Below, piece after piece: positions 1-64,000 of a stretch of DNA of 64,000 nucleotides (its first letter is position 1; each line of letters starts with the position of its first letter). The position numbers were made by a program, and so were the translations under genes. Below the pieces are notes generated by a model that was not told where the DNA came from, searched no databases, and worked only from the letters and a program-made list of their open reading frames with translations. This DNA comes from Armatimonas rosea (GTDB taxonomy: Bacteria; Armatimonadota; Armatimonadia; Armatimonadales; Armatimonadaceae): NCBI RefSeq assembly GCF_014202505.1, contig NZ_JACHGW010000003.1, positions 186,001 to 250,000 on the forward strand. Direction: 5' to 3'.

Positions 1-1446
1 TTTGGCCGCGAGCTCCACGGTGGGGTGCGCCTCGATGTCCCGACCACCACGCCCAATGGGAGCCCCTTGGTGCGGGTGCGCTTTGGGGAGTCGGTGAGTG
101 AGGCCATGGGCCTCCCCGACCAGGACCACGCCATCCACGACCACCGGGTGCCGGTCGCCTGGATGGGACGCACGGAGGTGGGGGAGACGGGCTTTCGCTT
201 TGTGCGCATCGACAATGTCGATCCCGGGATCACGATCCAGCTCCGGTCGGTTGAGGCCGTGCACCTGATCCGCCCCGAGCCCTGGCAGGGCTCGTTTGAG
301 TGCTCCGACCCACGCCTCAACCAGATCTGGCAGACCGGAGCCTACACGGTGCACCTGTGCATGCAGGACCATGTCTGGGACGGCATCAAGCGCGATCGCC
401 TGGTCTGGATCGGGGACCTGCACCCCGAGGCGATGGTGATTGCCACGGTCTTTGGCGACCACCCGATTGTCCGGGAGAGCCTGGATTCTGTCCGCGACCG
501 CACCCCGCTGCCCCAGTGGATGAACGGGATCTCGTCGTACTCTCTCTGGTGGCTCCTGATCCACGCCGACTGGTACGCCCGCTTTGGCGACCTTGGCTAT
601 CTCATGCAGCAGCGGAGCTATCTCAAGGGGCTCCTGGAGCAAATCCTGCGGTGCATCCGCCCGGATGGGGGAGAGTTCCTCGATGGCCATCGCTTCCTGG
701 AGTGGCCGACCTCGGGGGACCCCGATGCGATCGCGGCGGGGCTTCAGGCGCTGGTGGTGCGTACCCTGCAGCGCGGGACCCAGCTCTGTCGGGTGCTGGG
801 GGAGCAGGAGCTGGCGGCGCGCTGTGAGCTGGTGGTCGAGCGCGCCCGGCGTGCGGAGCGTCCCACGGTCAGCAAGCAAGCCCACGCTCTGAAAGTGCTC
901 GCGGGCATGAGCAACCCGGACCTGGCCAACCGCAATGTCTTCTCGGTGCGACCCGACCGGGGGCTCTCGACCTTCTACGGCTACTACGTCCTAGAGGCAC
1001 GGGCACAGGCAGGCGACTTCACCGGCTGCCTGGAGCTGATCCGAAGCTACTGGGGAGGAATGCTGGATCTGGGCGCGACTACCTTCTGGGAGGGCTTTGA
1101 GCTGGACTGGGCACACAACGCCACCCGGATCGACGAGCTCCCGGTCCGGGGGCGCCCCGATATCCATGCGGACTTTGGCGACTGGTGCTACAAGGGCCTG
1201 CGCCACTCGCTCTGCCACGGCTGGGCCGCCGGCCCCACCGCCTGGCTGACCGACTGGGTCCTGGGGCTACGCGCCGCGGAGCCGGGGATGGGCAAGCTCC
1301 ACTGCCAGCCGCACCTGGGCGAGCTAGACTGGGCACGGGGAACCCTTCCCACCCCCCACGGGCTCGTGCGGGTGGAGCACCAGCGCAGCACCGATGGCAC
1401 GGTCCAGACCCGCCTCACGCTCCCCGAGGGCATCTCCCGCGCGTGA
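1..1446 (+). CDS. Alpha-L-rhamnosidase-like glycoside hydrolase, 5'-truncated by window edge
   Basis: The reading frame is open from base 1 (FGRELHGG precedes the first possible GTG at 25), so the gene begins outside the window. The visible part matches the C-terminal two thirds of GH78-like alpha-L-rhamnosidases: the end of a beta-sandwich (VRVRFGESVSEA), then the (alpha/alpha)6 barrel beginning near DPRLNQIWQTGAYT. The acidic stretch DGIKRDRLVWIGD corresponds to the general-acid loop of the family, and ATTFWEGFELDW resembles the second conserved acidic region. The C-terminal beta-domain (TLPTPHGLVRVEHQ) is also typical. The expected reaction is release of terminal alpha-linked rhamnose or a related sugar from plant polysaccharides. 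It is immediately followed, with overlapping stop and start, by the next gene. The family is probable; the exact sugar cannot be told. Confidence 0.75.
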   Translation, partial: FGRELHGGVRLDVPTTTPNGSPLVRVRFGESVSEAMGLPDQDHAIHDHRVPVAWMGRTEVGETGFRFVRIDNVDPGITIQLRSVEAVHLIRPEPWQGSFECSDPRLNQIWQTGAYTVHLCMQDHVWDGIKRDRLVWIGDLHPEAMVIATVFGDHPIVRESLDSVRDRTPLPQWMNGISSYSLWWLLIHADWYARFGDLGYLMQQRSYLKGLLEQILRCIRPDGGEFLDGHRFLEWPTSGDPDAIAAGLQALVVRTLQRGTQLCRVLGEQELAARCELVVERARRAERPTVSKQAHALKVLAGMSNPDLANRNVFSVRPDRGLSTFYGYYVLEARAQAGDFTGCLELIRSYWGGMLDLGATTFWEGFELDWAHNATRIDELPVRGRPDIHADFGDWCYKGLRHSLCHGWAAGPTAWLTDWVLGLRAAEPGMGKLHCQPHLGELDWARGTLPTPHGLVRVEHQRSTDGTVQTRLTLPEGISRA

Positions 1447-2090
1447 ACTTCCTCTCGCACCACGCTCTTGCGCTCGCGCTTGCCCCCGACAACCCGCCTC
1501 TGTTTTATGCTGGCAACCTGCTCCCGGACTGGCTGGGAATCTCCCAGGAGGGGGCTCTGAAAAAGCACCATCTCGAGGGCAAAGACGGCGCACTGGCCGA
1601 CGGGGCTCGCCTGCACTTGCTGGCCGACCTGCGCTTCCACCGTGACCCGGTCTTTGTGGCGCTCTGTGAGCAGGCCAAGGAACTCTTGCGGCCGCTTCCT
1701 CTCACGCGGGTGTTTTTCTTTGCCCATGTGGCGGTGGAGCTGGCAATGGACGCCCACCTCTTGCGCACGGACCCTGCCCACGCCGACGATCTCTTCGCGC
1801 GGCTAGCACTCTGCCAGCCTGAGATCGCTCCGGAGGCGGCGCGCTTGCTGGAGCGGGAGGCGCTCCCTGAGCTGGCGGGGGTGACGGAGCGCTTTGTCCA
1901 ACACCGCTGGGTCCTGGCCTACGAGACCGACTCGGGCCTGGCACGGCGGCTGATGCAGCTGGGGCGACGCGTGGGAATCCCCACGCTACAAAGCGACGAC
2001 CAAGAGCGGCTTGTCGAGGTCTTTGGGCGGCTTTTCGCAATTGTTGCCCCTGAGACACCAGGGCTGATCTCTCGCTCGGCTCCTGTATGA
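1443..2090 (+). CDS. AcpH/DUF479-like phosphodiesterase family protein
   Basis: The 215-residue protein starts at GTG 1443, overlapping the TGA of the upstream gene (GTGA), which suggests translational coupling. The N-terminus NFLSHHALALAL followed by AGNLLPDWLG matches the start of the ACP phosphodiesterase (AcpH, DUF479) family, where the His and Asp residues belong to an HD-like metal centre. A helical body follows, with HAVVELAMDAHLL-like segments. In E. coli AcpH removes phosphopantetheine from acyl carrier protein. Homologues in other phyla are divergent, so the substrate here is uncertain. An in-frame longer ORF begins at 1185, but that part lies over the upstream gene and shows no family similarity. 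No signal peptide is seen, so the protein is likely cytoplasmic. Confidence 0.6.
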   Translation: MNFLSHHALALALAPDNPPLFYAGNLLPDWLGISQEGALKKHHLEGKDGALADGARLHLLADLRFHRDPVFVALCEQAKELLRPLPLTRVFFFAHVAVELAMDAHLLRTDPAHADDLFARLALCQPEIAPEAARLLEREALPELAGVTERFVQHRWVLAYETDSGLARRLMQLGRRVGIPTLQSDDQERLVEVFGRLFAIVAPETPGLISRSAPV

Positions 2091-2096
2091 TAAAAT
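2086..2096 (+). promoter_or_regulatory. -10 box candidates for clpS
   Basis: TATGAT (2086-2091), preceded by TG, and an overlapping TAAAAT (2091-2096) lie 13-18 nt before the clpS ATG. They sit at the very end of the upstream coding sequence, so clpS can be transcribed on its own from a short leader. No good -35 was recognised. Confidence 0.4.
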
Positions 2097-2109
2097 CTCT
2101 CACAGAGCT

Positions 2110-2466
2110 ATGCCGACAACGATTGAACGCCCCGAAGTTGAAGAAGCCCCGACGCTTCCTCCGGACTTTGTCCCCAGTCACCTGGATATGCCTGGCCTGG
2201 ATGAGCTCAGCGACATCCGCGACGGTGTGGAGATCAATGGCCCCTGGGTCGTGATCCTCTACAACGATGACTGGCACACGTTTGACGATGTGATCGAGAT
2301 TCTCCAGAAAGCCACCGGCTGCACGGTCGAGGCAGGCTTCCAGATCGCGCTGCGGGTGCACCTCGAAGGGCGTGCGATCTGCTTCTCCGGCTCCCAGGAG
2401 GAGTGCGAGCGGGTCGCCAAGATCATCGCGAGCATCCGCCTCCAGGTCGAGACCGACCGCGCGTAG
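2110..2466 (+). CDS. clpS: ATP-dependent Clp protease adaptor protein ClpS
   Basis: This is a 118-residue protein whose N-terminal ~40 residues are flexible and acidic, as usual for ClpS. The folded core begins at WVVILYNDDWHTFDDVIE, which carries the family's N-degron-binding Asn-Asp pair. It continues with the helix-strand pattern ending in GSQEECERVAKIIAS. ClpS binds the N-domain of ClpA or ClpC and delivers proteins with bulky N-terminal residues to ClpP. The gene stands between an AcpH-like gene and a convergent hydrolase gene. A short hairpin follows it. The family assignment is secure. Confidence 0.92.
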   Translation: MPTTIERPEVEEAPTLPPDFVPSHLDMPGLDELSDIRDGVEINGPWVVILYNDDWHTFDDVIEILQKATGCTVEAGFQIALRVHLEGRAICFSGSQEECERVAKIIASIRLQVETDRA

Positions 2467-2471
2467 CGTCT

Positions 2472-2491
2472 CGCTCCCATGAACGGGAGCG
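2472..2491 (+). terminator. Hairpin after clpS
   Basis: CGCTCCC (2472-2478) and GGGAGCG (2485-2491) form a perfect 7-bp stem with a 6-nt loop just after the clpS stop. It has no U-tract, so termination would be weak or Rho-assisted. Its right arm is also the first part of the repeat shared with 62.2 kb. Confidence 0.45.
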
Positions 2492-2522
2492 TCTAGCTGT
2501 CCTCGTGCCTCGGACACAAAGG
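2485..2522 (+). repeat. 38-bp dispersed repeat, copy A
   Basis: This segment is identical at 37 of 38 positions to 62219-62256 (the only difference is A against T at 2495). It contains the core CCTCGTGCCTCGGACACAAA. It lies between the convergent genes clpS and the hydrolase gene. The 62-kb copy is part of a larger palindromic element, so this one looks like a partial or decayed copy of the same family. Confidence 0.7.
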
Positions 2523-2565
2523 CCGTTCCGGCCATTCTAGCCGCAGGCTCTCCAGCACCGCCGTT

Positions 2566-3444
2566 CTAATCGGCGGTGATCGATTTTTCCAGAAAATCTA
2601 CGACCCGCTCGGCGTAGTCGGGGGCGGTCTGGACACTGTGGGTGTGGCCCGCGCCCTCCACCAGCCAGAGTGTCGCACTCTCCCCACCTGCCGCATAGAG
2701 GCGGTGGGCATGGTCCGGAGTGACGAGCGCATCTGCCGTTCCATGAACAATCAGCACGGGACGGGGAGCCAGCTTGCCAATGGCCTCTTCCGGCGCGATG
2801 CGAAGTGCCGAGGTCCCCAAGAGCCGCTCTCCAAAGCGCTGTGTCGCAGGTGCAAGGGCACGCCCCATCGGCTCCCCAAACAAGGTCTCCAGACGCTTCT
2901 GAATGGGGCCGTCCATCCGGGCAAAGCCACAGTCCGCCACCACGGCCCGTACCGATGGCTCCTGCGCCCCGACGAGAAGGGAGACCGATGCTCCCATGCT
3001 CTCGCCCATGAGAAAGAGCGGGAGCGATGAGAGCTCGGGCTGGGTCTCCACCCACCGGATCGCGGCTTGTAGGTCCCGTGGCTCGGTGAGGCCTAGGGTT
3101 GCCTGCTGACCGCCGCTCCACCCATGGGCACGAAAGTCGTAGAGGAGCACGGAGAAGTTTGCCGCGTTCAGGAAGCGCAGGTAGGGGAACATGGTATCGC
3201 GACAGCCCGTGTAGCCATGCGAGAGAATCACCAGCCCGCGTGGCTCTGCCGCCGGCACCAGCCAGCCCGAGAGACGCACGCCATCGTCGGCGAGGAAGCG
3301 CGCACGGGTATAGTCGAGCCCCAGGCCGGCGCGTGGGGTCTGTGCGTGCCGACGGCGCGGGGGGTGCAGAAAGACCCAGGCCAGCGCCGCAGGAAAGGCC
3401 AGTGCCGCCGCACCACTTAATACCAAGGGGAGATATCGTCGCAC
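2566..3444 (-). CDS. Alpha/beta hydrolase with N-terminal membrane anchor
   Basis: An alpha/beta-hydrolase fold protein. An N-terminal hydrophobic segment (LPLVLSGAAALAFPAALAW) acts as signal anchor. The hydrolase motifs follow: LVILSHGYTG (oxyanion region), GESMGAS (nucleophile elbow G-x-S-x-G), a late Asp in HGTADALV, and the catalytic His in GAGHTHS. The set resembles membrane-linked esterases or peptidases of the YqkD/BAAT-like group. The open frame extends upstream to an ATG at 3546, but that would overlap the start of tpiA and its promoter. A GTG at 3444, after a weak AGG, is therefore preferred. It is divergent from tpiA and convergent with clpS. The substrate is unknown. Confidence 0.75.
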   Translation of the reverse strand: MRRYLPLVLSGAAALAFPAALAWVFLHPPRRRHAQTPRAGLGLDYTRARFLADDGVRLSGWLVPAAEPRGLVILSHGYTGCRDTMFPYLRFLNAANFSVLLYDFRAHGWSGGQQATLGLTEPRDLQAAIRWVETQPELSSLPLFLMGESMGASVSLLVGAQEPSVRAVVADCGFARMDGPIQKRLETLFGEPMGRALAPATQRFGERLLGTSALRIAPEEAIGKLAPRPVLIVHGTADALVTPDHAHRLYAAGGESATLWLVEGAGHTHSVQTAPDYAERVVDFLEKSITAD

Positions 3445-3492
3445 GGTTAACCTACGTGTAATCTTGGCGTATAGTTCCGAGCTAATTTTGGG

Positions 3493-3537
3493 TATGATAC
3501 ACTCATGGAGCGGAGCCTTCCGCACTTGAGGGAGAGA
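3493..3537 (+). promoter_or_regulatory. tpiA -10 box and ribosome binding site
   Basis: TATGAT at 3493-3498 is a good -10 hexamer. A purine-rich GAGGGAGAG at 3529-3537 is a strong Shine-Dalgarno just upstream of the ATG at 3540. The -35 is not obvious. Confidence 0.45.
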
Positions 3538-3539
3538 AA

Positions 3540-4334
3540 ATGGCACGAACCCCGATTATCGCGGGTAACTGGAAGATGAATAAGGGGACTGCGGCGGAAG
3601 CGTCGGCACTGGCGCAAGAAGTGGTCGCGGCGGTAGCGGAAAAGAGCGGAGTCACGGTGATCGTGTGCCCCCCCTATACGGTGCTTCATACCGTGCGGGG
3701 TGCGGTAGAGGGCTCTACAGTAAAACTCGGAGCGCAAGATGCGTTCTGGAAGACGACGGGCGCCTACACCAGCCAGGTCTCGGCAGAGATGCTCAAAGAC
3801 GCGGGCGTGGGCTATGTGATTCTAGGGCACTCCGAGACCCGTGGGCGCTTTGGTGTCCCGGAGCCTGAGGAGACCATCAAGCACTACGGTGAGACCGATG
3901 CGACCGTTAATCTCAAGGTGAAGGCAGTCATCGCGGCGGGCTTGGTCCCGATTATCTGCATCGGTGAGACCCTCGACGAGCGTGAGGCGGGCAAGACCGA
4001 CCTGGTTGTCTCGTCGCAGGTGGCCGGTGCACTCACCGGAGTCACCACCGAGCAGGCACCGAAGCTAGTCTTCGCCTACGAGCCCGTCTGGGCGATCGGC
4101 ACCGGCAAGGTCTGCGACCCCACCGAGGCCAACCGTGTCTGCGGCATCGTCCGCCAGACCGTCCGCTCGCTCTACGGTGTGGAGGTTGCGGACTCGGTTC
4201 GGGTACAGTACGGCGGCTCCATGAAGCCCGACAACGCGGCCGAGCTGCTGAGCCAGCCGCACATCGACGGTGGCCTGATCGGGGGCGCAGCCCTCAAAGC
4301 CGCCGACTTCGCCGCTATCATCAACGCTGCATAA
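3540..4334 (+). CDS. tpiA: Triosephosphate isomerase
   Basis: The 264-residue enzyme interconverts dihydroxyacetone phosphate and glyceraldehyde 3-phosphate in glycolysis. Visible catalytic residues are N10 and K12 in [10 protein letters not shown]97 in VILGHSETR, and the catalytic Glu in [13 protein letters not shown]. The phosphate-binding YGGS and GGLIGGAAL stretches near the C-terminus are also present. A slightly longer loop ([11 protein letters not shown]) replaces the usual GERR segment after the catalytic His. The gene stands alone, with its own promoter, a strong Shine-Dalgarno and a long perfect terminator hairpin. In many bacteria tpiA sits with gapA and pgk, but here gapA lies 54 kb away. 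Confidence 0.97.
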
Positions 4335-4339
4335 TTAAA

Positions 4340-4375
4340 GGCCCCCTGACCCCCGCAAGCGGGGGTCAGGGGGCC
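4340..4375 (+). terminator. Strong hairpin terminator of tpiA
   Basis: A perfect 17-bp GC-rich stem (4340-4356 with 4359-4375) closes over a minimal loop and is followed by a short T-run. It lies between the tpiA stop and the convergent tRNA-Arg gene, so it may also stop transcription from the other side. Confidence 0.85.
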
Positions 4376-4385
4376 AGTTTGTCAG

Positions 4386-4458
4386 TACACCCGGCAGGTC
4401 TCGAACCTGCGACCCTCCGCTTAGAAGGCGGATGCTCTATCCGCTGAGCTACGGGTGC
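4386..4458 (-). tRNA. tRNA-Arg (anticodon UCU)
   Basis: The minus strand folds into a full cloverleaf of 73 nt. The acceptor stem is GCACCCG paired with CGGGTGT, the D arm carries AGCTCAGCGGATAGAGC, and the anticodon stem-loop has loop CTTCTAA (anticodon TCT). The T arm is GCAGG-TTCGAGA-CCTGC, with discriminator A. CCA is not encoded. The first pair is G-U. It reads codon AGA. Confidence 0.93.
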
Positions 4459-4465
4459 TCTTGGG

Positions 4466-5143
4466 CTATTTTATCACACGGCTCCCGGTCCAGTGGTAGG
4501 TCGTGATCGTCGTTTTCTGCCGTAGAACCGTCCCTTTCTCACTGCGCTCGGTGAGGGTGGCCACCTCGCGGATCTGGTTAGGGCGACCGCTGGAATCGTG
4601 GGGGAAGACGAGCTTATAGGTGCGGCTACCGACCTCACCCGTGCTGGAGAGCGCACGCGGACCCAGGACGAGCTGGTTGCCTCTTTGGAGCAAGATCACC
4701 TCACCGTTGGGGTAGTCGCAGGCCTCGTAGGTGAACTTCAGACGAAAGAGCCGCTCGACGTCTCGTAGCCCACGGCCGGCGCTGGCGAGGACGCCCAGCG
4801 AGTAGCCAAAGCGGTCGTTCTCTTGTACCTCGATGGCGGGGAAGCGCAGGACACTGCCGCCTTGGTGGAGGCGCGCCTCTAGCTGGCGGAGCTTGCCGGT
4901 GCCGGTGCCCACCACGCGGGTGAGAAAGACACGGCCATCGGAGAGGGGGTAGAGGGCATTGGCGAGCTCGCCGCCCCAGAGGGTCTTGGGCTGACCCGCG
5001 ACCGTGACGTCGTAGAGGCTATCGGTGTAGCCCGAGACACTCTGGGTCTTCTCAAGCTGTTTCACCACCACAACCGGGGCACCGTCGGACCACCGGCGCG
5101 TGGCTGCGCCGGCGACAAAGCGCCCGTATTCCCAGCATTGCAT
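4466..5143 (-). CDS. Conserved hypothetical protein
   Basis: A 225-residue protein beginning MQCWEYGRFV, with no signal peptide or membrane segment. Its composition suggests a mostly beta protein: alternating strands such as SLYDVTVAG, GRVFLTRVV, TYKLVFPHD and TTITTYHW. No catalytic motif was recognised and I cannot assign a family. It lies immediately downstream of tRNA-Arg on the same strand (8 nt from the tRNA 5' end, reading in the same direction toward it), so read-through into the tRNA is possible. The reading frame is long and GC-biased as in the neighbours, which supports real coding. Confidence 0.6.
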   Translation of the reverse strand: MQCWEYGRFVAGAATRRWSDGAPVVVVKQLEKTQSVSGYTDSLYDVTVAGQPKTLWGGELANALYPLSDGRVFLTRVVGTGTGKLRQLEARLHQGGSVLRFPAIEVQENDRFGYSLGVLASAGRGLRDVERLFRLKFTYEACDYPNGEVILLQRGNQLVLGPRALSSTGEVGSRTYKLVFPHDSSGRPNQIREVATLTERSEKGTVLRQKTTITTYHWTGSRVIK

Positions 5144-5251
5144 ACCCGGGTTATACCGTAATAATCACCAAGGTGCCGCCGACTAAGAGAATGGAGGAGG
5201 ACTTCATACAAACACTATATTCCATAGTTGCGCGGAAATAACAAGAAAAGA

Positions 5252-6007
5252 TTAAATGATGAAGCGTGCCAGGTAGTCGCGGGAGAACTTGAGGAAGTCG
5301 TAGCGGCGGGGGCCGGTGTAGAGCGCACTGTGGGGCTCGATACAGACCGCGCCGTCGTAGCCCGCGTGGTAGAGCAGCCCAAAGAACTCCTCCCAGCGGA
5401 TCGAGCCTAGGCCCGGATTGGGGTCGGCGACGAACTTCCCGCCCACCTCCAGTACGTCTTTGGCGTGGACATGCTTGAGCTGCGCCGACGCATGGTAGAG
5501 CTCGGCTTTCCAGTCCCGGTGGAGCTGAATCGGGTGCGACGGATCGAACTTGACACCCACTCCCGAGGCAAGCGGCAGGGCTTCGTCCCAGGCGGCGGGC
5601 CGGTCGATAATGTTTTCCCAGTGGCAGTTGTAGAACGCCGCGGTCAGCCCAAGCTGCTGGGCATCGTGGATTAGGGGCAGGAGCTTGCGCACCGCGGCTG
5701 TTGGAGTTACGGCACCCGAGCCGCTCCCAAAGACCACGACCGGTGCCCCCAGCAGGGCGGTCAGCGCGATCACGCGCTCCAAGCGCACCAGCCGCTCCGC
5801 CCCCGTGGCTTCGTCAAAGTAGTTCTGCCCAAAGAGCGAGACGGCAGAGAGCGTGATCTGATGCTCCGCGAGTGCTGCCTTAAACGCACGACAGTCATCG
5901 AAGAGTGGCGTGTCCCCAAAGAGCGCCAGCTCCAGGCAGCCAAACCCCTCGGCGGCGGCAAAGGCGACATCCTCGACCCGTCCGTCGGTTAAAAATCCCA
6001 GTGTCAT
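5252..6007 (-). CDS. Sugar phosphate isomerase/epimerase-like TIM barrel
   Basis: A 251-residue protein of the xylose-isomerase-like (AP endonuclease family 2) TIM barrel. Metal-ligand-bearing strands are visible: GCLELALFG near the N-terminus, FYNCHWEN in the middle, VKFDPSHP (Asp and His ligands), LKHVHAKD, and the final CIEPH Glu. Members isomerise or epimerise sugars, inositols or hydroxypyruvate, with a divalent metal. It is likely cytoplasmic and fits a sugar-degrading organism, but the substrate cannot be told. A TAAACT box (rc of 6015-6020) lies only 7 nt before the ATG, so the mRNA may be leaderless. It is divergent from the zinc-ribbon gene. Confidence 0.8.
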   Translation of the reverse strand: MTLGFLTDGRVEDVAFAAAEGFGCLELALFGDTPLFDDCRAFKAALAEHQITLSAVSLFGQNYFDEATGAERLVRLERVIALTALLGAPVVVFGSGSGAVTPTAAVRKLLPLIHDAQQLGLTAAFYNCHWENIIDRPAAWDEALPLASGVGVKFDPSHPIQLHRDWKAELYHASAQLKHVHAKDVLEVGGKFVADPNPGLGSIRWEEFFGLLYHAGYDGAVCIEPHSALYTGPRRYDFLKFSRDYLARFII

Positions 6008-6049
6008 GCCAGAGAGTTTACGCTAAAATGGGCGCAAGGAGAAGGGGTA

Positions 6050-6439
6050 ATGTTCTGCAAGAAGTGTAATGCCCAAAACGACGACGAAAAGAAGTTCTGC
6101 GGCGAGTGTGGCGCAAAGCTAGAGCCCGCGCCCGATCCCGTCGCTGTCGAGGGCCAAGACGGCGCGTACTACTGCTCGCGCCACCCCAAAGTCCCGACAC
6201 TCCTACGCTGTGGCCGCTGCGAGACTCCCATCTGCCAGAAATGTGTTGTCTTCGGTCCCGCTGGTAACCGCTGCAAGGCCTGCTCCCGCCACCGAACCCC
6301 CCTCCGCCCCCGCGGCGTCGCCCACGAAGTCGCCCGTGGCGTCTCTGACGTGGCAAGTAGCGGCCGTGGCTACTGGATCTTTGGCTTCTGGGCGATGGTC
6401 GTCCGCTTCATCGCCAGCCTCTTTGGCCGCGATTTTTAG
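6050..6439 (+). CDS. Zinc-ribbon / B-box-type zinc-binding membrane protein
   Basis: A 129-residue protein with two zinc-binding regions. The N-terminal double-CxxC zinc ribbon is MFCKKCNAQ...KFCGECGAK. A B-box-like cluster follows at about residues 45-80 (YCSRHPKVPTLLRCGRC...ICQKCVV...GNRCKACS). A single hydrophobic segment (WIFGFWAMVVRFIASLF) at the C-terminus probably anchors it in the membrane. Similar proteins are common and uncharacterised. A TAAAAT box (6024-6029) and the strong Shine-Dalgarno AAGGAGAAGG precede the ATG. The function is unknown; a role as a zinc-dependent scaffold is only a guess. Confidence 0.75.
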   Translation: MFCKKCNAQNDDEKKFCGECGAKLEPAPDPVAVEGQDGAYYCSRHPKVPTLLRCGRCETPICQKCVVFGPAGNRCKACSRHRTPLRPRGVAHEVARGVSDVASSGRGYWIFGFWAMVVRFIASLFGRDF

Positions 6440-6591
6440 AGCCAGGGCCTGAAAGTCCCTGACCGGGTACCCTTTGGGTGCGCCTTCGGCGAAGCGGGCC
6501 GAGCCCGCAGGGAGGGATGTCGCGGAGCGACTTTGTGGCGCTTGCGCCAGAAGCGAAGCGGGCCCGCCTCGTCCATGAGGCCGGCCCTTTT
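6440..6591 (+). terminator. Intergenic spacer with GC-rich repeats and terminator hairpin
   Basis: This spacer separates two convergent genes. It contains GCGAAGCGGGCC twice (about 6489 and 6552). Next to the mfd stop is a hairpin made of 6560-6570 and 6577-6587 (10 of 11 pairs) followed by TTTT. It can serve as terminator for the zinc-ribbon gene. Confidence 0.6.
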
Positions 6592-9500
6592 CTATCTCCC
6601 TCGCAGGCTGGCGCGGATGTCGCGGCGGCGCTCCTCGGACTTGGAGTCCGGGGTGGGCGGGGGCTCTTTCAGCGCCTTGTCGAGGTACTCGACCAGCTCC
6701 TCGGTCTGGGGGAGCACTTTTAGGGTCTGGATGTTCATCACCACTTTTCCCGGCTCGAAGCTGTAGCCCTGCGCGGGCTTGAAGGCGGCGGCGAGCGCAC
6801 GGACCGCGTGCTTGGGAAGCGCGACTCCGGCCTTGAAGGTGACGATCACCTGGCGTGCCTCGGTCTGGATGCTCTCGATCCCCACCTCCGCGCAGCGCAG
6901 GCGCAGGCGCAGGAGCCCCAGTGCATTCCAAACCGGCGGGGGCGGCGTGCCAAAGCGGTCCTCGAACTCATCTTGCAGGCGCGCGACATCGGCGCGGTCG
7001 CGGACCGCGGCGAGCTTCTTGTACATCAGGATGCGCTGCGGCTCGGCAGGAATGTAGGTCTGCGGGATGGTCGCGGCCACGGGCAGATCGACAGTCGGGA
7101 GGGGGATATCCTCTTTATCCGGCTCCTCGCCCTTGAGCTCATGAATCGCTTGCTCCAGGAGCTGCAGGTAGAGATCAAAGCCCACCGAGCTCACGGTTCC
7201 GCTCTGCTCCGCCCCGAGAAGATTGCCCGCGCCGCGTAGCTCTAGGTCTCTGAGCGCGATCTTGTAGCCGCTGCCCAGGTCAGTGAGCTCGCGGACCGCA
7301 TCGAGGCGCTGCTCGGCGATTGTCGAGAGGTTCTTCCCACGCCGGTAGAGCAGGTAGGCGTAGGCCTGCACCTTGGAGCGCCCTACGCGCCCGCGGAGCT
7401 GGTAGAGCTGGCTGAGCCCGAGCTTGTCGGCGTTGTCGATAATGATCGTATTGACATTGGGGATATCCAGCCCGGACTCGACAATGGTGGTGCAGACCAG
7501 GACATCGAACTTCTTGTGGTAGAACTCGAACATCGTGTCTTCGAGGTCGTCGTTGCTCATCTGTCCGTGCGCCACTTTGCAGCGCGCGGTGGGAACTAGC
7601 TGCTCGATATGGTTGGCGATATGGTAGATACTCTCGACCCGGTTGTGCAGGAAGTAGACCTGGCCGCCATGATCGAGCTCGCGCAGGATCGCCTCGCGGA
7701 TGAGCATGTCATCGAACTCTTTGACATAGGTCTTGACCGCGCTGCGGCCCTCGGGCGGGTCGTTGATGAGGGACATATCGCGGATTCCCGAGAGCGACAT
7801 GTGCATCGTGCGGGGAATCGGGGTCGCGCTCATCGCCAGCACATCGACACTCTGCCGGAGCTGCTTGAGGCGCTCTTTGTGCACGACTCCAAAGCGCTGC
7901 TCCTCATCGACAATCACCAGCCCAAGGTCCTTGAACGCGACATCTTTGGAGAGCAGCCGGTGCGTCCCCACCACGATATCCACACCGCCAACCCGCAGGT
8001 CTTCGATGGTCTTGCTGTGCTCCTTATTGCTTCGGAAGCGCGAGAGCTGATCGACCCGCACGGGGAAGGCGGCGAGGCGCTCGCTGAAGGTCTGGAAGTG
8101 CTGGGACGCCAGAACCGTCGTGGGGCACAAGACCGCCACCTGCCGGCCCTCACTCGCCACTTTAAACGCGGCGCGCATCGCCACCTCGGTCTTGCCAAAG
8201 CCCACATCGCCACAGATCAGGCGGTCCATTGGGCGGGGAGACTCTAGGTCCCGCTTCACGTCTTCAATGGCCGCGAGCTGATCCGGGGTCTCGGTGTAGG
8301 GGAAGGCCTGCTCCATGTCCTGAATCCAGGGCGAGTCGGGGGCGTAGGCATAGCCCTCAATGGACTGGCGCTTGGCATAGAGGGCGATCAGCTCCCCGGC
8401 GATCTCCTTAACCTGACGCTTGGCCTTGGCGGTCGCCTTGAGCCACTCCGTTCCTCCCAGCTTATTGACACTGGGCGAGCCGCCCTCGCTGCCGATGTAC
8501 TTCTGGACCCGGTCCACCTGGTCCACCGGTACATAGAGCCGGTCGGAGCCCTCGTAGGCGATGACTAAAAACTCTTTCTCCACGGGAGGCGCGCCCGGAA
8601 ACGGCGCGGTGTTCATCTTGGTCAGCCCCGCGTAGACCCCGACCCCGTGGTGGATATGCACCACGTAGTCGCCCGCCTTGACATCGAGCAGGCTCGTGAT
8701 GCGCATTCCCTCGCGGAACTCCTTGCGCTTGGTCTGCTTCTTGAACTTATGCCGGTCTCCGAAGATCTCCGCATCGGAGAGCACGACCAGCCCGGCCTCG
8801 GGGAGGCGGAAGCCCGCGGGGAGCAGGCCGTCGATCAGCTTGACCTTCTCGGTCTCCAGAACGCCAAAACCCCGAATCCGCGGAGCCTGCGCCGAGACAA
8901 TCGCCACGGTGGCCCCGTTGCTGGTCCAGGTCGCGATCGCGTCTTTGAGGGGGGCGGGGCGTCCCCCAAAGCTCTCGGCGGGCGCGCCTTGGACAGTGAG
9001 GTGCTGCGACGGTGCCAAGAACGGCAGGGCGCGCGCCAAGAGTGTCAGGAGCAAGGTCGGGTGGGCTGCCGTGAGCGCTTGGAAGGTTGGGGTGAACTCG
9101 CCCCAGAGGCCCCCCCCGCCCCCAAGATTGGGGGAGCCTGAGGGGGGGAGAATCTCGCCGCGCTCGGCGCGGCCGGCGAGGCTCTTGGTGATGCCATCGA
9201 GGACGCGCTCGGCGTAGGGCTCCAGCTGCGCGGGCTCATCGAGGATCAGGAGGGCACCCTCGGGGAGGAAGCTGGCGGTGGGGACGGCATCCGGGTGGAG
9301 GAGGGGCAGGTAGCGCTCTACCCCACCGAAGTAGTTGGCCAGCCCGATCTTGACAATGTCGCCCTCGGCGCTATCGCGGAGCTTCTCGGCGCGCTCGGGG
9401 GCGCTGGCGAAGCTTTTCAGCGCGACCGCGAGCTGCTTTTTCAGCGTCTCTTGCGCGGCGGCCATGCGCTCACGGGAGTAGGCCATCTCGTGCGCCGCGA

Positions 9501-10182
9501 CGATCACGACACTCTCTCGCTTGCCGTCGCTGCGCTGGCTCTCAGGGTCAAAGGGCCGGATGCTCTCGACATCATCGCCAAAGAGGTCGATCCGAATCGG
9601 GCCTTCCGAGTCGGCGGGCCAGACATCCAAGAGATCGCCGCGCCGTGCGAACGTCCCCGGAAGCTGCACGAGATCGGTGCGGCGGTAGCCAAAGGCATTG
9701 AGGCGCGCGGCGGTCTGGTCGAGCGAGAGCGTGCTGCCCACCGTGACTGTCAAGCGCCGTGCCTTGAGCACCGACGGTGGCGGGGCGAGCTGGAGCAGGG
9801 CGGTGGCCGTGGTCACCAGCACCTTGGGGTAGCTCCCCTGTGCTAGGTCGCCCAAGAGCCGCACGCGCTTGCCCGAGCCACGCACATCCCGCTCCGAGTC
9901 GGCATCGTCTAAGAGTAGGTTGAGCGAGCTGGGAAGCCGCTCCACCCCCTCGATCCCAAAGAGTGCGATATCCTCCGCCAGCCGCGCCGCGGCATCGTCG
10001 GTGTAGGTCACGACAACCAGAGGCTGAGAGAAGTCTTGGGCGAGGCGTGCCAGGAGCCAGCCTCGTCCAGCGACAGGCATTCCTTCGAGCTGGACAGCAC
10101 AGAGACCCTGCCGCAGTGCTTCTTCGGCCTGCGCCAGGGTCTTCCAGCCATCCGCCTGTGAGAGCAGAGCGGTCAAGTTCAT
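6592..10182 (-). CDS. mfd: Transcription-repair coupling factor Mfd
   Basis: A protein of 1196 residues counted from ATG 10182 (MNLTALLSQADG), the usual length. It has the UvrB-homology module near the N-terminus, the RNA-polymerase-interaction domain beginning at ITSLLDVKAGDYVVHIHHGV, and the RecG-like translocase. The translocase shows Walker A GDVGFGKTE, DEEQRFG (DEEQ box), SATPIPRT, and motif VI QLRGRVGRS, followed by the C-terminal TRCF domain. Mfd removes stalled RNA polymerase and recruits UvrA to DNA damage. The ORF is open 59 codons further upstream, but that part overlaps the divergent TPR gene's leader and lacks similarity. TATAAT (rc of 10192-10197) ends only 9 nt from the ATG, so the leader is very short. 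Confidence 0.97.
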   Translation of the reverse strand: MNLTALLSQADGWKTLAQAEEALRQGLCAVQLEGMPVAGRGWLLARLAQDFSQPLVVVTYTDDAAARLAEDIALFGIEGVERLPSSLNLLLDDADSERDVRGSGKRVRLLGDLAQGSYPKVLVTTATALLQLAPPPSVLKARRLTVTVGSTLSLDQTAARLNAFGYRRTDLVQLPGTFARRGDLLDVWPADSEGPIRIDLFGDDVESIRPFDPESQRSDGKRESVVIVAAHEMAYSRERMAAAQETLKKQLAVALKSFASAPERAEKLRDSAEGDIVKIGLANYFGGVERYLPLLHPDAVPTASFLPEGALLILDEPAQLEPYAERVLDGITKSLAGRAERGEILPPSGSPNLGGGGGLWGEFTPTFQALTAAHPTLLLTLLARALPFLAPSQHLTVQGAPAESFGGRPAPLKDAIATWTSNGATVAIVSAQAPRIRGFGVLETEKVKLIDGLLPAGFRLPEAGLVVLSDAEIFGDRHKFKKQTKRKEFREGMRITSLLDVKAGDYVVHIHHGVGVYAGLTKMNTAPFPGAPPVEKEFLVIAYEGSDRLYVPVDQVDRVQKYIGSEGGSPSVNKLGGTEWLKATAKAKRQVKEIAGELIALYAKRQSIEGYAYAPDSPWIQDMEQAFPYTETPDQLAAIEDVKRDLESPRPMDRLICGDVGFGKTEVAMRAAFKVASEGRQVAVLCPTTVLASQHFQTFSERLAAFPVRVDQLSRFRSNKEHSKTIEDLRVGGVDIVVGTHRLLSKDVAFKDLGLVIVDEEQRFGVVHKERLKQLRQSVDVLAMSATPIPRTMHMSLSGIRDMSLINDPPEGRSAVKTYVKEFDDMLIREAILRELDHGGQVYFLHNRVESIYHIANHIEQLVPTARCKVAHGQMSNDDLEDTMFEFYHKKFDVLVCTTIVESGLDIPNVNTIIIDNADKLGLSQLYQLRGRVGRSKVQAYAYLLYRRGKNLSTIAEQRLDAVRELTDLGSGYKIALRDLELRGAGNLLGAEQSGTVSSVGFDLYLQLLEQAIHELKGEEPDKEDIPLPTVDLPVAATIPQTYIPAEPQRILMYKKLAAVRDRADVARLQDEFEDRFGTPPPPVWNALGLLRLRLRCAEVGIESIQTEARQVIVTFKAGVALPKHAVRALAAAFKPAQGYSFEPGKVVMNIQTLKVLPQTEELVEYLDKALKEPPPTPDSKSEERRRDIRASLRGR

Positions 10183-10191
10183 GGAAACGGG

Positions 10192-10197
10192 ATTATA
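10192..10197 (-). promoter_or_regulatory. mfd -10 box, near-leaderless
   Basis: A consensus TATAAT on the minus strand lies 9 nt before the mfd ATG. Transcription would start about 3 nt before the start codon. No Shine-Dalgarno exists between them. Confidence 0.6.
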
Positions 10198-10251
10198 CCC
10201 CTCGCAAGAAAAAAATTCCGTTTGTGTCACTCCAGGAGAAGTAAAGAGTCG

Positions 10252-10276
10252 TATACTCTTGCTAATCGCAAAGGAG
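10252..10276 (+). promoter_or_regulatory. -10 box and ribosome binding site of first TPR gene
   Basis: TATACT (10252-10257) and AAGGAG (10271-10276) precede the ATG at 10286 with a 9-nt spacing. They fix the start inside a longer open frame that begins at 10181. Confidence 0.55.
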
Positions 10277-10285
10277 ATAGTTGAT

Positions 10286-11560
10286 ATGGCAGATGAGCAG
10301 ACACTGCGCGACCAGGGCGCGCAGCTTTTACGCGAAGGGAAGGTTCGGGAAGCGGTCACGCTTTTACAGCAGGCAGCGGAGCAGAACCCCCAAGATGAGG
10401 GGACCTGGCGGCTCTTGGGGGCCGCACTAGGGCAGAGCCACGACCCGGAGGGCTCGGTTACCGCGTTTCAGAAGGCAGTTACCCTGCTACCGACCTCCGC
10501 AAAGAACCACTACAACCTGGCGGTCGCTCTCCAGGTGGCCGAGCGTGGCAACGAGGCCCGGCAACACCTAGAGAAAGCACTGGCGCTGGACCCCAGCTAC
10601 GAGCAAGCGCGCCTGCGTCTGCGCGACCTGGCCGCCAAGACCGCCCCCGCCCCGATGGGCACCCTGACGCCCGCCGCGCCGCCGCCGCCGCGCACCAGCC
10701 TGACACCGGTCGGGGGAGGCGCGGGGCTCGCTCCGATTGGGGGGCTCGCGCCCATTGGGGGAGGGGCACCAGAGCCGCCCGCTCCGACAATGGCGGGCTT
10801 GCAGCCCGTTGGAGGAGGTGCGCCCGAGTACAGCGCCTCGCCGGGAGGCTACACGCCACCGTCGAGCCTCAGTGCGCCTACAGCGGGACCCCCGACCGGC
10901 TCGCGCGAGAAGCCCCTCGATATCCACGAGGGAATCCGCGCCACGGGCTACGATGCCTACCGCGGCCTCCAGGGCGATGTCGAGGGGGCGGTGCGTGGCT
11001 TCAACTTCGGGGCGATGATCTTTGGCCCGATCTGGCTCTGGAACCACGGGATGAGCGATATCGCCAAGTACTGGATTGTGGGACGCTTTGTGCTCCGTAT
11101 CGGGTTTGCAAGCTTCAATATCGGCTGGGGAGACATGGTGGTCGAGGTGCTCCAGCTCCTGGCGCGTGTCTTCCTGGGATTTTTTGGCAACCGCTTGGGC
11201 TGGGAGAACCGCTCCTGGGACGATGTCGATGACTTCAAGAGCTGCCAGCGGACCTGGGCCTGGTGGGCGCTGGGCTTTGTGGCGCTCGGAGCAGTGCTCT
11301 TCTTCACGGTCTCGACACTTATCTTCTCTATGCTGGGCCTCTCCGCGCTCACGGGAATGCGCGACGAACCTAAGACCCAGTCTATCCGTGCGCCCGATGG
11401 AACCCGGATGGAGATCCGCCAGGAGCAGGGGGGAGATGGCTCCTCGACCATGCGAATGTCGGATGGGACGGTGATGCATATTGATGCTCAGGGCAAGATG
11501 ACGGTCACCCAGCCCAATGGTCAGACACAGGGAATGCAACCAGGGGGTATGGGGCGGTAA
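10286..11560 (+). CDS. TPR membrane protein with DUF2628-like tail
   Basis: A 424-residue protein. Residues 1-115 hold about three TPR units (TWRLLGAALGQSHDPEGS, NHYNLAVALQVAERG, ARQHLEKALALDPSYEQA). A Pro/Gly/Ala-rich linker with repeated APIGG/TPVGGG-like blocks spans residues 120-220. A membrane domain follows, with FNFGAMIFGPIWLWNHG, typical of DUF2628 proteins, and further hydrophobic segments. A hydrophilic C-terminus rich in Met, Gln and Gly ends the protein. It is the first of three tandem TPR genes whose TPR part is clearly paralogous, most closely to the third. A soluble TPR domain tethered to the membrane suggests a scaffold; the partner is unknown. Confidence 0.78.
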   Translation: MADEQTLRDQGAQLLREGKVREAVTLLQQAAEQNPQDEGTWRLLGAALGQSHDPEGSVTAFQKAVTLLPTSAKNHYNLAVALQVAERGNEARQHLEKALALDPSYEQARLRLRDLAAKTAPAPMGTLTPAAPPPPRTSLTPVGGGAGLAPIGGLAPIGGGAPEPPAPTMAGLQPVGGGAPEYSASPGGYTPPSSLSAPTAGPPTGSREKPLDIHEGIRATGYDAYRGLQGDVEGAVRGFNFGAMIFGPIWLWNHGMSDIAKYWIVGRFVLRIGFASFNIGWGDMVVEVLQLLARVFLGFFGNRLGWENRSWDDVDDFKSCQRTWAWWALGFVALGAVLFFTVSTLIFSMLGLSALTGMRDEPKTQSIRAPDGTRMEIRQEQGGDGSSTMRMSDGTVMHIDAQGKMTVTQPNGQTQGMQPGGMGR

Positions 11561-11574
11561 AATAGCGTTTACTC

Positions 11575-12339
11575 ATGGATGAAACCAACGCGCGATACGA
11601 GCCCGGGAAGGCGCATCTTCGCGCCAAAGAGTTTACCGAGGCGACAGCGGCTTTTCAAAAGCTAACTGTCGCCGACCCACAAGACGCCGAGGCCTGGCAG
11701 TTTCTCGGAGCTGCACAGAGCCAGAGCAAGAACTGGGCTGCCGCTGTCTCCGCCTTTCGCAAGGCGGAGGCACTGGAGTCGACCGCACGCAACCGCTACA
11801 ACCTGGCGGTCGCCCTTAGCGAGGGGCTCTCTCGCCACGATGAGGCCCGCCTCTATCTGGAGCGTGCTCTGGAGGCAGATCCCAACCACGCGCCCAGCAA
11901 GGCCTTTCTCAAGCAGGTGATCGCCCTGAGCGCCGCCCCCACCTACGACCCACAGCAGGCACAGCGCCGAATGTCGCAGCTGGAGCGGCAGCGCGGGCCG
12001 GTCTCGCTGGGGCGAGCTGTGCTCGGCGGCGCGGTTGCGGTCGTGGTGGCAGGGGCGACCTGCTGGCTCTGGAACCTGGCGTCCCAGTTTGTCGGCAGCG
12101 GTCCGCTGGTGGCCTACGGCGCGGGCTGGCTGGTGGGACTCCTGACCGCCAAGGCCTGTGGGCGGGGCGGACGAACCGCCGCACTGCTGGCCGGTGGGGT
12201 GGCAGGAGTGGCCTTTGTGATCCTGGGGGGGATTCTTATCGCCCGGGCCCCCGATGACTGGATCTGGATTATTGTCAATGTCTTGGCGGTTGTAGTGGGG
12301 ACACGCCAGGCCTACCGGATCGCTCTGGCGGCAGAGTGA
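11575..12339 (+). CDS. TPR membrane protein, second of three
   Basis: A 254-residue protein with TPR units at residues 5-110 (AEAWQFLGAAQSQSKNW, NRYNLAVALSEGLSRHDEA, YLERALEADPNHAPS). Four hydrophobic segments follow between about residues 145 and 250 (GRAVLGGAVAVVVAGATCW, VAYGAGWLVGLL, AALLAGGVAGVAFVILGGIL, WIWIIVNVLAVVVG). Its ATG is 14 nt after the previous stop. There is no Shine-Dalgarno, but TAAAAT (11558-11563) ends 11 nt before the ATG, so it can have its own nearly leaderless transcript besides read-through. The function is unknown; the pairing of TPR and membrane domains matches its two neighbours. Confidence 0.75.
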   Translation: MDETNARYEPGKAHLRAKEFTEATAAFQKLTVADPQDAEAWQFLGAAQSQSKNWAAAVSAFRKAEALESTARNRYNLAVALSEGLSRHDEARLYLERALEADPNHAPSKAFLKQVIALSAAPTYDPQQAQRRMSQLERQRGPVSLGRAVLGGAVAVVVAGATCWLWNLASQFVGSGPLVAYGAGWLVGLLTAKACGRGGRTAALLAGGVAGVAFVILGGILIARAPDDWIWIIVNVLAVVVGTRQAYRIALAAE

Positions 12340-12359
12340 CGTATAAGGAGAGACCAGCG

Positions 12360-13178
12360 ATGTCGACACCACGTGAGGTTGGGGTACTTCGGATGAAGGA
12401 GGGGCGCTTCTCAGAGGCCGCTGCCGCCCTCGCCGATGCCGTGGCACAGGATCCCAAGGATGTGGGGGCCTGGCGCCTGCTCGGAGGCGCACTCGCTGCC
12501 TTGGAGGACACCCCCGGGGCGGTTGCGGCCTTCCAGCACACGGTCGCCCTCGATCCCAACCAGCCCAAGAACCACTATAACCTCGCGCTCTCGCTCCAGG
12601 CGGCAGGCGACCGGAGCGGGGCACGTCAGCACTTTACACACGCCCTGGCCCTCGATCCCGGCTATGAGCAAGCCACGCAGCGCCTCCGGGAGCTCGATGC
12701 TCTCCCCACGGTCCCGCCCGTGCGGATGGCACCCCCGCCGCCACCACCAACATCCGCCCCGAGTGGGGGACGGGTGCCGCTACCGCCGAACTACGCTCCG
12801 ACAAACCAGAGCTACACCCCGCCCTCGACCCTGGACTACGGCGGGGGCTACAGCGCCGCATCACCGGGCTACGGCTACGGCCAGGCACAGCGCCAGCAGG
12901 AGCGCCCCATGGTGGGCACGAGTGTCGCACCGCCCGTCAATGGGACCAATGTGCTGGTGATGGGAATCCTCGGCCTGACCCTGACTCCCATTCTCTCGCC
13001 CTTTGCCTGGTACCACGGCAAGCGTGCCCTAGAGCTCCTCGACCAGAACCCGCAGGCCGACCAGCGCCAGCGCTCCAATGCCCAGGCAGGACTCGTGCTC
13101 GGGGTGGTGGGGACGGTGCTCCTGGCACTGGGGGCGATCCTGCTCTGGCTGGTCTGGCTGGGCGGCGGTTTTCGCTAG
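12360..13178 (+). CDS. TPR membrane protein with DUF4190-like tail, third of three
   Basis: A 272-residue protein. Three TPR units occupy residues 1-110 and are close in sequence to the first gene of the trio (WRLLGGALAALEDTPGA, KNHYNLALSLQAAGDRSGA, ALALDPGYEQATQRLREL). A Pro/Tyr/Gly-rich linker follows (residues 120-190). The C-terminal two-helix membrane module (NVLVMGILGLTLTPILSPF, then QAGLVLGVVGTVLLALGAIL) resembles DUF4190. The frame opens at GTG 12336, overlapping the previous stop. AAGGAG at 12345-12350 points to ATG 12360 as the real start. It is in an operon with the upstream TPR gene. Confidence 0.77.
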   Translation: MSTPREVGVLRMKEGRFSEAAAALADAVAQDPKDVGAWRLLGGALAALEDTPGAVAAFQHTVALDPNQPKNHYNLALSLQAAGDRSGARQHFTHALALDPGYEQATQRLRELDALPTVPPVRMAPPPPPPTSAPSGGRVPLPPNYAPTNQSYTPPSTLDYGGGYSAASPGYGYGQAQRQQERPMVGTSVAPPVNGTNVLVMGILGLTLTPILSPFAWYHGKRALELLDQNPQADQRQRSNAQAGLVLGVVGTVLLALGAILLWLVWLGGGFR

Positions 13179-13221
13179 GCTGTCACAAAGAGATGCGGGA
13201 GCGCGTCTTTAAGAGGAGACT

Positions 13222-14130
13222 ATGAAACGCACACTGGTTTCTTGGGGGCTCGCGCTCGGCGCCTGCCTGGCACTAACAGGCTGTGGGAGCAGCGGGTTCG
13301 ACCTACGCTACCCCCAGCGGGTCGTCTTTACGTCCACGCGCGATGGCAATGCGGAGATCTACCTGATGGATACCCGCGGGGTCAACCCAACCCGCCTGAC
13401 CAGCAACACCGCGCGGGACTTCCAGCCCAAGCTCAGTCAAGACCGCACCAAGATTGTCTTTACCTCGGATCGCGATGGTGGTGACTACGATCTCTTCACG
13501 ATGGATGCACGCGGCAAGAGTGTGGTCCAGCTCACGAGCAACAACAAGCTCGATGCCGATCCCGCTTGGTCGCCCGATGGGACGCAGCTCGCCTTTGTCT
13601 CGGACCGCGATGGCAACGACGAGGTCTACGTGATGAACGCGGATGGCACCAATGTCCGGCGGCTGACCAACACCTCTGCCCAGGAAGAGACCCCTGCCTG
13701 GTCGCCCGATGGCACTAAGCTTGCCTTCGGGAGCAACCGCGATGGTAATTTTGAGATCTATGTGATGAACGCGGATGGAACCAACCAGAAGCGCCTGACC
13801 AACAATACAGCCAGCGACGACTCCCCCGCCTGGGCACCGTCGGGGAGCACGATCGCCTTTGCCACCAACCGCAACGGGAAGTACGATCTCTACTCCCTCA
13901 ATGCCAACGATGGCTCGGACCTGCGCCGTCTGACCAGCGATGCCGCCGACGACGACTCGCCCAGCTATACCGCCGATGGCCAGACCCTGGTCTTTGCCTC
14001 AAACCGTACGGGGAACTTTGAGATCTATGCCGCCGACCCCGACGGTCTCAATGTCCGCCACCTCACCGATACTCCTGAGGCCGATTCGGGTGCCCATACC
14101 CGCGCGGTGCTACGAAACCGGAGACACTAA
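13222..14130 (+). CDS. PD40/TolB-like beta-propeller lipoprotein
   Basis: A 302-residue protein with signal peptide and lipobox (LALTGCGSSG, Cys at residue 21). It therefore becomes a lipoprotein. The rest is made of about six PD40 (TolB-type WD40-like) blades, each with AWSPDGTKLAFGSNRDGN and YVMNADGTN-like strands (residues 35-290). Such propellers bind protein or peptide partners; in TolB they link the Tol-Pal system. Here no OmpA or Pal gene is next to it, so a dedicated Tol role is not supported. A Shine-Dalgarno (AAGAGGAG) stands before the ATG. The neighbouring gene just 3 nt downstream encodes another PD40 protein, so the two form an operon. Confidence 0.82.
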   Translation: MKRTLVSWGLALGACLALTGCGSSGFDLRYPQRVVFTSTRDGNAEIYLMDTRGVNPTRLTSNTARDFQPKLSQDRTKIVFTSDRDGGDYDLFTMDARGKSVVQLTSNNKLDADPAWSPDGTQLAFVSDRDGNDEVYVMNADGTNVRRLTNTSAQEETPAWSPDGTKLAFGSNRDGNFEIYVMNADGTNQKRLTNNTASDDSPAWAPSGSTIAFATNRNGKYDLYSLNANDGSDLRRLTSDAADDDSPSYTADGQTLVFASNRTGNFEIYAADPDGLNVRHLTDTPEADSGAHTRAVLRNRRH

Positions 14131-14133
14131 CCC

Positions 14134-15207
14134 ATGAAGAAACTTCTCGTGACCGCCCTCGCCCTAAGCGTCGCGTCCACCGCCTTTGCCCAAGCACGGG
14201 GGCGAGAGGAAAAAAAGCAAGAAGAGAAGCCCACCAAGACCGAGACGCGCTCCCGTGAGGAGACCAAGCAGCGCGATGATCGCAACGACCGCCGCGACGA
14301 CCGGGACCGGCGGGACTCGGGGGGGCTTCGGGATATCATCATCCTCACCAATCCCATCCCGCGCTGGCCGGACTCCCGCTGGCCCCGTCAAGACTACGAC
14401 CGCTTGCACGTCCCGCGCCTGACCTTTGTCCGCGATGGGGTGGGCCTCTGCACAACGGGGGAGGCGGGCCAGGAGCCGCTCGTGCTGCGACGCAACATCA
14501 CCCTCGGGGCCCAGAGCCCGGCACGCGCCCCCCGCAAGGGCCGCCTCGCCTATGTGGCACCGGTCAACAACCAGCTCGCACTCTTCACCATCGCCGACAA
14601 CCTGACACGCTCCCACCAGCTCACCGACCCGAAGTGGGGAGATGCCGATCTACCTACCTGGTCGCCCGATGACAATACAATCGCCTTTGTCTCCCACCGC
14701 GACGGCAACGACGAGCTCTACACGGTCTCTGCCGGCGGAGGTAGGCCCCAGCGCCTTACCAATCATCCCGGCCGCGATACACAGCCTGCCTGGTCCCCCG
14801 GTGGCAAGTGGATCGTCTTCGTCTCCGACCGTGGGGGCAAGCCCGCTCTCTGGCGCATCCCCGCCCAAGGTGGCAATCCCACGGCACTAGAAGCCTGTCC
14901 CCCCGGCATCCCCTCCGACCCCACCTTCTCCCCCGACGGGCGCTTTCTGGTCGCCAGCTTTGAAGAGGCCCCCGGTAAAAAACACCTCTGGAAGGTCGAT
15001 CTTGATGCCAAAGAGGAGCCTCGCCGCCTCACCACAGAACCGGGTGACTACCGCCACCCCACCTTCCGCCCCGATGGGGGAAAGCTCGTCATGAGCGTGC
15101 GCACCGCCTCGGGCGGCTACGCCCTCGCCCTGCTCGACTTTTCCGCCAATGGCCTCCAACAACTAACCCCCGGCACCCTGAGCGACCATAGCCCTGTCTG
15201 GTGGTAA
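14134..15207 (+). CDS. Secreted PD40 beta-propeller protein
   Basis: A 357-residue protein with a Sec signal peptide (MKKLLVTALALSVASTAFA, cleavage after AFA). A highly charged low-complexity stretch of Lys, Glu, Arg and Asp follows (residues 22-65). Then come PD40 blades (TWSPDDNTIAFVSHRDGND, AWSPGGKWIVFVSDRGGK, TFSPDGRFLVASFEE, TFRPDGGKLVMSV) to the end. It starts 3 nt after the preceding propeller gene and is probably co-transcribed and co-translated. The charged linker may bind a surface polymer or simply space the propeller from the membrane. A specific function cannot be given. Confidence 0.78.
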   Translation: MKKLLVTALALSVASTAFAQARGREEKKQEEKPTKTETRSREETKQRDDRNDRRDDRDRRDSGGLRDIIILTNPIPRWPDSRWPRQDYDRLHVPRLTFVRDGVGLCTTGEAGQEPLVLRRNITLGAQSPARAPRKGRLAYVAPVNNQLALFTIADNLTRSHQLTDPKWGDADLPTWSPDDNTIAFVSHRDGNDELYTVSAGGGRPQRLTNHPGRDTQPAWSPGGKWIVFVSDRGGKPALWRIPAQGGNPTALEACPPGIPSDPTFSPDGRFLVASFEEAPGKKHLWKVDLDAKEEPRRLTTEPGDYRHPTFRPDGGKLVMSVRTASGGYALALLDFSANGLQQLTPGTLSDHSPVWW

Positions 15208-15235
15208 AGCAAAGGAAAACAATTTTTTGATTTCC

Positions 15236-15264
15236 TTGACAGAAGAGAAAGTGCAGGCTATACT
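15236..15264 (+). promoter_or_regulatory. Consensus promoter of tRNA-fMet
   Basis: TTGACA (15236-15241) and TATACT (15259-15264) are separated by exactly 17 bp. This is the best sigma-70-type promoter in the window, and it places the transcript start about 10 nt before the tRNA. Confidence 0.88.
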
Positions 15265-15280
15265 ACCTCTTGCATAACGA

Positions 15281-15353
<73 letters not shown>

Positions 15354-15361
15354 TTCGCAGA

Positions 15362-15397
15362 CCCTCATCTCTCCCCCCAGAGAGATGAGGGTTTTTT
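15362..15397 (+). terminator. Intrinsic terminator after tRNA-fMet
   Basis: An 11-bp stem (CCCTCATCTCT with AGAGATGAGGG) is followed by six T residues. It is a textbook intrinsic terminator. Confidence 0.92.
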
Positions 15398-15643
15398 GCT
15401 TCTAGACTAGGTAATTTTTAGCCCTATCTCTGCGCCATCTCGTGGCTATGAATGAGCTGTGGAGAATAGGGAATCTATCAAAATCCATCAAAAATGATTA
15501 GGTTTGGTCAAGAAATCACACAAACCACTTTGGAGGAACAAAAAGGAGAGCCCTAGATTGAATCTGAGGTGCTTCGTTTGGCTCGAACTCGTCTGAATCA
15601 AGAGGAGAGTCTCAGAGAATGTCAGATTTTGTGAACCAGCGAC
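15398..15643. other. AT-rich spacer without recognised gene
   Basis: This stretch separates the tRNA terminator from the convergent end of the SARP-AAA gene. It is lower in GC than its surroundings. No ORF with a convincing start, no RNA fold and no att-like duplication of the tRNA end was noticed. Confidence 0.4.
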
Positions 15644-17188
15644 TCAGGAGTTTAGGTGTCTGGCGAAGTAGTCTTGGTAGAGACGACAGCGGAGCGACAC
15701 CGCATCGGCGGACTCTCCGGCGATGATGCCTGCGCTTCGAAGCCGGTAGAAGTGGTCAATTGGCACGCGCGGGGTACCGCTCAGCAAAGTACGGAGCGAG
15801 GCGGCGAGTTCGGGGCTGGCGTGCACTCCGCTTAGCAAGCGCCGCAGGTGATCCCCAAACGGGCCTTCGTCGCGGCTCCCCTCGGTTTCTAGGTGCTCCA
15901 GTGTTGCGTTACGGCTGGCGAGCGCATCTAGGCAGCAGCGCGTCAGGTAGGGATGCCCAGCGGTGAGAGCGTGAACGCGCTCCAGAGAGCTCTGTGTTGC
16001 CAGGGGGGAGCCGTAGCGCTGGTTGAGCTCTGAGAGCTGAGCGAGTGTGAAATCGGAGAGGGTCGCACGGGTTCCCACGTTGAAGGGCGACTGGTTGGCA
16101 TCCAGGATAAAGAGATGCGCCTCGGTGGCGTAGCCGATAGCCAGGGTCAAGCGCGACCAGGAGCTTGTGGGCTTGAGGGCGCGCCGGTTGTGCCAGGAGC
16201 GAAAGAGGCCAAAGATATCCGAGGCAAAGGGGCTACTGAGCAGCCGGTCGGTCTCGTCGAGCGCCCAGATCACCGGCGACGGATCGGCAGCGAGGATGCG
16301 GCTCTGCAGGAACATCTCTAGGTTGGTCTGGGGCGGCAGGTCCTCTGGCCAGTCGTCGGCGGGGTAGAAGGGGATCTCCAGCTCCAGCGCCAGGGTGCGG
16401 GCGAGGAAGCGAAAGAAGACATCCGGGGTGGCGAGGCAGGTCTCGGGGAGCGCTTGAATGTCGGTGAGGACGACGCGGGTTCCCTGGTGGCGTGCCTGCT
16501 CTAGCCCGCGTGCCAGCAGGCTGGTCTTGCCGATCTGGCGGGGGCCTTTGACCAGCACGATGCTATCGCGGCGGGCGATGGCATCGGCAAAGTCCCTGTC
16601 GGCAGGCCGCTCGATATAGAAGCGCGAGCCAGGGAAAACCGCCCCACCCGTGGTCTCCAGAGCGATGGTTTCTGTGGGCGTCGTGTTGGCAGTGCGCTCT
16701 CGTAGGCGTTGCGCGATCCGTGCCCGTCGCTGGCGTGCCTCCACTGCCCACACCTCGCTCCAGCCCTCCAAGAGTGGCGCTTCGGCGAGCACGAGCGCTC
16801 TCTGCCAGTCCTGCGGATCGGGGCTGGCGGCCTGGGTGTCGAAGGCGAGCAGATCGCAGTCAATACCGTCGAGGTTAAGCTGAACGACCCCCTTGCCGAC
16901 ACTGGCCAGCACCCCGGCATCGTCGCCGAGGTGCTGGCGGAGCGAGTAGATCGCTTGCCGCGTCGAGGGAAACTCCCCGGACTCGCTACGAGCTTCGGAG
17001 GGCCAGAAGAGTCCGGCGAGGGTTCGGTAGGTGATCGGGGTGCTGTGGTGGAGTACAAGATAGGCCAGGAGGCGCTCCCCCTCCCGCAGATGCAGGCCAG
17101 GAACACTCACGCCCCCTCTGGTTACGCAAAAGGCCCCAAAGAGCCGTATCGAGAGCAGCACCGGCACGGATTTTGTCACGCAAACCAC
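15644..17188 (-). CDS. SARP-type DNA-binding domain fused to AAA/STAND-like ATPase
   Basis: A 514-residue fusion. Residues ~10-115 form an OmpR/SARP-type winged helix (LSIRLFGAFCV, then RLLAYLVLHH, TYRTLAGLFWP, STRQAIYSLRQHLGD). A short BTAD-like helical start follows. From about residue 175 comes an AAA-like ATPase (AAA_35 family) with Walker A GPRQIGKTS (215-223), Walker B VIWALDETD (D311-E312) and a conserved QSPFNVG motif. SARPs activate genes by binding direct repeats next to -10 boxes. The ATPase part is closest to that of the cyclase-TIR protein. The start could be GTG 17188, 17167 or 17161; none has a Shine-Dalgarno. The operator repeats at 17175-17211 overlap the gene's start, suggesting autoregulation. 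Confidence 0.8.
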   Translation of the reverse strand: MVCVTKSVPVLLSIRLFGAFCVTRGGVSVPGLHLREGERLLAYLVLHHSTPITYRTLAGLFWPSEARSESGEFPSTRQAIYSLRQHLGDDAGVLASVGKGVVQLNLDGIDCDLLAFDTQAASPDPQDWQRALVLAEAPLLEGWSEVWAVEARQRRARIAQRLRERTANTTPTETIALETTGGAVFPGSRFYIERPADRDFADAIARRDSIVLVKGPRQIGKTSLLARGLEQARHQGTRVVLTDIQALPETCLATPDVFFRFLARTLALELEIPFYPADDWPEDLPPQTNLEMFLQSRILAADPSPVIWALDETDRLLSSPFASDIFGLFRSWHNRRALKPTSSWSRLTLAIGYATEAHLFILDANQSPFNVGTRATLSDFTLAQLSELNQRYGSPLATQSSLERVHALTAGHPYLTRCCLDALASRNATLEHLETEGSRDEGPFGDHLRRLLSGVHASPELAASLRTLLSGTPRVPIDHFYRLRSAGIIAGESADAVSLRCRLYQDYFARHLNS

Positions 17189-17226
17189 CGCACGTCACGC
17201 AACGGTGACGGAGTCCTCTCTATAAT
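17175..17226 (+). promoter_or_regulatory. SARP-like operator and promoter of the WD40-AAA gene
   Basis: GTCACGCAA occurs at 17175-17183 and 17194-17202 (19-bp period). The second copy starts a heptamer pair, GTCACGC and GTGACGG, separated by 4 bp (11-bp period). The last heptamer ends at 17211, 9 bp before TATAAT (17221-17226). The same arrangement is found at 21894-21945. SARP binding sites are known to be heptamer direct repeats with 11-bp period placed about 8 bp before the -10 box. Confidence 0.75.
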
Positions 17227-17306
17227 AAGGGTATATTGCACGTATCTTCAGTTCCCTATAGAACGTCAGGACTCCTGCAAAGAAGGTTTCTAGGAAAGCA
17301 CAGTTC

Positions 17307-20300
17307 ATGAGTACGGCATTGAATTTCTTCATCACGGGCGGCACCGTTCCAGCGAATGCGGCAAGTTATGTGGAGCGCCGCGCGGATACCGATCTACTTG
17401 CCGCGTTGCTCGCTGGTGACTACTGCTTCGTACTCAACTCTCGCCAGATGGGAAAGTCTAGCCTCTCCGTCCGTACCATTGGCAAGCTCGAAGCCGCAGG
17501 CGTACAAACCGCCTTTCTCGATCTGACCCGAATCGGCGCACAGAACGTCACCGCAGAGCAGTGGTACGCGGGACTGCTCGCGGAGACGGGACGTGCCTTG
17601 GAGCACCGTAGCCAAGTGCTGGCGTTCTGGCGCGCCAACACGCACCTGCCGCCTGTCCAGCGCTTCTTTACCGCCCTCCGAGATGTCCTCCTGGAGGCTA
17701 TCCCCGAGCCCATTGTGATCTTTGTGGACGAGATCGACGCCGTTCGTTCATTAAGCTTCCCCGCCGACGAGTTCTTCGCCGCCGTTCGCGCTTGCTACAA
17801 CAGCCGCACACAGGACGATATCTACAAACGATTGACGTTTTGTCTCGTTGGTGCCGCCACTCCGGCAGACTTAATCTCCGACACGCGCATGTCGCCCTTC
17901 AATGTCGGGCGGCGCATTGAGCTAAGAGACTTCACGCCTGCTGAAGCGGCACCACTGGCCGAGCACTTGCCCGATGGAAAGCCGACCCTCGACCGAATCT
18001 TGCACTGGACAGGTGGGCAGCCCTATCTCACACAACGTCTTTGCCGAGCTGTAGTGGAAGAGCCAAATACCAGTGTCGATCAGCTCTGCGACGGACTGTT
18101 CTTGGCGAAGTCTGCCCAAGAGAGCGATGACAATATCAGCTTCGTTCGAAATCGCTTGCTCAAGAGTGAAGTGGACTTGGCGAGCCTCTTGGACTTGTAC
18201 GGCAAGGTTAGCTCTGGCAAGAAGGTGCGCGACGATGAGACAAACCCGCTGTGTGGCGTGCTACGGCTCTCTGGTGCGTGTAAGCTGGACAAAGACTATC
18301 TGGTGATTCGCAACCGGATCTACGACCATGTCTTTGACAAAAACTGGGTCCTCTCCCACATGCCCGACGCCGAGCTACGGCGACAGAAAGAAGCGTATCG
18401 CCGGGGCTTGATCCGGGCGGCGGCTCTAGGTGGGTTCGTTTCCCTAGGGATGGCAGGACTCACCGGCTGGGCGCTCAATGAGCAAAGCAAGGCCAAGCGT
18501 AATGCCAAGCTCGCCCAAGACAATGCCGCCAAACTGAAGCAGGCGCTAGCTGTTGCAGATCAGCAGACCGAGAACGCTGTGCGGGCCGCAAGCCGGGAGC
18601 GCCAGCAGAGTTTCTTGAAGGAGCAAGCACTGGTCAAGGCAACCACGGCAGAGCGCGCCACAAAGCTCGCTCTCGTGAAGGCAACGAACGCAGAGAAACA
18701 GACCAAACTGGCGCTGACCCGCTCGGAGCAGGCCAAACGGGAGTCGCTCCAGCTCGCCGAGCAGCGGGAGAGAGCACGACGTGAGGCCGACGACCAGCGC
18801 AAGAAGGCGCTGGCATCCGGCAAGAGCGCACTGGAAGCCAAGGCGCTGGCGGAGCGCTACTTTGCCAACGCAAACCTACAGCTCGCTGCCCAGGCGTGGG
18901 AGACAGCCGATGGCTCCGGGGAGGCAGTACGCTCGTTACTCCTGGACTGCCAGCGCGATCCCAGCACGACCAACTCGTTTGCGTGGCGCTATCTATGGAC
19001 ACAGCTCAACCAGGGCGGGAGCAACTGCCGGGCGTTTCCTCATGGCGGCTCGCGGGTGATCGGAAGCGCTTTTTTGCCCGATGGCTCGCTGTGGACGGTA
19101 AACTTAGGTGGGATTCTAACGCACTACGCGGCCAACCAGACAACGCCCAGCAAGACCATTGCCTTGAGTAAGCTCGTTCCCAGCGCCAGCCTCAATGCCT
19201 ATGCCCTCTCGCCCAAGGGTAATGTCGCTTTCGTCGGCACAAAAGAGGGCAAGGTGGCGGTGGTGGACATTGCCAGCCAGCGCGTGACCAAGTGGCTCAC
19301 CGTGGACGAGAAGCCCAGTGCGATTGCTTGGGTTACCGTTGCGCCGGAGGGCGATAATATCGCCGCCGTGGACGAAGCGGGACGCTGGCTGGTCTGGAAC
19401 CAGGAAACAGGCACGTTTCTCCATCGCTTCCCGTTCAGCATCTCGCCGAGTACCTACATCGCACGTCCCCAGAGCCTACTCGTCACCTCCGGGCCGAACC
19501 CACGCATCGCCTATCGGGATGCCTTCGACTTTTTCCTCCTCCCCGACACCGCCTCGAAAACGCTTCCGGATTGGAAGGCAGTAAAAGCGCTGGGGCAGTA
19601 CTTCGGGCAGAGGCTGGATGGGGATGGGGAGCTGCGTCCCGTCGGTGAGTTCCAGCACCGCTCCAGCGGTACGGGGATGGCACTCTCACCCGATGGCACA
19701 CAGGCCGCAACCACCGACGAGAGTGGCAAGGTGATTGTCTGGGATCTGAAGACCAACCTGGGACGTTTCAAGATCGATGCCCATGCCACCCGTGGGGGGG
19801 TGGCAACCTTTTCCAGCACTAGCAAAGCACTGGCCACGGCAGCGGACAATGGGACCGTACGGGTTTGGGATGCACAGACGGGCGCACTCCTCCATTCGTT
19901 CAAGGGGCAGACATCCCGTATCCTCCATCTAAGCTTTTCCTCCGACGATACCCAGCTCCTGAGCGCCGATGAGGAGGGGGGGCTGCGCCTCTGGTCCCTG
20001 AAGGACTCCACGAGCTCCCTGCAGACCAAAGCCGGGGCGATTGCAGCCGTGAGGTTTGTGCACGATCCAAGAGTGGATCCCACGGTTCTCGCCCTGCAGT
20101 TTTCTTCGGATGGCAAGAGACTTCTAGTTGCCAACAGAGATGTCGTCGAGCTAGACGTTTCCCCCCAGGGACTCACGCTGGGGCGCTACCTGCACCAACT
20201 ACAGGTCGTGCGATCAGCGGCGGAGGGGAGGGCTTTCTTTCAACTTCCTCCCACGGCGACCGTCGCCGATGTGGACGCTGCGTGGAACAAGCGAACGCTC

Positions 20301-21875
20301 GCCCAGATCCGGAAAACATCCGCGAGCTTCTGTGCCCACTTCACTCCCGATGGGCGCTCCATCATGTTGTCCGTCGTCGGGGAGCTCGTGACCTTCGACC
20401 GTGCGAGCGGCAAAGAGAAAGCGGCGTGGAGCCTCCGCAACCTTCAGGAGGATTTCCAGGGATCGATCTCCTGTTTTGCCTATGCCCCGGATGGCAAAAG
20501 CATGGCAGTCGGCTTTGGTTACCGTCAAAACACCACTCGTAATTATGCACAGACGGTTGCTATCGTGGATACCGCGACAGGACGAGAGATTCAGACACTC
20601 AAGGGCTTCCTGAACCATATCCTCGATATGGGCTTTTCCCCGGATGGCAAGACTCTCGTGATTGCCTGCTTGGATAGAACGCTCAGTTTCTACCAGAAAA
20701 AAGGCAACGACTGGGCACTCACCTACCGTCGCGATACTGTCAGTGCCCCGCCCACCTCCCTCGCCTTCTCTCGTTCGGGCAAGCAGCTCGCGGTGGGCTT
20801 TTTCGATGGTCGTGTAGAGCTTCTGGACCCCACCAAGCCGACCTCTCCGGTGCTTCACACTCTCGTGGGACACTCTAAATTTCGGGTGAACACCCTCACC
20901 TTCTCGCCGGACGGCACGACCCTGGCGTCGGGGTGCTGGGATCAGACCGTCAAGCTCTGGGACACCATCACGGGCCGCGAGCTACGCACGCTCTACGGAC
21001 ACAAAAACTGGATCAATGCCGTTGCCTTCAGCCCGGACGGCCACACGCTCGTCAGTGGCGATGCTAACGGACAGATCCTCGTTTGGCCTGCGACTCCTGT
21101 CTCGCGGATCGCTCAAGTGGAAGACAGCAAGCTCCTTAAACGCGTCCTTCAGCTACAGGCGGCTGAGAGGGTAGACATGACGTTACTTGCCCAGCTCCTC
21201 GCACGCTACCCCGACGATACCAGCGTCAAGAGTACCTACCAGGAGGCGCTTCTTGCTCCCCGTGAGCGTGCTGCCCGTGACGCAATCGCCCGTAAGGACT
21301 ACGCCCGGGCCGCAACCGCCTACCTCGCCATCTGCCGACAAACCAAAAACGAAGAAAACGCGCTTCAGGCCGCCTGTGCTCTCCTCCTTGCCGGTGACAC
21401 ACGCGGCTACCAACAGCTCTGCAAAGAGATTCTGGAAAACTACAGCAAGGTCCTCGGGAGCGACTCAACCTCCACCTTCCTCTCCATCTGCACCTTTACT
21501 CCAGATGGTCTTACCGCCAATCCTGCGGCCTTTCGTCGCCTCGTAGATCAATGGCGCTCGCGCAATGACATCAGCAGCAGTGTTGGGCCAGGGAACCTCG
21601 CGGAAGGACTCTACCGCCTTGGGGAGTACCAAGAGGCTCTGACTCTCCTCCAAAAACAGGCGGGCGACCGCAGGGAATATGACTTTGAGATATCGCTCTA
21701 CCTGTCCTGTATCTACGCCAAACTGGGCAAGCCTGCGGAAGCGAAGGCCGCCTATGAAAATGCCGCCACACTCCGCCGAGAGCTCAAGGAGGACTTCATG
21801 ATGGAAGCGCTCTGGGTCACCATCGGCAAGGAAGCGCGGGGGCTCCTCAAGCTCCCTGAGCCAGCAGGGCAGTAA
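17307..21875 (+). CDS. AAA-like ATPase with membrane anchor, coiled coil, WD40 propeller and C-terminal TPR
   Basis: A 1522-residue protein. The N-terminal AAA_35 domain (residues 5-355) starts FFITGGTVPANAASYVERRAD. Its P-loop is N44-S-R-Q-M-G-K-S-S52 (first Gly replaced by Asn, as in cyanobacterial relatives), and the Walker B is VIFVDEIDA (D141-E142). One hydrophobic segment at about 366-388 probably crosses the membrane. A Lys/Ala/Gln-rich coiled coil spans about 390-530. A WD40 region fills about 560-1270, with blades such as TLTFSPDGTTLASGCWDQT and VKLWDTITGRELRTLYGH. The C-terminus (about 1275-1520) has TPR-like helices. It looks like a sensor-scaffold whose WD40 face binds a partner. 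Its promoter carries the operator shared with the cyclase-TIR gene. Confidence 0.85.
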   Translation: MSTALNFFITGGTVPANAASYVERRADTDLLAALLAGDYCFVLNSRQMGKSSLSVRTIGKLEAAGVQTAFLDLTRIGAQNVTAEQWYAGLLAETGRALEHRSQVLAFWRANTHLPPVQRFFTALRDVLLEAIPEPIVIFVDEIDAVRSLSFPADEFFAAVRACYNSRTQDDIYKRLTFCLVGAATPADLISDTRMSPFNVGRRIELRDFTPAEAAPLAEHLPDGKPTLDRILHWTGGQPYLTQRLCRAVVEEPNTSVDQLCDGLFLAKSAQESDDNISFVRNRLLKSEVDLASLLDLYGKVSSGKKVRDDETNPLCGVLRLSGACKLDKDYLVIRNRIYDHVFDKNWVLSHMPDAELRRQKEAYRRGLIRAAALGGFVSLGMAGLTGWALNEQSKAKRNAKLAQDNAAKLKQALAVADQQTENAVRAASRERQQSFLKEQALVKATTAERATKLALVKATNAEKQTKLALTRSEQAKRESLQLAEQRERARREADDQRKKALASGKSALEAKALAERYFANANLQLAAQAWETADGSGEAVRSLLLDCQRDPSTTNSFAWRYLWTQLNQGGSNCRAFPHGGSRVIGSAFLPDGSLWTVNLGGILTHYAANQTTPSKTIALSKLVPSASLNAYALSPKGNVAFVGTKEGKVAVVDIASQRVTKWLTVDEKPSAIAWVTVAPEGDNIAAVDEAGRWLVWNQETGTFLHRFPFSISPSTYIARPQSLLVTSGPNPRIAYRDAFDFFLLPDTASKTLPDWKAVKALGQYFGQRLDGDGELRPVGEFQHRSSGTGMALSPDGTQAATTDESGKVIVWDLKTNLGRFKIDAHATRGGVATFSSTSKALATAADNGTVRVWDAQTGALLHSFKGQTSRILHLSFSSDDTQLLSADEEGGLRLWSLKDSTSSLQTKAGAIAAVRFVHDPRVDPTVLALQFSSDGKRLLVANRDVVELDVSPQGLTLGRYLHQLQVVRSAAEGRAFFQLPPTATVADVDAAWNKRTLAQIRKTSASFCAHFTPDGRSIMLSVVGELVTFDRASGKEKAAWSLRNLQEDFQGSISCFAYAPDGKSMAVGFGYRQNTTRNYAQTVAIVDTATGREIQTLKGFLNHILDMGFSPDGKTLVIACLDRTLSFYQKKGNDWALTYRRDTVSAPPTSLAFSRSGKQLAVGFFDGRVELLDPTKPTSPVLHTLVGHSKFRVNTLTFSPDGTTLASGCWDQTVKLWDTITGRELRTLYGHKNWINAVAFSPDGHTLVSGDANGQILVWPATPVSRIAQVEDSKLLKRVLQLQAAERVDMTLLAQLLARYPDDTSVKSTYQEALLAPRERAARDAIARKDYARAATAYLAICRQTKNEENALQAACALLLAGDTRGYQQLCKEILENYSKVLGSDSTSTFLSICTFTPDGLTANPAAFRRLVDQWRSRNDISSSVGPGNLAEGLYRLGEYQEALTLLQKQAGDRREYDFEISLYLSCIYAKLGKPAEAKAAYENAATLRRELKEDFMMEALWVTIGKEARGLLKLPEPAGQ

Positions 21876-21893
21876 CGCCAGCCATTAGATTCC

Positions 21894-21945
21894 GTCACGC
21901 AAGCCCCCCACCGTCACGCAACGGTGACGGAGGAATTTCTATACT
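21894..21945 (+). promoter_or_regulatory. SARP-like operator and promoter of the cyclase-TIR-AAA gene
   Basis: GTCACGCAA at 21894-21902 and 21913-21921, then GTGACGG at 21924-21930, and TATACT at 21940-21945. Every spacing equals that of the copy at 17175-17226, although the 10-bp spacer and the 8 bp before the -10 differ. The start codon follows directly on the -10 box. Confidence 0.78.
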
Positions 21946-21951
21946 ATGACT

Positions 21952-23985
21952 ATGAACGAACCGATACGCGCCGCACAGATCGCCCACGTGCTCTTTCTCG
22001 ATGTGGTCGGCTACTCCAAGGAGTCCACGACTACCCAGGGCAAGCTCTTAGAGCAGCTCAATGCCGCCGTCAACGCCAGCACTGCCTTCCAGCGCGCCAA
22101 GAACGACGGTGCTGTCCTGCCCATTCCCACCGGCGATGGCATGGCGCTGCTATTCTTTGTCGATGTGCTCGCTGCCGCCCAGTGCGCTATCGAGATTCAG
22201 AAAGCTCTGGTTGGTGTCCCTGTGCGCATGGGGATTCACAGCGGCCTGGTTCAGAAGCAGCTCGATATCACGGGAAGCGAGAACGTGGTCGGGGAGGGCA
22301 TCAACACCGCCAGCCGCGTGATGGGCTTTGGCGACACGGGACATATCCTCCTCTCCGCCCAGTACGCCCTCGTGCTCAGTCAGTTCGACGACTGGAAGCC
22401 GCGCCTGCACCTCTTGGGCGATGGCACCGCCAAGCACGATCTGCAGATCCAGCTCTTTAGCCTCCACGGCGACGGCTTTGGCAACGCAGCCAAGCCTGCG
22501 AGTGTCACCCGGCCCACATCGGGGATTCCCAGCCAGAAAGTGGTGCTGCTCTACAAGCGCAACCTCCCCGAGGACGAGAAGGTGCTGAAGCTGCTGGAGC
22601 GGCACCTGATCGAGAACGGCCACGAGGTCTTTGTGGACCAGCACCTCAAGATCGGGGTGGAGTGGGCACGCGCCATCGAGGACAAGATCCGCGCCGCCGA
22701 TGCCGTGGTCGCCATTGTCTCCCCCAAGGCCATGCAGTCCGAGATGCTCGAGTACGAGATGGAGACCGCCCACGACCAGCACCAGAAGACCGGCAAGCCT
22801 GCGCTTCTGCCCGTCAAGATCGGCAACGAGGAGCCGCTCGACGGCGTGATTGCCTCAATCATCAAGCCCCTCAACTACTTCGAGTGGCACGGCGAGGGCG
22901 ACGACGCAAGGCTTGTCGTAGAATTGCTCTCTGCGATCCATGAGCCGCTGAGGCCCCGCCAAGAGGAGATCAAGCTAGAGCCCGTCGGCGGCGCGGTGCC
23001 CCCCGGCTCCCCGTTCTATATCGCACGCGCCACCGACCCGGAATTCTTCACCGCGCTGGACAACCACGAGAGCATCTTGCTGGTGCGCGGTGCGCGGCAG
23101 ATGGGCAAGACCAGCCTGCTGGCCCAGGGCAACAAGCATGCCCGCGACCGTGGCTGGCGCATCGGGATGACCGACTTTCAGAAGCTCAACATGAGCCAGA
23201 TGAGCAATGAGGAGACGTTCTACAAACTTGTCGCGGCGACTCTTGCCCGTCAGCTCAAGTTCAAGTACGACTTTGAGAACGAGTGGCTAGATCTCTTTGG
23301 GGCCAACTTAAACATGGAGGCGTTTCTTCGGGCGCTGATCGAAGAGCAGGACGAGCACCTGGTCTGGTTCATGGATGAGGTGGACAAGCTCTTTCTCGCG
23401 CCGTTTGCCAGCGACTTCTTTGGGCTGGTGCGCTCTTGGCACAACTCACGCTCCATCGAGCCCGACGGCCCCTGGAGCAAGCTGACGGTGGTGATCTCCT
23501 ACGCCACGGAGGCACATCTCTTCATTCAGGATCTGAACCAGTCGCCGTTTAATGTCGGGCGGCGCATCGAGCTGGAGGACTTCAACGCACAGCAGATGGT
23601 GGACCTGAATGGGCGCTATGGCTCGCCGCTACGCAGCTACCAGGAGGTGGAGAAGCTCCAGGCGCTCATCGCAGGTCAGCCATTTCTCACCCGCCGGGCC
23701 TTAGACTCCCTCGCCACCGGCAAGCTGGACTTTGCAGGTCTGCTGGAGAGCGCCACCCGCGACGATGGCCCGTTTGGGGATCACCTTAAGCGCATCCTGG
23801 TCTCGGTCTCCAGCCTCCCCCCCGTGCTGGAGTTCGTCCGCGCCCTACTTGCCGGCAAGCCCAACAACGACCAGAGCACCTACTACCGCTTACTTGCCGC
23901 CGGGATCATTCGGCAGGACCGCGACGGCAGTGTCCGCTTCCGCTGTGAGCTCTACAAGCGCCATCTCGCCGACCATCTAACCTAA
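21952..23985 (+). CDS. Class III nucleotide cyclase - TIR - AAA-like ATPase fusion
   Basis: A 677-residue three-module protein. Residues ~10-170 form a class III cyclase: FLDVVGYS (D17), TGDG (D62) as metal ligands, and GINTASR (N118, R122) for transition-state contact, all present. Residues ~195-330 form a TIR domain (KVVLLYKRN, GHEVFVDQHLKIG, AVVAIVSP, then S-x5-E), with E269 in the place of the NADase Glu. From ~345 a SARP-neighbour-like AAA_35 ATPase follows: Walker A GARQMGKTS (380-388), Walker B VWFMDEVD (D475-E476), QSPFNVG. The -10 box TATACT ends at 21945. An ATG at 21946 would lie before the likely transcript start, so ATG 21952 in a leaderless mRNA is preferred. It may sense and signal stress or phage, but that is inference. 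Confidence 0.85.
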   Translation: MNEPIRAAQIAHVLFLDVVGYSKESTTTQGKLLEQLNAAVNASTAFQRAKNDGAVLPIPTGDGMALLFFVDVLAAAQCAIEIQKALVGVPVRMGIHSGLVQKQLDITGSENVVGEGINTASRVMGFGDTGHILLSAQYALVLSQFDDWKPRLHLLGDGTAKHDLQIQLFSLHGDGFGNAAKPASVTRPTSGIPSQKVVLLYKRNLPEDEKVLKLLERHLIENGHEVFVDQHLKIGVEWARAIEDKIRAADAVVAIVSPKAMQSEMLEYEMETAHDQHQKTGKPALLPVKIGNEEPLDGVIASIIKPLNYFEWHGEGDDARLVVELLSAIHEPLRPRQEEIKLEPVGGAVPPGSPFYIARATDPEFFTALDNHESILLVRGARQMGKTSLLAQGNKHARDRGWRIGMTDFQKLNMSQMSNEETFYKLVAATLARQLKFKYDFENEWLDLFGANLNMEAFLRALIEEQDEHLVWFMDEVDKLFLAPFASDFFGLVRSWHNSRSIEPDGPWSKLTVVISYATEAHLFIQDLNQSPFNVGRRIELEDFNAQQMVDLNGRYGSPLRSYQEVEKLQALIAGQPFLTRRALDSLATGKLDFAGLLESATRDDGPFGDHLKRILVSVSSLPPVLEFVRALLAGKPNNDQSTYYRLLAAGIIRQDRDGSVRFRCELYKRHLADHLT

Positions 23986-24022
23986 TGAGTAACGTCTAAA
24001 CCTTCCTTACACAGGTTCGGTT

Positions 24023-24430
24023 TTAGGCAGCGACAAGCGTGTGTTCCGACTGGAGCAATTCCGTCCAGAGGCGATCTCTCCGCTCTCGAAGTGTCTGCGC
24101 ATAGGAGCGAGCTCGCTCACGCAGAGTTTCGGGAGCATCGGGAGTGGCCATGAGCTTGTCGCAGAGTTCCAGGGAGCGCAGGAAGTTACCCGCCTGGAAC
24201 CAGCAGCCCGCCGCGCTGAACTCGTGCCGCCAGACCTGCTCGGAGATTCCCTGCGCCGCGTAGGCCTGAGCGAGGGCTTCTTCCAACGCTGCCGCCTCGC
24301 CGAAGAGCTTTGCCGCTTCATCGTGCTGGCCCAGCTCTTTTGCCAAGCGGCCACGCAGCAGAAGCCCGGACTTGCTTCGCTCTTGCTCCTGCATCTCTTC
24401 GGTACGCACACCACGCCTCATGCTGCTCAT
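24023..24430 (-). CDS. Small TPR protein
   Basis: A 135-residue, soluble, helical protein with TPR-like repeats: GLLLRGRLAKELGQHDEAAKLF at residues 21-42, AAGCWFQAGNFLRSLELCDK in the middle, and long charged helices to the end. A second overlapping frame on the same strand (24007-24414) lacks such periodicity and is taken as a shadow. It is last in a minus-strand operon; its ATG overlaps the preceding TAA (TAATG), so translation is probably coupled. Its likely role is as a helper or adaptor for the upstream gene products. No function is known. Confidence 0.65.
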   Translation of the reverse strand: MSSMRRGVRTEEMQEQERSKSGLLLRGRLAKELGQHDEAAKLFGEAAALEEALAQAYAAQGISEQVWRHEFSAAGCWFQAGNFLRSLELCDKLMATPDAPETLRERARSYAQTLRERRDRLWTELLQSEHTLVAA

Positions 24431-24975
24431 TATCGTACTCTCCGCTCCCGTACTCTATGGAAGGTGAACCAGGCCTCCTGCGAGGCGAAGCGCACCACGA
24501 TCACAAAACCATCGACGCCGTAAGGGTTGCCGAGGAGCTGATCCACTTTCTCTTTGTGTCGCTCTTCCAAGCTCTCTGCACCCGTGCCACTGATTTCAAG
24601 GCCCCACTCTTGCTCATCGTTGCCGACCCAGTAGTCGAACCGATCCCCCTCATGTGCCACTGAGGTGAGCCGGAGCCCATCCCCAAGCCCATGAAGCACC
24701 GCACATGCAACTCCCAGAGCACCCCACTCTGTGATGATGTGAGACTGCACTGCGGGCGGCAGAGTCGGAATGTGTTCCTGAGACCATTGCACTCTCAGAG
24801 TTTTTGTCAGCTTGATCCCATCTCGTTGCAGAATCCGTACCGAGAGCTGAGCCTGGTTTGCCTCGACGTTGCTCGCCTGGAGGCATCGGATTGCAAAGGG
24901 CAGAAAGACCAATGCTTCGATTTCCTGTGTGGCGAGTGCCTCAGCAAGATCACATACAGGAATTTGGTCAGCCAT
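24430..24975 (-). CDS. Conserved hypothetical protein, possible nuclease-like fold
   Basis: A 181-residue cytoplasmic protein. The sequence ATQEIEALVFLPFAIRC and ITEWGALGVACAVL look conserved-family-like. The second half has FDYWVGNDEQEWGLEISGTG followed by a helix and a strand (GFVIVVRF). The D-x(n)-E-x-S pattern is faintly reminiscent of PD-(D/E)xK nucleases, but the Lys is replaced by Ser, so this is only a suggestion. It sits between a winged-helix gene (9 nt upstream) and the TPR gene (1-nt overlap). I do not recognise the family with confidence. Confidence 0.55.
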   Translation of the reverse strand: MADQIPVCDLAEALATQEIEALVFLPFAIRCLQASNVEANQAQLSVRILQRDGIKLTKTLRVQWSQEHIPTLPPAVQSHIITEWGALGVACAVLHGLGDGLRLTSVAHEGDRFDYWVGNDEQEWGLEISGTGAESLEERHKEKVDQLLGNPYGVDGFVIVVRFASQEAWFTFHRVRERRVR

Positions 24976-24984
24976 AGATTTGCC

Positions 24985-26013
24985 TTATTCTACCGCTGAT
25001 TTACTCATTGCCCGTTGCCGAAGCTGCCGCGCTCGATCCCGAATCTCGGTATCTGCTGGGCGCTCCTGCCCCTCCATTCGTAGCAGTCGCATTGCCTCGT
25101 TGCAGTAGCTCCGAGCTTGGTCGTAGGGTAATTCAGGGAGCCAGTCTGCCGGGATAGGTCGAAGGGCTTTGACGATGCGCTGGGGGCGCTCGTCAATATC
25201 GCTAGTATGAGTCGGTTTACCACCAGGCAGCAGGTAGACCGCGCCTCGAACTGCCGAGCGGACAGCGGCGCGGATGAACCCGGCAGGTGATCGGAGCTTT
25301 GAAGCACTGGCAACGGCGACGGCATGAGTGAGTTGCTCCAGCGTCCCTCCATCTGAAGCGATCCCCTCGGCCAGGAGTTCGGCTTCGGCCTCGGGAATCC
25401 CGACCTTCTGCGTCAGCAGAGAGACAGCAGCAGAACCCAGGTTCGCCTGAGGCTTCTCCCGAGCCTGTGGTTGGGCTTGGCTTGTTGTAGTCTCTTCCGG
25501 ATTCCCTTTATCAGGTGAGAGCCGAAGAGTTTGCCGAAGCCTACCCGAAGAGTTCTTGGGAGCAGGCGGCGGCGAAGCGGACGTAGCGAGATCAACTCCG
25601 AGCTTCTTAAGATCGGGGCGATTGGGGCAGTGGCGTTTGACGAGAGCCGCCGCAAGTCTTCGGATAGCCGAAGGGAAAGTGTCTCGCTCCAGGATGGCGA
25701 GCCAGAGCGCATGCCAGCCGCGCTTCATCACCTCGGTGAGCTTTACCAGCGGGCGAATGCGACGCTTAGGGCCGCGTACCTCAATCTCGATTAGTCCGTA
25801 GTCTTTGAGCTGGCGTAGCAAAGCCCGGACGTGATCGGGGACGATCCCCGCCTGCTTGGCGAGGAACTCGTTACCCACGATGCAACCATCAGTGCGTGCG
25901 TCGTTGTAGCAGATGTCACGAAAGAGCCGCGCAAGACGCCGCTGGGCGTCCCAACGTCCGTCGGGAATAGTGATGAGAGAAGCTGTGTCAGAGTTGGCTT
26001 GAAGGTGTGGCAC
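24985..26013 (-). CDS. Winged-helix, replication-initiator-like DNA-binding protein
   Basis: A 342-residue protein starting at GTG 26013 after AAGGGG. The N-terminal 100 residues contain a winged helix (ARLFRDICYNDARTDG, NEFLAKQAGIVPDHVRALLRQLKDYGLIEI). This matches the HTH_36-type N-domains of plasmid and phage replication proteins, where distinct 'conserved immobilised' host-range elements carry it. A Pro/Ser/Lys-rich linker (residues 145-200) follows, then a helical domain. The composition suggests an origin-binding or helicase-loader-like protein, or a transcriptional regulator. It heads a three-gene minus-strand operon next to a recombinase remnant, so an integrated-element origin is plausible but not shown. 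Confidence 0.55.
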   Translation of the reverse strand: MPHLQANSDTASLITIPDGRWDAQRRLARLFRDICYNDARTDGCIVGNEFLAKQAGIVPDHVRALLRQLKDYGLIEIEVRGPKRRIRPLVKLTEVMKRGWHALWLAILERDTFPSAIRRLAAALVKRHCPNRPDLKKLGVDLATSASPPPAPKNSSGRLRQTLRLSPDKGNPEETTTSQAQPQAREKPQANLGSAAVSLLTQKVGIPEAEAELLAEGIASDGGTLEQLTHAVAVASASKLRSPAGFIRAAVRSAVRGAVYLLPGGKPTHTSDIDERPQRIVKALRPIPADWLPELPYDQARSYCNEAMRLLRMEGQERPADTEIRDRARQLRQRAMSKSAVE

Positions 26014-26175
26014 GTTTGCCCCTTTGCCCCTTCCGATAGGGGGGGATCAGGGCAGTGAGGGTAAGGCGCGACGGGTTTGAGAAGGGGCGACGGCGGCGCG
26101 GACGCGGTGCCTGTGGGGAGTCCAACGTGGTAGTGTCGTGGGGGCAAGCACCCATGCAGAGTCTAAGACGTAAAC

Positions 26176-26418
26176 CTACATTGATGAGTGCTCGTTAGAC
26201 GACTCAAAACTCGGGGGAGTCTCCACAATCAAGTGGAGGCTCCTTTTTGTTTTGCTTGGCTCTGCCTCATCCACCCCTGAGATTTCCACGTGATCCACGA
26301 TCAGGCGTAGGGGTCGGTGCCGCTCTTCGTTCGTTGCTTCGTCCCAGAGCTCTGAGAACGAAGCCCACAAACCAGCAACCTGAGCGGCGTTAGGTCGCGG
26401 GCCTGCCATGTTTTCCAC
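26176..26418 (-). pseudogene. Remnant of a large serine recombinase (C-terminal end)
   Basis: An 80-codon fragment whose middle, GLWASFSELWDEATNEERHR then LRLIVDHVEIS, matches the extreme C-terminus of large serine recombinases/resolvases (pattern LW-x-x-L-T-x-x-E-R-x-x-L-L-R-L-x-V-x-x-V). The catalytic and zinc-ribbon domains are missing. The 5' side (26419-26640, read on minus) has in-frame stops, with only short recognisable-looking pieces. It marks an old integration event in the accessory region. Confidence 0.55.
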
Positions 26419-26604
26419 GGCCTAGCGGCAGGTCAAGTGCTCTCGCTCCGCATTCTTGGCATCCACACTGGGCAAGAGCCGGGCGGCATCTCTGATCACG
26501 CTTTAAGTCGGATCGGTCTGGAGAAACGACAAGAGCAGGTTGTCAGCAGCCCGAAAGCGCCGGTATTGCGTACTGAGAAGACACGCAACCAAAGGTGAAG
26601 GGAC

Positions 26605-26633
26605 TTGGGGGTAAGTTCGCTATCGGTTACAAT
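26605..26633 (+). promoter_or_regulatory. Promoter of the HNH gene
   Basis: TTGGGG (26605-26610) and TACAAT (26628-26633) are 17 bp apart. The -10 ends 11 nt before the ATG at 26645, so the leader is about 5 nt long and there is no Shine-Dalgarno. Confidence 0.5.
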
Positions 26634-26644
26634 GCGACTATCCG

Positions 26645-27493
26645 ATGCCCCTACTGTACTACTGGCACCCTGACAACTACCACCGCGATCTGGATATGGG
26701 GGCGGGTTTTCATTTAAATCAGTCGAATCCTCTTCTACATTCCATTGAGGTGGGCGATAGCCTTTGGGCGTTCACGCGAAACAAGTCTGGGCAGTACGTT
26801 TTAGCCGCTGAGCTGCTTGTCAAAGCCAAGACCGAAAACCCTCCGAATTTTCGCTACGGCCCGTATCGAATCTGGGGCAACCTGAAGGAGTCTCGCTATT
26901 TTCTCGCCGATGACGATGCACCCAGCGTGGAGCAAGTTATTCGCTCGCTCAGTGTGAAAGCAGGTGCCACGCGACTTGGGCAGTCGTTTCAGGGACACGC
27001 TGCAGTTCGGAAAATCACCGAGGCGGATCATCAGATGCTTCGGGTGGCGGCAAGCGGATTGTCATTGGAGCCGCGGGCGCGGATTCTCCCCGAGGAGCGT
27101 CTGGAGGCGGCGGTTCTCCTGGGCGACGAAGAGGCCGTACGCCAGCTCTTGATAGAGGAGCCATCAGGCGTTGCGGAGGCGCGAGCGGCGTATCTGTTTT
27201 CTCAAGCACCGACTCGAAACCGTCAGCTGGTGAAGGAACTCCAGAAAATTTATGAGGGCAAGTGCCAGCTCTGCGGCTGGAATCCGAGAAATGAGTACGG
27301 GCACTGGCTCTGTCACGGTCATCATATCCACTGGCTCAGCCGGGGTGGGGAAGATGATTTAAAGAACCTTCTGCTTGTCTGCCCGAACCATCATGGAGCG
27401 ATTCACGCTTGCGATGCACAGCTTGATTTCAAAGACTTTACTTTTAACTTCGGCGTGAGGATTGAGCAGGTAGAACTCAATCTCCACATCTAA
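26645..27493 (+). CDS. HNH endonuclease with PUA/EVE-like N-terminal domain
   Basis: A 282-residue protein. Residues 1-90 (YYWHPDNYHRDL, GDSLWAFTRN, YVLAAELLVKAK, YGPYRIWGNL) have the beta-rich pattern and aromatic residues of PUA/EVE-like base-reading domains. A helical linker follows. The C-terminal HNH nuclease has zinc-type cysteines C207 and C210 (CQLCG), HGHHIHWLSRGGEDDL with the catalytic His pair around 226-229, N241, and VCPNHHGAIH. Proteins joining a modified-base reader to HNH are known as modification-dependent restriction enzymes, so defence against modified phage DNA is the best guess. Its probable mRNA is nearly leaderless. It follows the recombinase remnant. Confidence 0.75.
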   Translation: MPLLYYWHPDNYHRDLDMGAGFHLNQSNPLLHSIEVGDSLWAFTRNKSGQYVLAAELLVKAKTENPPNFRYGPYRIWGNLKESRYFLADDDAPSVEQVIRSLSVKAGATRLGQSFQGHAAVRKITEADHQMLRVAASGLSLEPRARILPEERLEAAVLLGDEEAVRQLLIEEPSGVAEARAAYLFSQAPTRNRQLVKELQKIYEGKCQLCGWNPRNEYGHWLCHGHHIHWLSRGGEDDLKNLLLVCPNHHGAIHACDAQLDFKDFTFNFGVRIEQVELNLHI

Positions 27494-27573
27494 CCCGTGG
27501 GCAAAATATGGCAAAGAGAATCTTCTCGGGCTCCGAAAATAGTGTGTAATAGCCGTGGAATATATTACTATCA

Positions 27574-27735
27574 GAGCCTGGTATCACTCTGCCAACCGAG
27601 CAAGTCCTCGCCTTGGTTCAAGAGAAGGGCATCGTTCGTCCCTGTGGATGCCCTGCCCGACAAGTACCGCTCGCTCTCCAAGACGGTGCTACGCTTTCCC
27701 AATGGCGTGATCTGCCGCATGTCTACCATCCTCTC
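27574..27735 (+). pseudogene. Decayed AbiEi-like antitoxin N-terminus (tentative)
   Basis: The frame reading PTEQVLALVQEKGIVRP followed by PARQVPLALQDG and LPHVYHPLL resembles the winged-helix start of AbiEi-type antitoxins, which typically read like VLxLxxExGxxRxxDLxxxGxP...L...G.L.xxxRGLY. No start codon with a ribosome site, and no partner AbiEii gene, follows. The evidence is weak and the stretch may be non-coding. The remainder of 27494-27735 shows nothing else. Confidence 0.25.
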
Positions 27736-28407
27736 TTAATCAAGGGAGCTGTGAGAAATCTCCTGTGGGGAGATGAGCCCGTGGCGCATCGCCCAGACTG
27801 CTGCCTGGACCCGGTCAGAGACTCCCAGCTTGCCCAGGATATGCTCGACATGGGACTTCACCGTGCCATCGCCGATAAATAGCAGGTTGCCAATCTCTTT
27901 ATTGGAGAGCCCCTCGGCCACGTAGCGAAGGACTTCTTCCTCGCGCGGGGAGAGGGGAGTGATGAGATCACTAAACCCAGCCGTCTTTTCCCCGACACTG
28001 CGTAGGGCGCGGCTTAGCTCCTCGCGCCTGAGCAAGAGCTCGCCGTGCATCACGGCCTGGAGCGCACCGAGAAGCTGGTCGCGGGAGACGGTCTTGAAGA
28101 GATAGCCTGCGGCTCCCCCCGCGACTGCACGGGCCATGTAGGTTGGGTTGTCGTAGGTGGTGAGCATGACGATAGCAAGATGTGGATTTTGTGCCTTGAG
28201 CGCCACAAGTGCCTCCAGCCCATCGCCGCCTGCCATGCGTATGTCCAGCAAGACGACCTGGGGGGATGTCGCCTCGGTGACCGTGAGGGCCTCTTTGCTA
28301 CTACCCGCCTCCCCGACCACCGTGAACGCGCTCCCCTCCAGCATCGCCGCCACACCGCCTCGCCAGATGGCATGGTCGTCGACCAACAAGACTCTATACT
28401 CGCTCAT
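27736..28407 (-). CDS. NarL/FixJ-type response regulator
   Basis: A 223-residue regulator. The receiver domain (residues 4-120) has acidic pair D10-D11, phospho-acceptor D55 in VVLLDIRMAG, a Thr in VMLTTYDNP and K105 in YLFKTVSRD. The C-terminal LuxR-type HTH is complete: LSPREEEVLRYVAEGLSNKE to GTVKSHVEHILGKLGVSDR. It acts as a transcription factor phosphorylated by the upstream kinase, whose gene overlaps it by 14 nt. NarL-type proteins bind short inverted repeats. The TGCCG-N2-CGGCA site at 29253 upstream of the operon is a candidate target. Confidence 0.93.
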   Translation of the reverse strand: MSEYRVLLVDDHAIWRGGVAAMLEGSAFTVVGEAGSSKEALTVTEATSPQVVLLDIRMAGGDGLEALVALKAQNPHLAIVMLTTYDNPTYMARAVAGGAAGYLFKTVSRDQLLGALQAVMHGELLLRREELSRALRSVGEKTAGFSDLITPLSPREEEVLRYVAEGLSNKEIGNLLFIGDGTVKSHVEHILGKLGVSDRVQAAVWAMRHGLISPQEISHSSLD

Positions 28408-29107
28408 ACTGTTGATCTCCTTTTTGTTTTAGAGGGATGCTCGCTCTGACCCGTACTCCCCCCTCAGGGAGGCTCTGGACCTCAAAGCTGCCCTCCAGTG
28501 TTCGAACTCGCTCCCGCATGCCGTGCATACCTACAGGGATCTTGCCATCGTTTGGGGCGGGGTGCTCCAGTCCAACCCCATTGTCGGAGACTTCTAAAGT
28601 CAGTACGGCTTTGTCGGGGGCGAGCAAGAGCATGACCTGGACATGGCTTGCCTGGGCGTGCTTGCGGGCGTTGTTGAGTGCCTCTTGAACCACCCGAAAG
28701 GCAGCGGTCTCGATACGTGGTTCAAAACGCTCCGACGAGAGATTGTGTGAGAGGGTCGCCGACTCCCAGCCCGTGCGCTTCTGTTCATCGGCCAGGAGCT
28801 GCTCGACTGCGCCCGCCAGCCCCAGATCTTCCAGAGAGAGGCAACGCAGGCTATTGACCATGCGCCGCGACTCGAGCCCCGCAAAGCCAATGTACTCGTG
28901 CGCCTTCGCCAGCTGGGCGCGTGCCCGCTCGTGCTGGCCCGAGTCCCAGGCGGCGATACAGGCCTCGAGGTGGGCGTTGGTGGCAGCGATGTACTGAGTG
29001 AGGCCATCGTGGAGATCGTAGGCAACGATGCGGCGCTCTTCCTCACGCGCCATCATGAGGACGTGCGTAAGCTCAATAGCATTGGTAGAGAGTTGTTCTG
29101 GTTCCAT
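28394..29107 (-). CDS. Cytoplasmic NarL-family sensor histidine kinase (HisKA_3)
   Basis: A histidine kinase of the HisKA_3 type with no membrane segment or recognisable sensor domain. The H-box EEERRIVAYDLHDGLTQ carries the phospho-accepting His. The N-box EALNNARKHA and the G-box SDNGVGLEHP, followed by GMHGMRERVRTLEG, complete the HATPase. Its pairing with the downstream response regulator is clear from the overlap. The frame opens at 29125, but the ATG at 29107 (MEPEQLSTNA) is the more likely start. Signal input must come through other proteins or the short N-terminal helix; nitrate or envelope signals cannot be assumed. Confidence 0.88.
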   Translation of the reverse strand: MEPEQLSTNAIELTHVLMMAREEERRIVAYDLHDGLTQYIAATNAHLEACIAAWDSGQHERARAQLAKAHEYIGFAGLESRRMVNSLRCLSLEDLGLAGAVEQLLADEQKRTGWESATLSHNLSSERFEPRIETAAFRVVQEALNNARKHAQASHVQVMLLLAPDKAVLTLEVSDNGVGLEHPAPNDGKIPVGMHGMRERVRTLEGSFEVQSLPEGGVRVRASIPLKQKGDQQYERV

Positions 29108-29252
29108 AGAAATGCGGTATCTCAAAAAAAGACCGAGGGCTTGCTCGACTTACCTCGGGCAGTGTCCTCGGTTAGGTGTCAGGAGTTAGAGTGCAGTCGA
29201 ACCTACGTTTTGTACTGCGTCACACCACCGCGCGACGTTCCCGACAGTACGC

Positions 29253-29274
29253 CAATATGCCGTGCGGCAGAGGC
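29253..29274 (+). promoter_or_regulatory. 22-bp operator-like site, copy 1
   Basis: CAATATGCCG-TG-CGGCAGAGGC contains an inverted repeat TGCCG-N2-CGGCA. The copy at 37926-37947 differs only in the two central bases. It lies between the two-component operon (146 nt upstream of its start) and the CsgG-like gene (87 nt upstream). Confidence 0.6.
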
Positions 29275-29360
29275 TGCGAGCTGCCTTCTCTGTCGTGGGG
29301 CGGATTGTAGGCAAGGTCGGAACGCAGCGCCCCCCGAGGACGCACCACAAGTAAGAGGTT

Positions 29361-30353
29361 ATGAAAATGAACACCAAGCAACGAGCGACACAGACACGGT
29401 GCGCCACGAGCGTGCTTTGTCTCCTCATCCCAGGAACTCTGGTACTGACCCCACTTCGCGCAACGGCGGCTCTCGCTGAGTCGCAGCCCCACCAGCGTCT
29501 GCGCATCATGGTTGCTCCCTTCTCCTATGCAAGCATCTCGCCTTGGTGGAGCGGGGACTGGCAGATTGGGCAAGGCCTCTCCGCTCTCGTTGAGGATGAG
29601 CTGATCAAGCAAGGGAGCTTCGATGTCTACAGCCGCCAGGGTGCAGGCGTGCCCACGGGGACGATCCTGCGGGGGACGATCACCCACTTTGAGTTCGAGA
29701 GAGACGGGATCGGGCTCCGGGACGGACTCTACAGGCCCGATGGGTACCGGAGGCGCTGGCGTCCCTCCGGCTCCCTGTTTGGGGTTGGCTTTACGGAGAC
29801 CCGCGCCCGCGTGGGAATGAGCTGCCAGCTCATCGACGCGGCCACAGGGCGGATTCTCAAGACTTTTGACGCCGCGGGGAGCTCGGCGCGGGGTAGCTTT
29901 ACGGGCTTTGGGATCAACCGAGGAGGAGGGATCTATGCGGGCGGGGTCGACTTTCGCTCCCGTGCCTTCCAAGACACCCTGATCGGTGAGGCGACCCGGA
30001 AGTGTGTCAGCGACCTCGCGCAGAAGCTTGTCAAGGGGACAGCGAACCTGGACCTGCGAGCTGCCTTGACCACGAGTGTCGCGCCCACACCGCTTGTCGG
30101 GAAAGTGGCCGATGTGGAGGGCGATACCCTCACGGTCACGATCGGGGACGATCAAGGGGTGCGTGTGGGAGATGTCATGAGTGTGGAGGGGGTGGTCAAG
30201 GTCATCCGCGACCCCGATACGGGCAGTGTCCTGGAGCAACGCTACACCCGTGTCGGAACGCTGCGTATCACGTCGGTCTCAGCCCATACCGCCACGGGGC
30301 GCTTCGAGGGAAAGCTCCAGCCGAAGGTCGGGGATCGGGTACACCTGGACTGA
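29361..30353 (+). CDS. CsgG-like secreted protein
   Basis: A 330-residue protein with an N-terminal signal region (SVLCLLIPGTLVLTPLRATAALA, cleavage after ALA). The body fits the CsgG/HfaB-LpoB-like alpha/beta fold: RLRIMVAPFSY, GLSALVEDELIKQGSFDVYSR, ILRGTITHFE, CQLIDAATGRILKTFD, then the helix IGEATRKCVSDLAQKLV. A C-terminal beta-domain (LVGKVADVEGDTLTVTIG, VGDVMSVEG) resembles the FlgT/CsgG C-terminal extension found in many phyla. In curli systems CsgG is the outer-membrane export pore, but it needs a lipobox Cys, which is absent here. A periplasmic accessory role is therefore more likely. Confidence 0.7.
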   Translation: MKMNTKQRATQTRCATSVLCLLIPGTLVLTPLRATAALAESQPHQRLRIMVAPFSYASISPWWSGDWQIGQGLSALVEDELIKQGSFDVYSRQGAGVPTGTILRGTITHFEFERDGIGLRDGLYRPDGYRRRWRPSGSLFGVGFTETRARVGMSCQLIDAATGRILKTFDAAGSSARGSFTGFGINRGGGIYAGGVDFRSRAFQDTLIGEATRKCVSDLAQKLVKGTANLDLRAALTTSVAPTPLVGKVADVEGDTLTVTIGDDQGVRVGDVMSVEGVVKVIRDPDTGSVLEQRYTRVGTLRITSVSAHTATGRFEGKLQPKVGDRVHLD

Positions 30354-30361
30354 CCCAAGCC

Positions 30362-31780
30362 CTATTCTGAGTGAGCGAGGGCGTGGTGCTGGCTGACCAA
30401 GTCGCCGTCCTCGCTCCTCAGCTCCCGGAAGACAAGCGCTGAGGCAAGGGTCAAGCCTCCCAAAAGAAGAAACGCCTTGTGGATGCCTGCAATCAGCTCC
30501 GGGCCGCTGGTAGAGAAGCGATCCGGGACAAAGACAGCCGTGAGCAGCGATGCCAGGGCGATCCCGAAGCTGACCGAGAGCTGCTGCATCGTGCTGGCGA
30601 TACTGCTGGCACCGCTGGTCTGCTCCGGTGTCACATCGGCGTAGGCCAGTGTGTTCATGCTGGTGTACTGCAGCGACGTGAAGAACCCAAAGACGAGCGC
30701 TTGGAGCACGATCTGCCAAAGAGGCGTAGCCGCCCCAACCAGCGCAAAGAGGCCGATCAGGAGCCCGAGCACTAGGGTATTGACACTCAGAATGCGCCGG
30801 TAGCCAAAGCGCTTGAGAATCCCCGGCATGAGGAGCTTCAGCCCGAGGCTTCCCACCGCCTGGGGCATCATGAGCAGGCCACACTGGATCGGAGAGAGGC
30901 CAAGCCCCACTTGGTACAAAAGGGGGAAGAGAAAGGGAATTCCCCCAATCCCCAGCCGGGTGAAGAAGCTCCCGCTCACCGAGACGCGGAACGTCCGCAC
31001 GCGAAAGAGCGCAAGCGGGAGGAGGGGGAACAGGGTGTGTGTGGTGCGGATGCCATAGCCCACGAGGCAGGTGAGAGAGAGCGCGAGCAGCCCCAAAAGT
31101 GCACTGCCACGGAGCGTGTGCTCCCCGAAAACTTCCAAAATATACGAGAGTAAGGAGATGCCCACCCCAAAGAGAACAAAGCCCAGCGTGTCGAACTTGG
31201 GGGGGCTGGCTGCGCGGTAGTTGGGCAGGTTTCGGTAGACCAAGATCAGGCCGAGCAGGCCGATGGGCAGGTTGACAAAGAAGATCCCGCGCCAGTGGAC
31301 GTAGTCAACCATCAGGCCACCGACCAGCGGGCCGAGCATGGGACCGATCAAGCCGGGAATCGCCACAAAGCTCATGGCCTGGGTCAGCTCGGACTTATCG
31401 AAGGTCCGTACCATGGTCAGGCGGCCCACCGGGAGCATCATGGCTCCCCCGCAGCCTTGGAGGATACGGCAGAGGATGAGCAGGTGAACCGTGGGGGCGA
31501 GGCCGCACAGAAGCGAGCCGAGAGTGAAGAGCCCAATCGCGGAGGCGAAGACGCGCCGGGTGCCGAAGCGATCCGCCACCCAGCCACTGATGGGAATAAA
31601 GACCGCCAAGCTGAGCGTGTAGCTGGAGAGCACCGCCTTCATGCTGAGTGGGGCAGTGCCAAGCTCCCTTGCCATCACCGGAACAGCCGTGTTGAGAATG
31701 GTCGTGTCGAGCGACTCCATAAAGAAGGCGACAGCAACCAGCCAGGGGAGGAAGCGCTTGATCGACTCAGTTGAGCTCAT
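30362..31780 (-). CDS. DHA2-type MFS multidrug exporter
   Basis: A 472-residue membrane protein with 14 predicted transmembrane segments, the mark of the EmrB/QacA (DHA2) branch of MFS exporters. The N-terminus carries ESLDTTILNTAVPVMARELG (motif D1), then GWVADRFGTRRVFASAIGLF (motif A) and RILQGCGGAMMLPVGRL (motif B-like), followed by PGLIGPMLGPLVGG (motif C). It exports drugs or other amphipathic compounds with protons. It is last in a likely seven-gene minus-strand operon that begins with a MacAB-like ABC exporter. Its start is 2 nt behind the upstream gene. The typical periplasmic adaptor could be the MacA-like protein. Confidence 0.92.
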   Translation of the reverse strand: MSSTESIKRFLPWLVAVAFFMESLDTTILNTAVPVMARELGTAPLSMKAVLSSYTLSLAVFIPISGWVADRFGTRRVFASAIGLFTLGSLLCGLAPTVHLLILCRILQGCGGAMMLPVGRLTMVRTFDKSELTQAMSFVAIPGLIGPMLGPLVGGLMVDYVHWRGIFFVNLPIGLLGLILVYRNLPNYRAASPPKFDTLGFVLFGVGISLLSYILEVFGEHTLRGSALLGLLALSLTCLVGYGIRTTHTLFPLLPLALFRVRTFRVSVSGSFFTRLGIGGIPFLFPLLYQVGLGLSPIQCGLLMMPQAVGSLGLKLLMPGILKRFGYRRILSVNTLVLGLLIGLFALVGAATPLWQIVLQALVFGFFTSLQYTSMNTLAYADVTPEQTSGASSIASTMQQLSVSFGIALASLLTAVFVPDRFSTSGPELIAGIHKAFLLLGGLTLASALVFRELRSEDGDLVSQHHALAHSE

Positions 31781-31782
31781 GG

Positions 31783-32121
31783 TTATCTCTCCGTCAGTGC
31801 GTAGACAATGAGGATGCAGACGATCGCCATGACAGAGAGGGCGGAGAGAAAGACCGTGTCTGCGATACGCTCCCGCTGGTGCCGCTGCGACTTGAAGCTT
31901 GCTTTCAGCGCCCCATAGGAGCTGAAGGTCGAGCAGAGGAAAAGCATCGCGTCGACGGCGAGTAAGTCATCGCCCGCCGTCTGAATGGGCTTCATTGTCG
32001 TGACGATACGGAGCAAGCCAATCACGGTCAGGCAGACGCCCACCATGGCTGCAGAGGTTGCAAAGAGGTGAACCGAGAGATTGACCTCCACGAGCTCTGA
32101 GTCGTTTGTCTTCTCAATCAA
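31783..32121 (-). CDS. Small three-helix membrane protein
   Basis: A 112-residue protein with hydrophobic segments at about 18-40 (LFATSAAMVGVCLTVIGLL), 55-70 (LLAVDAMLFLCSTFSSY) and 88-108 (TVFLSALSVMAIVCILIVYA). No motif is recognised. It is tightly packed with the MFS exporter gene (2 nt) and a 67-codon gene (11 nt), so it probably works with the exporter cassette. Confidence 0.7.
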   Translation of the reverse strand: MIEKTNDSELVEVNLSVHLFATSAAMVGVCLTVIGLLRIVTTMKPIQTAGDDLLAVDAMLFLCSTFSSYGALKASFKSQRHQRERIADTVFLSALSVMAIVCILIVYALTER

Positions 32122-32132
32122 GGCCGTGTCTC

Positions 32133-32336
32133 CTAGAGGGAGGGCGTTTGCGGGGGATAGCTTGCGTACTGCTGCAGGAGCTCCTCCCAGGAGCTCTCGA
32201 CACGCTCAAAGCAGGCGAGACGTCCGTTCAGGCTCGCAGGGAGGTAGTCTTCCTGCTCCAGCCGGACGATGCGTGCACTATTGAGTTGTTTGTAGGTACC
32301 AGGCGCGACGCGCTCACCGGCACGGTAGATCTTCAT
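32133..32336 (-). CDS. Conserved small cytoplasmic protein (YRAGE-xVxPGTY family)
   Basis: A 67-residue protein. The pattern MKIYRAGERVAPGTYKQL, a strand pair RIVRLEQEDYLPASLNGRLA and a C-terminal helix SSWEELLQQ matches short proteins I have seen in Acidobacteria- and Armatimonadota-like genomes. They are of unknown function. It lies within the exporter operon, between the unknown 208-residue protein gene and the three-helix protein gene. Confidence 0.6.
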   Translation of the reverse strand: MKIYRAGERVAPGTYKQLNSARIVRLEQEDYLPASLNGRLACFERVESSWEELLQQYASYPPQTPSL

Positions 32337-32366
32337 TGCCTCTCTCCTTTCGCTATTGCTCGTAGG

Positions 32367-32993
32367 CTATTGCCACGGGTGCCCTTCGGAATCCGCGAGC
32401 CAAGCGTTCTCCGGCGCATCGGCGGGGCCAGGGTAAAACGTCATTCGGACAAGGTGGCTTGGGTTAATGACAATCATCCCCCCACCAGAGCGACGCAAGT
32501 GAAGGCTGGGGGCGTGACAGAGCTGCTGGAAGATAATGGTGCGATCTATAGGCAGAATCTCCGGGCCAGGTTCCTCGGGGGGGATCAAGAGATGGATCTC
32601 GCGGAAGAGCTGCTGGCCGCTCGTGAGCTCTAGCTCGCTATAGACACGGAAGGACTCCCCTGGCCGAAAGCGACGCTGACCGCGGGCGGTGTTCAGATCG
32701 TAGTGGGCAAGGAAATCCGACTCAGGGATCTCGACAATATCGGTGATATTGCGCGGAAACGACCAGGTGGGGAAGTCCTCTGTGAGGAAGTCAATCCGCT
32801 CGATCGCAGCACAAGGGTAGACCGAGAGGGAGTGCTCTCCTGCCAAGATGAGCTGCTTCTGAGCAAAGAGCCGCTCTGGGTGAAGGTGCTCCACCACCCG
32901 CTTGGCAGTCTCCCGCTGGCTCTGGACAAAGCGGGTTTTGTTGCCATTGCTGAGGCGTATATCAATTTCGAGGGCGGAGAGATAGGTGTACAT
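32367..32993 (-). CDS. Hypothetical protein in exporter operon
   Basis: A 208-residue soluble protein with no signal peptide. It has alternating strands (SALEIDIRLSNG, SFRVYSELEL, LFREIHLLIPP, GGGMIVINPSHLV) suggesting a mostly beta fold with two similar halves. No family was recognised. It follows the ABC permease gene by 55 nt and precedes the 67-codon gene by 30 nt, so co-transcription is likely. A role in regulating or assembling the exporter is a guess. Confidence 0.6.
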   Translation of the reverse strand: MYTYLSALEIDIRLSNGNKTRFVQSQRETAKRVVEHLHPERLFAQKQLILAGEHSLSVYPCAAIERIDFLTEDFPTWSFPRNITDIVEIPESDFLAHYDLNTARGQRRFRPGESFRVYSELELTSGQQLFREIHLLIPPEEPGPEILPIDRTIIFQQLCHAPSLHLRRSGGGMIVINPSHLVRMTFYPGPADAPENAWLADSEGHPWQ

Positions 32994-33048
32994 AGCCGTG
33001 ACCCTTTCTTACGTGAAAGTCATGCGATCTTCACTGCGTATTCGTTCC

Positions 33049-34299
33049 CTAATCTTGGCGAAGTGCCTGGATGGGATGGAGCGCCGCGGCGCGGCTGGCA
33101 GGGTAGATCCCAAAGAAGAGCCCCACCGCTGCGGAGACACCGAGGGCGATAAAGACCGAGGCCGTGCTGACAATGGTGTGCCAGCCGCCGATCCGGGCCA
33201 TCACGATCGCGCTTCCACCGCCCAGCACCACGCCGATCAGCCCACCGAGCAGGGAGATAATCGCCGACTCGATCAGGAACTGGAGCAGGATGTCCCGAGG
33301 AGTCGCCCCGATTGCCTTGCGAACCCCGATCTCACGCGTGCGCTCGGTGACCGAGACCAGCATGATGTTCATGATCCCGATCCCCCCGACAAGGAGCGAG
33401 ATGACAGCCACGGCACTCAGGAGCGAGGTCATGGTATCGGTGACACTCTTCTGGCGCTGCATCAGCTCGGTCTGGCTGCGGATGCTGAAGTCATCGTTGT
33501 CGGGGAAGGGGGGCTGGAGGTGGTGGCGGCTCCGCAGGAAGTTGGTGAGCTCCTCTTGCGCGAGGGGCATCATCTCCTGGCTGGTGCAGCGCACCGACAT
33601 CGAGTTGATGAACTGCTGGTTGAGCACGCGCCGCATCGCTGTGGTGATCGGCACAAGAATCAGGTCGTCCTGGTCCTGCCCAAACGCCCCGGCACCCTTG
33701 GGAGCGAGCATCCCGACCACGGTGAACTGCTGGCGGTTGATCGCGATGGTCTGGCCGGTGAGATCGGTGTCCGCCACGCCCGTGAGCTTCTGCGCGACTG
33801 TCGTGCCCACCACACACACCTTCTGGCTTCCCTCGGTCTCTGCCGCAGTGAAGAAGCGGCCTTGGCTGACCTCGTAGTTGTTGACAAGCGGGTAGTCTAT
33901 GGTCGTCCCCGTGAGGTTGGTGGTCGAGTCGCTGCCCCCGAGGCGGATCTGGACATTGCTACGCACCTGCGGGGCGATAGAGTCGACGCTCTTAGGGAAC
34001 GCACTCGCGATCAGCTTCGCGTCCTCCAGGGTCAGGTGGCTGGCCGAGCCATTGGCGCCAGGGCTCTGGGCTGTTGCCGCAGTGAGACGAATACGCGCCG
34101 TGCCGGGCAAGACCGTGAGCAGGTTGGTTCCCAGGGAGTTGACCGAGTCGGTGACACTCTTGGTTGCGCCTTGACCGATTGCCACGACGACGATCACCAC
34201 GCCCACCCCGATTATGATCCCCAGCATGGTCAGGGCACTACGCATCTTGTTGCTCTGCAGGCCTCTGAGGGCGACCTGGAGGCTCTCTACGACATTCAC
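33049..34299 (-). CDS. MacB-like ABC transporter permease
   Basis: A 416-residue type VII ABC permease. An N-terminal transmembrane helix (ALTMLGIIIGVGVVIVVVAIG) is followed by a large periplasmic MacB_PCD domain (residues 50-280). Three more helices lie near the C-terminus (LLSAVAVISLLVGGIGIMNIM, SAIISLLGGLIGVVLGGG, ASVFIALGVSAAVGLFFG). The coupling sequence RTREIGVRKAIGATPRDIL is the FtsX-family signature. It drives export together with the ATPase gene it overlaps by 4 nt and the MacA-like adaptor. It likely expels toxic compounds, peptides or lipoproteins across the envelope. Confidence 0.93.
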   Translation of the reverse strand: MNVVESLQVALRGLQSNKMRSALTMLGIIIGVGVVIVVVAIGQGATKSVTDSVNSLGTNLLTVLPGTARIRLTAATAQSPGANGSASHLTLEDAKLIASAFPKSVDSIAPQVRSNVQIRLGGSDSTTNLTGTTIDYPLVNNYEVSQGRFFTAAETEGSQKVCVVGTTVAQKLTGVADTDLTGQTIAINRQQFTVVGMLAPKGAGAFGQDQDDLILVPITTAMRRVLNQQFINSMSVRCTSQEMMPLAQEELTNFLRSRHHLQPPFPDNDDFSIRSQTELMQRQKSVTDTMTSLLSAVAVISLLVGGIGIMNIMLVSVTERTREIGVRKAIGATPRDILLQFLIESAIISLLGGLIGVVLGGGSAIVMARIGGWHTIVSTASVFIALGVSAAVGLFFGIYPASRAAALHPIQALRQD

Positions 34300-35051
34300 T
34301 TCATCCCTCCGTTCTGGGTGCTCATCCGCGCCAGCACCTCCGTGGCGTGAAGGCGCTCTCGTACCGGCTCGTCCTCGACCACGTTGCCGTCGCGGATACT
34401 CACGATTCGTTTGCAGTGCTGCCCGATATCCGGCTCGTGGGTCACCATCACCACGGTCTTGCCTTCGTCGTTGAGCTCCTGAAAGATCTGCATGATCTCC
34501 TCGCTCTGGAGGCTGGAGAGGTTCCCCGTGGGCTCATCGGCGAGGATCAAGCGCGGCTGGGAGGCGAGGGCACGGGCGATCGCCACACGCTGCTGCTGGC
34601 CGCCCGAGAGCTCGGTGGGTTTGTGATCCACCCGTGCACCCAGCCCCACCCGCTCCAGCGCCTCCAGGGCACGCTCCTCTCGGTCTTGGACATGGCCGTA
34701 GAGCAAGGGGAGCGCGACATTCTCCAGAGCCGTCATGCGGGGCAAGAGGTTGAAGCCCTGAAAGACAAAGCCGATCTTCTGGTTGCGGATCTGCGCCAGC
34801 TCGTACTCGTCCAGCTCCGCCACCTCGATCCCATCGAGCTGGTAGGAGCCGTCGGTGGGGACATCGAGACATCCGACGATGTGCATCAGGGTGGACTTGC
34901 CCGACCCCGATGGCCCCATGATCGCGACAAACTCACCGGGGCAGATATCGAGGTCGAGGCCATCGAGGGCGCGGACAATCTGCCCGCCCATCGGGTAGGT
35001 CTTCTGAATCCCGCGCATCCGTAGCATTGGGTTTTCGACTGCTGTGCTCAT
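34296..35051 (-). CDS. LolD/MacB-like ABC transporter ATPase
   Basis: A 251-residue ATPase. Walker A is GPSGSGKST, the Q-loop is in [12 protein letters not shown], the signature is LSGGQQQR, and Walker B is [11 protein letters not shown], followed by the switch His in MVTHEPD. The sequence belongs to the LolD/MacB class that energises FtsX-type permeases. It overlaps the adaptor gene by 4 nt (35048-35051) and the permease gene by 4 nt (34296-34299), so the three are translationally coupled. Confidence 0.95.
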
Positions 35052-36832
35052 TGGGGTCGTCCTCCTCCCACGCCACCGCCGCTGGCTGGGCCAAAGGGGG
35101 AGCTCGCGCCGCCCACGGGTCCCCGGCTCTGGGAGAGCCCCGCCAGGACAATCGTGTCGCCGGGGCTGAGACCCTCGCGAATCTCTGTGTGGACACCATC
35201 GGTTGCGCCCGTGGTGACCTTGCGGGGCTCAGGGACACGCTTGCCCTCGTGATTGACCAGCACGGTGACACTCGCCCCGCGCTTGCTGGCCTTGATCGCC
35301 TCGGAGGGGACGAGCAGGACATTGGACTTGTGCCCGGTCTGGATCGTGACATTGGCGGTCATGTCCGGCTTGAGCTGGTGCCCGGTGTTCTCAAGGGCGA
35401 TATTGACATCGTAGGTGACCACGCCTTGCTGAATCGTGGAGCCGGAGGCGATCTTGGTGACACGGCCCTTGAAGACTTTTTTGGGGAACGCATCCACGGT
35501 CACCGATGCCTCTTGCCCTAGCTTGATCTTGCCGATATCGGTCTCGTCCACAAAGGCATCGACTTGAAGGCGGTTGAGGTCGGCCACGACAATCAGGGTT
35601 GGGGAGGACAGCCCGGCGGCGAGGGTCTCGCCCTGCTGCGCCGCAAGCTGAAGCACGGTCCCGGAGAGAGGGGAGCGGATAAAGGTTTTATCGACTTGCG
35701 CTTGGGCGTAGGCGACCTGCTCTTGGGCCACTCGCACTGCCTCACGCGCCTGCTGGACATCCTGCTGCTTGAGCGTATTTTGTGCGACATTGCCTTGCGC
35801 CGTTGTCAGGCTGGCCTTGGCGAGCTCCACCTGAGCACGGGCATCGTCGATCTCCGAGCGCTTGACCGTGTTTTGGTTGACCTCGGCCTGCGCCACGTCG
35901 AGAGCGGCCTGGGCGGACTCCACGCCCTGCTCTGCCTGGGTGACCGCGTCTCGGGCTGCCTGTGTGTCTGCGGCAACCTTCTGCCGTACCAGCTCGATAT
36001 TCTGCCGTGCCGTCTCCACCTGGGACTTGTTGACCGTCGCCTGCGCTTGGGCACTGTCCACCTCGCTGGTTGCGACAAAGCCTTTTGCCAGGAGGGCCTG
36101 CTCGCGCTTGAGGCTCTGTGCCGAGTTCTGGGCGTTGGCCTGCGCTTGGTTGAGCTGCTCTTGGGCGGTGGCGACCTGGAGATTGGCCCCTGCTTGTGCT
36201 TGCGCGAGGTTCGACTTCGCGGTGGAGAGCGCCGCTTGCGCGGTTGCGAGGACGGTTCTCGCGTGCTGGATATCAGCGGGGGTCTGGGTGGCCTGGAGCC
36301 TGTCAGCCGCCTGTGCGGAGGCCAGTTTTGCTTGGGCACTACGGAGCTGTGCCCGTGCTTGTGCCACACTGCTGCTGGTCTGAATCTGCCCCATCGCCAC
36401 CCCGCTGAGCTGCTGGGCGAGCTTGGTCTGTGCGGTCTCCAGGTTGTCCTTAGCCTGCCGGAGCTGCGCGACAACATCGGGCAGGTCGAGCTCCGCGATC
36501 ACCGAGCCCGCCTGCACCACGCTACCGACATCGGTGTAGAGGTGCTTGATGCGGCCTGTCACTTGCGAGCCGATCTTGACCTGCGAGCCGGTCTGGGAGG
36601 TGACACTGCCCGTGGCCGCGACTGTCTCCGTCAGCTCGCCCTGCGTGGCGAGGGCGGTCAGGAGCTTGGCAGTGGGATCGGCGGGGGAGTGGGTTTTGTT
36701 CCAGCCCCAGCTTCCAATGCCAAGGAAAAGGAGAGTGACTGCCAGCCCCGGGACGAGGCGGGATTTGCGCCGTGCTCGACGTACCATCGGAGGGGGTGTG
36801 GTGCCTGTGAGCTTAGTTGCGATTGCTGTCAT
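35048..36832 (-). CDS. MacA/HlyD-type periplasmic adaptor with very long coiled coil
   Basis: A 594-residue adaptor. A signal anchor lies near residues 26-44 (LVPGLAVTLLFLGIGSWGW). The split lipoyl domain begins at TGSVTSQTGSQVKIGSQVTG. Between the halves comes an unusually long Ala/Gln-rich helical hairpin (roughly residues 115-405), about twice the MacA length. The second lipoyl half is FIRSPLSGTVLQLAAQQGE. Beta-barrel and membrane-proximal domains follow, ending with a Gly-rich tail. A long hairpin allows it to reach a distant outer-membrane channel; no TolC gene is seen nearby. It is first in the operon. Confidence 0.93.
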   Translation of the reverse strand: MTAIATKLTGTTPPPMVRRARRKSRLVPGLAVTLLFLGIGSWGWNKTHSPADPTAKLLTALATQGELTETVAATGSVTSQTGSQVKIGSQVTGRIKHLYTDVGSVVQAGSVIAELDLPDVVAQLRQAKDNLETAQTKLAQQLSGVAMGQIQTSSSVAQARAQLRSAQAKLASAQAADRLQATQTPADIQHARTVLATAQAALSTAKSNLAQAQAGANLQVATAQEQLNQAQANAQNSAQSLKREQALLAKGFVATSEVDSAQAQATVNKSQVETARQNIELVRQKVAADTQAARDAVTQAEQGVESAQAALDVAQAEVNQNTVKRSEIDDARAQVELAKASLTTAQGNVAQNTLKQQDVQQAREAVRVAQEQVAYAQAQVDKTFIRSPLSGTVLQLAAQQGETLAAGLSSPTLIVVADLNRLQVDAFVDETDIGKIKLGQEASVTVDAFPKKVFKGRVTKIASGSTIQQGVVTYDVNIALENTGHQLKPDMTANVTIQTGHKSNVLLVPSEAIKASKRGASVTVLVNHEGKRVPEPRKVTTGATDGVHTEIREGLSPGDTIVLAGLSQSRGPVGGASSPFGPASGGGVGGGRPQ

Positions 36833-36994
36833 GGAAGTACCTCAGTGACTTTCGTATAGGAGCTACTGCGAGTGGCTGTGCGTCGTCGTTCCGAAATGCC
36901 TGACAATCTGTCGCGTGGCATACCCACAAAAAACAGCGCCCTTCTCCGTGCGAAAGGCGCTGTGGGAGCGTGCTCGGTGGGGTGGGTGCGATCG
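36833..36994. promoter_or_regulatory. Intergenic region with terminator and inverted repeat
   Basis: This spacer lies between the NHL lipoprotein gene and the exporter operon, both on the minus strand. A hairpin (36933-36940 with 36955-36962) with a T-run on the minus strand at 36932-36927 ends the lipoprotein transcript. Upstream of the adaptor gene, ATGCC (36896-36900) and GGCAT (36917-36921) flank GACA-ATC-TGTC, a nested inverted repeat that could be an operator. Confidence 0.6.
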
Positions 36995-37816
36995 CTATCG
37001 GAGCGCGAGCCCTGTCGGGGTGGCAAGGCCGCTCACAAAGACCGTACTCGTGCCATCGGGAGCCACTTTGGAGATCGTGTTGTTGCCGATATTGGCGATA
37101 TAGAGGTTACCGGTGCTATCAAAGACCATGCTCGCGGGGAGATTGAGCTTGCCCACGAAGAAGCTGACCGCCCCCGCCGATGAGACCTTGTAGACACTAT
37201 TGCCCGAGCCACTCGACACATAGAGTATCCCCGCCGCATCGAAGACCAGGCCGTTGGGATCGCTGATACCGCTCACAAAGCGTGTCAGGGTGCCGTCGGC
37301 CCCTACTTTTAGTATCTGACTGAGGCCGTTCTCCGCGACATAGAGCACACCGTTCTTATCGAAGGCCAGCCCGGTTGGGAGGGAGAGTCCCGAGACAAAG
37401 ACCGTGCTGGTGCCATCGGATGCGATCTTGAGGATGGTGCCATCGGCCGCGCTGGTGACATAGAGCGTCCCCGTGCTATCGAAGACCTCGGCGCTGGGGT
37501 TGTTGACCTTGGTGGCAAAGCTGGTGACGGTGCCGGTGCTGTCGATTTTCTGGATGGTGGCGGCGGTCTTGTTGGCGACGTAGAGTACCCCCGCACTATC
37601 GAAGGCGAGTGCCACCGGCCCGCTGAGGCCCGAGGCAAGCTTGTCCTGCACGCCAAAGAGTGTCTCTCGTGCGACGGTGTTGTCGCCGTAGTTGGCGATA
37701 TAGAGCCGTGTCTGGGTATCGCTGACGGGGACACTCGTCCCTTTCAGGCTCCCCCCACACCCGGCGAGAGCTCCCGTCGTAAGCCCGATCAGAGCAAAGA
37801 GCCAGCCAGATTTCAT
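36995..37816 (-). CDS. NHL-repeat (SMP-30-like) beta-propeller lipoprotein
   Basis: A 273-residue protein with a lipobox signal peptide (MKSGWLFALIGLTTGALAGC). The body has repeats of about 40 residues, each with GVLYVANKT and STGTVTSFATK-like strands (for example LAFDKNGVLYVAENGL and DGTSTVFVSG). These repeats are NHL-type propeller blades, similar to SMP-30/Vgb. Such proteins bind ligands or partner proteins outside the cell membrane. Upstream (110 nt) is the 22-bp inverted-repeat site also found at the two-component operon. A clear minus-strand terminator follows it. Confidence 0.82.
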   Translation of the reverse strand: MKSGWLFALIGLTTGALAGCGGSLKGTSVPVSDTQTRLYIANYGDNTVARETLFGVQDKLASGLSGPVALAFDSAGVLYVANKTAATIQKIDSTGTVTSFATKVNNPSAEVFDSTGTLYVTSAADGTILKIASDGTSTVFVSGLSLPTGLAFDKNGVLYVAENGLSQILKVGADGTLTRFVSGISDPNGLVFDAAGILYVSSGSGNSVYKVSSAGAVSFFVGKLNLPASMVFDSTGNLYIANIGNNTISKVAPDGTSTVFVSGLATPTGLALR

Positions 37817-37925
37817 CGTCGGGCTCCTTGCGAAGTGGTATTCGTGGTCTTCATAGAAATTAGCCTTTGGTATTTGTGTGCTTGTAATGGCGAGCCTGAC
37901 TGCACTTTGGTTCCTTCATGCTTCA

Positions 37926-37947
37926 CAATATGCCGGACGGCAGAGGC
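37926..37947 (+). promoter_or_regulatory. 22-bp operator-like site, copy 2
   Basis: CAATATGCCG-GA-CGGCAGAGGC, identical at 20 of 22 positions to 29253-29274 and in the same orientation. It lies 110 bp upstream of the NHL lipoprotein gene. Confidence 0.6.
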
Positions 37948-37964
37948 GATTATTCCGTAAAGGC

Positions 37965-38002
37965 AAAAAAAGAGAGACTAAGGCCTTAGGCCTCAGTCTC
38001 TC
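37965..38002 (-). terminator. Terminator of the small basic-protein gene
   Basis: A 14-bp stem with one mismatch (37972-37985 with 37989-38002), followed on the minus strand by seven T residues (37971-37965), ends the gene at 38022. Confidence 0.88.
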
Positions 38003-38021
38003 ATGGCTTTATCGTTTCTAT

Positions 38022-38228
38022 CTAGAGGTGTTTGCCCAGATCGAAGGCATTGTGAACCGCATGTTCGACCTTCTTCAGGGATAGGTCACTCCCGATGCGC
38101 TTTAACGAGAGCCCATGATTAAGCTTAACAGAGCCCAGCTTCAAGCCCATTGCATGGGACTGTGTTCCCAGAGCACAGGGAGCGACAACGAGGGCAGCGA
38201 GTGCCAGGTTAACGATTCGAGTTTTCAT
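38022..38228 (-). CDS. Small secreted protein
   Basis: A 68-residue protein from ATG 38228 (MKTRIVNLALAALVVAPCALG). It has a clear signal peptide cleaved around SHA, then a short Leu/Lys/His-rich peptide with amphipathic pattern (KLGSVKLNHGLSLKRIG, SLKKVEHAVHNAFDLGK). Good T-run terminator and GGAAAA purine stretch before the start. The frame opens 14 codons earlier. No function known. It lies in tandem with another small basic secreted protein, which may be related in role. Confidence 0.6.
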   Translation of the reverse strand: MKTRIVNLALAALVVAPCALGTQSHAMGLKLGSVKLNHGLSLKRIGSDLSLKKVEHAVHNAFDLGKHL

Positions 38229-38279
38229 TTTATTTTCCTTGTCTGTGGCGTTGCGAGGTGTGATCTCCATTGTCGAGGT

Positions 38280-38603
38280 TTACTTCTTAATGCCGAGAAT
38301 CTTGCCCGTTGCTTTCTCTAGCTTGCGAGAATCCTTGGAGATTGCCTTGCCGACGGATCTTGCATCCTTGGAAGCCGTTTTTTCAACACTCTTAGCATCC
38401 TTTGCTGTCGTCTTTCCCGCGATACGAGCATCCTTGCCAGCTGTGGCTTCTGTTTTTCGTGCACTTGACTTTACTGTCGTAATCGCTTTCTTTGTGCCGA
38501 TATTCTTCGTGTCGACTTTTGGGCTTTGTGCATTTGCACTCGCTCCAATGATACAGAATAGAGACAGGCCAGCGATAATGGTTCGTAAGGTGTTTGTTTT
38601 CAT
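38280..38603 (-). CDS. Small secreted protein with 11-residue Lys/Asp repeats
   Basis: A 107-residue protein with signal peptide (MKTNTLRTIIAGLSLFCIIG, cleavage near ANA). The mature part is highly basic and made of four consecutive 11-residue units of the form xxxKDA(R/K)xxxK (TAGKDARIAGK, TTAKDAKSVEK, TASKDARSVGK, AISKDSRKLEK, residues 53-97). Eleven-residue periodicity resembles amphipathic helices of group 3 LEA proteins, which protect against desiccation, but the sequence match is only in periodicity. A role in binding envelope polymers or DNA is equally possible. Its terminator is not obvious; the next gene starts 51 nt on. Confidence 0.62.
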   Translation of the reverse strand: MKTNTLRTIIAGLSLFCIIGASANAQSPKVDTKNIGTKKAITTVKSSARKTEATAGKDARIAGKTTAKDAKSVEKTASKDARSVGKAISKDSRKLEKATGKILGIKK

Positions 38604-38803
38604 GATTTTTGTTTGTTCTTTCTTGTTTTTGCGCTTTCTTGAGCGCTTCTGGAGGTAAATGCGTCGTTTAAAATAGAAACGTTCCCACGCCTGTCAATTT
38701 TTTTTACAGGAGTCTTTGAGATCGATGTGCCGAGGCAGCCGTTTTTTGTCAGTGGTTACCTTGCTACTGCGGGACGAAGATGTTAAAATTTCGTCGCTTT
38801 AAT

Positions 38804-39586
38804 ATGAACCATTTGCAAATACAAGCACCCGTGGCCCCGAACAAGCTCTCGGGAAAGGATGCTCTCAAGGAGCTCCAGCAAGAGCGGGATCGCTACTGGC
38901 AAAATGCCCGTCAAGAGGTCTACCGGGGAGCGCGTGAGATCTTTGCGCAGCACGAGGATGAGAAAGAGCGGGGGCTCGCCTTCTCGAAACTAATCCGGGG
39001 AAACCCGCGCCGGCGTGAGCTCGCGCTCACCTTCGACGATGGCCCACACCCTGCCTACACACCGGAGATTCTTGCAATCCTGGGCCGCTACCGAGTTCCT
39101 GCGGCGTTCTTCGTGGTCGGAGAGATGGCAGAGAAAGCGCCAGAGCTGGTACGGGCGGAGTCTGCTCAGGGACATGTGGTCGCCAACCATACCTACCATC
39201 ACGTGAGCCTCATCAAGATCCCCGCAGAGTATGTCGCCGACGAGATCAAGGCCTGTGGGAAGGTGATCCAGACGATCTTAGGAAAGCCCCCGACCTGGTT
39301 CCGTCCACCGGGAGGGGAGTACAACCGCGAGGTGGCACAGATCAGCCAAGCCCTGGGATACACCATGGCGCTCTGGACAGCCGACCCCGGCGACTACAAC
39401 CGTCCCGGTAAAGACGTCATCCTGCAAAAGACCCTGCAAAAGACCCAGCCCGGAGGAATCCTCCTGCTCCATGATGGGGTGGACCAGACAATTGCGTGCC
39501 TCCCTCAAATGCTAGAGACGCTCCAGAAACAAGGCTATCGCTTTGTCTCGCTGGATGACCTCAAGAAAAAACAGGGAGCAAAATAA
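38804..39586 (+). CDS. Polysaccharide deacetylase (NodB domain)
   Basis: A protein of 260 residues from ATG 38804 with a NodB homology domain. Motif 1 is LALTFDDGPHPAYTPEIL (Asp pair). Motif 2 is VANHTYHHVS (metal-binding His residues), motif 3 is WFRPPGGEYN, motif 4 is TADPGDY and motif 5 is LLLHDG. It deacetylates N-acetylglucosamine polymers such as peptidoglycan or chitin with a divalent metal. No signal peptide is seen, so it may be cytosolic or exported another way. A TAAAAT box (38784-38789) lies 14 nt before the ATG, and there is no Shine-Dalgarno; the frame opens at 38780, which lies upstream of that box's start site. Confidence 0.88.
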   Translation: MNHLQIQAPVAPNKLSGKDALKELQQERDRYWQNARQEVYRGAREIFAQHEDEKERGLAFSKLIRGNPRRRELALTFDDGPHPAYTPEILAILGRYRVPAAFFVVGEMAEKAPELVRAESAQGHVVANHTYHHVSLIKIPAEYVADEIKACGKVIQTILGKPPTWFRPPGGEYNREVAQISQALGYTMALWTADPGDYNRPGKDVILQKTLQKTQPGGILLLHDGVDQTIACLPQMLETLQKQGYRFVSLDDLKKKQGAK

Positions 39587-39596
39587 TGGGCGATAA

Positions 39597-39612
39597 TTCC
39601 CAAAAATGGGAA
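39597..39612 (+). promoter_or_regulatory. Perfect palindrome upstream of ECF sigma gene
   Basis: TTCCCA-AAAA-TGGGAA is a perfect 6-4-6 inverted repeat 31 nt before the sigma factor start. It could be an operator for autoregulation. Confidence 0.4.
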
Positions 39613-39643
39613 CGATCTGGGGGACTTATCTCGCAGTGGAGAT

Positions 39644-40243
39644 ATGAAAAACTTCGTGGCGAGCTGGCCCAGCGTGGGCATAAGTAAGAGTATGTGGCTT
39701 CGCCGTAGCTCAACGACTGCACAAAAACATGCCGAGTTTGAGGCGCTTGTCGCCCAGGACTGGGAGCGCTTCTGGCGCTTTGCCTACCGCCTGACCGGCG
39801 ACCGCGATCTCGCTGAGGATCTGCTCTCGGAGACGATGATCGATGCCTTTGTTGCCTTTGATCGCTACCGTGGGGAGAAGTTCGCAAGCTGGTTCTTTAA
39901 GATGCTCTCCACCAATCGGATCGACATGGCGCGCAAAGCCAACCGCCGTCCGGCCGAGAGCCTCGACACGGTCTTCTCCGAGACGGAGGGGCGCGATATC
40001 CCAGACTCTCGCGAGAGTCCTGAGAAGGTCTTGATGGACCCGCTCTACTCGGAGCCTGTCCAGAAGGCACTGGACTCCCTGCCCCTGGAGAACCGGGTTG
40101 CTGTCTTGCTCGCCGATGTGGAGGGCTACGACTATACCGAGATCGCCCGTATGCTCAGTATCCCCATCGGTACTGTGCGCTCGCGAATCTCACGAGGCCG
40201 TGAGAAGCTGCGCCAGGCACTGAGCGCAGAGCTGCACCGATAG
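39644..40243 (+). CDS. ECF-type RNA polymerase sigma factor
   Basis: An approximately 200-residue protein with sigma-70 region 2 (WRFAYRLTGDRDLAEDLLSE, ASWFFKMLSTNRIDMAR) and region 4 (SLPLENRVAVLLADVEGYDY, GTVRSRISRGREKLRQAL). Extracytoplasmic-function sigma factors direct transcription of stress or envelope genes and are held by an anti-sigma factor, usually encoded next to them. The next gene, 16 nt on, encodes a small membrane protein that fits such a role. The N-terminus might start at ATG 39692 (MWLRRSSTTA) instead. Confidence 0.9.
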   Translation: MKNFVASWPSVGISKSMWLRRSSTTAQKHAEFEALVAQDWERFWRFAYRLTGDRDLAEDLLSETMIDAFVAFDRYRGEKFASWFFKMLSTNRIDMARKANRRPAESLDTVFSETEGRDIPDSRESPEKVLMDPLYSEPVQKALDSLPLENRVAVLLADVEGYDYTEIARMLSIPIGTVRSRISRGREKLRQALSAELHR

Positions 40244-40259
40244 AAACTGGAGACACACT

Positions 40260-40589
40260 GTGAAAGACGATGCTATACGGGCGATGCTCACCGAGGCATC
40301 CTTCCCTGAGCCCATCGGCGGAAGTGCCGCCGCACGTGAGCGGCTGATGGGCACTCTGCGCCACCACTATCCCCCCGAGAAGAGCTACGCCACGGGCCAG
40401 CGCTCGCTCTGGCGACCGCTGGGGGCGACGGCACTGGCTATGATGATGGCAGTGGGGATTTTCCTCGCGTGGCCTGAGCGGGAGGCTGAGGCGGAACCTC
40501 TTCCCTCTGAGGCGCAGATGCAGCAGCTCTACGACCAGCACGAGCTCACCCACGCCGCCTACTTCCTCGAGAAATCCCCGAGCTCCTAA
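40260..40589 (+). CDS. Small single-pass membrane protein, probable anti-sigma factor
   Basis: A 109-residue protein starting at GTG 40260. An N-terminal cytoplasmic part (KDDAIRAMLTEASFPEPIG) precedes one transmembrane helix (ALAMMMAVGIFLAWP) and a short periplasmic tail (PEREAEAEPLPSEAQMQQL). It is a paralogue of the protein encoded at 41058-41414, which has the same helix-flanking sequence and tail. Its position just behind an ECF sigma gene, and its topology, fit an anti-sigma factor, although the classic zinc-binding HxxxCxxC is absent. The function is inferred from context only. Confidence 0.68.
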   Translation: MKDDAIRAMLTEASFPEPIGGSAAARERLMGTLRHHYPPEKSYATGQRSLWRPLGATALAMMMAVGIFLAWPEREAEAEPLPSEAQMQQLYDQHELTHAAYFLEKSPSS

Positions 40590-40611
40590 AAAAGGCTCAA
40601 CTCTTGGTGGC

Positions 40612-41061
40612 TTAGTTGAGCTGTTTGGCAATCTCTACCAGCTCGAGCCCAGTGAGACGCCCCACAACCATCCTGCGCTGGGTCTGAGATTTAAAGGCGA
40701 TAGCATTTCGCTCTGAGTGACGGGAGTCCTGGTGCAGGAACGCGCTGGTACCCTGCCCGAGGACAGTAGGCTTCCAGCCTGTTTGTGGCTTGAGCGGGCG
40801 ATTGTTTTTCGTCTCAGTCACAAAGAGCGAGAAGGTGCGCTGCTGGTTGGCATAGAGGAAGTGGGCGTGCTCGCCAGGGACATGGCGCACGAGTCGCCAG
40901 GCTCCGACACGCTCCGGAAGGCCGAGCTTCGCTGCGATAGAAATCGCGTGTGTTCCGCGCTTTGTCGCAGGCGGGGCCTTTGTCGCTGTCTGTGCGGCTA
41001 CGGGCAAGCTACCCGCGGCACCAAGGCTAAGACAGAGGGCAGCTCCCCAAGAAGCTCTCAT
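40612..41061 (-). CDS. Secreted protein of unknown function, RseB-like C-terminal flavour
   Basis: A 149-residue protein with signal peptide (ALCLSLGAAGSLPVAAQ). The core, GAWRLVRHVPGEHAHFLYAN, then RTFSLFVTETKN and AFKSQTQRRMVVGRLTG, resembles the ligand-binding C-terminal part of RseB-like proteins and the DUF4367-like domain, which bind sigma-regulating signals in the periplasm. It overlaps the start region of the paralogous membrane protein gene by 4 nt (41058-41061), so the two form an operon. A function as periplasmic regulator of the anti-sigma-like protein is plausible but unproved. Confidence 0.55.
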   Translation of the reverse strand: MRASWGAALCLSLGAAGSLPVAAQTATKAPPATKRGTHAISIAAKLGLPERVGAWRLVRHVPGEHAHFLYANQQRTFSLFVTETKNNRPLKPQTGWKPTVLGQGTSAFLHQDSRHSERNAIAFKSQTQRRMVVGRLTGLELVEIAKQLN

Positions 41062-41414
41062 CGCTGCGCCTCGGACTGTTGCTGGTGGGCTACATGGTGG
41101 GTCTCATGCTGGTCGTAGAACTGCTGCATCTGCGCCTCCGAAGGGAGCGGGTCGGCCTCCGCCTCTCTCTCCGGCCACATGAGAAAGACCACGAGGGAGA
41201 GGCCCGCTAAGAGAGCACCACCGATAAAAGACCGGCGGAAAGGCGAGGAGCGCTGAGCAGGCACGGTCTCGGGAGGGAACTGGTGACGCACACGGCTCAT
41301 CACGCGCTCGCGAGCGGCCTCCGGCCCCCCGATAGGATCGGGTACCGAGGCACTACGTAGCACCTGCCTTAAGTCTGCATTATCTCGTGAGTCGCTAGTA
41401 TCTTCTGTGTTCAT
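41058..41414 (-). CDS. Single-pass membrane protein, paralogue of the anti-sigma-like protein at 40260
   Basis: A protein of 118 residues from ATG 41414 (MNTEDTSDSRDNADL). Its cytoplasmic part, SVPDPIGGPEAARERVMSRV, matches SFPEPIGGSAAARERLMGTL of the paralogue. One transmembrane helix (IGGALLAGLSLVVFLMWP) and the tail PEREAEADPLPSEAQMQQ follow. The frame opens earlier, but that part overlaps AT-rich DNA without similarity. It may be an anti-sigma factor for another sigma factor or act with the first. It is encoded convergently to the first pair. Confidence 0.65.
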   Translation of the reverse strand: MNTEDTSDSRDNADLRQVLRSASVPDPIGGPEAARERVMSRVRHQFPPETVPAQRSSPFRRSFIGGALLAGLSLVVFLMWPEREAEADPLPSEAQMQQFYDQHETHHVAHQQQSEAQR

Positions 41415-41935
41415 AATCGTCAAACTCTCAGCCCTCTCCCTGTGAAGGAGCGGCGATTGGTTCTTTGTTATACCTGCACAGGGCACCCTCGTGAAACCAA
41501 CCCAGTACGTATGCGACACGTGCATCGTCAAAAGTTCCGACCAAGCGTCACTCTTTCAAGGAAGACGCTCTCGCCCAGCGAGGCAGCTCGTAAAAATTTC
41601 CTACGATTGCCCCGAAAGGGGAACCAAAAAAACGTGATTGTCGCATTTTCTAAAAAAATGGCTTTGGCGTAAAAATGAGAGTGTTGCACTGTTGCGAATG
41701 GGTTATGCGCAACAGTTTTTTATTTTTTGTGTTGTGTTCGTAGTTTTTTTATTTAAGATTGTTTTGTGTTTTGGAACTAATGGATTTTATCATGCGAATT
41801 AATGATCGGTGTTGTGATTTGCGAATTGTATTCTGTTAAGTCTGGTACTTGGTTTTTATCACCAGGTATTGGCAAGATAAATGATACTGCGCTCCTCATG
41901 ACCGATCTGCACGATGGATAAAAGGAAAAATGGTA
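41415..41935. other. AT-rich intergenic region with terminator-like hairpin
   Basis: Some 520 bases without an ORF of quality; the GC is far below that of neighbours, with many T-tracts. At 41691-41713, GTTGCG and CGCAAC form a hairpin followed by T6 (41716-41721) and another T-run, like a terminator for an unrecognised small transcript or a leader attenuator of the carbonic anhydrase gene. No homologous RNA family was recognised. Confidence 0.4.
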
Positions 41936-42682
41936 ATGAAAACAGTTCGTTTTGTTTCTGTAAGGGTATTAGCAATGGCCTCTGTTGCCTCCGTGGGCTT
42001 TCTTTCTTTGCTCGGGACTTCCGCGTTTTCGTCCCCGCAGAAGCCAGCGGTCTCCAGCGAGAAGCTTTCCGCGACTCAGTCGCTGGCTGATCTTAAGGCG
42101 GGGAATCAGCGCTATAGCTCGGGGCACCCACAGCATCCCCATGAGGGAGTGAAGCGGCTCCAAGATACCGCGCTCTATGGTCAGCACCCTAAGGCGGTGG
42201 TTCTTGGCTGCGCGGACTCACGTGTCTCTCCCGAGCTTCTCTTTGACCAGGGAGTCGGGGATATCTTCGATGTTCGGGTCGCAGGCAATGTCGCCAACAA
42301 AGACGAGCTTGCCTCGATGGAGTACGCTGTGGGGCACCTGCACACTCCGCTCATTGTTGTCCTTGGCCACTCCAAGTGTGGGGCAGTGACCGCAGTCGCG
42401 TCGGGGGAGTATCTCCCCGGGCCAAACCTCAATAGCCTGGCCGTGCATATCACAGACGCGGTCAACGCGGTTAAGAAGACGAAGCCTGAGCTCAAGGGCG
42501 ATCCCCTGGTGGCCGCTTCCATTGAGGCAAATGTCCAAGAGTCTCTGGAAGACATCTACCAGGGAAGTGAGGCACTCCGTAGCGCAATCGACAAGAAGGA
42601 AGTCTTGCTGGTCGGGGCGGTCTACGACCTCAAGACCGGCCATATCCACTGGCTTCCTGCGTATACCCCCAAGGCCAAGTAA
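41936..42682 (+). CDS. Secreted beta-class carbonic anhydrase
   Basis: A 248-residue enzyme from ATG 41936, set by AAGGA 9 nt upstream (an ATG at 41930 is too close). The signal peptide is VLAMASVASVGFLSLLGTSA. Beta-carbonic anhydrase motifs follow: LGCADSRVSPE (zinc-binding Cys and the catalytic Asp-Arg pair) and VLGHSKCGAV (zinc-binding His and Cys). It interconverts CO2 and bicarbonate in the periplasm. It is in an operon with an outer-membrane porin 18 nt downstream, which suggests bicarbonate or acid-related function, but the porin's substrate is unknown. Confidence 0.9.
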   Translation: MKTVRFVSVRVLAMASVASVGFLSLLGTSAFSSPQKPAVSSEKLSATQSLADLKAGNQRYSSGHPQHPHEGVKRLQDTALYGQHPKAVVLGCADSRVSPELLFDQGVGDIFDVRVAGNVANKDELASMEYAVGHLHTPLIVVLGHSKCGAVTAVASGEYLPGPNLNSLAVHITDAVNAVKKTKPELKGDPLVAASIEANVQESLEDIYQGSEALRSAIDKKEVLLVGAVYDLKTGHIHWLPAYTPKAK

Positions 42683-42700
42683 CGAAAGGGAAAGAGAACG

Positions 42701-44116
42701 TTGAAACACTCATGGGCGATCATCGCCTTACTGGGGAGCTGCGCCTCCGTTCATGCGCAGACAACAGAGTCGGGAGAGTGGAAGTACACGGGGAGCCTGC
42801 GGGTTCGCTTGGAGAGCTGGGACTGGTTCAAGCCCGCCGATGCGACCAAGCAGAACCAGTATAACTATGTGGGATCGATCCTGCGCTACGGTGCCGACGG
42901 CAAGGTCGGGAACTCGCCCGTAAAGCTCGAGCTGGCGGCTCCTCTGCTGCTTGGACTGCCGACAAACGCGAGCGCTCCTTTACCCGCAGGGTCTCTGGGA
43001 GTCGGGGCCGTCTATCGGGCACAAAACGGGAGCCAGAACGGGTCGGTGTTTCTCAAGCAAGGGTTCTTCGTGGGGAAGGCCGCCGAGGGAGCACTCAAGG
43101 TGGGGCGCTTTGAGTTCGACGAAGGAAAGGAGACGATCCCAACCGACCCTGCCATGGCATTTACCAAGAGCTCGCAAGTGGCCGCTCGTCTCATTGGAAC
43201 CGTGGGGTGGTCCCATGTGGGGCGTAGCTTCGACGGTTTCACTTGGAGCAGGACGGAGAAGAGCGCCAACACGACCTTGCTCGCCGCCATGCCGACACAG
43301 GGAGTCTACGATCTCGATGGCCAGAATACCCTGACCAAGGTGAAAGTGGCCTCGCTCTCCCATACGAAGCTCTATAAGAATGGGGAGGACCGCCTTTTCC
43401 TGATCGGCTACGAAGACACGCGGGGACTGGTCAAGACCGACGATAACCCAACCGCCGCGAAAGATACGAATCCCATTCGCCTGGCAACGCTGGGAGGCAA
43501 TCTCCTGGGCACGTTCCCCACTCCCTTTGGCCCTGGGGATGGCCTACTCTGGGCTGCCGTGCAGAGCGGGCAGTGGGGAAGCCAGCGCGCCAACGCCAAT
43601 AGCTGGACCGCCCAGGTTGCTGTCCATCCAGGCTTTGGAAAGAAAAATGACCTGGCGGTGCGCGGCGGCTACTACTACGCCAGCGGCGACTCCAACCCCA
43701 ATGACAACCAGCATGGAACCTTCTACCCGATCCTCAATACGCCCCGTCTCTTTGCCCGAACGCCCTTCTTCGCCGAGGCAAACCTCAAAGATGCCTTTGT
43801 CAGCGTCACGGGAAAGGTCGGCAGTAAGCTTGCGCTTCGGGGGGACTACCACCTCCTCCAGCTTGCCAATGCGAACGATCTCTGGTACCAGTCCGGCAGT
43901 CCGTTCAACAATACGGCCTTTGGGCTTACCGGGCGACCCTCCAGCGGAAGCCACAACCTCGCCGATCTGATAGACCTCTCGGCTGACATGACCCTCAGCA
44001 AGAGCACGACAGCGAGCTTCTACTTCGGTCAGATGCTTGGCAAGGAGATCGTGAAGTCAATCTATCCAGATAGCAAGGGAAGCTTTGGCTATATGGAAGT
44101 GAACTACAAGTTTTAG
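42701..44116 (+). CDS. Outer-membrane beta-barrel protein (alginate-export family-like)
   Basis: A 471-residue protein starting at TTG 42701, with signal peptide (AIIALLGSCASVHAQ). The rest is alternating amphipathic strands (GSLRVRLESWDWF, LFLIGYEDTR, LALRGDYHLLQL) ending in MEVNYKF. The terminal Phe is the BAM recognition signature. It resembles the alginate-export (AlgE-like, PF13372) porin group. The 18-nt gap to the carbonic anhydrase shows an operon. It demonstrates that the organism has an outer membrane. Confidence 0.78.
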   Translation: MKHSWAIIALLGSCASVHAQTTESGEWKYTGSLRVRLESWDWFKPADATKQNQYNYVGSILRYGADGKVGNSPVKLELAAPLLLGLPTNASAPLPAGSLGVGAVYRAQNGSQNGSVFLKQGFFVGKAAEGALKVGRFEFDEGKETIPTDPAMAFTKSSQVAARLIGTVGWSHVGRSFDGFTWSRTEKSANTTLLAAMPTQGVYDLDGQNTLTKVKVASLSHTKLYKNGEDRLFLIGYEDTRGLVKTDDNPTAAKDTNPIRLATLGGNLLGTFPTPFGPGDGLLWAAVQSGQWGSQRANANSWTAQVAVHPGFGKKNDLAVRGGYYYASGDSNPNDNQHGTFYPILNTPRLFARTPFFAEANLKDAFVSVTGKVGSKLALRGDYHLLQLANANDLWYQSGSPFNNTAFGLTGRPSSGSHNLADLIDLSADMTLSKSTTASFYFGQMLGKEIVKSIYPDSKGSFGYMEVNYKF

Positions 44117-44126
44117 GTTGAGCCAA

Positions 44127-44158
44127 CCTCCATTCTTACCATTGAGTGGGTATGGAGG
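44127..44158. terminator. Bidirectional terminator between convergent genes
   Basis: CCTCCAT (44127-44133) and ATGGAGG (44152-44158) form a stem, with additional internal pairing, between the porin gene and the convergent TlpA gene. Confidence 0.5.
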
Positions 44159-44212
44159 CTTTGGATCAGGTTAGAAACCGCCATTGGCCCCGACCTTGTA
44201 GACCTTGAGGGG

Positions 44213-45145
44213 CTACCGGGGCCATTGAGCGTGTGCGGCTGCGTCCCCTTGCTCGGCCGCGCCGCGGAGATCGCCTTGACGTGGCCGTCCACTGGTCTCC
44301 TTCACCAAGGCTTGAATCTTCGCCGAGAGTGTCCTCCCGCAGCCCGGCTCGTAGCCCTCCATAATGTGCCGGACCACACCCTTCCTGTCGATGATCAGCA
44401 CCAGCGGAATCCCCGAGATATTGAGCTTCTCGCCCAGCGCATCCGCGACACCGAAGGGGAAGGTATAGCCGTGCTCCTTGACATACCCCTTTGCGAAGCC
44501 TGTCTGTCCCGGCTGGCAGCCCTCTTTGAAGTTCGCCCCGATCACCGCAACTCCCTGTGCTTTGAACGTGTTGTGTAGCTCCTGCATCACCGGGGAGAGC
44601 TTCTTGCACGGGCCGCACCAGGTCGCCCAGAAGTCCAGCACGAACACCTTGCCCGAAAGGCTAGCGTTGGTGAGCGTCTTGCCTGTAAAGGTCTTTATCG
44701 CAAAGGCAGGGAGCTTATCGCCCACCCGAATCGCCAACGGGGGAGTAGCAGCGGCTTCCGGGACTTCGACCGTACGTGTCGCGGCTCCGTCGGGCGGTGT
44801 CGGTGCACCCTTCCCCATCAGCTCTTTAGGGACTTTGCCGTAGGGGAACTTCACCCCGTCGGCGATCTCCGTAGCCCCCTCTTTGTGGTAGAGCACGGTG
44901 AGGCTATCGGCGAGCTGCCAGAGTCCCTCTTTCGGGTCGGCGAACTCGGGGAACTCACGACCGGTCATGTCGTAGAACTTGGTCTTGGTGCTGACCGCGA
45001 AGGTTCGGGTCTTGCCCTTGATGCGCAGGACGACGCTTTTGTTTGGGGTATAGGAGACGATCTCCCCTTCGGCGGTATCGGCCTGGGCAAGGCCAGGGAT
45101 CAGGAGCAGGGCTGCCACGAGGGCAACCGTCATTGTGGTTCTCAT
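44213..45145 (-). CDS. TlpA-like periplasmic thioredoxin
   Basis: A 310-residue protein from ATG 45145 with signal peptide (MRTTMTVALVAALLLIPGLA). The N-terminal part (residues 25-105) is a small beta domain (GEIVSYTPNKSVVLRIKG). The C-terminal TlpA/ResA domain starts at VGDKLPAFAIKTFTG and has catalytic WCGPC (C177, C180), the cis-Pro in SGIPLVLII and an AhpC/TSA-like fold. It reduces or shuffles disulphides outside the cytoplasm. Start and stop overlap the upstream gene (ATGA), so it is the last gene of the sigma-factor operon. Confidence 0.88.
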   Translation of the reverse strand: MRTTMTVALVAALLLIPGLAQADTAEGEIVSYTPNKSVVLRIKGKTRTFAVSTKTKFYDMTGREFPEFADPKEGLWQLADSLTVLYHKEGATEIADGVKFPYGKVPKELMGKGAPTPPDGAATRTVEVPEAAATPPLAIRVGDKLPAFAIKTFTGKTLTNASLSGKVFVLDFWATWCGPCKKLSPVMQELHNTFKAQGVAVIGANFKEGCQPGQTGFAKGYVKEHGYTFPFGVADALGEKLNISGIPLVLIIDRKGVVRHIMEGYEPGCGRTLSAKIQALVKETSGRPRQGDLRGAAEQGDAAAHAQWPR

Positions 45146-45546
45146 TTTGGTTCTTTCTTGTTGCTGGAGAGCTGGGGAACGGCACGGCCAATAGACATCG
45201 TCTCGACTACCTTGCCTGACTCGTCGCGCACTTCGAGGTTGAGCGGAGTGCCATTTTCGGGGATGCGCTTCTTGTCGAAGTTCAGGATATAGACTCCCTT
45301 CCCTTGCTTGGACACCGAGCCGACCAGCCGACCGTTCTCGAAGAGGAGCTGGTATCCCAAGACCACCTTGGCGGTGACGGCACTCGCGGTGAGCAGGAGC
45401 ACGGCGCACAGGGCAACAACGGCGCGTCGGGCGGGCTTTCGTGACACCGGTTGCTTCAGCCGTGCCGCGAACCGGAGGTGCTCCACAGGAGCCTGGCCCT
45501 CCACGGGAAACGCCTCGCGAACGAGGGAATCGAGAGTATCTTTCAT
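45142..45546 (-). CDS. Single-pass membrane protein, probable anti-sigma partner
   Basis: A 134-residue protein from ATG 45546 (MKDTLDSLVREAFPVEG). The short cytoplasmic part is followed by a transmembrane helix (RAVVALCAVLLLTASAVTA) and a periplasmic domain (YQLLFENGRLVGSVSKQG, TPLNLEVRDESGK). It overlaps the sigma gene (ATGA) and the TlpA gene (ATGA). Location and topology fit an anti-sigma factor. There is no zinc motif. Confidence 0.65.
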   Translation of the reverse strand: MKDTLDSLVREAFPVEGQAPVEHLRFAARLKQPVSRKPARRAVVALCAVLLLTASAVTAKVVLGYQLLFENGRLVGSVSKQGKGVYILNFDKKRIPENGTPLNLEVRDESGKVVETMSIGRAVPQLSSNKKEPK

Positions 45547-46094
45547 CGTCCATCCTCCTGAAAGTAAGAGCCACCCTTGAGACGCAGGGTCTCCCGGGCG
45601 CGGCCCAGCAAGCTGTTGACCGCTGAGACCGACTTCCCCATCACCTGCGCGATCTCCTTGACAGAGAGCTCCTCCGCCGTCTGGAGCAAGAGGGCTTCCC
45701 GCTGGAGCTCGGGCAGAGCGCGAACGAGTGCACGTATCGTGGCGACGGCCTCGGCCCGAAGCGCATCCGCCTCGGGACTCGCTGTCGCACAAGGAAGCTC
45801 ATGTGCCTCCTGAAGGGGGGCCTCAGGGCGGCGAAGGCGAAGGCGAAGACGGTCAGCCACCTTACGGCGGGCAACCCCAAGGAGCCAAGGTCGGGGTTCA
45901 AGTGACGGATGCCAGCGCGTCTCCAAAGCCACTACATAGACCTCCGCGGCAACATCCTCCGCATCCTGAGTGCTGGAGAGCCGTCGCAGGGCATAGTGGT
46001 ACACCTCCCTCTGGCAGAGGGACTCTAGCTGCTCTGGAGAGACGATAGAGGCACTGGTTTTCCGGAGCCTAGTGACGAGGGAGAGGCTTAGCAT
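45543..46094 (-). CDS. ECF-type RNA polymerase sigma factor
   Basis: A 183-residue sigma factor. Region 2 is EVYHYALRRLSSTQDAEDVA plus PRPWLLGVARRKVADRLR. Region 4 is LPELQREALLLQTAEELSVK followed by KSVSAVNSLLGRARETLRL. It heads a three-gene unit with a membrane protein and a TlpA-like thioredoxin, joined by two 4-nt overlaps. The unit probably responds to redox or envelope stress. Upstream lies a divergent second TlpA gene. The inverted repeat GTCTGAA...TTCAGAC at 46163-46198 in between may regulate both. Confidence 0.88.
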   Translation of the reverse strand: MLSLSLVTRLRKTSASIVSPEQLESLCQREVYHYALRRLSSTQDAEDVAAEVYVVALETRWHPSLEPRPWLLGVARRKVADRLRLRLRRPEAPLQEAHELPCATASPEADALRAEAVATIRALVRALPELQREALLLQTAEELSVKEIAQVMGKSVSAVNSLLGRARETLRLKGGSYFQEDGR

Positions 46095-46162
46095 AAATGG
46101 ATCTCTGCGTTATAGATACGCTGGAAGTAAGGGAATCTCTCGGTCACAAAATAAAAAGTTCA

Positions 46163-46198
46163 GTCTGAAAAAATGTAGACAACTTTTATCATTCAGAC
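46163..46198 (+). promoter_or_regulatory. Inverted repeat in divergent promoter region
   Basis: GTCTGAA (46163-46169) and TTCAGAC (46192-46198) are separated by 22 bp. They lie between the ECF sigma gene and the divergent TlpA-TPR gene, so they could act as an operator or a leader hairpin for the latter. Confidence 0.4.
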
Positions 46199-46256
46199 CT
46201 GTCTTAATTGAGGTAAAGTATCTTTACAAATCAACAGTAAGAAAAAGGGTCTAAAA

Positions 46257-47303
46257 ATGCAGACATCTCTACAGGCGGCTTTTGCAACACTCAGTGTGGT
46301 GGGAATGATCGCCGCTCCCTCACAAGCACAGGTGCTTAAAGCAGGAAGTCCTGCTCCGAAAATTCAGATAGCAGAGTGGCTCAAGGGCGCTCCCGTCTCC
46401 GCCTTCAAGAAGGGGGAGGTCTATGTGATCGAGTTCTGGGCAACCTGGTGTGGCCCCTGTCGCGAGAACATGCCCCACCTGACTGAGCTCCAGAAGAAGT
46501 ACCCCAAGGCCAAGATCCTGGGCATCAGTGTCTTGGAGCCCGATACCAAGCAGGTCAAGCCCTTTGTGGCCAAGATGGGCACGAAGATGGGCTATACCAT
46601 CGGGCGGGAGGTCGTCACCCAAGGCAAAGGACGTGATGAGGGGACGATGAACCAGACCTGGCTCAAGCCTGCTGGGCAGAACGGAATCCCGGTAGCGTTT
46701 GTCGTGGATCGGCAGTCCAAGATCGCCTGGATCGGCCACCCTATGTACCTGGAGCGCCCTCTCAAGGCCGTGCTCGATGGTTCCTGGAAGTATGAGATGG
46801 CCGCGCTGCCCCCACCCGAGGAGGCGGAGATGCAGCAGCTCTCCCAGAAGTTCATGCAGCTCCGCACGGACGGAAAGGCCACCGAGGCGCTTCAGGTCTT
46901 CGAACGACTCAGCAAGCTCAACCCGATGGCCAACAAGATGTTCGGGATAGACCGAGTGATCCTTCTCCATCAAGTCGGGAAGCTCGCGGAGGCGGAAAAG
47001 GCACTCAAGACGGTTCTAGATGGCATGACCTCACCCATGGATCTGGCGGTCGCGGCAATGATGGGAGGGGAACGCACGGCTCCGGTGGGCTGGACCGATC
47101 GAGCGCGCACGCTCTTTCTGGCACGACTCGATGCCTTCGAGGCCGCCGGGGAGGGTAAAGATGCCCTGAGTAGCTATGGGATTGCGTATTTCTACAACGA
47201 GCTGGGAAGCCCCGACAAGGCACGTGCTATCGCCGAGCGTGCGCTGAAAGACCCGGCCCTCCTGCCGAACATGAAACCTGCGCTGGAGAAAATGCTTCAC
47301 TAG
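46257..47303 (+). CDS. TlpA-like thioredoxin with TPR tail
   Basis: A 348-residue protein with signal peptide (MQTSLQAAFATLSVVGMIAA). The thioredoxin domain has FWATWCGPCRENMPHL (C65, C68) and IPVAFVVD with a cis-Pro (about 145). A C-terminal helical tail (about 190-345) contains TPR-like repeats (FERLSKLNPMANKMFG, AYFYNELGSPDKARAIAERAL). TlpA/ResA proteins keep exported cysteines reduced; the TPR tail suggests binding a protein client. It is divergent from the sigma/TlpA operon, probably a related regulon. Confidence 0.86.
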   Translation: MQTSLQAAFATLSVVGMIAAPSQAQVLKAGSPAPKIQIAEWLKGAPVSAFKKGEVYVIEFWATWCGPCRENMPHLTELQKKYPKAKILGISVLEPDTKQVKPFVAKMGTKMGYTIGREVVTQGKGRDEGTMNQTWLKPAGQNGIPVAFVVDRQSKIAWIGHPMYLERPLKAVLDGSWKYEMAALPPPEEAEMQQLSQKFMQLRTDGKATEALQVFERLSKLNPMANKMFGIDRVILLHQVGKLAEAEKALKTVLDGMTSPMDLAVAAMMGGERTAPVGWTDRARTLFLARLDAFEAAGEGKDALSSYGIAYFYNELGSPDKARAIAERALKDPALLPNMKPALEKMLH

Positions 47304-47343
47304 GGGTATTCTTTGCCCATAAAATTGTTTCTCTTGAATAACT

Positions 47344-49884
47344 ATGAAGATTCATCGCCGAACTCTCTGTGGCTCTCTGAGCTACCTTGCGCTGGGTGGC
47401 AATGCCTCTCTGGCTCAGCCCGCCTCTCTTCTCGATAAGCAAAAGGCCCTCGATGCCCAGACGTGGTGGGACAACCGGGACTGGGGCTGGTACAAGGCAA
47501 ATATCCCCTTCTTCGACTGCCCCGATAAGGAGCTGGTCACGACCTGGTACTACCGCTGGGAGCTGGTGACCAAGCACCTGACCTACGGCTCGCCCAACAG
47601 CGGCTATAGCTTCACCGAGTTTATCGACCGCCCGTTTTGGAGTGGGGCCTATGGCGCGATTAGCTGCCCTGTGGGCCACCAGCTCTACGAGCTCCGCTGG
47701 CTCCGCAACCCCCAGTACGCCAGCGACTACAGCCGCTACTGGTTCCGCACTCCCGGTGCCCAGCCCCGTAACTACGGCTGCTGGCTCGCCGATGGGATCG
47801 CCGCCGTGGATGCCGTCCACCCCGCCGAGAACCTCCTGCCCGAGCTCCTCCCCGACCTCAAGAAGAACTACGAAGGCTGGGAGAAGCGGCAGTTTGTCCC
47901 CGAGGTCGGGCTGTTCTGGCAGAACGGCCACGACGATGGCATGGAGTTCAATATCAATAGCCGCCAGACCAAGGATATCCTGCGTGGTGCCAATGGCTAC
48001 CGACCTGGCTTCAATGCCTACATGTACGCCGATGCCCTCGCTATCGCCCGTGCCGCCGAGCGGGCCGGGGAGAGCGCCACGGCCCAGGCCTACCGCGCCA
48101 AGGCCGCCGCGCTCAAGGCCAATGTCCAGAAGCTGCTCTGGGACCCCAAGCGGGAGTTCTTCTTCCCGATGTCGATGCGCGACGAGACCGATGCCGAGGG
48201 CAATGTGGTCAAGAAGCACACGCTGACCTACCAGTCCGGTAAGTTCGCGGGAACCCCCCACGGTCGTGAGGAGCACGGCTATATCCCGTGGCAGTTTGGC
48301 ATGGTCGATCCCGGCTACGAATCGGCGTGGAAGTTCCTGATGGACCCGGAGTACTTCTTCGCTCCCTTTGGCCCCACGACAGTCGAGCGCCACGACCCGC
48401 TCTTCGTGCTCAAGACAAGCTGCTGCTGGTGGAGCGGGCAGTCCTGGCCCTACGCCACGGCGCAGACCCTCAAGGCCATGGCGAACCTCCTCCAGCACTA
48501 CAAGCAGAGCGTGGTCACTCCCGCGGACTATGTCAAGCTGCTCCAGCTCTTCGCTGTCTCGCACCGTAAGGACGGCGTGCCCTACCTTGCCGAGGCGCTG
48601 AACCCGGACACGGGCTCCTTCGCCGGCCACGATGGCTACAACCACAGTGAGCACTACTTCCACAGTAGCTTCAACGATCTGGTCATCACGGGCTTGGTTG
48701 GGCTGAGCCCTCGCCCGGACAGTACTGTCGAGATCGCACCGCTCGCCCCGGCGGAGTGGCCTTACTTCGCCCTGGAAGACGTGGCGTACCGAGGCCATAA
48801 CCTGACTATTGTCTGGGATCGTGATGGCACCCACTACGGCAAGGGCAAGGGCCTGCAGGTCTGGGCCGATGGCAAGCGGCTCGGGGCGCGCACGACCCTG
48901 GGAAAGCTGACCGCCAAGCTCCCCGCGCCACTCGCTAAGGAAGCCACCCGCCCGCCCGTGCGGCTCAACTACGCGGTCAACAACGACGGCGACTACTACC
49001 CGCGCCTCACCGCCTCCTTCACCAACCCGAAGACATCGCTGGAGGCGGTCAACGATGGTAACTACCGCTACACGGTGCACCCGCCCAACCGCTGGACCAC
49101 CCAGGGCTCCCCTCATAAGTCGGACTGGCTGGAGGTGGACTTTGGCACCAAGCGCCTCTTGGATACTGTCAAGCTTGCCTTTCTCGATGACGGCACGGGC
49201 ATTGTCGCGCCGCAGACCGTGACCCTGGAGTTCCACGACGGAACCGGCTGGAGGACGCTCGCTGTCGCCAAGCCTGCGGGGCACCGCTTCACGTCACTGA
49301 GCTTTGGGGCACGTGAGCTCGCCCGCCTGCGTGTGGTCTTTGTCCATGCGCCCGGCGGCTACACCGGCCTGACCGAGATCGAGGCTTGGGGGACAGGGGC
49401 GCTTCCCTATGTCGCGCCGCCACCGCGCCCCGGCAACCTTGCTCTCAACCAGACCGGCCAGGGCTTCCCCAAGGCCAGCGCGTCGTTTCACGATATCTAC
49501 GGTGGCCTCCCCGAGAAAGCGATCGATGGGCGGGTGAACTACAAGCCCACCCCCGTCAACCGCTGGACCAGCTACGGCTCCCCGAGCAAGACCGACTGGT
49601 TCGAGGTGGACTTTGGCACCCCCAAGGAGGTCCGTCGCGCGGAGCTGGCGGTCTACGACGATAGAGGCGGTGTCCAGCCGCCGGAGAGCTACACGATTGA
49701 GTTCTTCGACGGGCAAGGCTGGCACGAGGTAGAAAACCTCGTCAAGTCGCCTCAAGTGCCCGCCGGGAGCGCCCTCAACACCGCTACCTTCCGCCCCGTA
49801 ACCTGCCAAAAGCTCCGTATCGTCTTCACGCATCGAGGCGCGTCCCGCAGTGGCCTCACGGAGCTCGAGCTACGCAATGACTAA
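47344..49884 (+). CDS. GH63/MGH1-like glycoside hydrolase with two C-terminal discoidin-type domains
   Basis: An 846-residue secreted enzyme. The signal region is SYLALGGNASLAQP. A six-hairpin barrel fills residues ~60-460 with SFTEFIDRPFWSG, YGCWLADGIAA, FWQNGHDDGME (catalytic-acid region) and EEHGYIPWQFGM, as in the MGH1-like/GH63 group that hydrolyses alpha-mannosides or alpha-glucosides. The C-terminus has two F5/8-type (CBM32-like) sugar-binding domains (about 540-690 and 700-845), both with NRWT and DWxEVDFG-like cores. It is co-transcribed with the next gene, overlapping it by 8 nt. The exact sugar is uncertain. Confidence 0.78.
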   Translation: MKIHRRTLCGSLSYLALGGNASLAQPASLLDKQKALDAQTWWDNRDWGWYKANIPFFDCPDKELVTTWYYRWELVTKHLTYGSPNSGYSFTEFIDRPFWSGAYGAISCPVGHQLYELRWLRNPQYASDYSRYWFRTPGAQPRNYGCWLADGIAAVDAVHPAENLLPELLPDLKKNYEGWEKRQFVPEVGLFWQNGHDDGMEFNINSRQTKDILRGANGYRPGFNAYMYADALAIARAAERAGESATAQAYRAKAAALKANVQKLLWDPKREFFFPMSMRDETDAEGNVVKKHTLTYQSGKFAGTPHGREEHGYIPWQFGMVDPGYESAWKFLMDPEYFFAPFGPTTVERHDPLFVLKTSCCWWSGQSWPYATAQTLKAMANLLQHYKQSVVTPADYVKLLQLFAVSHRKDGVPYLAEALNPDTGSFAGHDGYNHSEHYFHSSFNDLVITGLVGLSPRPDSTVEIAPLAPAEWPYFALEDVAYRGHNLTIVWDRDGTHYGKGKGLQVWADGKRLGARTTLGKLTAKLPAPLAKEATRPPVRLNYAVNNDGDYYPRLTASFTNPKTSLEAVNDGNYRYTVHPPNRWTTQGSPHKSDWLEVDFGTKRLLDTVKLAFLDDGTGIVAPQTVTLEFHDGTGWRTLAVAKPAGHRFTSLSFGARELARLRVVFVHAPGGYTGLTEIEAWGTGALPYVAPPPRPGNLALNQTGQGFPKASASFHDIYGGLPEKAIDGRVNYKPTPVNRWTSYGSPSKTDWFEVDFGTPKEVRRAELAVYDDRGGVQPPESYTIEFFDGQGWHEVENLVKSPQVPAGSALNTATFRPVTCQKLRIVFTHRGASRSGLTELELRND

Positions 49885-52471
49885 TCTCTCTCTGCTTCCC
49901 TGCTTGGCCCTCGCGCTCTTGGGGGCGCAAGCTGCCCCAGAAACGAAGCCCACTGCCCGCATCCAGATTGATCTGAGTGCTCCCTCTAAGCCCGTCTCTC
50001 CCAACCTCTATGGGATCTTCTTGGAGGAGATCAACCATGCCTTCGACGGGGGACTCTACGGCGAACTGGTGCAAAACCGCAGCTTTGAAGAGGGGGTGCC
50101 GCCGCCGGGAATGACGATGATCCCTAAGCCCGATGGGACGTTTAAGATGGAGCTGGCGAGCTTGCCCGCGGGTGTCCCCAAGGCGAAGTGGGAGATGCCC
50201 TGGCCCTGGAACGGCAACTCGGTCTGGGATCCCAAGCGGGCGCTGATTGGGTGGTCACTCCACAATGCAGGGGGGAGCACAGGGACGATGCAGCTCACCG
50301 AGGCCAACCCGATGAACGCCGCCTCCAGCCGCTCTCTAGAGCTGACGGTTCAAAAGCCGGGAGTCGCGCTCCACAATAGCGGCTACTGGGGAATCGCGGT
50401 CAAGGCCAGCAGCGCCTACGCCCTGCGCTACTTTGTGCGCCCCGGAACCTTCCGTGGCACGATCCGCACGGAGCTGGTTGCCGAGAGTGGCCAAGTGCTC
50501 TCGTCGGCGGTGAGCGCGGCTGTCACGCCGGGCACGGTGTGGCGCGAGGTGATGGGCAGCCTCAAGGCAAGTGCCACCGACCCGAAGGCGCAGCTTCGCC
50601 TGCGCTTCGAGGGCACGGGGACGCTCCAGCTTGACTGGGTCTCGCTCTTTCCCCCGACCTGGAAGAGCCAGCCCAATGGCCTGCGCCCCGACCTCGCGCA
50701 GTACTTAGCGGGGCTTCAGCCGAGCTTTATTCGCTTCCCTGGGGGCTGCTATGTCGAAGGCCTCTCCTGGGAGATGGCCCCGGACTGGCGCAAGACCCTC
50801 GGTCAGCCCACGGAGCGCCCGGGTATGTGGGGCTACTGGCAGTACCGCTCCAGCGATGGCTTCGGCTTCCATGAGTATCTTCAGCTCTGTGAGACCCTCA
50901 AGGCCGATGCGCTCTATGTGGCTTTTGCGGGGATGACGGTTCACCCGGAGAACAACTGGCCGCTGGAGAAGATCGACCCCGTGGTGCAGCAGACCCTCGA
51001 TGCCATCGAGTACGCGATCGGGCCGACCACGAGCAAGTGGGGCGCCCTCCGGGCCAAGCGCGGCCACCCTAAGCCCTTTCCTCTGAAGTATGTGGAGATC
51101 GGCAATGAGCACCCACCCGCTCTCTACGGCGACTACTACGCGGTCTTTCGCAAGGCGATCAAGGCGAAGTACCCGCAGATCCAAGTCGTGATGTCCATGT
51201 TCTGGAGCGGCCTCAACCAGCCTGCCATAAACCGCGTCGGCGATGCCAATATTGATATTGTGGACGAGCACGCCTACCGCGGCTCCGGGTGGGCACGCAG
51301 CAGTTTTGACTACTTCGACCGCTACCCGCGCAAGGGCTGGGGCATCTACATGGGCGAGTACGCCCACAACCAGCGCGCCGACTTCAGCGCCGCCCTCGAT
51401 GACTCTCTCTTCCTGATGATGATGGAGCGCAACGGGGACCTGGTCAAGATGGCGAGCTACGCGCCGCTGCTAGCCAATGTCAACAAGCGCGACTGGGGCG
51501 TTAATTTAATCGAGTTTGACAGCTCCCGCAGCTTTGCCCATGCCTCCTACTATGTCCAGAAGCTCTTTCGGGAGAACCACCCGGATCGTAGCGTCAAGAC
51601 CGTTGTCACGACCCGTCCCCCCCCCGATCCCAAGGCACCCCTGATGGCCGGCAAGGTCGGGCTGGGCTCCTGGGACACGTCGGTTGAGTTCAAAGAGCTG
51701 CGGGTCTACGACGGCGCGGGGGCTCTGGTCCACAGCGATAACTTTGTCGATCTCTCCGCTTTCGAGGCTCCTCAGAGCGGCGCTTGGTCGGTGAAAAACG
51801 GGGTTCTGCAGCAGACCGACCAGCGCACCTCTCCGGCGATGCTCCTGCTCAAGCGCCCCCTCACCACGGGCAAGCTCACGGTCAAGGCGCGGCGTGTCGA
51901 TGGCCGCGAGGGCTTTCTGCTCTTCTTCAACGCAGAAAACCGGGAGCGCTTTCTGTTTGGAAACTATGGTGCAAATGGCAATGAGTTTAGCGCGATCCAG
52001 GAGCGTGGCGTGCCGGACGACTGCGCCTTTCGTGGGGGACGGAGCACACCAGGCGGCATGGAAAAGGGGCGCTGGTACGAGCTGAGCCTGGTCTTTACCG
52101 AGAACCGCGCCGAGCTGTTTCTCGATGGCAAGAAGGTCTCCGATGCCCGTATGGAGAGGCTCCCGAGCTTCTTTGCAACCGCGGGCCTACGCCAGAAAGA
52201 GAGCACGGTGATCGTCAAGGCAACCAACTATAGTGCGCAGCCACAAGAGACGGAGCTTGTCATCGAGGGCGCGATGGTTGGGGAGGGGAGCGGTCGGCAC
52301 GCTATCTACCAGGCCAGCGCCCTCAGTGACGACAACTCGCTAGAGCACCCCACCAAGCTTGTGCCACGTGAGACAGTGTTTCCCGTAGCAGGCAATCGCA
52401 TCAAGCTCACCCTACCTGCTTACTCGGTGAGTGTGGTTCGTGTACCGGTTCGAGGACTGCCCTCCCCTTGA
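49877..52471 (+). CDS. GH51 alpha-L-arabinofuranosidase
   Basis: An 864-residue secreted enzyme starting at ATG 49877 inside the end of the upstream gene. The signal is LPCLALALLGAQA. It begins with the family's YGIFLEEINHAFDGGLYGEL. Later motifs are IRFPGGCYVEG, EIGNEHPP with the acid/base Glu, and VDEHAY with the nucleophile Glu region, all typical of GH51. The C-terminal ~260 residues hold a concanavalin-like inserted domain (LTTGKLTVKARRV). It removes arabinose side chains from arabinoxylan or arabinan. Coupling with the GH63-like gene suggests they act on one polysaccharide. Confidence 0.9.
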   Translation: MTNLSLLPCLALALLGAQAAPETKPTARIQIDLSAPSKPVSPNLYGIFLEEINHAFDGGLYGELVQNRSFEEGVPPPGMTMIPKPDGTFKMELASLPAGVPKAKWEMPWPWNGNSVWDPKRALIGWSLHNAGGSTGTMQLTEANPMNAASSRSLELTVQKPGVALHNSGYWGIAVKASSAYALRYFVRPGTFRGTIRTELVAESGQVLSSAVSAAVTPGTVWREVMGSLKASATDPKAQLRLRFEGTGTLQLDWVSLFPPTWKSQPNGLRPDLAQYLAGLQPSFIRFPGGCYVEGLSWEMAPDWRKTLGQPTERPGMWGYWQYRSSDGFGFHEYLQLCETLKADALYVAFAGMTVHPENNWPLEKIDPVVQQTLDAIEYAIGPTTSKWGALRAKRGHPKPFPLKYVEIGNEHPPALYGDYYAVFRKAIKAKYPQIQVVMSMFWSGLNQPAINRVGDANIDIVDEHAYRGSGWARSSFDYFDRYPRKGWGIYMGEYAHNQRADFSAALDDSLFLMMMERNGDLVKMASYAPLLANVNKRDWGVNLIEFDSSRSFAHASYYVQKLFRENHPDRSVKTVVTTRPPPDPKAPLMAGKVGLGSWDTSVEFKELRVYDGAGALVHSDNFVDLSAFEAPQSGAWSVKNGVLQQTDQRTSPAMLLLKRPLTTGKLTVKARRVDGREGFLLFFNAENRERFLFGNYGANGNEFSAIQERGVPDDCAFRGGRSTPGGMEKGRWYELSLVFTENRAELFLDGKKVSDARMERLPSFFATAGLRQKESTVIVKATNYSAQPQETELVIEGAMVGEGSGRHAIYQASALSDDNSLEHPTKLVPRETVFPVAGNRIKLTLPAYSVSVVRVPVRGLPSP

Positions 52472-52491
52472 GAAAGTCGGCTTGACGACCT

Positions 52492-54942
52492 CTAGCGTGG
52501 GAGGAGGGGCCGCATCAGGGTGAGGGCGTCTGCAATCCGCCCCTCGTGATAGGCCGCAAGGGCATCGGTAAAGGTCTGTGTACGAGGGACTGCATCTCTC
52601 TGGGCACCCTCTTGGAGGCGCTGGTAGGCATAGGCAAGAGCACTCTGGGCGCTACGCTGTTGAGAGAGCAGCTGTTGTTGAACGCCACGATCCGGTCGTC
52701 TGAGAACGACACGCTGGTGCTGACCAGCGTGGAGCGTGAGAGTCTGGCTCTCCGGCCAAGCGCATCCCTTGGGGATATGTTTATGGCGCAGGCGGATGGT
52801 GCGGCGGCGGGGGGCGGGGTTGTAGACGATAAACTGCCGCTCGACTCCCGTGAGGGCTTCTTCGTAGCCATCGAAGCTAGCAAGGTTCAGCACCAGCACC
52901 GTGGGGTCGTCGGCCTCGGCAAGAGCATCGTAGAGCCAGTGGTTCCAGAGGGAGAGGCTCGCCATGTACGCCGCCGTCGGGCCTTGGTGTCCGCCCGTTC
53001 CCTCCAGGCTGTAGAACGGCTCGATCGGAAAGTGTAGCTCGCGGGCAGAGCGTGGCCGTGGATCGTGTGCCCGTACGCGCTCCGACCAGCACGCGGGGAA
53101 GAAGTCGAAGGCATTGACCCGGTTGAGGTTCGAGAGGCGCAGGAGCAGCTCGGTAAGCGGGTGCTGTGGGGCTTGGCGCAGTGCTCCCGCAATCGCGAGA
53201 TGGGCCTCCACGGTCTCCCACGGTGTCGCGACATGGGCCGCGCCATGCGGGTAGAACAGCCCGGTGCTTTTGAGCTCACGGCTGATGGGAGTTGTTTCAT
53301 CCTCGTACCAGAACGTCAGGCGCAGGAGCGTGTGCAGGAAGTCGTGGGCGTAGCGACGGTGCCTCGGGTTGCGTGTCTGCTCGTAGAGCTGGTAGGCGGC
53401 GAGGGTGCCATAGGCATTGCCAAAGAGCTCCGTGAGCGGGAAGGTGGACGGGTCTGAGTAGGTCCGGTCGTAGAGGGCGTTCTTGACACGGAAGCTCAGG
53501 CGCTCAAAGAGGGTCTCGAGGGCACGCTGGGCCTCGGCAAGATAGGCCTTGTCACCGGTGATCGTATGGCCATGAAGCTGGAGTAGGGCGTAGGTGCCAC
53601 CCTGCCAGGGCTCACGGACCACGCCCAGCACGGGGACATCGTTTTGAGGGAGTGCGGTTTTTGTGTCGGGATCGAACCACTGGGGAAAGGCGTAATCAGA
53701 CTTCTGGGCGAGCGCTTGCAGGCCCCGTAGCCCCATGAGGAAGCGTCCCATGACTGCCGGATTGAAGTGCTCCGTGGGGACAGCGGCGGCGGCGCGGTAG
53801 GTCTCGACAGAGAAGAAGAAGTTCTGCCAGGACATCTCCTTATCGCCGACATGCAGGGGCTGAAGGGTGCCGTGGCGCAGGAGCTGGGCCTTGGGATCGT
53901 AGAAGCGCGGGAGAGCGTTGACTTTCTGGAGTCCCTGCTTTAGCTGACCCGCATTCCCGTGGAGGCGTGCGAGGAGGAGCCAGGGCGTGAGGTGGTTATT
54001 GACCGTAGAGAAGTCCCACGGGAGCTCTCCGGTACTGCCTGCTGGCTGCACCTGTGCCGGGTGAACCAGCAGCGCCGTTTGTGCGGGAACCAGAGCGAGC
54101 GGCGCGTCCTGCCAAGCCGCGGTGAGAGTCGCCAGGGTCTGTGGGGTGACAAGATCCGCGAGTGTCTGCTGGGCGAGTGTCTCCCAGCGGTGGCTTGGCG
54201 GGGCGCTTGTCTGGGGATGGAGCGGCGCAAAGGTGCGCACGAGGGTGGCGAGTGCGTCAAGCCCGGTCGGTGGTTTGGAGCGCTGCGCTTGGTAGAGGGC
54301 AAACGACACCACCAGCTCGCCCGCAGGAATCGTCCTCCCCGTGAGCTTGTGGGTGTGCAGCCCCAGCCCCACGCGCCCCGACTCGCTCTTGGTCTGGACA
54401 CGCACATCGTAAAACCGCGCGACGCCATCGGGCTGCATCCAGCGCATCGGGGTCATGTCGAAGAAGACCGCCGCCTCGATACCCTCGTCCCAGAGGTAGG
54501 CGGCGGGGAAGCCGAAGTTATGGGGAATCCCTGCGCTGCCGTAGATGCTCTCAGGCCCCTGATCGAGGGAGAAGGCCGCCGGTGTCGCTTGCCGCCAGAG
54601 AGCGATAGTGGGCTGGGGCGTGGTGAGGGTCAAGGGGGTGGCAAGCGGGTAGCGGAGAGTGAAGTGCAGGAGCGGTGCGCTGGGATCGGCCTCCACCGTG
54701 AGAAGCCCATCGTTGAAGACAAGCCGACTCTCGCCTTCTATGGTGTAGCGTGTCAGGCGGAGGTCGAGCTGGGGGCCAAGGAGAAGAGGGCGCTCCCCCG
54801 TGAAGAACGGCTGCCAGTGTCCTCTCACCTTCACCTCGGTCGTCAGGTGATAGGTATCGTCACGTAGCGCGAAGAGGATCCTCTGGGTTTCCCGGACGAG
54901 GATCACGCGTGTCGGCTCGATAGTTAGTCGCGAATCGGGCAT
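52492..54942 (-). CDS. Large six-hairpin glycosidase-like protein, family not recognised
   Basis: An 816-residue protein without a signal peptide. The N-terminal 240 residues are beta-rich (LLGPQLDLRLTRYTIEG, VVSFALYQAQ). The middle (about 280-690) is helical with periodic aromatic residues and acidic motifs (WFDPDTK, REPWQGGTYALLQLHGH, YEDETTPIS, PWETVEAHLAIAGAL), which suggests an (alpha/alpha)6 barrel. The C-terminal part is helical and Gln/Ala/Arg-rich. The layout resembles large glycoside hydrolases or polysaccharide lyases. I do not recognise the family. It is convergent with the GH51 gene. A hydrolase role is an inference from fold pattern and context. Confidence 0.45.
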   Translation of the reverse strand: MPDSRLTIEPTRVILVRETQRILFALRDDTYHLTTEVKVRGHWQPFFTGERPLLLGPQLDLRLTRYTIEGESRLVFNDGLLTVEADPSAPLLHFTLRYPLATPLTLTTPQPTIALWRQATPAAFSLDQGPESIYGSAGIPHNFGFPAAYLWDEGIEAAVFFDMTPMRWMQPDGVARFYDVRVQTKSESGRVGLGLHTHKLTGRTIPAGELVVSFALYQAQRSKPPTGLDALATLVRTFAPLHPQTSAPPSHRWETLAQQTLADLVTPQTLATLTAAWQDAPLALVPAQTALLVHPAQVQPAGSTGELPWDFSTVNNHLTPWLLLARLHGNAGQLKQGLQKVNALPRFYDPKAQLLRHGTLQPLHVGDKEMSWQNFFFSVETYRAAAAVPTEHFNPAVMGRFLMGLRGLQALAQKSDYAFPQWFDPDTKTALPQNDVPVLGVVREPWQGGTYALLQLHGHTITGDKAYLAEAQRALETLFERLSFRVKNALYDRTYSDPSTFPLTELFGNAYGTLAAYQLYEQTRNPRHRRYAHDFLHTLLRLTFWYEDETTPISRELKSTGLFYPHGAAHVATPWETVEAHLAIAGALRQAPQHPLTELLLRLSNLNRVNAFDFFPACWSERVRAHDPRPRSARELHFPIEPFYSLEGTGGHQGPTAAYMASLSLWNHWLYDALAEADDPTVLVLNLASFDGYEEALTGVERQFIVYNPAPRRRTIRLRHKHIPKGCAWPESQTLTLHAGQHQRVVLRRPDRGVQQQLLSQQRSAQSALAYAYQRLQEGAQRDAVPRTQTFTDALAAYHEGRIADALTLMRPLLPR

Positions 54943-55155
54943 GGTGGTCTTAGGTTCGGGGTAGGGTGGGGGAAAACCTTGAGGAGGAGATGCGTAAGGA
55001 TGTGTTATAACAAGGTAGCCCCTGAACCGCCGTGGTGGAAAAAACGCAGTGTGATCAGGGATGGGGAGGCGTATGCTGTCAGGAGCGTACGATGTTTCGT
55101 TTCGTGAGCGGATTCCGTCGTAGGATTAGAGTCATCACAGGGAAAGGAAAGTATC

Positions 55156-55644
55156 GTGGCGAATGAAAAGTGGAAGAGGGCTGAGGGGATTCGGGCAAAA
55201 GCCATCGCCTCAGTGGTCGCAGTCGAAAAAGTGGTGCTCCCCATGCAGGAGGCCATAAAACGTGTTCACAAAGAAGTCCTGGAGCCGCAGCTCATGGCGG
55301 GGAAATCTGCACTCATAGAGCGCTCCCCCTCAGACCGATACTGTGCTCGCTTCTTTAAGCAAGCCGAAGATTTCCGAGCCAACCTCTCTTCTGGCAATGA
55401 GATGCAAGCAACCCTTGTCTCACCAGACGGCACGGTTATCATTTTGCACCATATTGACTCGTCACGTGGTCAAGAGATCATCTGCACGGGAGCCAATGAG
55501 CAGGGCAAAAAGGTGCAGATTACGGTCTCCATCTCCGCGGCAGTCCTGAAGCTGGAAGAAGTCTCCGCCTCAGCCAACCTGGCAAAGCAGGAGCGTGTGG
55601 GATTTCTAGCCCAGGTTCGAGAGCACCAGCAACACCAAGCGTAG
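55156..55644 (+). CDS. Conserved hypothetical protein
   Basis: A 162-residue protein starting at GTG 55156 after GGAAAGGAAAG. The N-terminus is helical and basic (WKRAEGIRAKAIASVVAVE, AIKRVHKEVLEPQL). The middle has strands (ATLVSPDGTVIILHHI, GKKVQITVSIS) and the C-terminus is helical (ASANLAKQERVGFL). No signal peptide is seen. I do not recognise it. A solid intrinsic terminator follows, which supports a single-gene transcript. Confidence 0.6.
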   Translation: MANEKWKRAEGIRAKAIASVVAVEKVVLPMQEAIKRVHKEVLEPQLMAGKSALIERSPSDRYCARFFKQAEDFRANLSSGNEMQATLVSPDGTVIILHHIDSSRGQEIICTGANEQGKKVQITVSISAAVLKLEEVSASANLAKQERVGFLAQVREHQQHQA

Positions 55645-55676
55645 GGCCTCGTTCGACATATCGTGTTGCAATACAT

Positions 55677-55714
55677 GACCACTGCAAAAAACGTTTTGTA
55701 GTGGTCGTGTTTTA
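55677..55714 (+). terminator. Intrinsic terminator
   Basis: GACCACTGCAAAA and TTTTGTAGTGGTC form a 13-bp stem with one G-U pair (55677-55706), followed by a T-rich tract. Confidence 0.8.
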
Positions 55715-55933
55715 TGTGGGTTTTTCTCAGGAAAATAAATATCTGAAATCATTGGCGTTTAAAAAATTATGGTGATACAAAGATATGTGCTTGTAGGGAT
55801 CAATGATCTTCTGATCCCAAATCAAAATATGACAGTTCCACGTTCTGCCCCGCTCCGGTTCTTCCGCTCCTGGCTCATCGCTCCCTGTTATCCACGTTTT
55901 AGCACTAAATCTGAAGATTAACAGGTTTCAAAA

Positions 55934-56227
55934 ATGCGTATTTTTGTTGGCGGAATGCCTTACACCACGAATTCTGAGGGTCTGCGTGCCCTTTTTGCCG
56001 ATAAGGGCGAAGTTACCGAAGCGAACGTCGTTACCGACCGTATGTCCGGTGATTCCAAGGGCTTTGGCTTTGTCGAGATGCCCAACAACGCTGAGGCACA
56101 GGCTGCTATCAATAGCCTGAACGGCTACAGCATGGGCGGACGCAGTCTCTCTGTCAACGAGGCTCGTCCTCGTGAGGAATCGGGCTCCCGTGGCGGTGGA
56201 AACCGTGGCGGCGGGAATCGCTGGTAA
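55934..56227 (+). CDS. RRM-type RNA-binding protein with Gly-rich tail
   Basis: A 97-residue protein. The RRM domain has RNP2 (IFVGGMPYT) and RNP1 (KGFGFVEM), with strands and helices of the usual order, then a Gly/Arg/Asn-rich tail (GSRGGGNRGGGNRW). Such short RRM proteins (RbpA-like in cyanobacteria) bind single-stranded RNA and are often cold-induced. About 220 nt separate the gene from the previous terminator, so a long 5' leader that could be regulatory is possible. A terminator with T-run follows. Confidence 0.94.
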   Translation: MRIFVGGMPYTTNSEGLRALFADKGEVTEANVVTDRMSGDSKGFGFVEMPNNAEAQAAINSLNGYSMGGRSLSVNEARPREESGSRGGGNRGGGNRW

Positions 56228-56247
56228 CAGCGTCCTCCTCTCCCAAG

Positions 56248-56286
56248 AAGGCGTGTTGCTCGTCGAGCAGCACGCCTTCTTTTTTG
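56248..56286 (+). terminator. Intrinsic terminator of the RRM gene
   Basis: A 14-bp stem with one G-U pair (AAGGCGTGTTGCTC and GAGCAGCACGCCTT) is followed by TCTTTTTT. Confidence 0.88.
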
Positions 56287-56315
56287 AGTCGCAATCGCCT
56301 GGGTAACAACGAGCA

Positions 56316-56984
56316 ATGAAGCGCGACACCCGCCCCCTGCGCCGCAAGAGTCCGGTGCGCCTTAAAGATCCCTTCTCCGCGCTCTCCCATGCCGTCGGAG
56401 CTCTCTTAGGGATTGTTGGCCTGGTCCTCCTCTTGGTTTGGTCACACGGGAAACCCTGGCACACCACAGCGTTCTCCATCTATGGCGCAACCCTGATTCT
56501 GCTCTTTGTCAGCAGTGCGCTCTACCACAGCCTGAGTGTCTCTGAGAAAGTGGAGAATATCCTCTACGGTTTAGACCGCACGGGCATCTACTTACTGATT
56601 GCCGGGACGTACACCCCTCTGTGCCTCATCCCTCTACGTGGGGTCTGGGGCTGGACCCTGCTTGGGATCATCTGGGGGCTTGCCATTATCGGGATCATCG
56701 TGGACTGGGCTACCCAGTGCAAGGCACCCCACTGGCTCCAAGGTGTTCTCTTCGTCTTGATGGGCTGGGTCTTTCTGATCGCCATTGGCCCCATGCTCAA
56801 GACCATGACCCTCGCGCAGCTGGCCTGGCTCGGGGCAGGGGGGCTGATCTACAGCCTCGGTGCGGGCATCTGTGTCAAGTATCCCAAGCCGACCCCGGGG
56901 AGGGCCTTCGATTACCATGATTTCTGGCATCTCCTGGTGCTGATTGCCAGCGCCTGCCACTTTGTTCTAATGAGCCTGCTGTAG
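56316..56984 (+). CDS. Haemolysin III family membrane protein (PAQR-like)
   Basis: A 222-residue protein with seven transmembrane segments. The motif PFSALSHAVGALLGIVGL near the N-terminus, LYHSLSVSEK, and DYHDFWHLLVLIASACHF near the C-terminus carry the conserved His residues typical of the haemolysin III/YqfA/PAQR family. Members are membrane hydrolase-like or lipid-homeostasis proteins; haemolysis is not shown for most. It is followed at 22 nt by the PAS kinase gene, perhaps an operon. Confidence 0.88.
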   Translation: MKRDTRPLRRKSPVRLKDPFSALSHAVGALLGIVGLVLLLVWSHGKPWHTTAFSIYGATLILLFVSSALYHSLSVSEKVENILYGLDRTGIYLLIAGTYTPLCLIPLRGVWGWTLLGIIWGLAIIGIIVDWATQCKAPHWLQGVLFVLMGWVFLIAIGPMLKTMTLAQLAWLGAGGLIYSLGAGICVKYPKPTPGRAFDYHDFWHLLVLIASACHFVLMSLL

Positions 56985-57005
56985 GGCCGTGTCGAGGAAG
57001 TTCCC

Positions 57006-58058
57006 ATGCCAAGATCAAACGCCGTCCATAAAAATCCCCTCTCCCCGAGCGAGGCGGCCTACTCGCCTCAGGCACAAGAGCTCTTTCAGCTTCTGATTGA
57101 GAATGTCGTTGACTACGCCATCTTTACTCTGGACATCGAGAGCAATATCACCTCCTGGAATATTGGAGCGGAGCGTATCTTAGGCTACACGGAAGCGGAG
57201 GCACTCGGGCAGCCCGTCTCGATCATCTTCACCCCAGAAGATCGAGAGAAGGGAGCAGATAAAGCCGAGCTCTGGCAGGCGGTGCAAACGGGGCGTGCCG
57301 AGGATGAGCGGGAGCACATAAAAAAAGATGGCTCGCGCTTCTGGGCCTTTGGGATCATGACGGGGCTGAAAGATGAGAGTGGCAAGTTCCGCGGCTGGGT
57401 GAAGATCCTGCGAGACTTTACCGAGCGGAAACGCTACGAGGGGCGGCTGGAGCGTGCGGTCGCCGAGACCAACCACCGGGTTAAGAACAGCCTGCAGGTC
57501 GCGTGTGCCCTCATTGAGATGCATACCCTGGGACACGAGCACGAGGGGGCGGTTCCTCTCACCAGTGTCAAGGGGGTTACCAACCACTTGAAGGCTATGG
57601 TCTCCATTCAGGAGCTGCTGACACAGGAGGTGAAGATCGATGCGGGCGCGACACACCTTTCCGCGAAAGTGATGCTCGAAAAACTCCTTTCCCTTGTACA
57701 GCGCTCTGTCGGTGAGAAACAGATAACGTACCAAACCGACGAATTTCGCCTTCCGGTGAAGCTCCTCAACTCGCTCGCCATTCTCGTCAATGAGCTTATC
57801 GCCAACGCTGTGAAGCATGGCCAAGGGACAATTCATCTGAGCCTGATGGTCGAGAGTGAAGGGCGAGAGGCACGTCTTGAAGTCAACGATAACGGCCCAG
57901 GGTTCCCGGAAGGCTTCAATCCCCATCACGCAGCAAACACCGGACTAGAGCTTATAGAAGGTGTTATCCAGTACGATCTCATGGGGCAAGTGAGCTATGG
58001 GAGTAGCCCAAGCGGCGGTGGGCAGGTTGTCGTCACCTTTCCAATTCCAAGCGAGTAG
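57006..58058 (+). CDS. PAS-domain histidine kinase (HisKA_2 / HWE-like)
   Basis: A 350-residue cytoplasmic kinase. The PAS domain is at about residues 25-140 (ENVVDYAIFTLDIESNITSW, GAERILGYTEAEALGQ) with a PAC end (FRGWVKILRDFTERKRYE). The HisKA_2 domain has AETNHRVKNSLQ with phospho-acceptor His157. The HATPase has NELIANAVKHG, EVNDNGPGFPEG and TGLELIEGVI. No response regulator gene is near, so it is an orphan. Such kinases sense redox, light or ligands through PAS; which is unknown. GAGGAAG before the ATG is a good Shine-Dalgarno. Confidence 0.92.
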   Translation: MPRSNAVHKNPLSPSEAAYSPQAQELFQLLIENVVDYAIFTLDIESNITSWNIGAERILGYTEAEALGQPVSIIFTPEDREKGADKAELWQAVQTGRAEDEREHIKKDGSRFWAFGIMTGLKDESGKFRGWVKILRDFTERKRYEGRLERAVAETNHRVKNSLQVACALIEMHTLGHEHEGAVPLTSVKGVTNHLKAMVSIQELLTQEVKIDAGATHLSAKVMLEKLLSLVQRSVGEKQITYQTDEFRLPVKLLNSLAILVNELIANAVKHGQGTIHLSLMVESEGREARLEVNDNGPGFPEGFNPHHAANTGLELIEGVIQYDLMGQVSYGSSPSGGGQVVVTFPIPSE

Positions 58059-58129
58059 AATAAACTGGACAAAAGCGCGATGGCGTCCCACGGGGCGAAG
58101 TTTACTGCGAGCAGGGCGCATACTGCGGA

Positions 58130-58546
58130 TCAGATACCCAAGTGAAGCAGATAGCATCCAGGCTCCCCCCCTTGGCGGGCCAGCTCTGCGAGGGTTTCAA
58201 AACGGCTGCGAAAAAGGGAACGTGGAACCTCTAGCGACGTGATTGGTTCCGTCTCCGTGTCGAAGGTCTCACACCAGCGTGAGGCGATTTCGGCGAGCAG
58301 GAGGGCACTACTCCCTCGCACAACCGTTGGCCCTAACCAGTTCAGGCCCTGATATTGCTTTGGAGGATTCCACGAAGGATTGTCCGTTTGGAATTCTGGG
58401 AGCGTTTTGGCAAACGCAAGAAGCAAGTCATCCTCAATCCGAAGCGGGGCATCCTTACGCCCCAGTAATGACCAATAATCCTGTGGGATTCTCTGCGCCT
58501 CGTCAAAGACCCAAAAGTCATGATACGGCCCCATCAGTGGTTTCAT
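58130..58546 (-). CDS. Conserved hypothetical protein
   Basis: A 138-residue cytoplasmic protein beginning MKPLMGPYHDFWVFDEAQRI. It contains LRIEDDLLLAFAKTLPEF, QYQGLNWLGPTVVRGSSALL and LFRSRFETLAELARQG. The pattern of Trp and acidic residues suggests a small alpha/beta regulatory or immunity-type protein, but no family was recognised with certainty. It is convergent with the PAS kinase gene and lies downstream of gapA on the same strand, beyond gapA's terminator. Confidence 0.6.
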   Translation of the reverse strand: MKPLMGPYHDFWVFDEAQRIPQDYWSLLGRKDAPLRIEDDLLLAFAKTLPEFQTDNPSWNPPKQYQGLNWLGPTVVRGSSALLLAEIASRWCETFDTETEPITSLEVPRSLFRSRFETLAELARQGGEPGCYLLHLGI

Positions 58547-58570
58547 GCGTTAACTCTACCAGGAGCAAAC

Positions 58571-58606
58571 AAAAAAGGCCCCGCGGGGGCGGAGCCTTTT
58601 TGATTT
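58571..58606 (-). terminator. Terminator of gapA
   Basis: On the minus strand AAAAAGGCTCC and GGGGCCTTTTTT form a stem closing a GC-rich loop, with the T-run as its 3' arm. It lies between the gapA stop and the downstream gene. Confidence 0.75.
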
Positions 58607-58621
58607 TTCGAGGCGAGGTGC

Positions 58622-59641
<1,020 letters not shown>

Positions 59642-59764
59642 TTTTTTCCTCACAAATCGAAAACGATTAGATGTGCGAATACGTCTCGGGCATCATTGGC
59701 GCGACGTTTCCGCCAATAAGAGAGGATACCCGTTTTAGACTTCTGGTGCAAATCAGACTGTCTT

Positions 59765-59900
59765 AACCTCTCCCACCCCCAGCCCCTCCCTCCCCCGGGC
59801 AGTCGTTCCTCCTTGGGGAAGAGAGGGGAGCCAATCTCCTTTGGTTTCCCCTTTCCCAGTGAGGTACGAACGCCCAGGAGAGGGGGCAGGGGGAGAGGTT
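59765..59900. repeat. C-rich palindromic intergenic element
   Basis: The left end AACCTCTCCC...CCCC and the right end GGGGGAGAGGTT form imperfect terminal inverted repeats, with extended similarity inwards (AGGAGAGGGGGCAGG against its reverse complement in the left arm). The element is about 136 bp long and sits 6 nt from the stop codon of the GH35 gene, between it and gapA. It looks like a REP/MITE-type element. Confidence 0.6.
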
Positions 59901-59906
59901 GAGAGG

Positions 59907-62138
59907 TCAAATCCCCGGAAATCCGTCGCGGCGGACGTAGAAGCGGGCTCTCTTGATGCGGCCATTGGGGGCGGGATCGCCCTGTCGGGGCAGGAGCTTG
60001 ACCCCCGTGAGGAGCTGCTCACTACCGATATCCACAACCAGATGGTGTGGGTGGTTCTGCTCGCCGCTGGAGTAGGCGGTGTGCCAGTGCGTGTTGGGGT
60101 TGCCATCGAGCACGTTGTCCGACTTGCCATCCTCCGAGTCCGTCTCCTCGCTGCTGGCGTAGATCACGCGCGCCCGAAGCGGCTTGCCGTTTTCCCCCAG
60201 CACCGTCAGCTCCGCCAGAGTCGCGAAGGCATCGCCCTTGTAGTTGGAGAGGCTCTCTAGACACAGATAGCGACCCGGGACAGGAGTGGGAAAGGTGATG
60301 CTCTGGAGCGCACCGCCGTCGGGGAGCGTGCCTTCCCAGGTGGGGGCCAGCGAGACCAGGCTCAGGTTCTGGCCACGCTTGCGGTGCGGCTGAGCGGGGA
60401 GCGCATCGGGGCGGAGGTCATCGAGGATGGGCTCGGTGAGGCCGGAGAGCGCGGCCTGGCGGGGCTCTTCCCAGGCAAGCACGACGATCTCATTGACGCC
60501 CTCTTTGAGCCAGCAGCCGGGGCAGTAGAGGGTCTGCTGGGGGCCTATACTCCAGTAGCGCCCGAGGTGCTGCCCATTGACCCAGACCATCCCACGCTTC
60601 CAGCCGCGCATGTCCAGGTAGGTGTCGCCGGTCTGGGTGAGCGTGATGGTGGCGCGGTAGTAGCTGGGGCCGGCAAAGTCCTGGAGCTGGTAGCGCAGAC
60701 CGGTCGGTGCGGCCTCCAGCGGGAGCGGGAAGACCTGCCAGGGCGCGGTGAGCGGCTTGCCATCCAATAAAATCTCGCCGGCGAGTCCCTTGCGGTCGTG
60801 CAGGCCGCCGCCGTAGTTGATGCGCCCGAGGGCCTCGACCAGGATATCCAGCGGCCGGGAGTCGTGGCGCGGAGGAACGGAAACCGTGTGGCTCTCACCG
60901 TCGCGGCGGTTGAGTGTCCCCAGGCGCTCCCCACCAACCGTCACCTGGGCGATGTCGTGGATGCCGGTGAGGCTGAGTGTCGCGGCCTCACCGGGGGGGA
61001 GCATCGTGCGATAGAGGATCGCCCCGAGCGCACAGTCGTAGCTCTCCAGGGTGCGGGGCTTGCTGTCGAGAACCGGCTTGGGCAGGTGCTCCAGGAGCCG
61101 CGCGGACTCCTCGAAGCGAATCCGTGGGAGTGCGATCGTTGGGATCGGCTTGGGGATAGGGGGGAGCGCCTCGCCGGTCGCCTTGCCGATGGCATCGCGG
61201 ATGGCGAGGAACTTCTCGGTGACCCCGCCCGCCTCAGGGATGGGGGCGTTGTAGTCGTAGCTGGTGGTGTCCGGTGCAAATTTCGGGTAGTTCGCCCCGG
61301 CCCATAGCCCAAAGCTCGTGCCGCCGTGGGCAACATAGAGGTTAAACGAGGTCTTCTCCGCTAGCATGGTCGTGACATCCCGCACGATCCCCGGTGTCCC
61401 CACTTTGGGAAACGGCTCGCCCCAGTGCGAGAGCCAGCCGGGGTAGTACTCGGTGACAATCAGCGGGCCGCTGGGACGGAAGCGACGCAGCTCCTTGAGC
61501 GAGCCCACTCCACCATTGACACCGCAGAACGTGTCGGTGCGCGAGCCGTTCCAGAGCTGGCTGGGGCCATCGGCGGTAAAGAGCGGGACATTCACCCCTG
61601 CACGCTCCCAGAGCTTCTTAACGGCCAGAATATACTCCTTGTCTTTGCCGTAGCTACCATACTCGTTCTCTACCTGCACCATCAGGATCGGGCCGCCGTT
61701 GGTGACCAGCAAGGGGCGCACCTCGGTCGCCAGCCGCGCGACATACTTGGCGACAGCGCTCATGTAGCGTGGGTCTTGCGTGCGGAGCTTGATGTCCGGG
61801 GTCTTGAGCAGCCACCAGGGAATCCCGCCCAGCTCCCACTCGGCGCAGACATAGGGCCCGGGGCGCAGCATGACCCAGAGGCCCTCTTCCTGCGCCTGCT
61901 TGATATACGCGGCCAGGTCTGCCATCCCCGCAAAGTTCCAGCGTCCGGGCGTCGGCTCGTGGAGGTTCCAGAAGTCGTAGGTGGCGACCATGTTGCAGCC
62001 CATGGCCTTGAGCATCTGCAAGCGGTGTCGCCAGTAGGGGCGCGGGATGCGGCAGTAGTGCATCTCGCCGCAGCGCAGAACCGTGGGCTTGCCATCAATG
62101 AGGAAGTCCTTCTCCCCGATCTCGAACGTGTGCTTCAT
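59907..62138 (-). CDS. GH35 beta-galactosidase with C-terminal discoidin-type domain
   Basis: A 743-residue enzyme from ATG 62138 after TGAGG. The TIM barrel carries GEMHYCRIPRPYW, NMVATYDFWNLHEPTPG, and LVQVENEYGSYG-like MVQVENEYG (acid/base Glu). The nucleophile Glu is in LIVTEYYPGWLSHWG, and MYVAHGGTSFG-like YVAHGGTSFG follows. All are GH35 marks. Beta-sandwich jelly rolls follow, with the usual RGWKRGMVWVNGQHLGRYW. The C-terminal domain (NVLDGNPNTHWHTAYSS) is F5/8-like but seems to end early (FYVRRDGFPGI then stop), beside the C-rich element at 59765-59900. It removes terminal beta-galactose from plant glycans. No signal peptide is evident. Confidence 0.93.
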   Translation of the reverse strand: MKHTFEIGEKDFLIDGKPTVLRCGEMHYCRIPRPYWRHRLQMLKAMGCNMVATYDFWNLHEPTPGRWNFAGMADLAAYIKQAQEEGLWVMLRPGPYVCAEWELGGIPWWLLKTPDIKLRTQDPRYMSAVAKYVARLATEVRPLLVTNGGPILMVQVENEYGSYGKDKEYILAVKKLWERAGVNVPLFTADGPSQLWNGSRTDTFCGVNGGVGSLKELRRFRPSGPLIVTEYYPGWLSHWGEPFPKVGTPGIVRDVTTMLAEKTSFNLYVAHGGTSFGLWAGANYPKFAPDTTSYDYNAPIPEAGGVTEKFLAIRDAIGKATGEALPPIPKPIPTIALPRIRFEESARLLEHLPKPVLDSKPRTLESYDCALGAILYRTMLPPGEAATLSLTGIHDIAQVTVGGERLGTLNRRDGESHTVSVPPRHDSRPLDILVEALGRINYGGGLHDRKGLAGEILLDGKPLTAPWQVFPLPLEAAPTGLRYQLQDFAGPSYYRATITLTQTGDTYLDMRGWKRGMVWVNGQHLGRYWSIGPQQTLYCPGCWLKEGVNEIVVLAWEEPRQAALSGLTEPILDDLRPDALPAQPHRKRGQNLSLVSLAPTWEGTLPDGGALQSITFPTPVPGRYLCLESLSNYKGDAFATLAELTVLGENGKPLRARVIYASSEETDSEDGKSDNVLDGNPNTHWHTAYSSGEQNHPHHLVVDIGSEQLLTGVKLLPRQGDPAPNGRIKRARFYVRRDGFPGI

Positions 62139-62204
62139 AGCCTCACAGGTTCGCCGTGTGGACGGTTGTATCCTGCGTTCGTTTTGGAGCACTCCCATTT
62201 TGAT

Positions 62205-62334
62205 CGCCCCCGTTGGAGGGGAGCGTCTTGCTGTCCTCGTGCCTCGGACACAAAGGGCTCTGCCCATTCCGAATTATGGCCGAAGGCCTTCGTGTCGCGA
62301 AGCGATAGCAAGACGCCCCCCTCCAACGGGGGCG
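62205..62334. repeat. 130-bp element with 28-bp terminal inverted repeats
   Basis: The left arm (62205-62232) and right arm (62307-62334) are inverted copies matching at 27 of 28 positions, starting CGCCCCCGTTGGAG. The core includes the 38-bp repeat also present at 2485-2522. No ORF is needed to explain it. It lies between the GH35 gene and the four-helix membrane protein gene. It looks like a MITE or REP-type element. Confidence 0.75.
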
Positions 62335-62360
62335 GTCTAAACGCGAGCGATCCGATAGGG

Positions 62361-62792
62361 CTACTTGCTTTCGTCGATTCGCTTGAGAAACCACGCGAAC
62401 CAAGTGAAGACGAGGGCGACAATGAGGAGGGGCAAGATGTAGTAGATGAAATCTGATAGGCGGAACCCATTTTTTAACATCGCCCAAGCGGTGACGGCAA
62501 AAAAGCCCAGAGCACCGGCCACGCCCAGCCACTGGGTCGCAAAGGCAAGGCGGCGCTGACGCAGAAACACGAGGATGCCGGTGAGGATTGCCCCAAGAGC
62601 TCCCAGCGCTCCGGTGCTACCGGGGAGAAGGAAGATGGGGCTATCCCCAAGATGGATCAGGAGGTCAAAGGCGCTCCAGGCCCCGACTGCCCCGATCAGC
62701 AGGTTGAGAATAGCAACCACAACCTCCCCGACACTGAGGCGCTGCTTGGGGGAGGAGTTTTGCTTGGTCGGTTTTTGTTGCTGGGCTTGCAT
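62361..62792 (-). CDS. Four-helix membrane protein
   Basis: A 143-residue protein with hydrophobic segments at about 22-45 (VVVAILNLLIGAVGAWSAF), 55-75 (LGALGAILTGILVFL), 85-105 (WLGVAGALGFFAVTAWAML) and 115-137 (YYILPLLIVALVFTWFAWFL), with a charged end. No motif is recognised. It is 1 nt from the TPR-like gene and probably co-transcribed with it. Confidence 0.68.
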   Translation of the reverse strand: MQAQQQKPTKQNSSPKQRLSVGEVVVAILNLLIGAVGAWSAFDLLIHLGDSPIFLLPGSTGALGALGAILTGILVFLRQRRLAFATQWLGVAGALGFFAVTAWAMLKNGFRLSDFIYYILPLLIVALVFTWFAWFLKRIDESK

Positions 62793-62793
62793 A

Positions 62794-64000
62794 CTACGAC
62801 CTCTCTGTCTCCGTGGGGGTCTTCGCCGCCAGAATGCCGTGGCAGCGCAGAGTCAGGCGATCCACCGGCGTGGGGACTCCTGCGAGGACGATCTGGAGAC
62901 CGTCGATGTCTCCACACCGGGCGAGGTGCTCCACGACGGAGAGAAGGACTTGTCGGGCTTGGTAGCTATTGGGGGAAAAGCTTCTTACCTGCTCCATCGC
63001 ACGGGTGAGAGTCGCATGCGCTCCCTCACGATCTTGTGCGGCTTCTTGCACCTTGGCAATCTGGAGAAGAGTGGTGGAGCGCTCCTGTGGGCTCTTGATC
63101 TCGTCACAGGTCTGCTTGGCACGAGCCAGCTCCCCAAGGGTGGCCTCCACGACCGCCAGGCCCGCCAGGCTCGTGTCGCCAGATGCCGCCTGGTGTGCAA
63201 GCGCAAGGAGCGGGCGTGGGTCCTCGTGGAGTGCTGCGCGTGCCTTTGCGACGTCAACGAGGGCACTTGCACGCCAGGAGGGGTGGGGGATCGCCTCGGC
63301 GGTCTGCTGGGCTCCCGCTCGGTCACCTGCCTCGCACTGCAGGGCCGCGATCTGAGAGAGGGTCCTGGAGCGAACCTCGACAGAGGCGATCGCGTTCGCG
63401 GTCTTGCGTGCCTCGGTGAGGGCGTCGGCCTTGGCCTGGGCAAGTGCGATCTGGCTGAGTCCCTGAGACTTTTTGTTGCTCCAGGGGTTGGCAGGAGTCT
63501 CGGGGAGATACTCCAGGAGCTGACGGGCGCTAGTGAGATCACCGACTGCGGCAAGTGCCGCCAGCACGGAGGCGATCATATCCTCTCGAAGTGTTGATTT
63601 CGTCATGCCCAGTGCCAGCCGCCGCGCTTCGTAGGGATTTCTCGCGTTGATATGGGCGTGCACGAGATGGACCGTTCGTGAGTCTTTGTCGGCGATGGTC
63701 TGGATCTGTTTCTCTAGGCCCACGAGATCCCCCCGCCGTACGAGGGCTAGGGTAATACAGCTCTGCGCCCAGTCTCTGATCGAGGGATCTGCGATCGACT
63801 CTGTCGTCCGCCGTGCACCGTGGAGATCGTTGCTCTCTGCTTGCGCCTCGGCAATCTCGAAGAGCAGGCGGCTCTGGTAGTAGGGGGGCAAGAGGGCGGC
63901 AAGCTGTCTCTGCTGCGCAATCGCCTGCGGGGTTGTGAGGGGGACTACCTGCGAGAGCGCTATAATCGCCGCGTCATCGCGCTGCTCGGTGTCTTTGAGG
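62794..64000 (-). CDS. Helical-repeat (TPR-like) protein, 5'-truncated by window edge
   Basis: The frame is open to base 64000 (…QRDDAAIIALSQVVPLT… upstream of MPPYYQ at 63891), so the start lies outside the window. At least 400 residues are visible. The protein is a run of ~35-residue helical repeats with pattern A-x-x-I-A-x-x-Q-x-x-x-G-D-x-x-G-A (LSQIAALQCEAGDRAGAQQT, LLQIAKVQEAAQDREGAHAT). It resembles TPR-like tandem repeats without catalytic motif. It is probably a protein-interaction scaffold; the partner is unknown. It is in an operon with the downstream membrane protein gene. Confidence 0.7.
   Translation of the reverse strand, partial: LKDTEQRDDAAIIALSQVVPLTTPQAIAQQRQLAALLPPYYQSRLLFEIAEAQAESNDLHGARRTTESIADPSIRDWAQSCITLALVRRGDLVGLEKQIQTIADKDSRTVHLVHAHINARNPYEARRLALGMTKSTLREDMIASVLAALAAVGDLTSARQLLEYLPETPANPWSNKKSQGLSQIALAQAKADALTEARKTANAIASVEVRSRTLSQIAALQCEAGDRAGAQQTAEAIPHPSWRASALVDVAKARAALHEDPRPLLALAHQAASGDTSLAGLAVVEATLGELARAKQTCDEIKSPQERSTTLLQIAKVQEAAQDREGAHATLTRAMEQVRSFSPNSYQARQVLLSVVEHLARCGDIDGLQIVLAGVPTPVDRLTLRCHGILAAKTPTETERS

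Follow-up and report, generated by a model that had tools for sequence, protein, structure and literature searches.

A SARP-AAA_35 protein and two GTCAC-repeat promoters at an AAA_35 gene locus of Armatimonas rosea: a proposed control circuit

Analysis of a 64,000-nt stretch of the Armatimonas rosea genome (the window) points to a likely regulatory role for a SARP-domain protein fused to an AAA_35 NTPase, which would act as a STAND-type activator on two promoters, that of its AAA_35-WD40 partner and that of a cyclase-TIR-AAA_35 gene. These elements probably form a self-contained control circuit rather than a chance arrangement, since relatives share the operator word, its distance to the promoter and the kind of regulator encoded next door. 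An earlier note on this DNA had proposed the SARP neighbour as the activator of a two-promoter regulon, and our comparative tests (repeats, enrichment, distance to the -10 box and the presence of two copies) agree with that proposal.

Paired operator-promoter blocks and their genes

The two blocks read GTCACGCAA-N10-GTCACGCAACGGTGACGG-N9-TATAAT at site 1 (17175-17226) and GTCACGCAA-N10-GTCACGCAACGGTGACGG-N9-TATACT at site 2 (21894-21945), confirming the two equally spaced sites with differing spacers that had been noticed at 17175 and 21894 (Table 1). GTCACGC occurs within the distal word at -58 as well as at -39 in both sites (coordinates are relative to a start set as the -10 box plus 12), and no -35 element was found at spacers of 15-19 in either. 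The period of 11 bp proposed for the heptamers holds for GTCACGC and GTGACGG but fails for the distal word, which stands at a 19-bp step.

Table 1 Genes and proposed operator-promoter elements of the window
Feature	Position	Strand
SARP (OmpR-type wHTH, short BTAD) fused to AAA_35 STAND-like NTPase; proposed activator	15644..17161	-
AAA_35, candidate membrane helix, coiled coil, WD40 propellers and C-terminal region; proposed sensor, site 1 target	17307..21875	+
Class III nucleotide cyclase (weak match), TIR, AAA_35; proposed effector, site 2 target	21946..23985	+
Distal operator word GTCACGCAA, site 1 (-58)	17175..17183	+
Operator heptamer GTCACGC, site 1 (-39..-33), at -35 position	17194..17200	+
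Operator heptamer GTGACGG, site 1 (-28..-22), 11 bp past preceding heptamer	17205..17211	+
-10 box TATAAT, site 1, 9 bp past last heptamer	17221..17226	+
Distal operator word GTCACGCAA, site 2 (-58)	21894..21902	+
Operator heptamer GTCACGC, site 2 (-39..-33)	21913..21919	+
Operator heptamer GTGACGG, site 2 (-28..-22)	21924..21930	+
-10 box TATACT, site 2	21940..21945	+

The repeats reported for SARP promoters are direct and have a period of 11 or 22 bp, the 3' one lying some 8 bp away from the -10 box, and the afs box occupies -40 to -30 and -29 to -19, overlapping the -35 position (PMC10936776). The heptamers of the window equal the afs box positions within 1-2 nt, and the last of them lies 9 bp from the -10 box at both sites (8 bp in the register TSACGSA), which fits the SARP rule.

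Over the 53-bp blocks, sites 1 and 2 are identical at 43/53 positions. A recent local duplication of the promoter, in which this likeness would come from ancestry instead of regulator demand, is consistent with two very similar blocks lying only 4.7 kb apart and with the 46% identity that the SARP and TIR proteins share in their AAA_35 domains. We nevertheless regard it as very unlikely: only 5-8 positions agree in the 20-bp flanks, which is close to random, the 10-base and 9-base spacers are unlike while the words are identical, and other families of the phylum show these words again at this spacing.

The start predicted for site 1 falls at about 17233. That of site 2 is 21952, the A of the second, in-frame ATG, and this coincidence suggests that the site 2 mRNA may be leaderless; the gene may also be expressed from a read-through transcript of the upstream gene, since GGAGG (21929-21933) stands 12 nt ahead of the first ATG of the cyclase-TIR-AAA_35 gene. 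A leaderless-type layout like that of site 2 was also observed at an AAA_35-WD40 gene in a relative (L140). The SARP ORF is extendable to 17188, and the site 1 operator overlaps the 5' end of this divergent gene, so that binding there could also reduce SARP expression.

The genome (6.33 Mb, 98% complete), whose scanning the earlier note had suggested, was searched with three patterns: the operator core with at most three mismatches, the direct repeat of 19 bp, and the core joined to the -10 box. Each pattern returned the two window sites and otherwise only chance-level matches, which reversed-pattern controls equalled or exceeded in number; shuffled windows gave zero matches, with zero expected. 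With only two copies in the genome, the many unrelated copies named earlier as possible counter-evidence are not there. Both copies lie at AAA_35 genes adjoining the SARP gene, and the regulon of the operator in this genome comprises two genes. No site, and no full-length close relative of the regulator, was found in a genome of the same genus (G001) or in one of the same family (G007). At the paralogue loci of the own genome (L059, L060 and L065), the surroundings of the module contain no GTCAC word. At L059, two copies of TTAAGGCAA near 11068, with a 19-bp step between them, immediately precede the start of a SARP-AAA_35 paralogue; this step is the same as in the window and the word is different.

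Assignment of the neighbouring gene as a SARP is borne out by a family profile (E=5.6e-20 against the AfsR SARP domain and 7e-17 against EmbR) and by the fold of its N-terminus, which matched EmbR/AfsR with a probability of 1.0 (Foldseek); profile and fold both identify an N-terminal OmpR-type wHTH. As a single sequence, the protein matched Pfam Trans_reg_C only at E=0.063 and had no Pfam BTAD match. It retains only about the first helices of the BTAD, which is full in its relatives at L060 and L065 and, by alignment, at L106 and L107. Relative to the base-reading residues of AfsR, T88 is changed to Q and R92 to S. Recognition-helix types RQ..S/Y and RR..D both accompany one GTCAC core, and a simple recognition-helix code was rejected, because Q is consistent with the window clade at the T88 position and other GTCAC loci carry R there.

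The remainder of the protein matched AAA_35 (E=7e-74; Walker A GPRQIGKTS). In the model of the whole protein (mean pLDDT 91.7), the NTPase has a P-loop core with a STAND-like fold and matched archaeal PABY2304/SSO1545, Avs3/Avs4, CED-4 and MalT, the allotment of fold matches to the NTPase or the N-terminus being our own. The candidate membrane helix of the AAA_35-WD40 protein was read directly from the sequence. PADLOC matched no full defence system and gave weak TIR and P-loop matches only. Downstream of the three AAA_35 genes are encoded a weak Crp-like HTH protein (24985-26013) and an HNH endonuclease-like protein (26645-27493).

The operator in relatives across the phylum

The closest wHTH relatives (45-56% identity) have GTCAC repeats with an 11-bp period in their own loci. 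At L102, three GTCAC words in a row, GTCACGATTTGGTCACGATTTGGTCACAG, precede the SARP gene. At L106, the AAA_35-WD40 gene is preceded by GTCACGT-21-GTCACGC-11-GTCACGA-TTGGGCGGT-TAGAAT, with 9 bp between the last word and the -10 box, and at L105 GTCACCT-11-GTCACAA precedes the second SARP gene, the 19/11 spacing occurring elsewhere in the locus. L107 has no GTCAC word and L103 only a degenerate version, while more distant SARP loci also contain GTCAC words (L126, L130-L133, L135, L138, L140 and L141). The operator also occurs with a TIR-AAA_35 gene at L221, a non-SARP exception. As to gene arrangement, L105 has two tandem SARP-AAA_35/AAA_35-WD40 operons (2274-12748), with a GTCAC array of 19/11 spacing and a gene for a DDE transposase lying beside the first. 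At L102, a near-identical block, GTGACTGTTTTTGATACsGAAwCGTGACCA, is found twice (3246 and 8034), upstream of both AAA_35 genes, and resembles the two-copy arrangement of the window.

Near the AAA_35 starts of SARP loci, GTSAC cores are spaced most often by 11 bp (n=17), followed by 12 bp (n=4), and the remaining spacings mostly have 0-2 cases each (window included). A GTSAC pair was found near AAA_35 genes in 15/35 SARP loci as against 1/29 TIR/cyclase-AAA_35 loci (Fisher p=0.0003), and per gene in 17/75 upstream windows as against 8/323 upstream control windows, which belong to the other genes of those loci (p=3e-8); these p-values overstate the evidence and are guides only, because the loci share ancestry and because some of them are also where the spacing and offset first came to notice. 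The other 20/35 SARP loci gave no GTSAC pair and have a different word or one that went undetected. Hexamers resembling the -10 box (>=4/6 matches to TATAAT; window excluded, both directions taken) peak at +11 bp from the last GTSAC core (12/50), with 5 at +10 and about 1 at other offsets. Counted over the whole phylum, the raw pattern GTCACN6GTSACN10-12TANNNT is modestly above its reversed control in total, a figure that we do not rely on alone because the signal sits in particular genomes and loci.

As direct repeats, the two heptamers of the window are identical at 5/7 positions; GTCAC and GTGAC also form an exact inverted repeat at both sites, so the window alone cannot separate the two orientations. 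That GTCAC-N6-GTGAC is the operator of some unrelated dimeric regulator, be it a repressor or an activator, is nevertheless highly improbable, even though the weak Crp-like HTH protein encoded nearby offers a candidate reader. As far as sequence comparison goes, the relatives settle the orientation as direct: outside the window, 23/23 GTSAC pairs of 11-bp period are direct repeats, on which ground the inverted-repeat operator was rejected, and the 12-bp pairs are mostly GTGAC-GTCAC. Moreover, a third direct copy stands upstream at both sites and the -10 spacing obeys the SARP rule. The direct repeats of 11-bp period agree with the rule for SARP operators, from which the 19-bp word departs, and both an inverted-repeat regulator and bare duplication fit the data poorly.

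The main rival to a SARP-AAA_35 reader, which we judge unlikely, is a different OmpR-family regulator as reader of the boxes, either a PhoB-like protein at a pho-type box or another SARP/BTAD protein of the genome. PhoB/PhoP boxes (TGTCA or GTTCACC, 11-bp period) look similar to the GTCAC operator, their 11-bp direct repeats likewise replace the -35 element, and their readers also have an OmpR-type wHTH. In addition, about 20 other SARP-like proteins are encoded in the own genome, and a few genomes have GTCAC promoters with no SARP-AAA_35 protein detected; in G111 and G113, where such promoters are present, the wHTH search gave no match. However, the window SARP has no receiver domain, the own pstS locus has TTAACCCTGAGTTAAC upstream instead of a GTCAC repeat, and phoU loci have no GTSAC repeat, on which grounds a Pho-box regulon was rejected. 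Another SARP of the own genome is the more plausible alternative reader after these results. The only two genome copies both adjoin the window SARP gene, and the operator follows the SARP-AAA_35 gene across the phylum. The element upstream of own-genome pstS (L244, upstream of 1444) is itself an 11-bp-period repeat and a candidate pho box.

The proposed circuit and known systems

The circuit with SARP-AAA_35 as activator, as we infer it, comprises DNA binding, activation, NTPase gating, AAA_35 hetero-assembly, and sensor and effector roles. SARP-AAA_35 protomers would occupy the two GTSAC heptamers (-39 and -28) next to each other, in the manner of AfsR, with the third operator word at -58. 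The bound protein would replace the missing -35 element and bring RNA polymerase to the -10 box, activating transcription through AfsR-like contacts with sigma region 4 and the polymerase. AAA_35 would be its STAND-like NTPase switch, so that nucleotide state and contact with AAA_35-WD40 probably control whether the protein binds DNA or activates. As output, the circuit would boost its own sensor, AAA_35-WD40, and the cyclase-TIR-AAA_35 effector.

AfsR of Streptomyces coelicolor, a large SARP with NOD and TPR (8HVR, 8JKE and 8K60), also combines an OmpR-type wHTH with a STAND-like NTPase, and the window resembles the afs box in having 11-bp direct repeats at about -40 to -19 in place of a -35 element. 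In contrast to AfsR, the NTPase is an AAA_35 domain nearest to PABY2304/SSO1545, Avs3/4 and CED-4, the BTAD is shortened, the base-reading residues and the heptamer differ, the host is not an actinomycete, and the targets are STAND/TIR genes. PimR, a SARP-LAL, reads three heptamers with 4-bp spacers (PMC5930380). It likewise joins a SARP domain to an ATPase half (cyclase/LAL-like in PimR) and acts through several heptamers on a neighbouring gene, whereas its heptamer is CGGCAAG, its operator lies off the -35 position and it belongs to antibiotic clusters (PMC5930380). MalT/STAND ATPases and Avs/NLR receptors are similar in the STAND-like model of AAA_35 and in the WD40 or TIR sensor/effector modules; unlike in those proteins, the sensor, DNA-binding and TIR outputs here are on separate AAA_35 proteins, with no known Avs domain set.

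To our knowledge, the rules of SARP activation come almost only from Streptomyces antibiotic clusters. The SARP promoter grammar is now seen in a distant phylum, where its proposed reader joins a SARP to a STAND-like NTPase and would control a TIR/cyclase protein as well as a WD40 sensor, a possible case of an NLR-like architecture driving transcription. For AAA_35 gene pairs, a large and uncharacterised family, these results provide a wiring diagram open to testing and, in the GTCAC word, a handle for finding their regulons.

Modules and regulons beyond the window

In most loci read across the phylum, an AAA_35-WD40 gene adjoins an X-AAA_35 gene in variable orientation, X being SARP, cyclase-TIR, cyclase or TIR. 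Read by gene content, the window locus is a hybrid of two such recurrent modules around one AAA_35-WD40 gene. More speculatively, and with considerable doubt, the phylum may use a modular STAND relay, in which a membrane AAA_35-WD40 sensor would serve interchangeable AAA_35 outputs, SARP or cyclase/TIR. Both outputs would be joined in the window, where the sensor signal would first induce the sensor and the TIR effector via the GTCAC promoters. Such a relay, if true, would be an inducible, primed circuit for immunity or cell fate.

The earlier description of the operator as linking AAA genes stands for the own genome and is limited to it, because GTCAC promoters in relatives also serve genes for secreted proteins. 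In genome G021, four promoters with GTCACGT-21-GTCACGS-11-GTCACGA-9bp-TATACT/TAGAAT serve AAA_35-WD40 and three genes whose proteins have signal-peptide-like starts; loci of this multi-promoter type indicate that a two-promoter layout beside SARP-AAA_35 is not unique to the window, and a TIR target of the operator, as in the window, is unusual. In other families, the gene behind a GTCAC promoter often encodes a secreted protein or a lipoprotein, in several cases divergently from AAA_35-WD40, and a surface-protein regulon under the same GTCAC operator is possible. GTCAC-repeat promoters were observed before secreted, lipoprotein or weak PEP-CTERM genes at L181 (5771), L182 (6240), L183 (7843), L184 (7442), L185 (6508), L192, L197, L201, L203, L207, L211 and L212.
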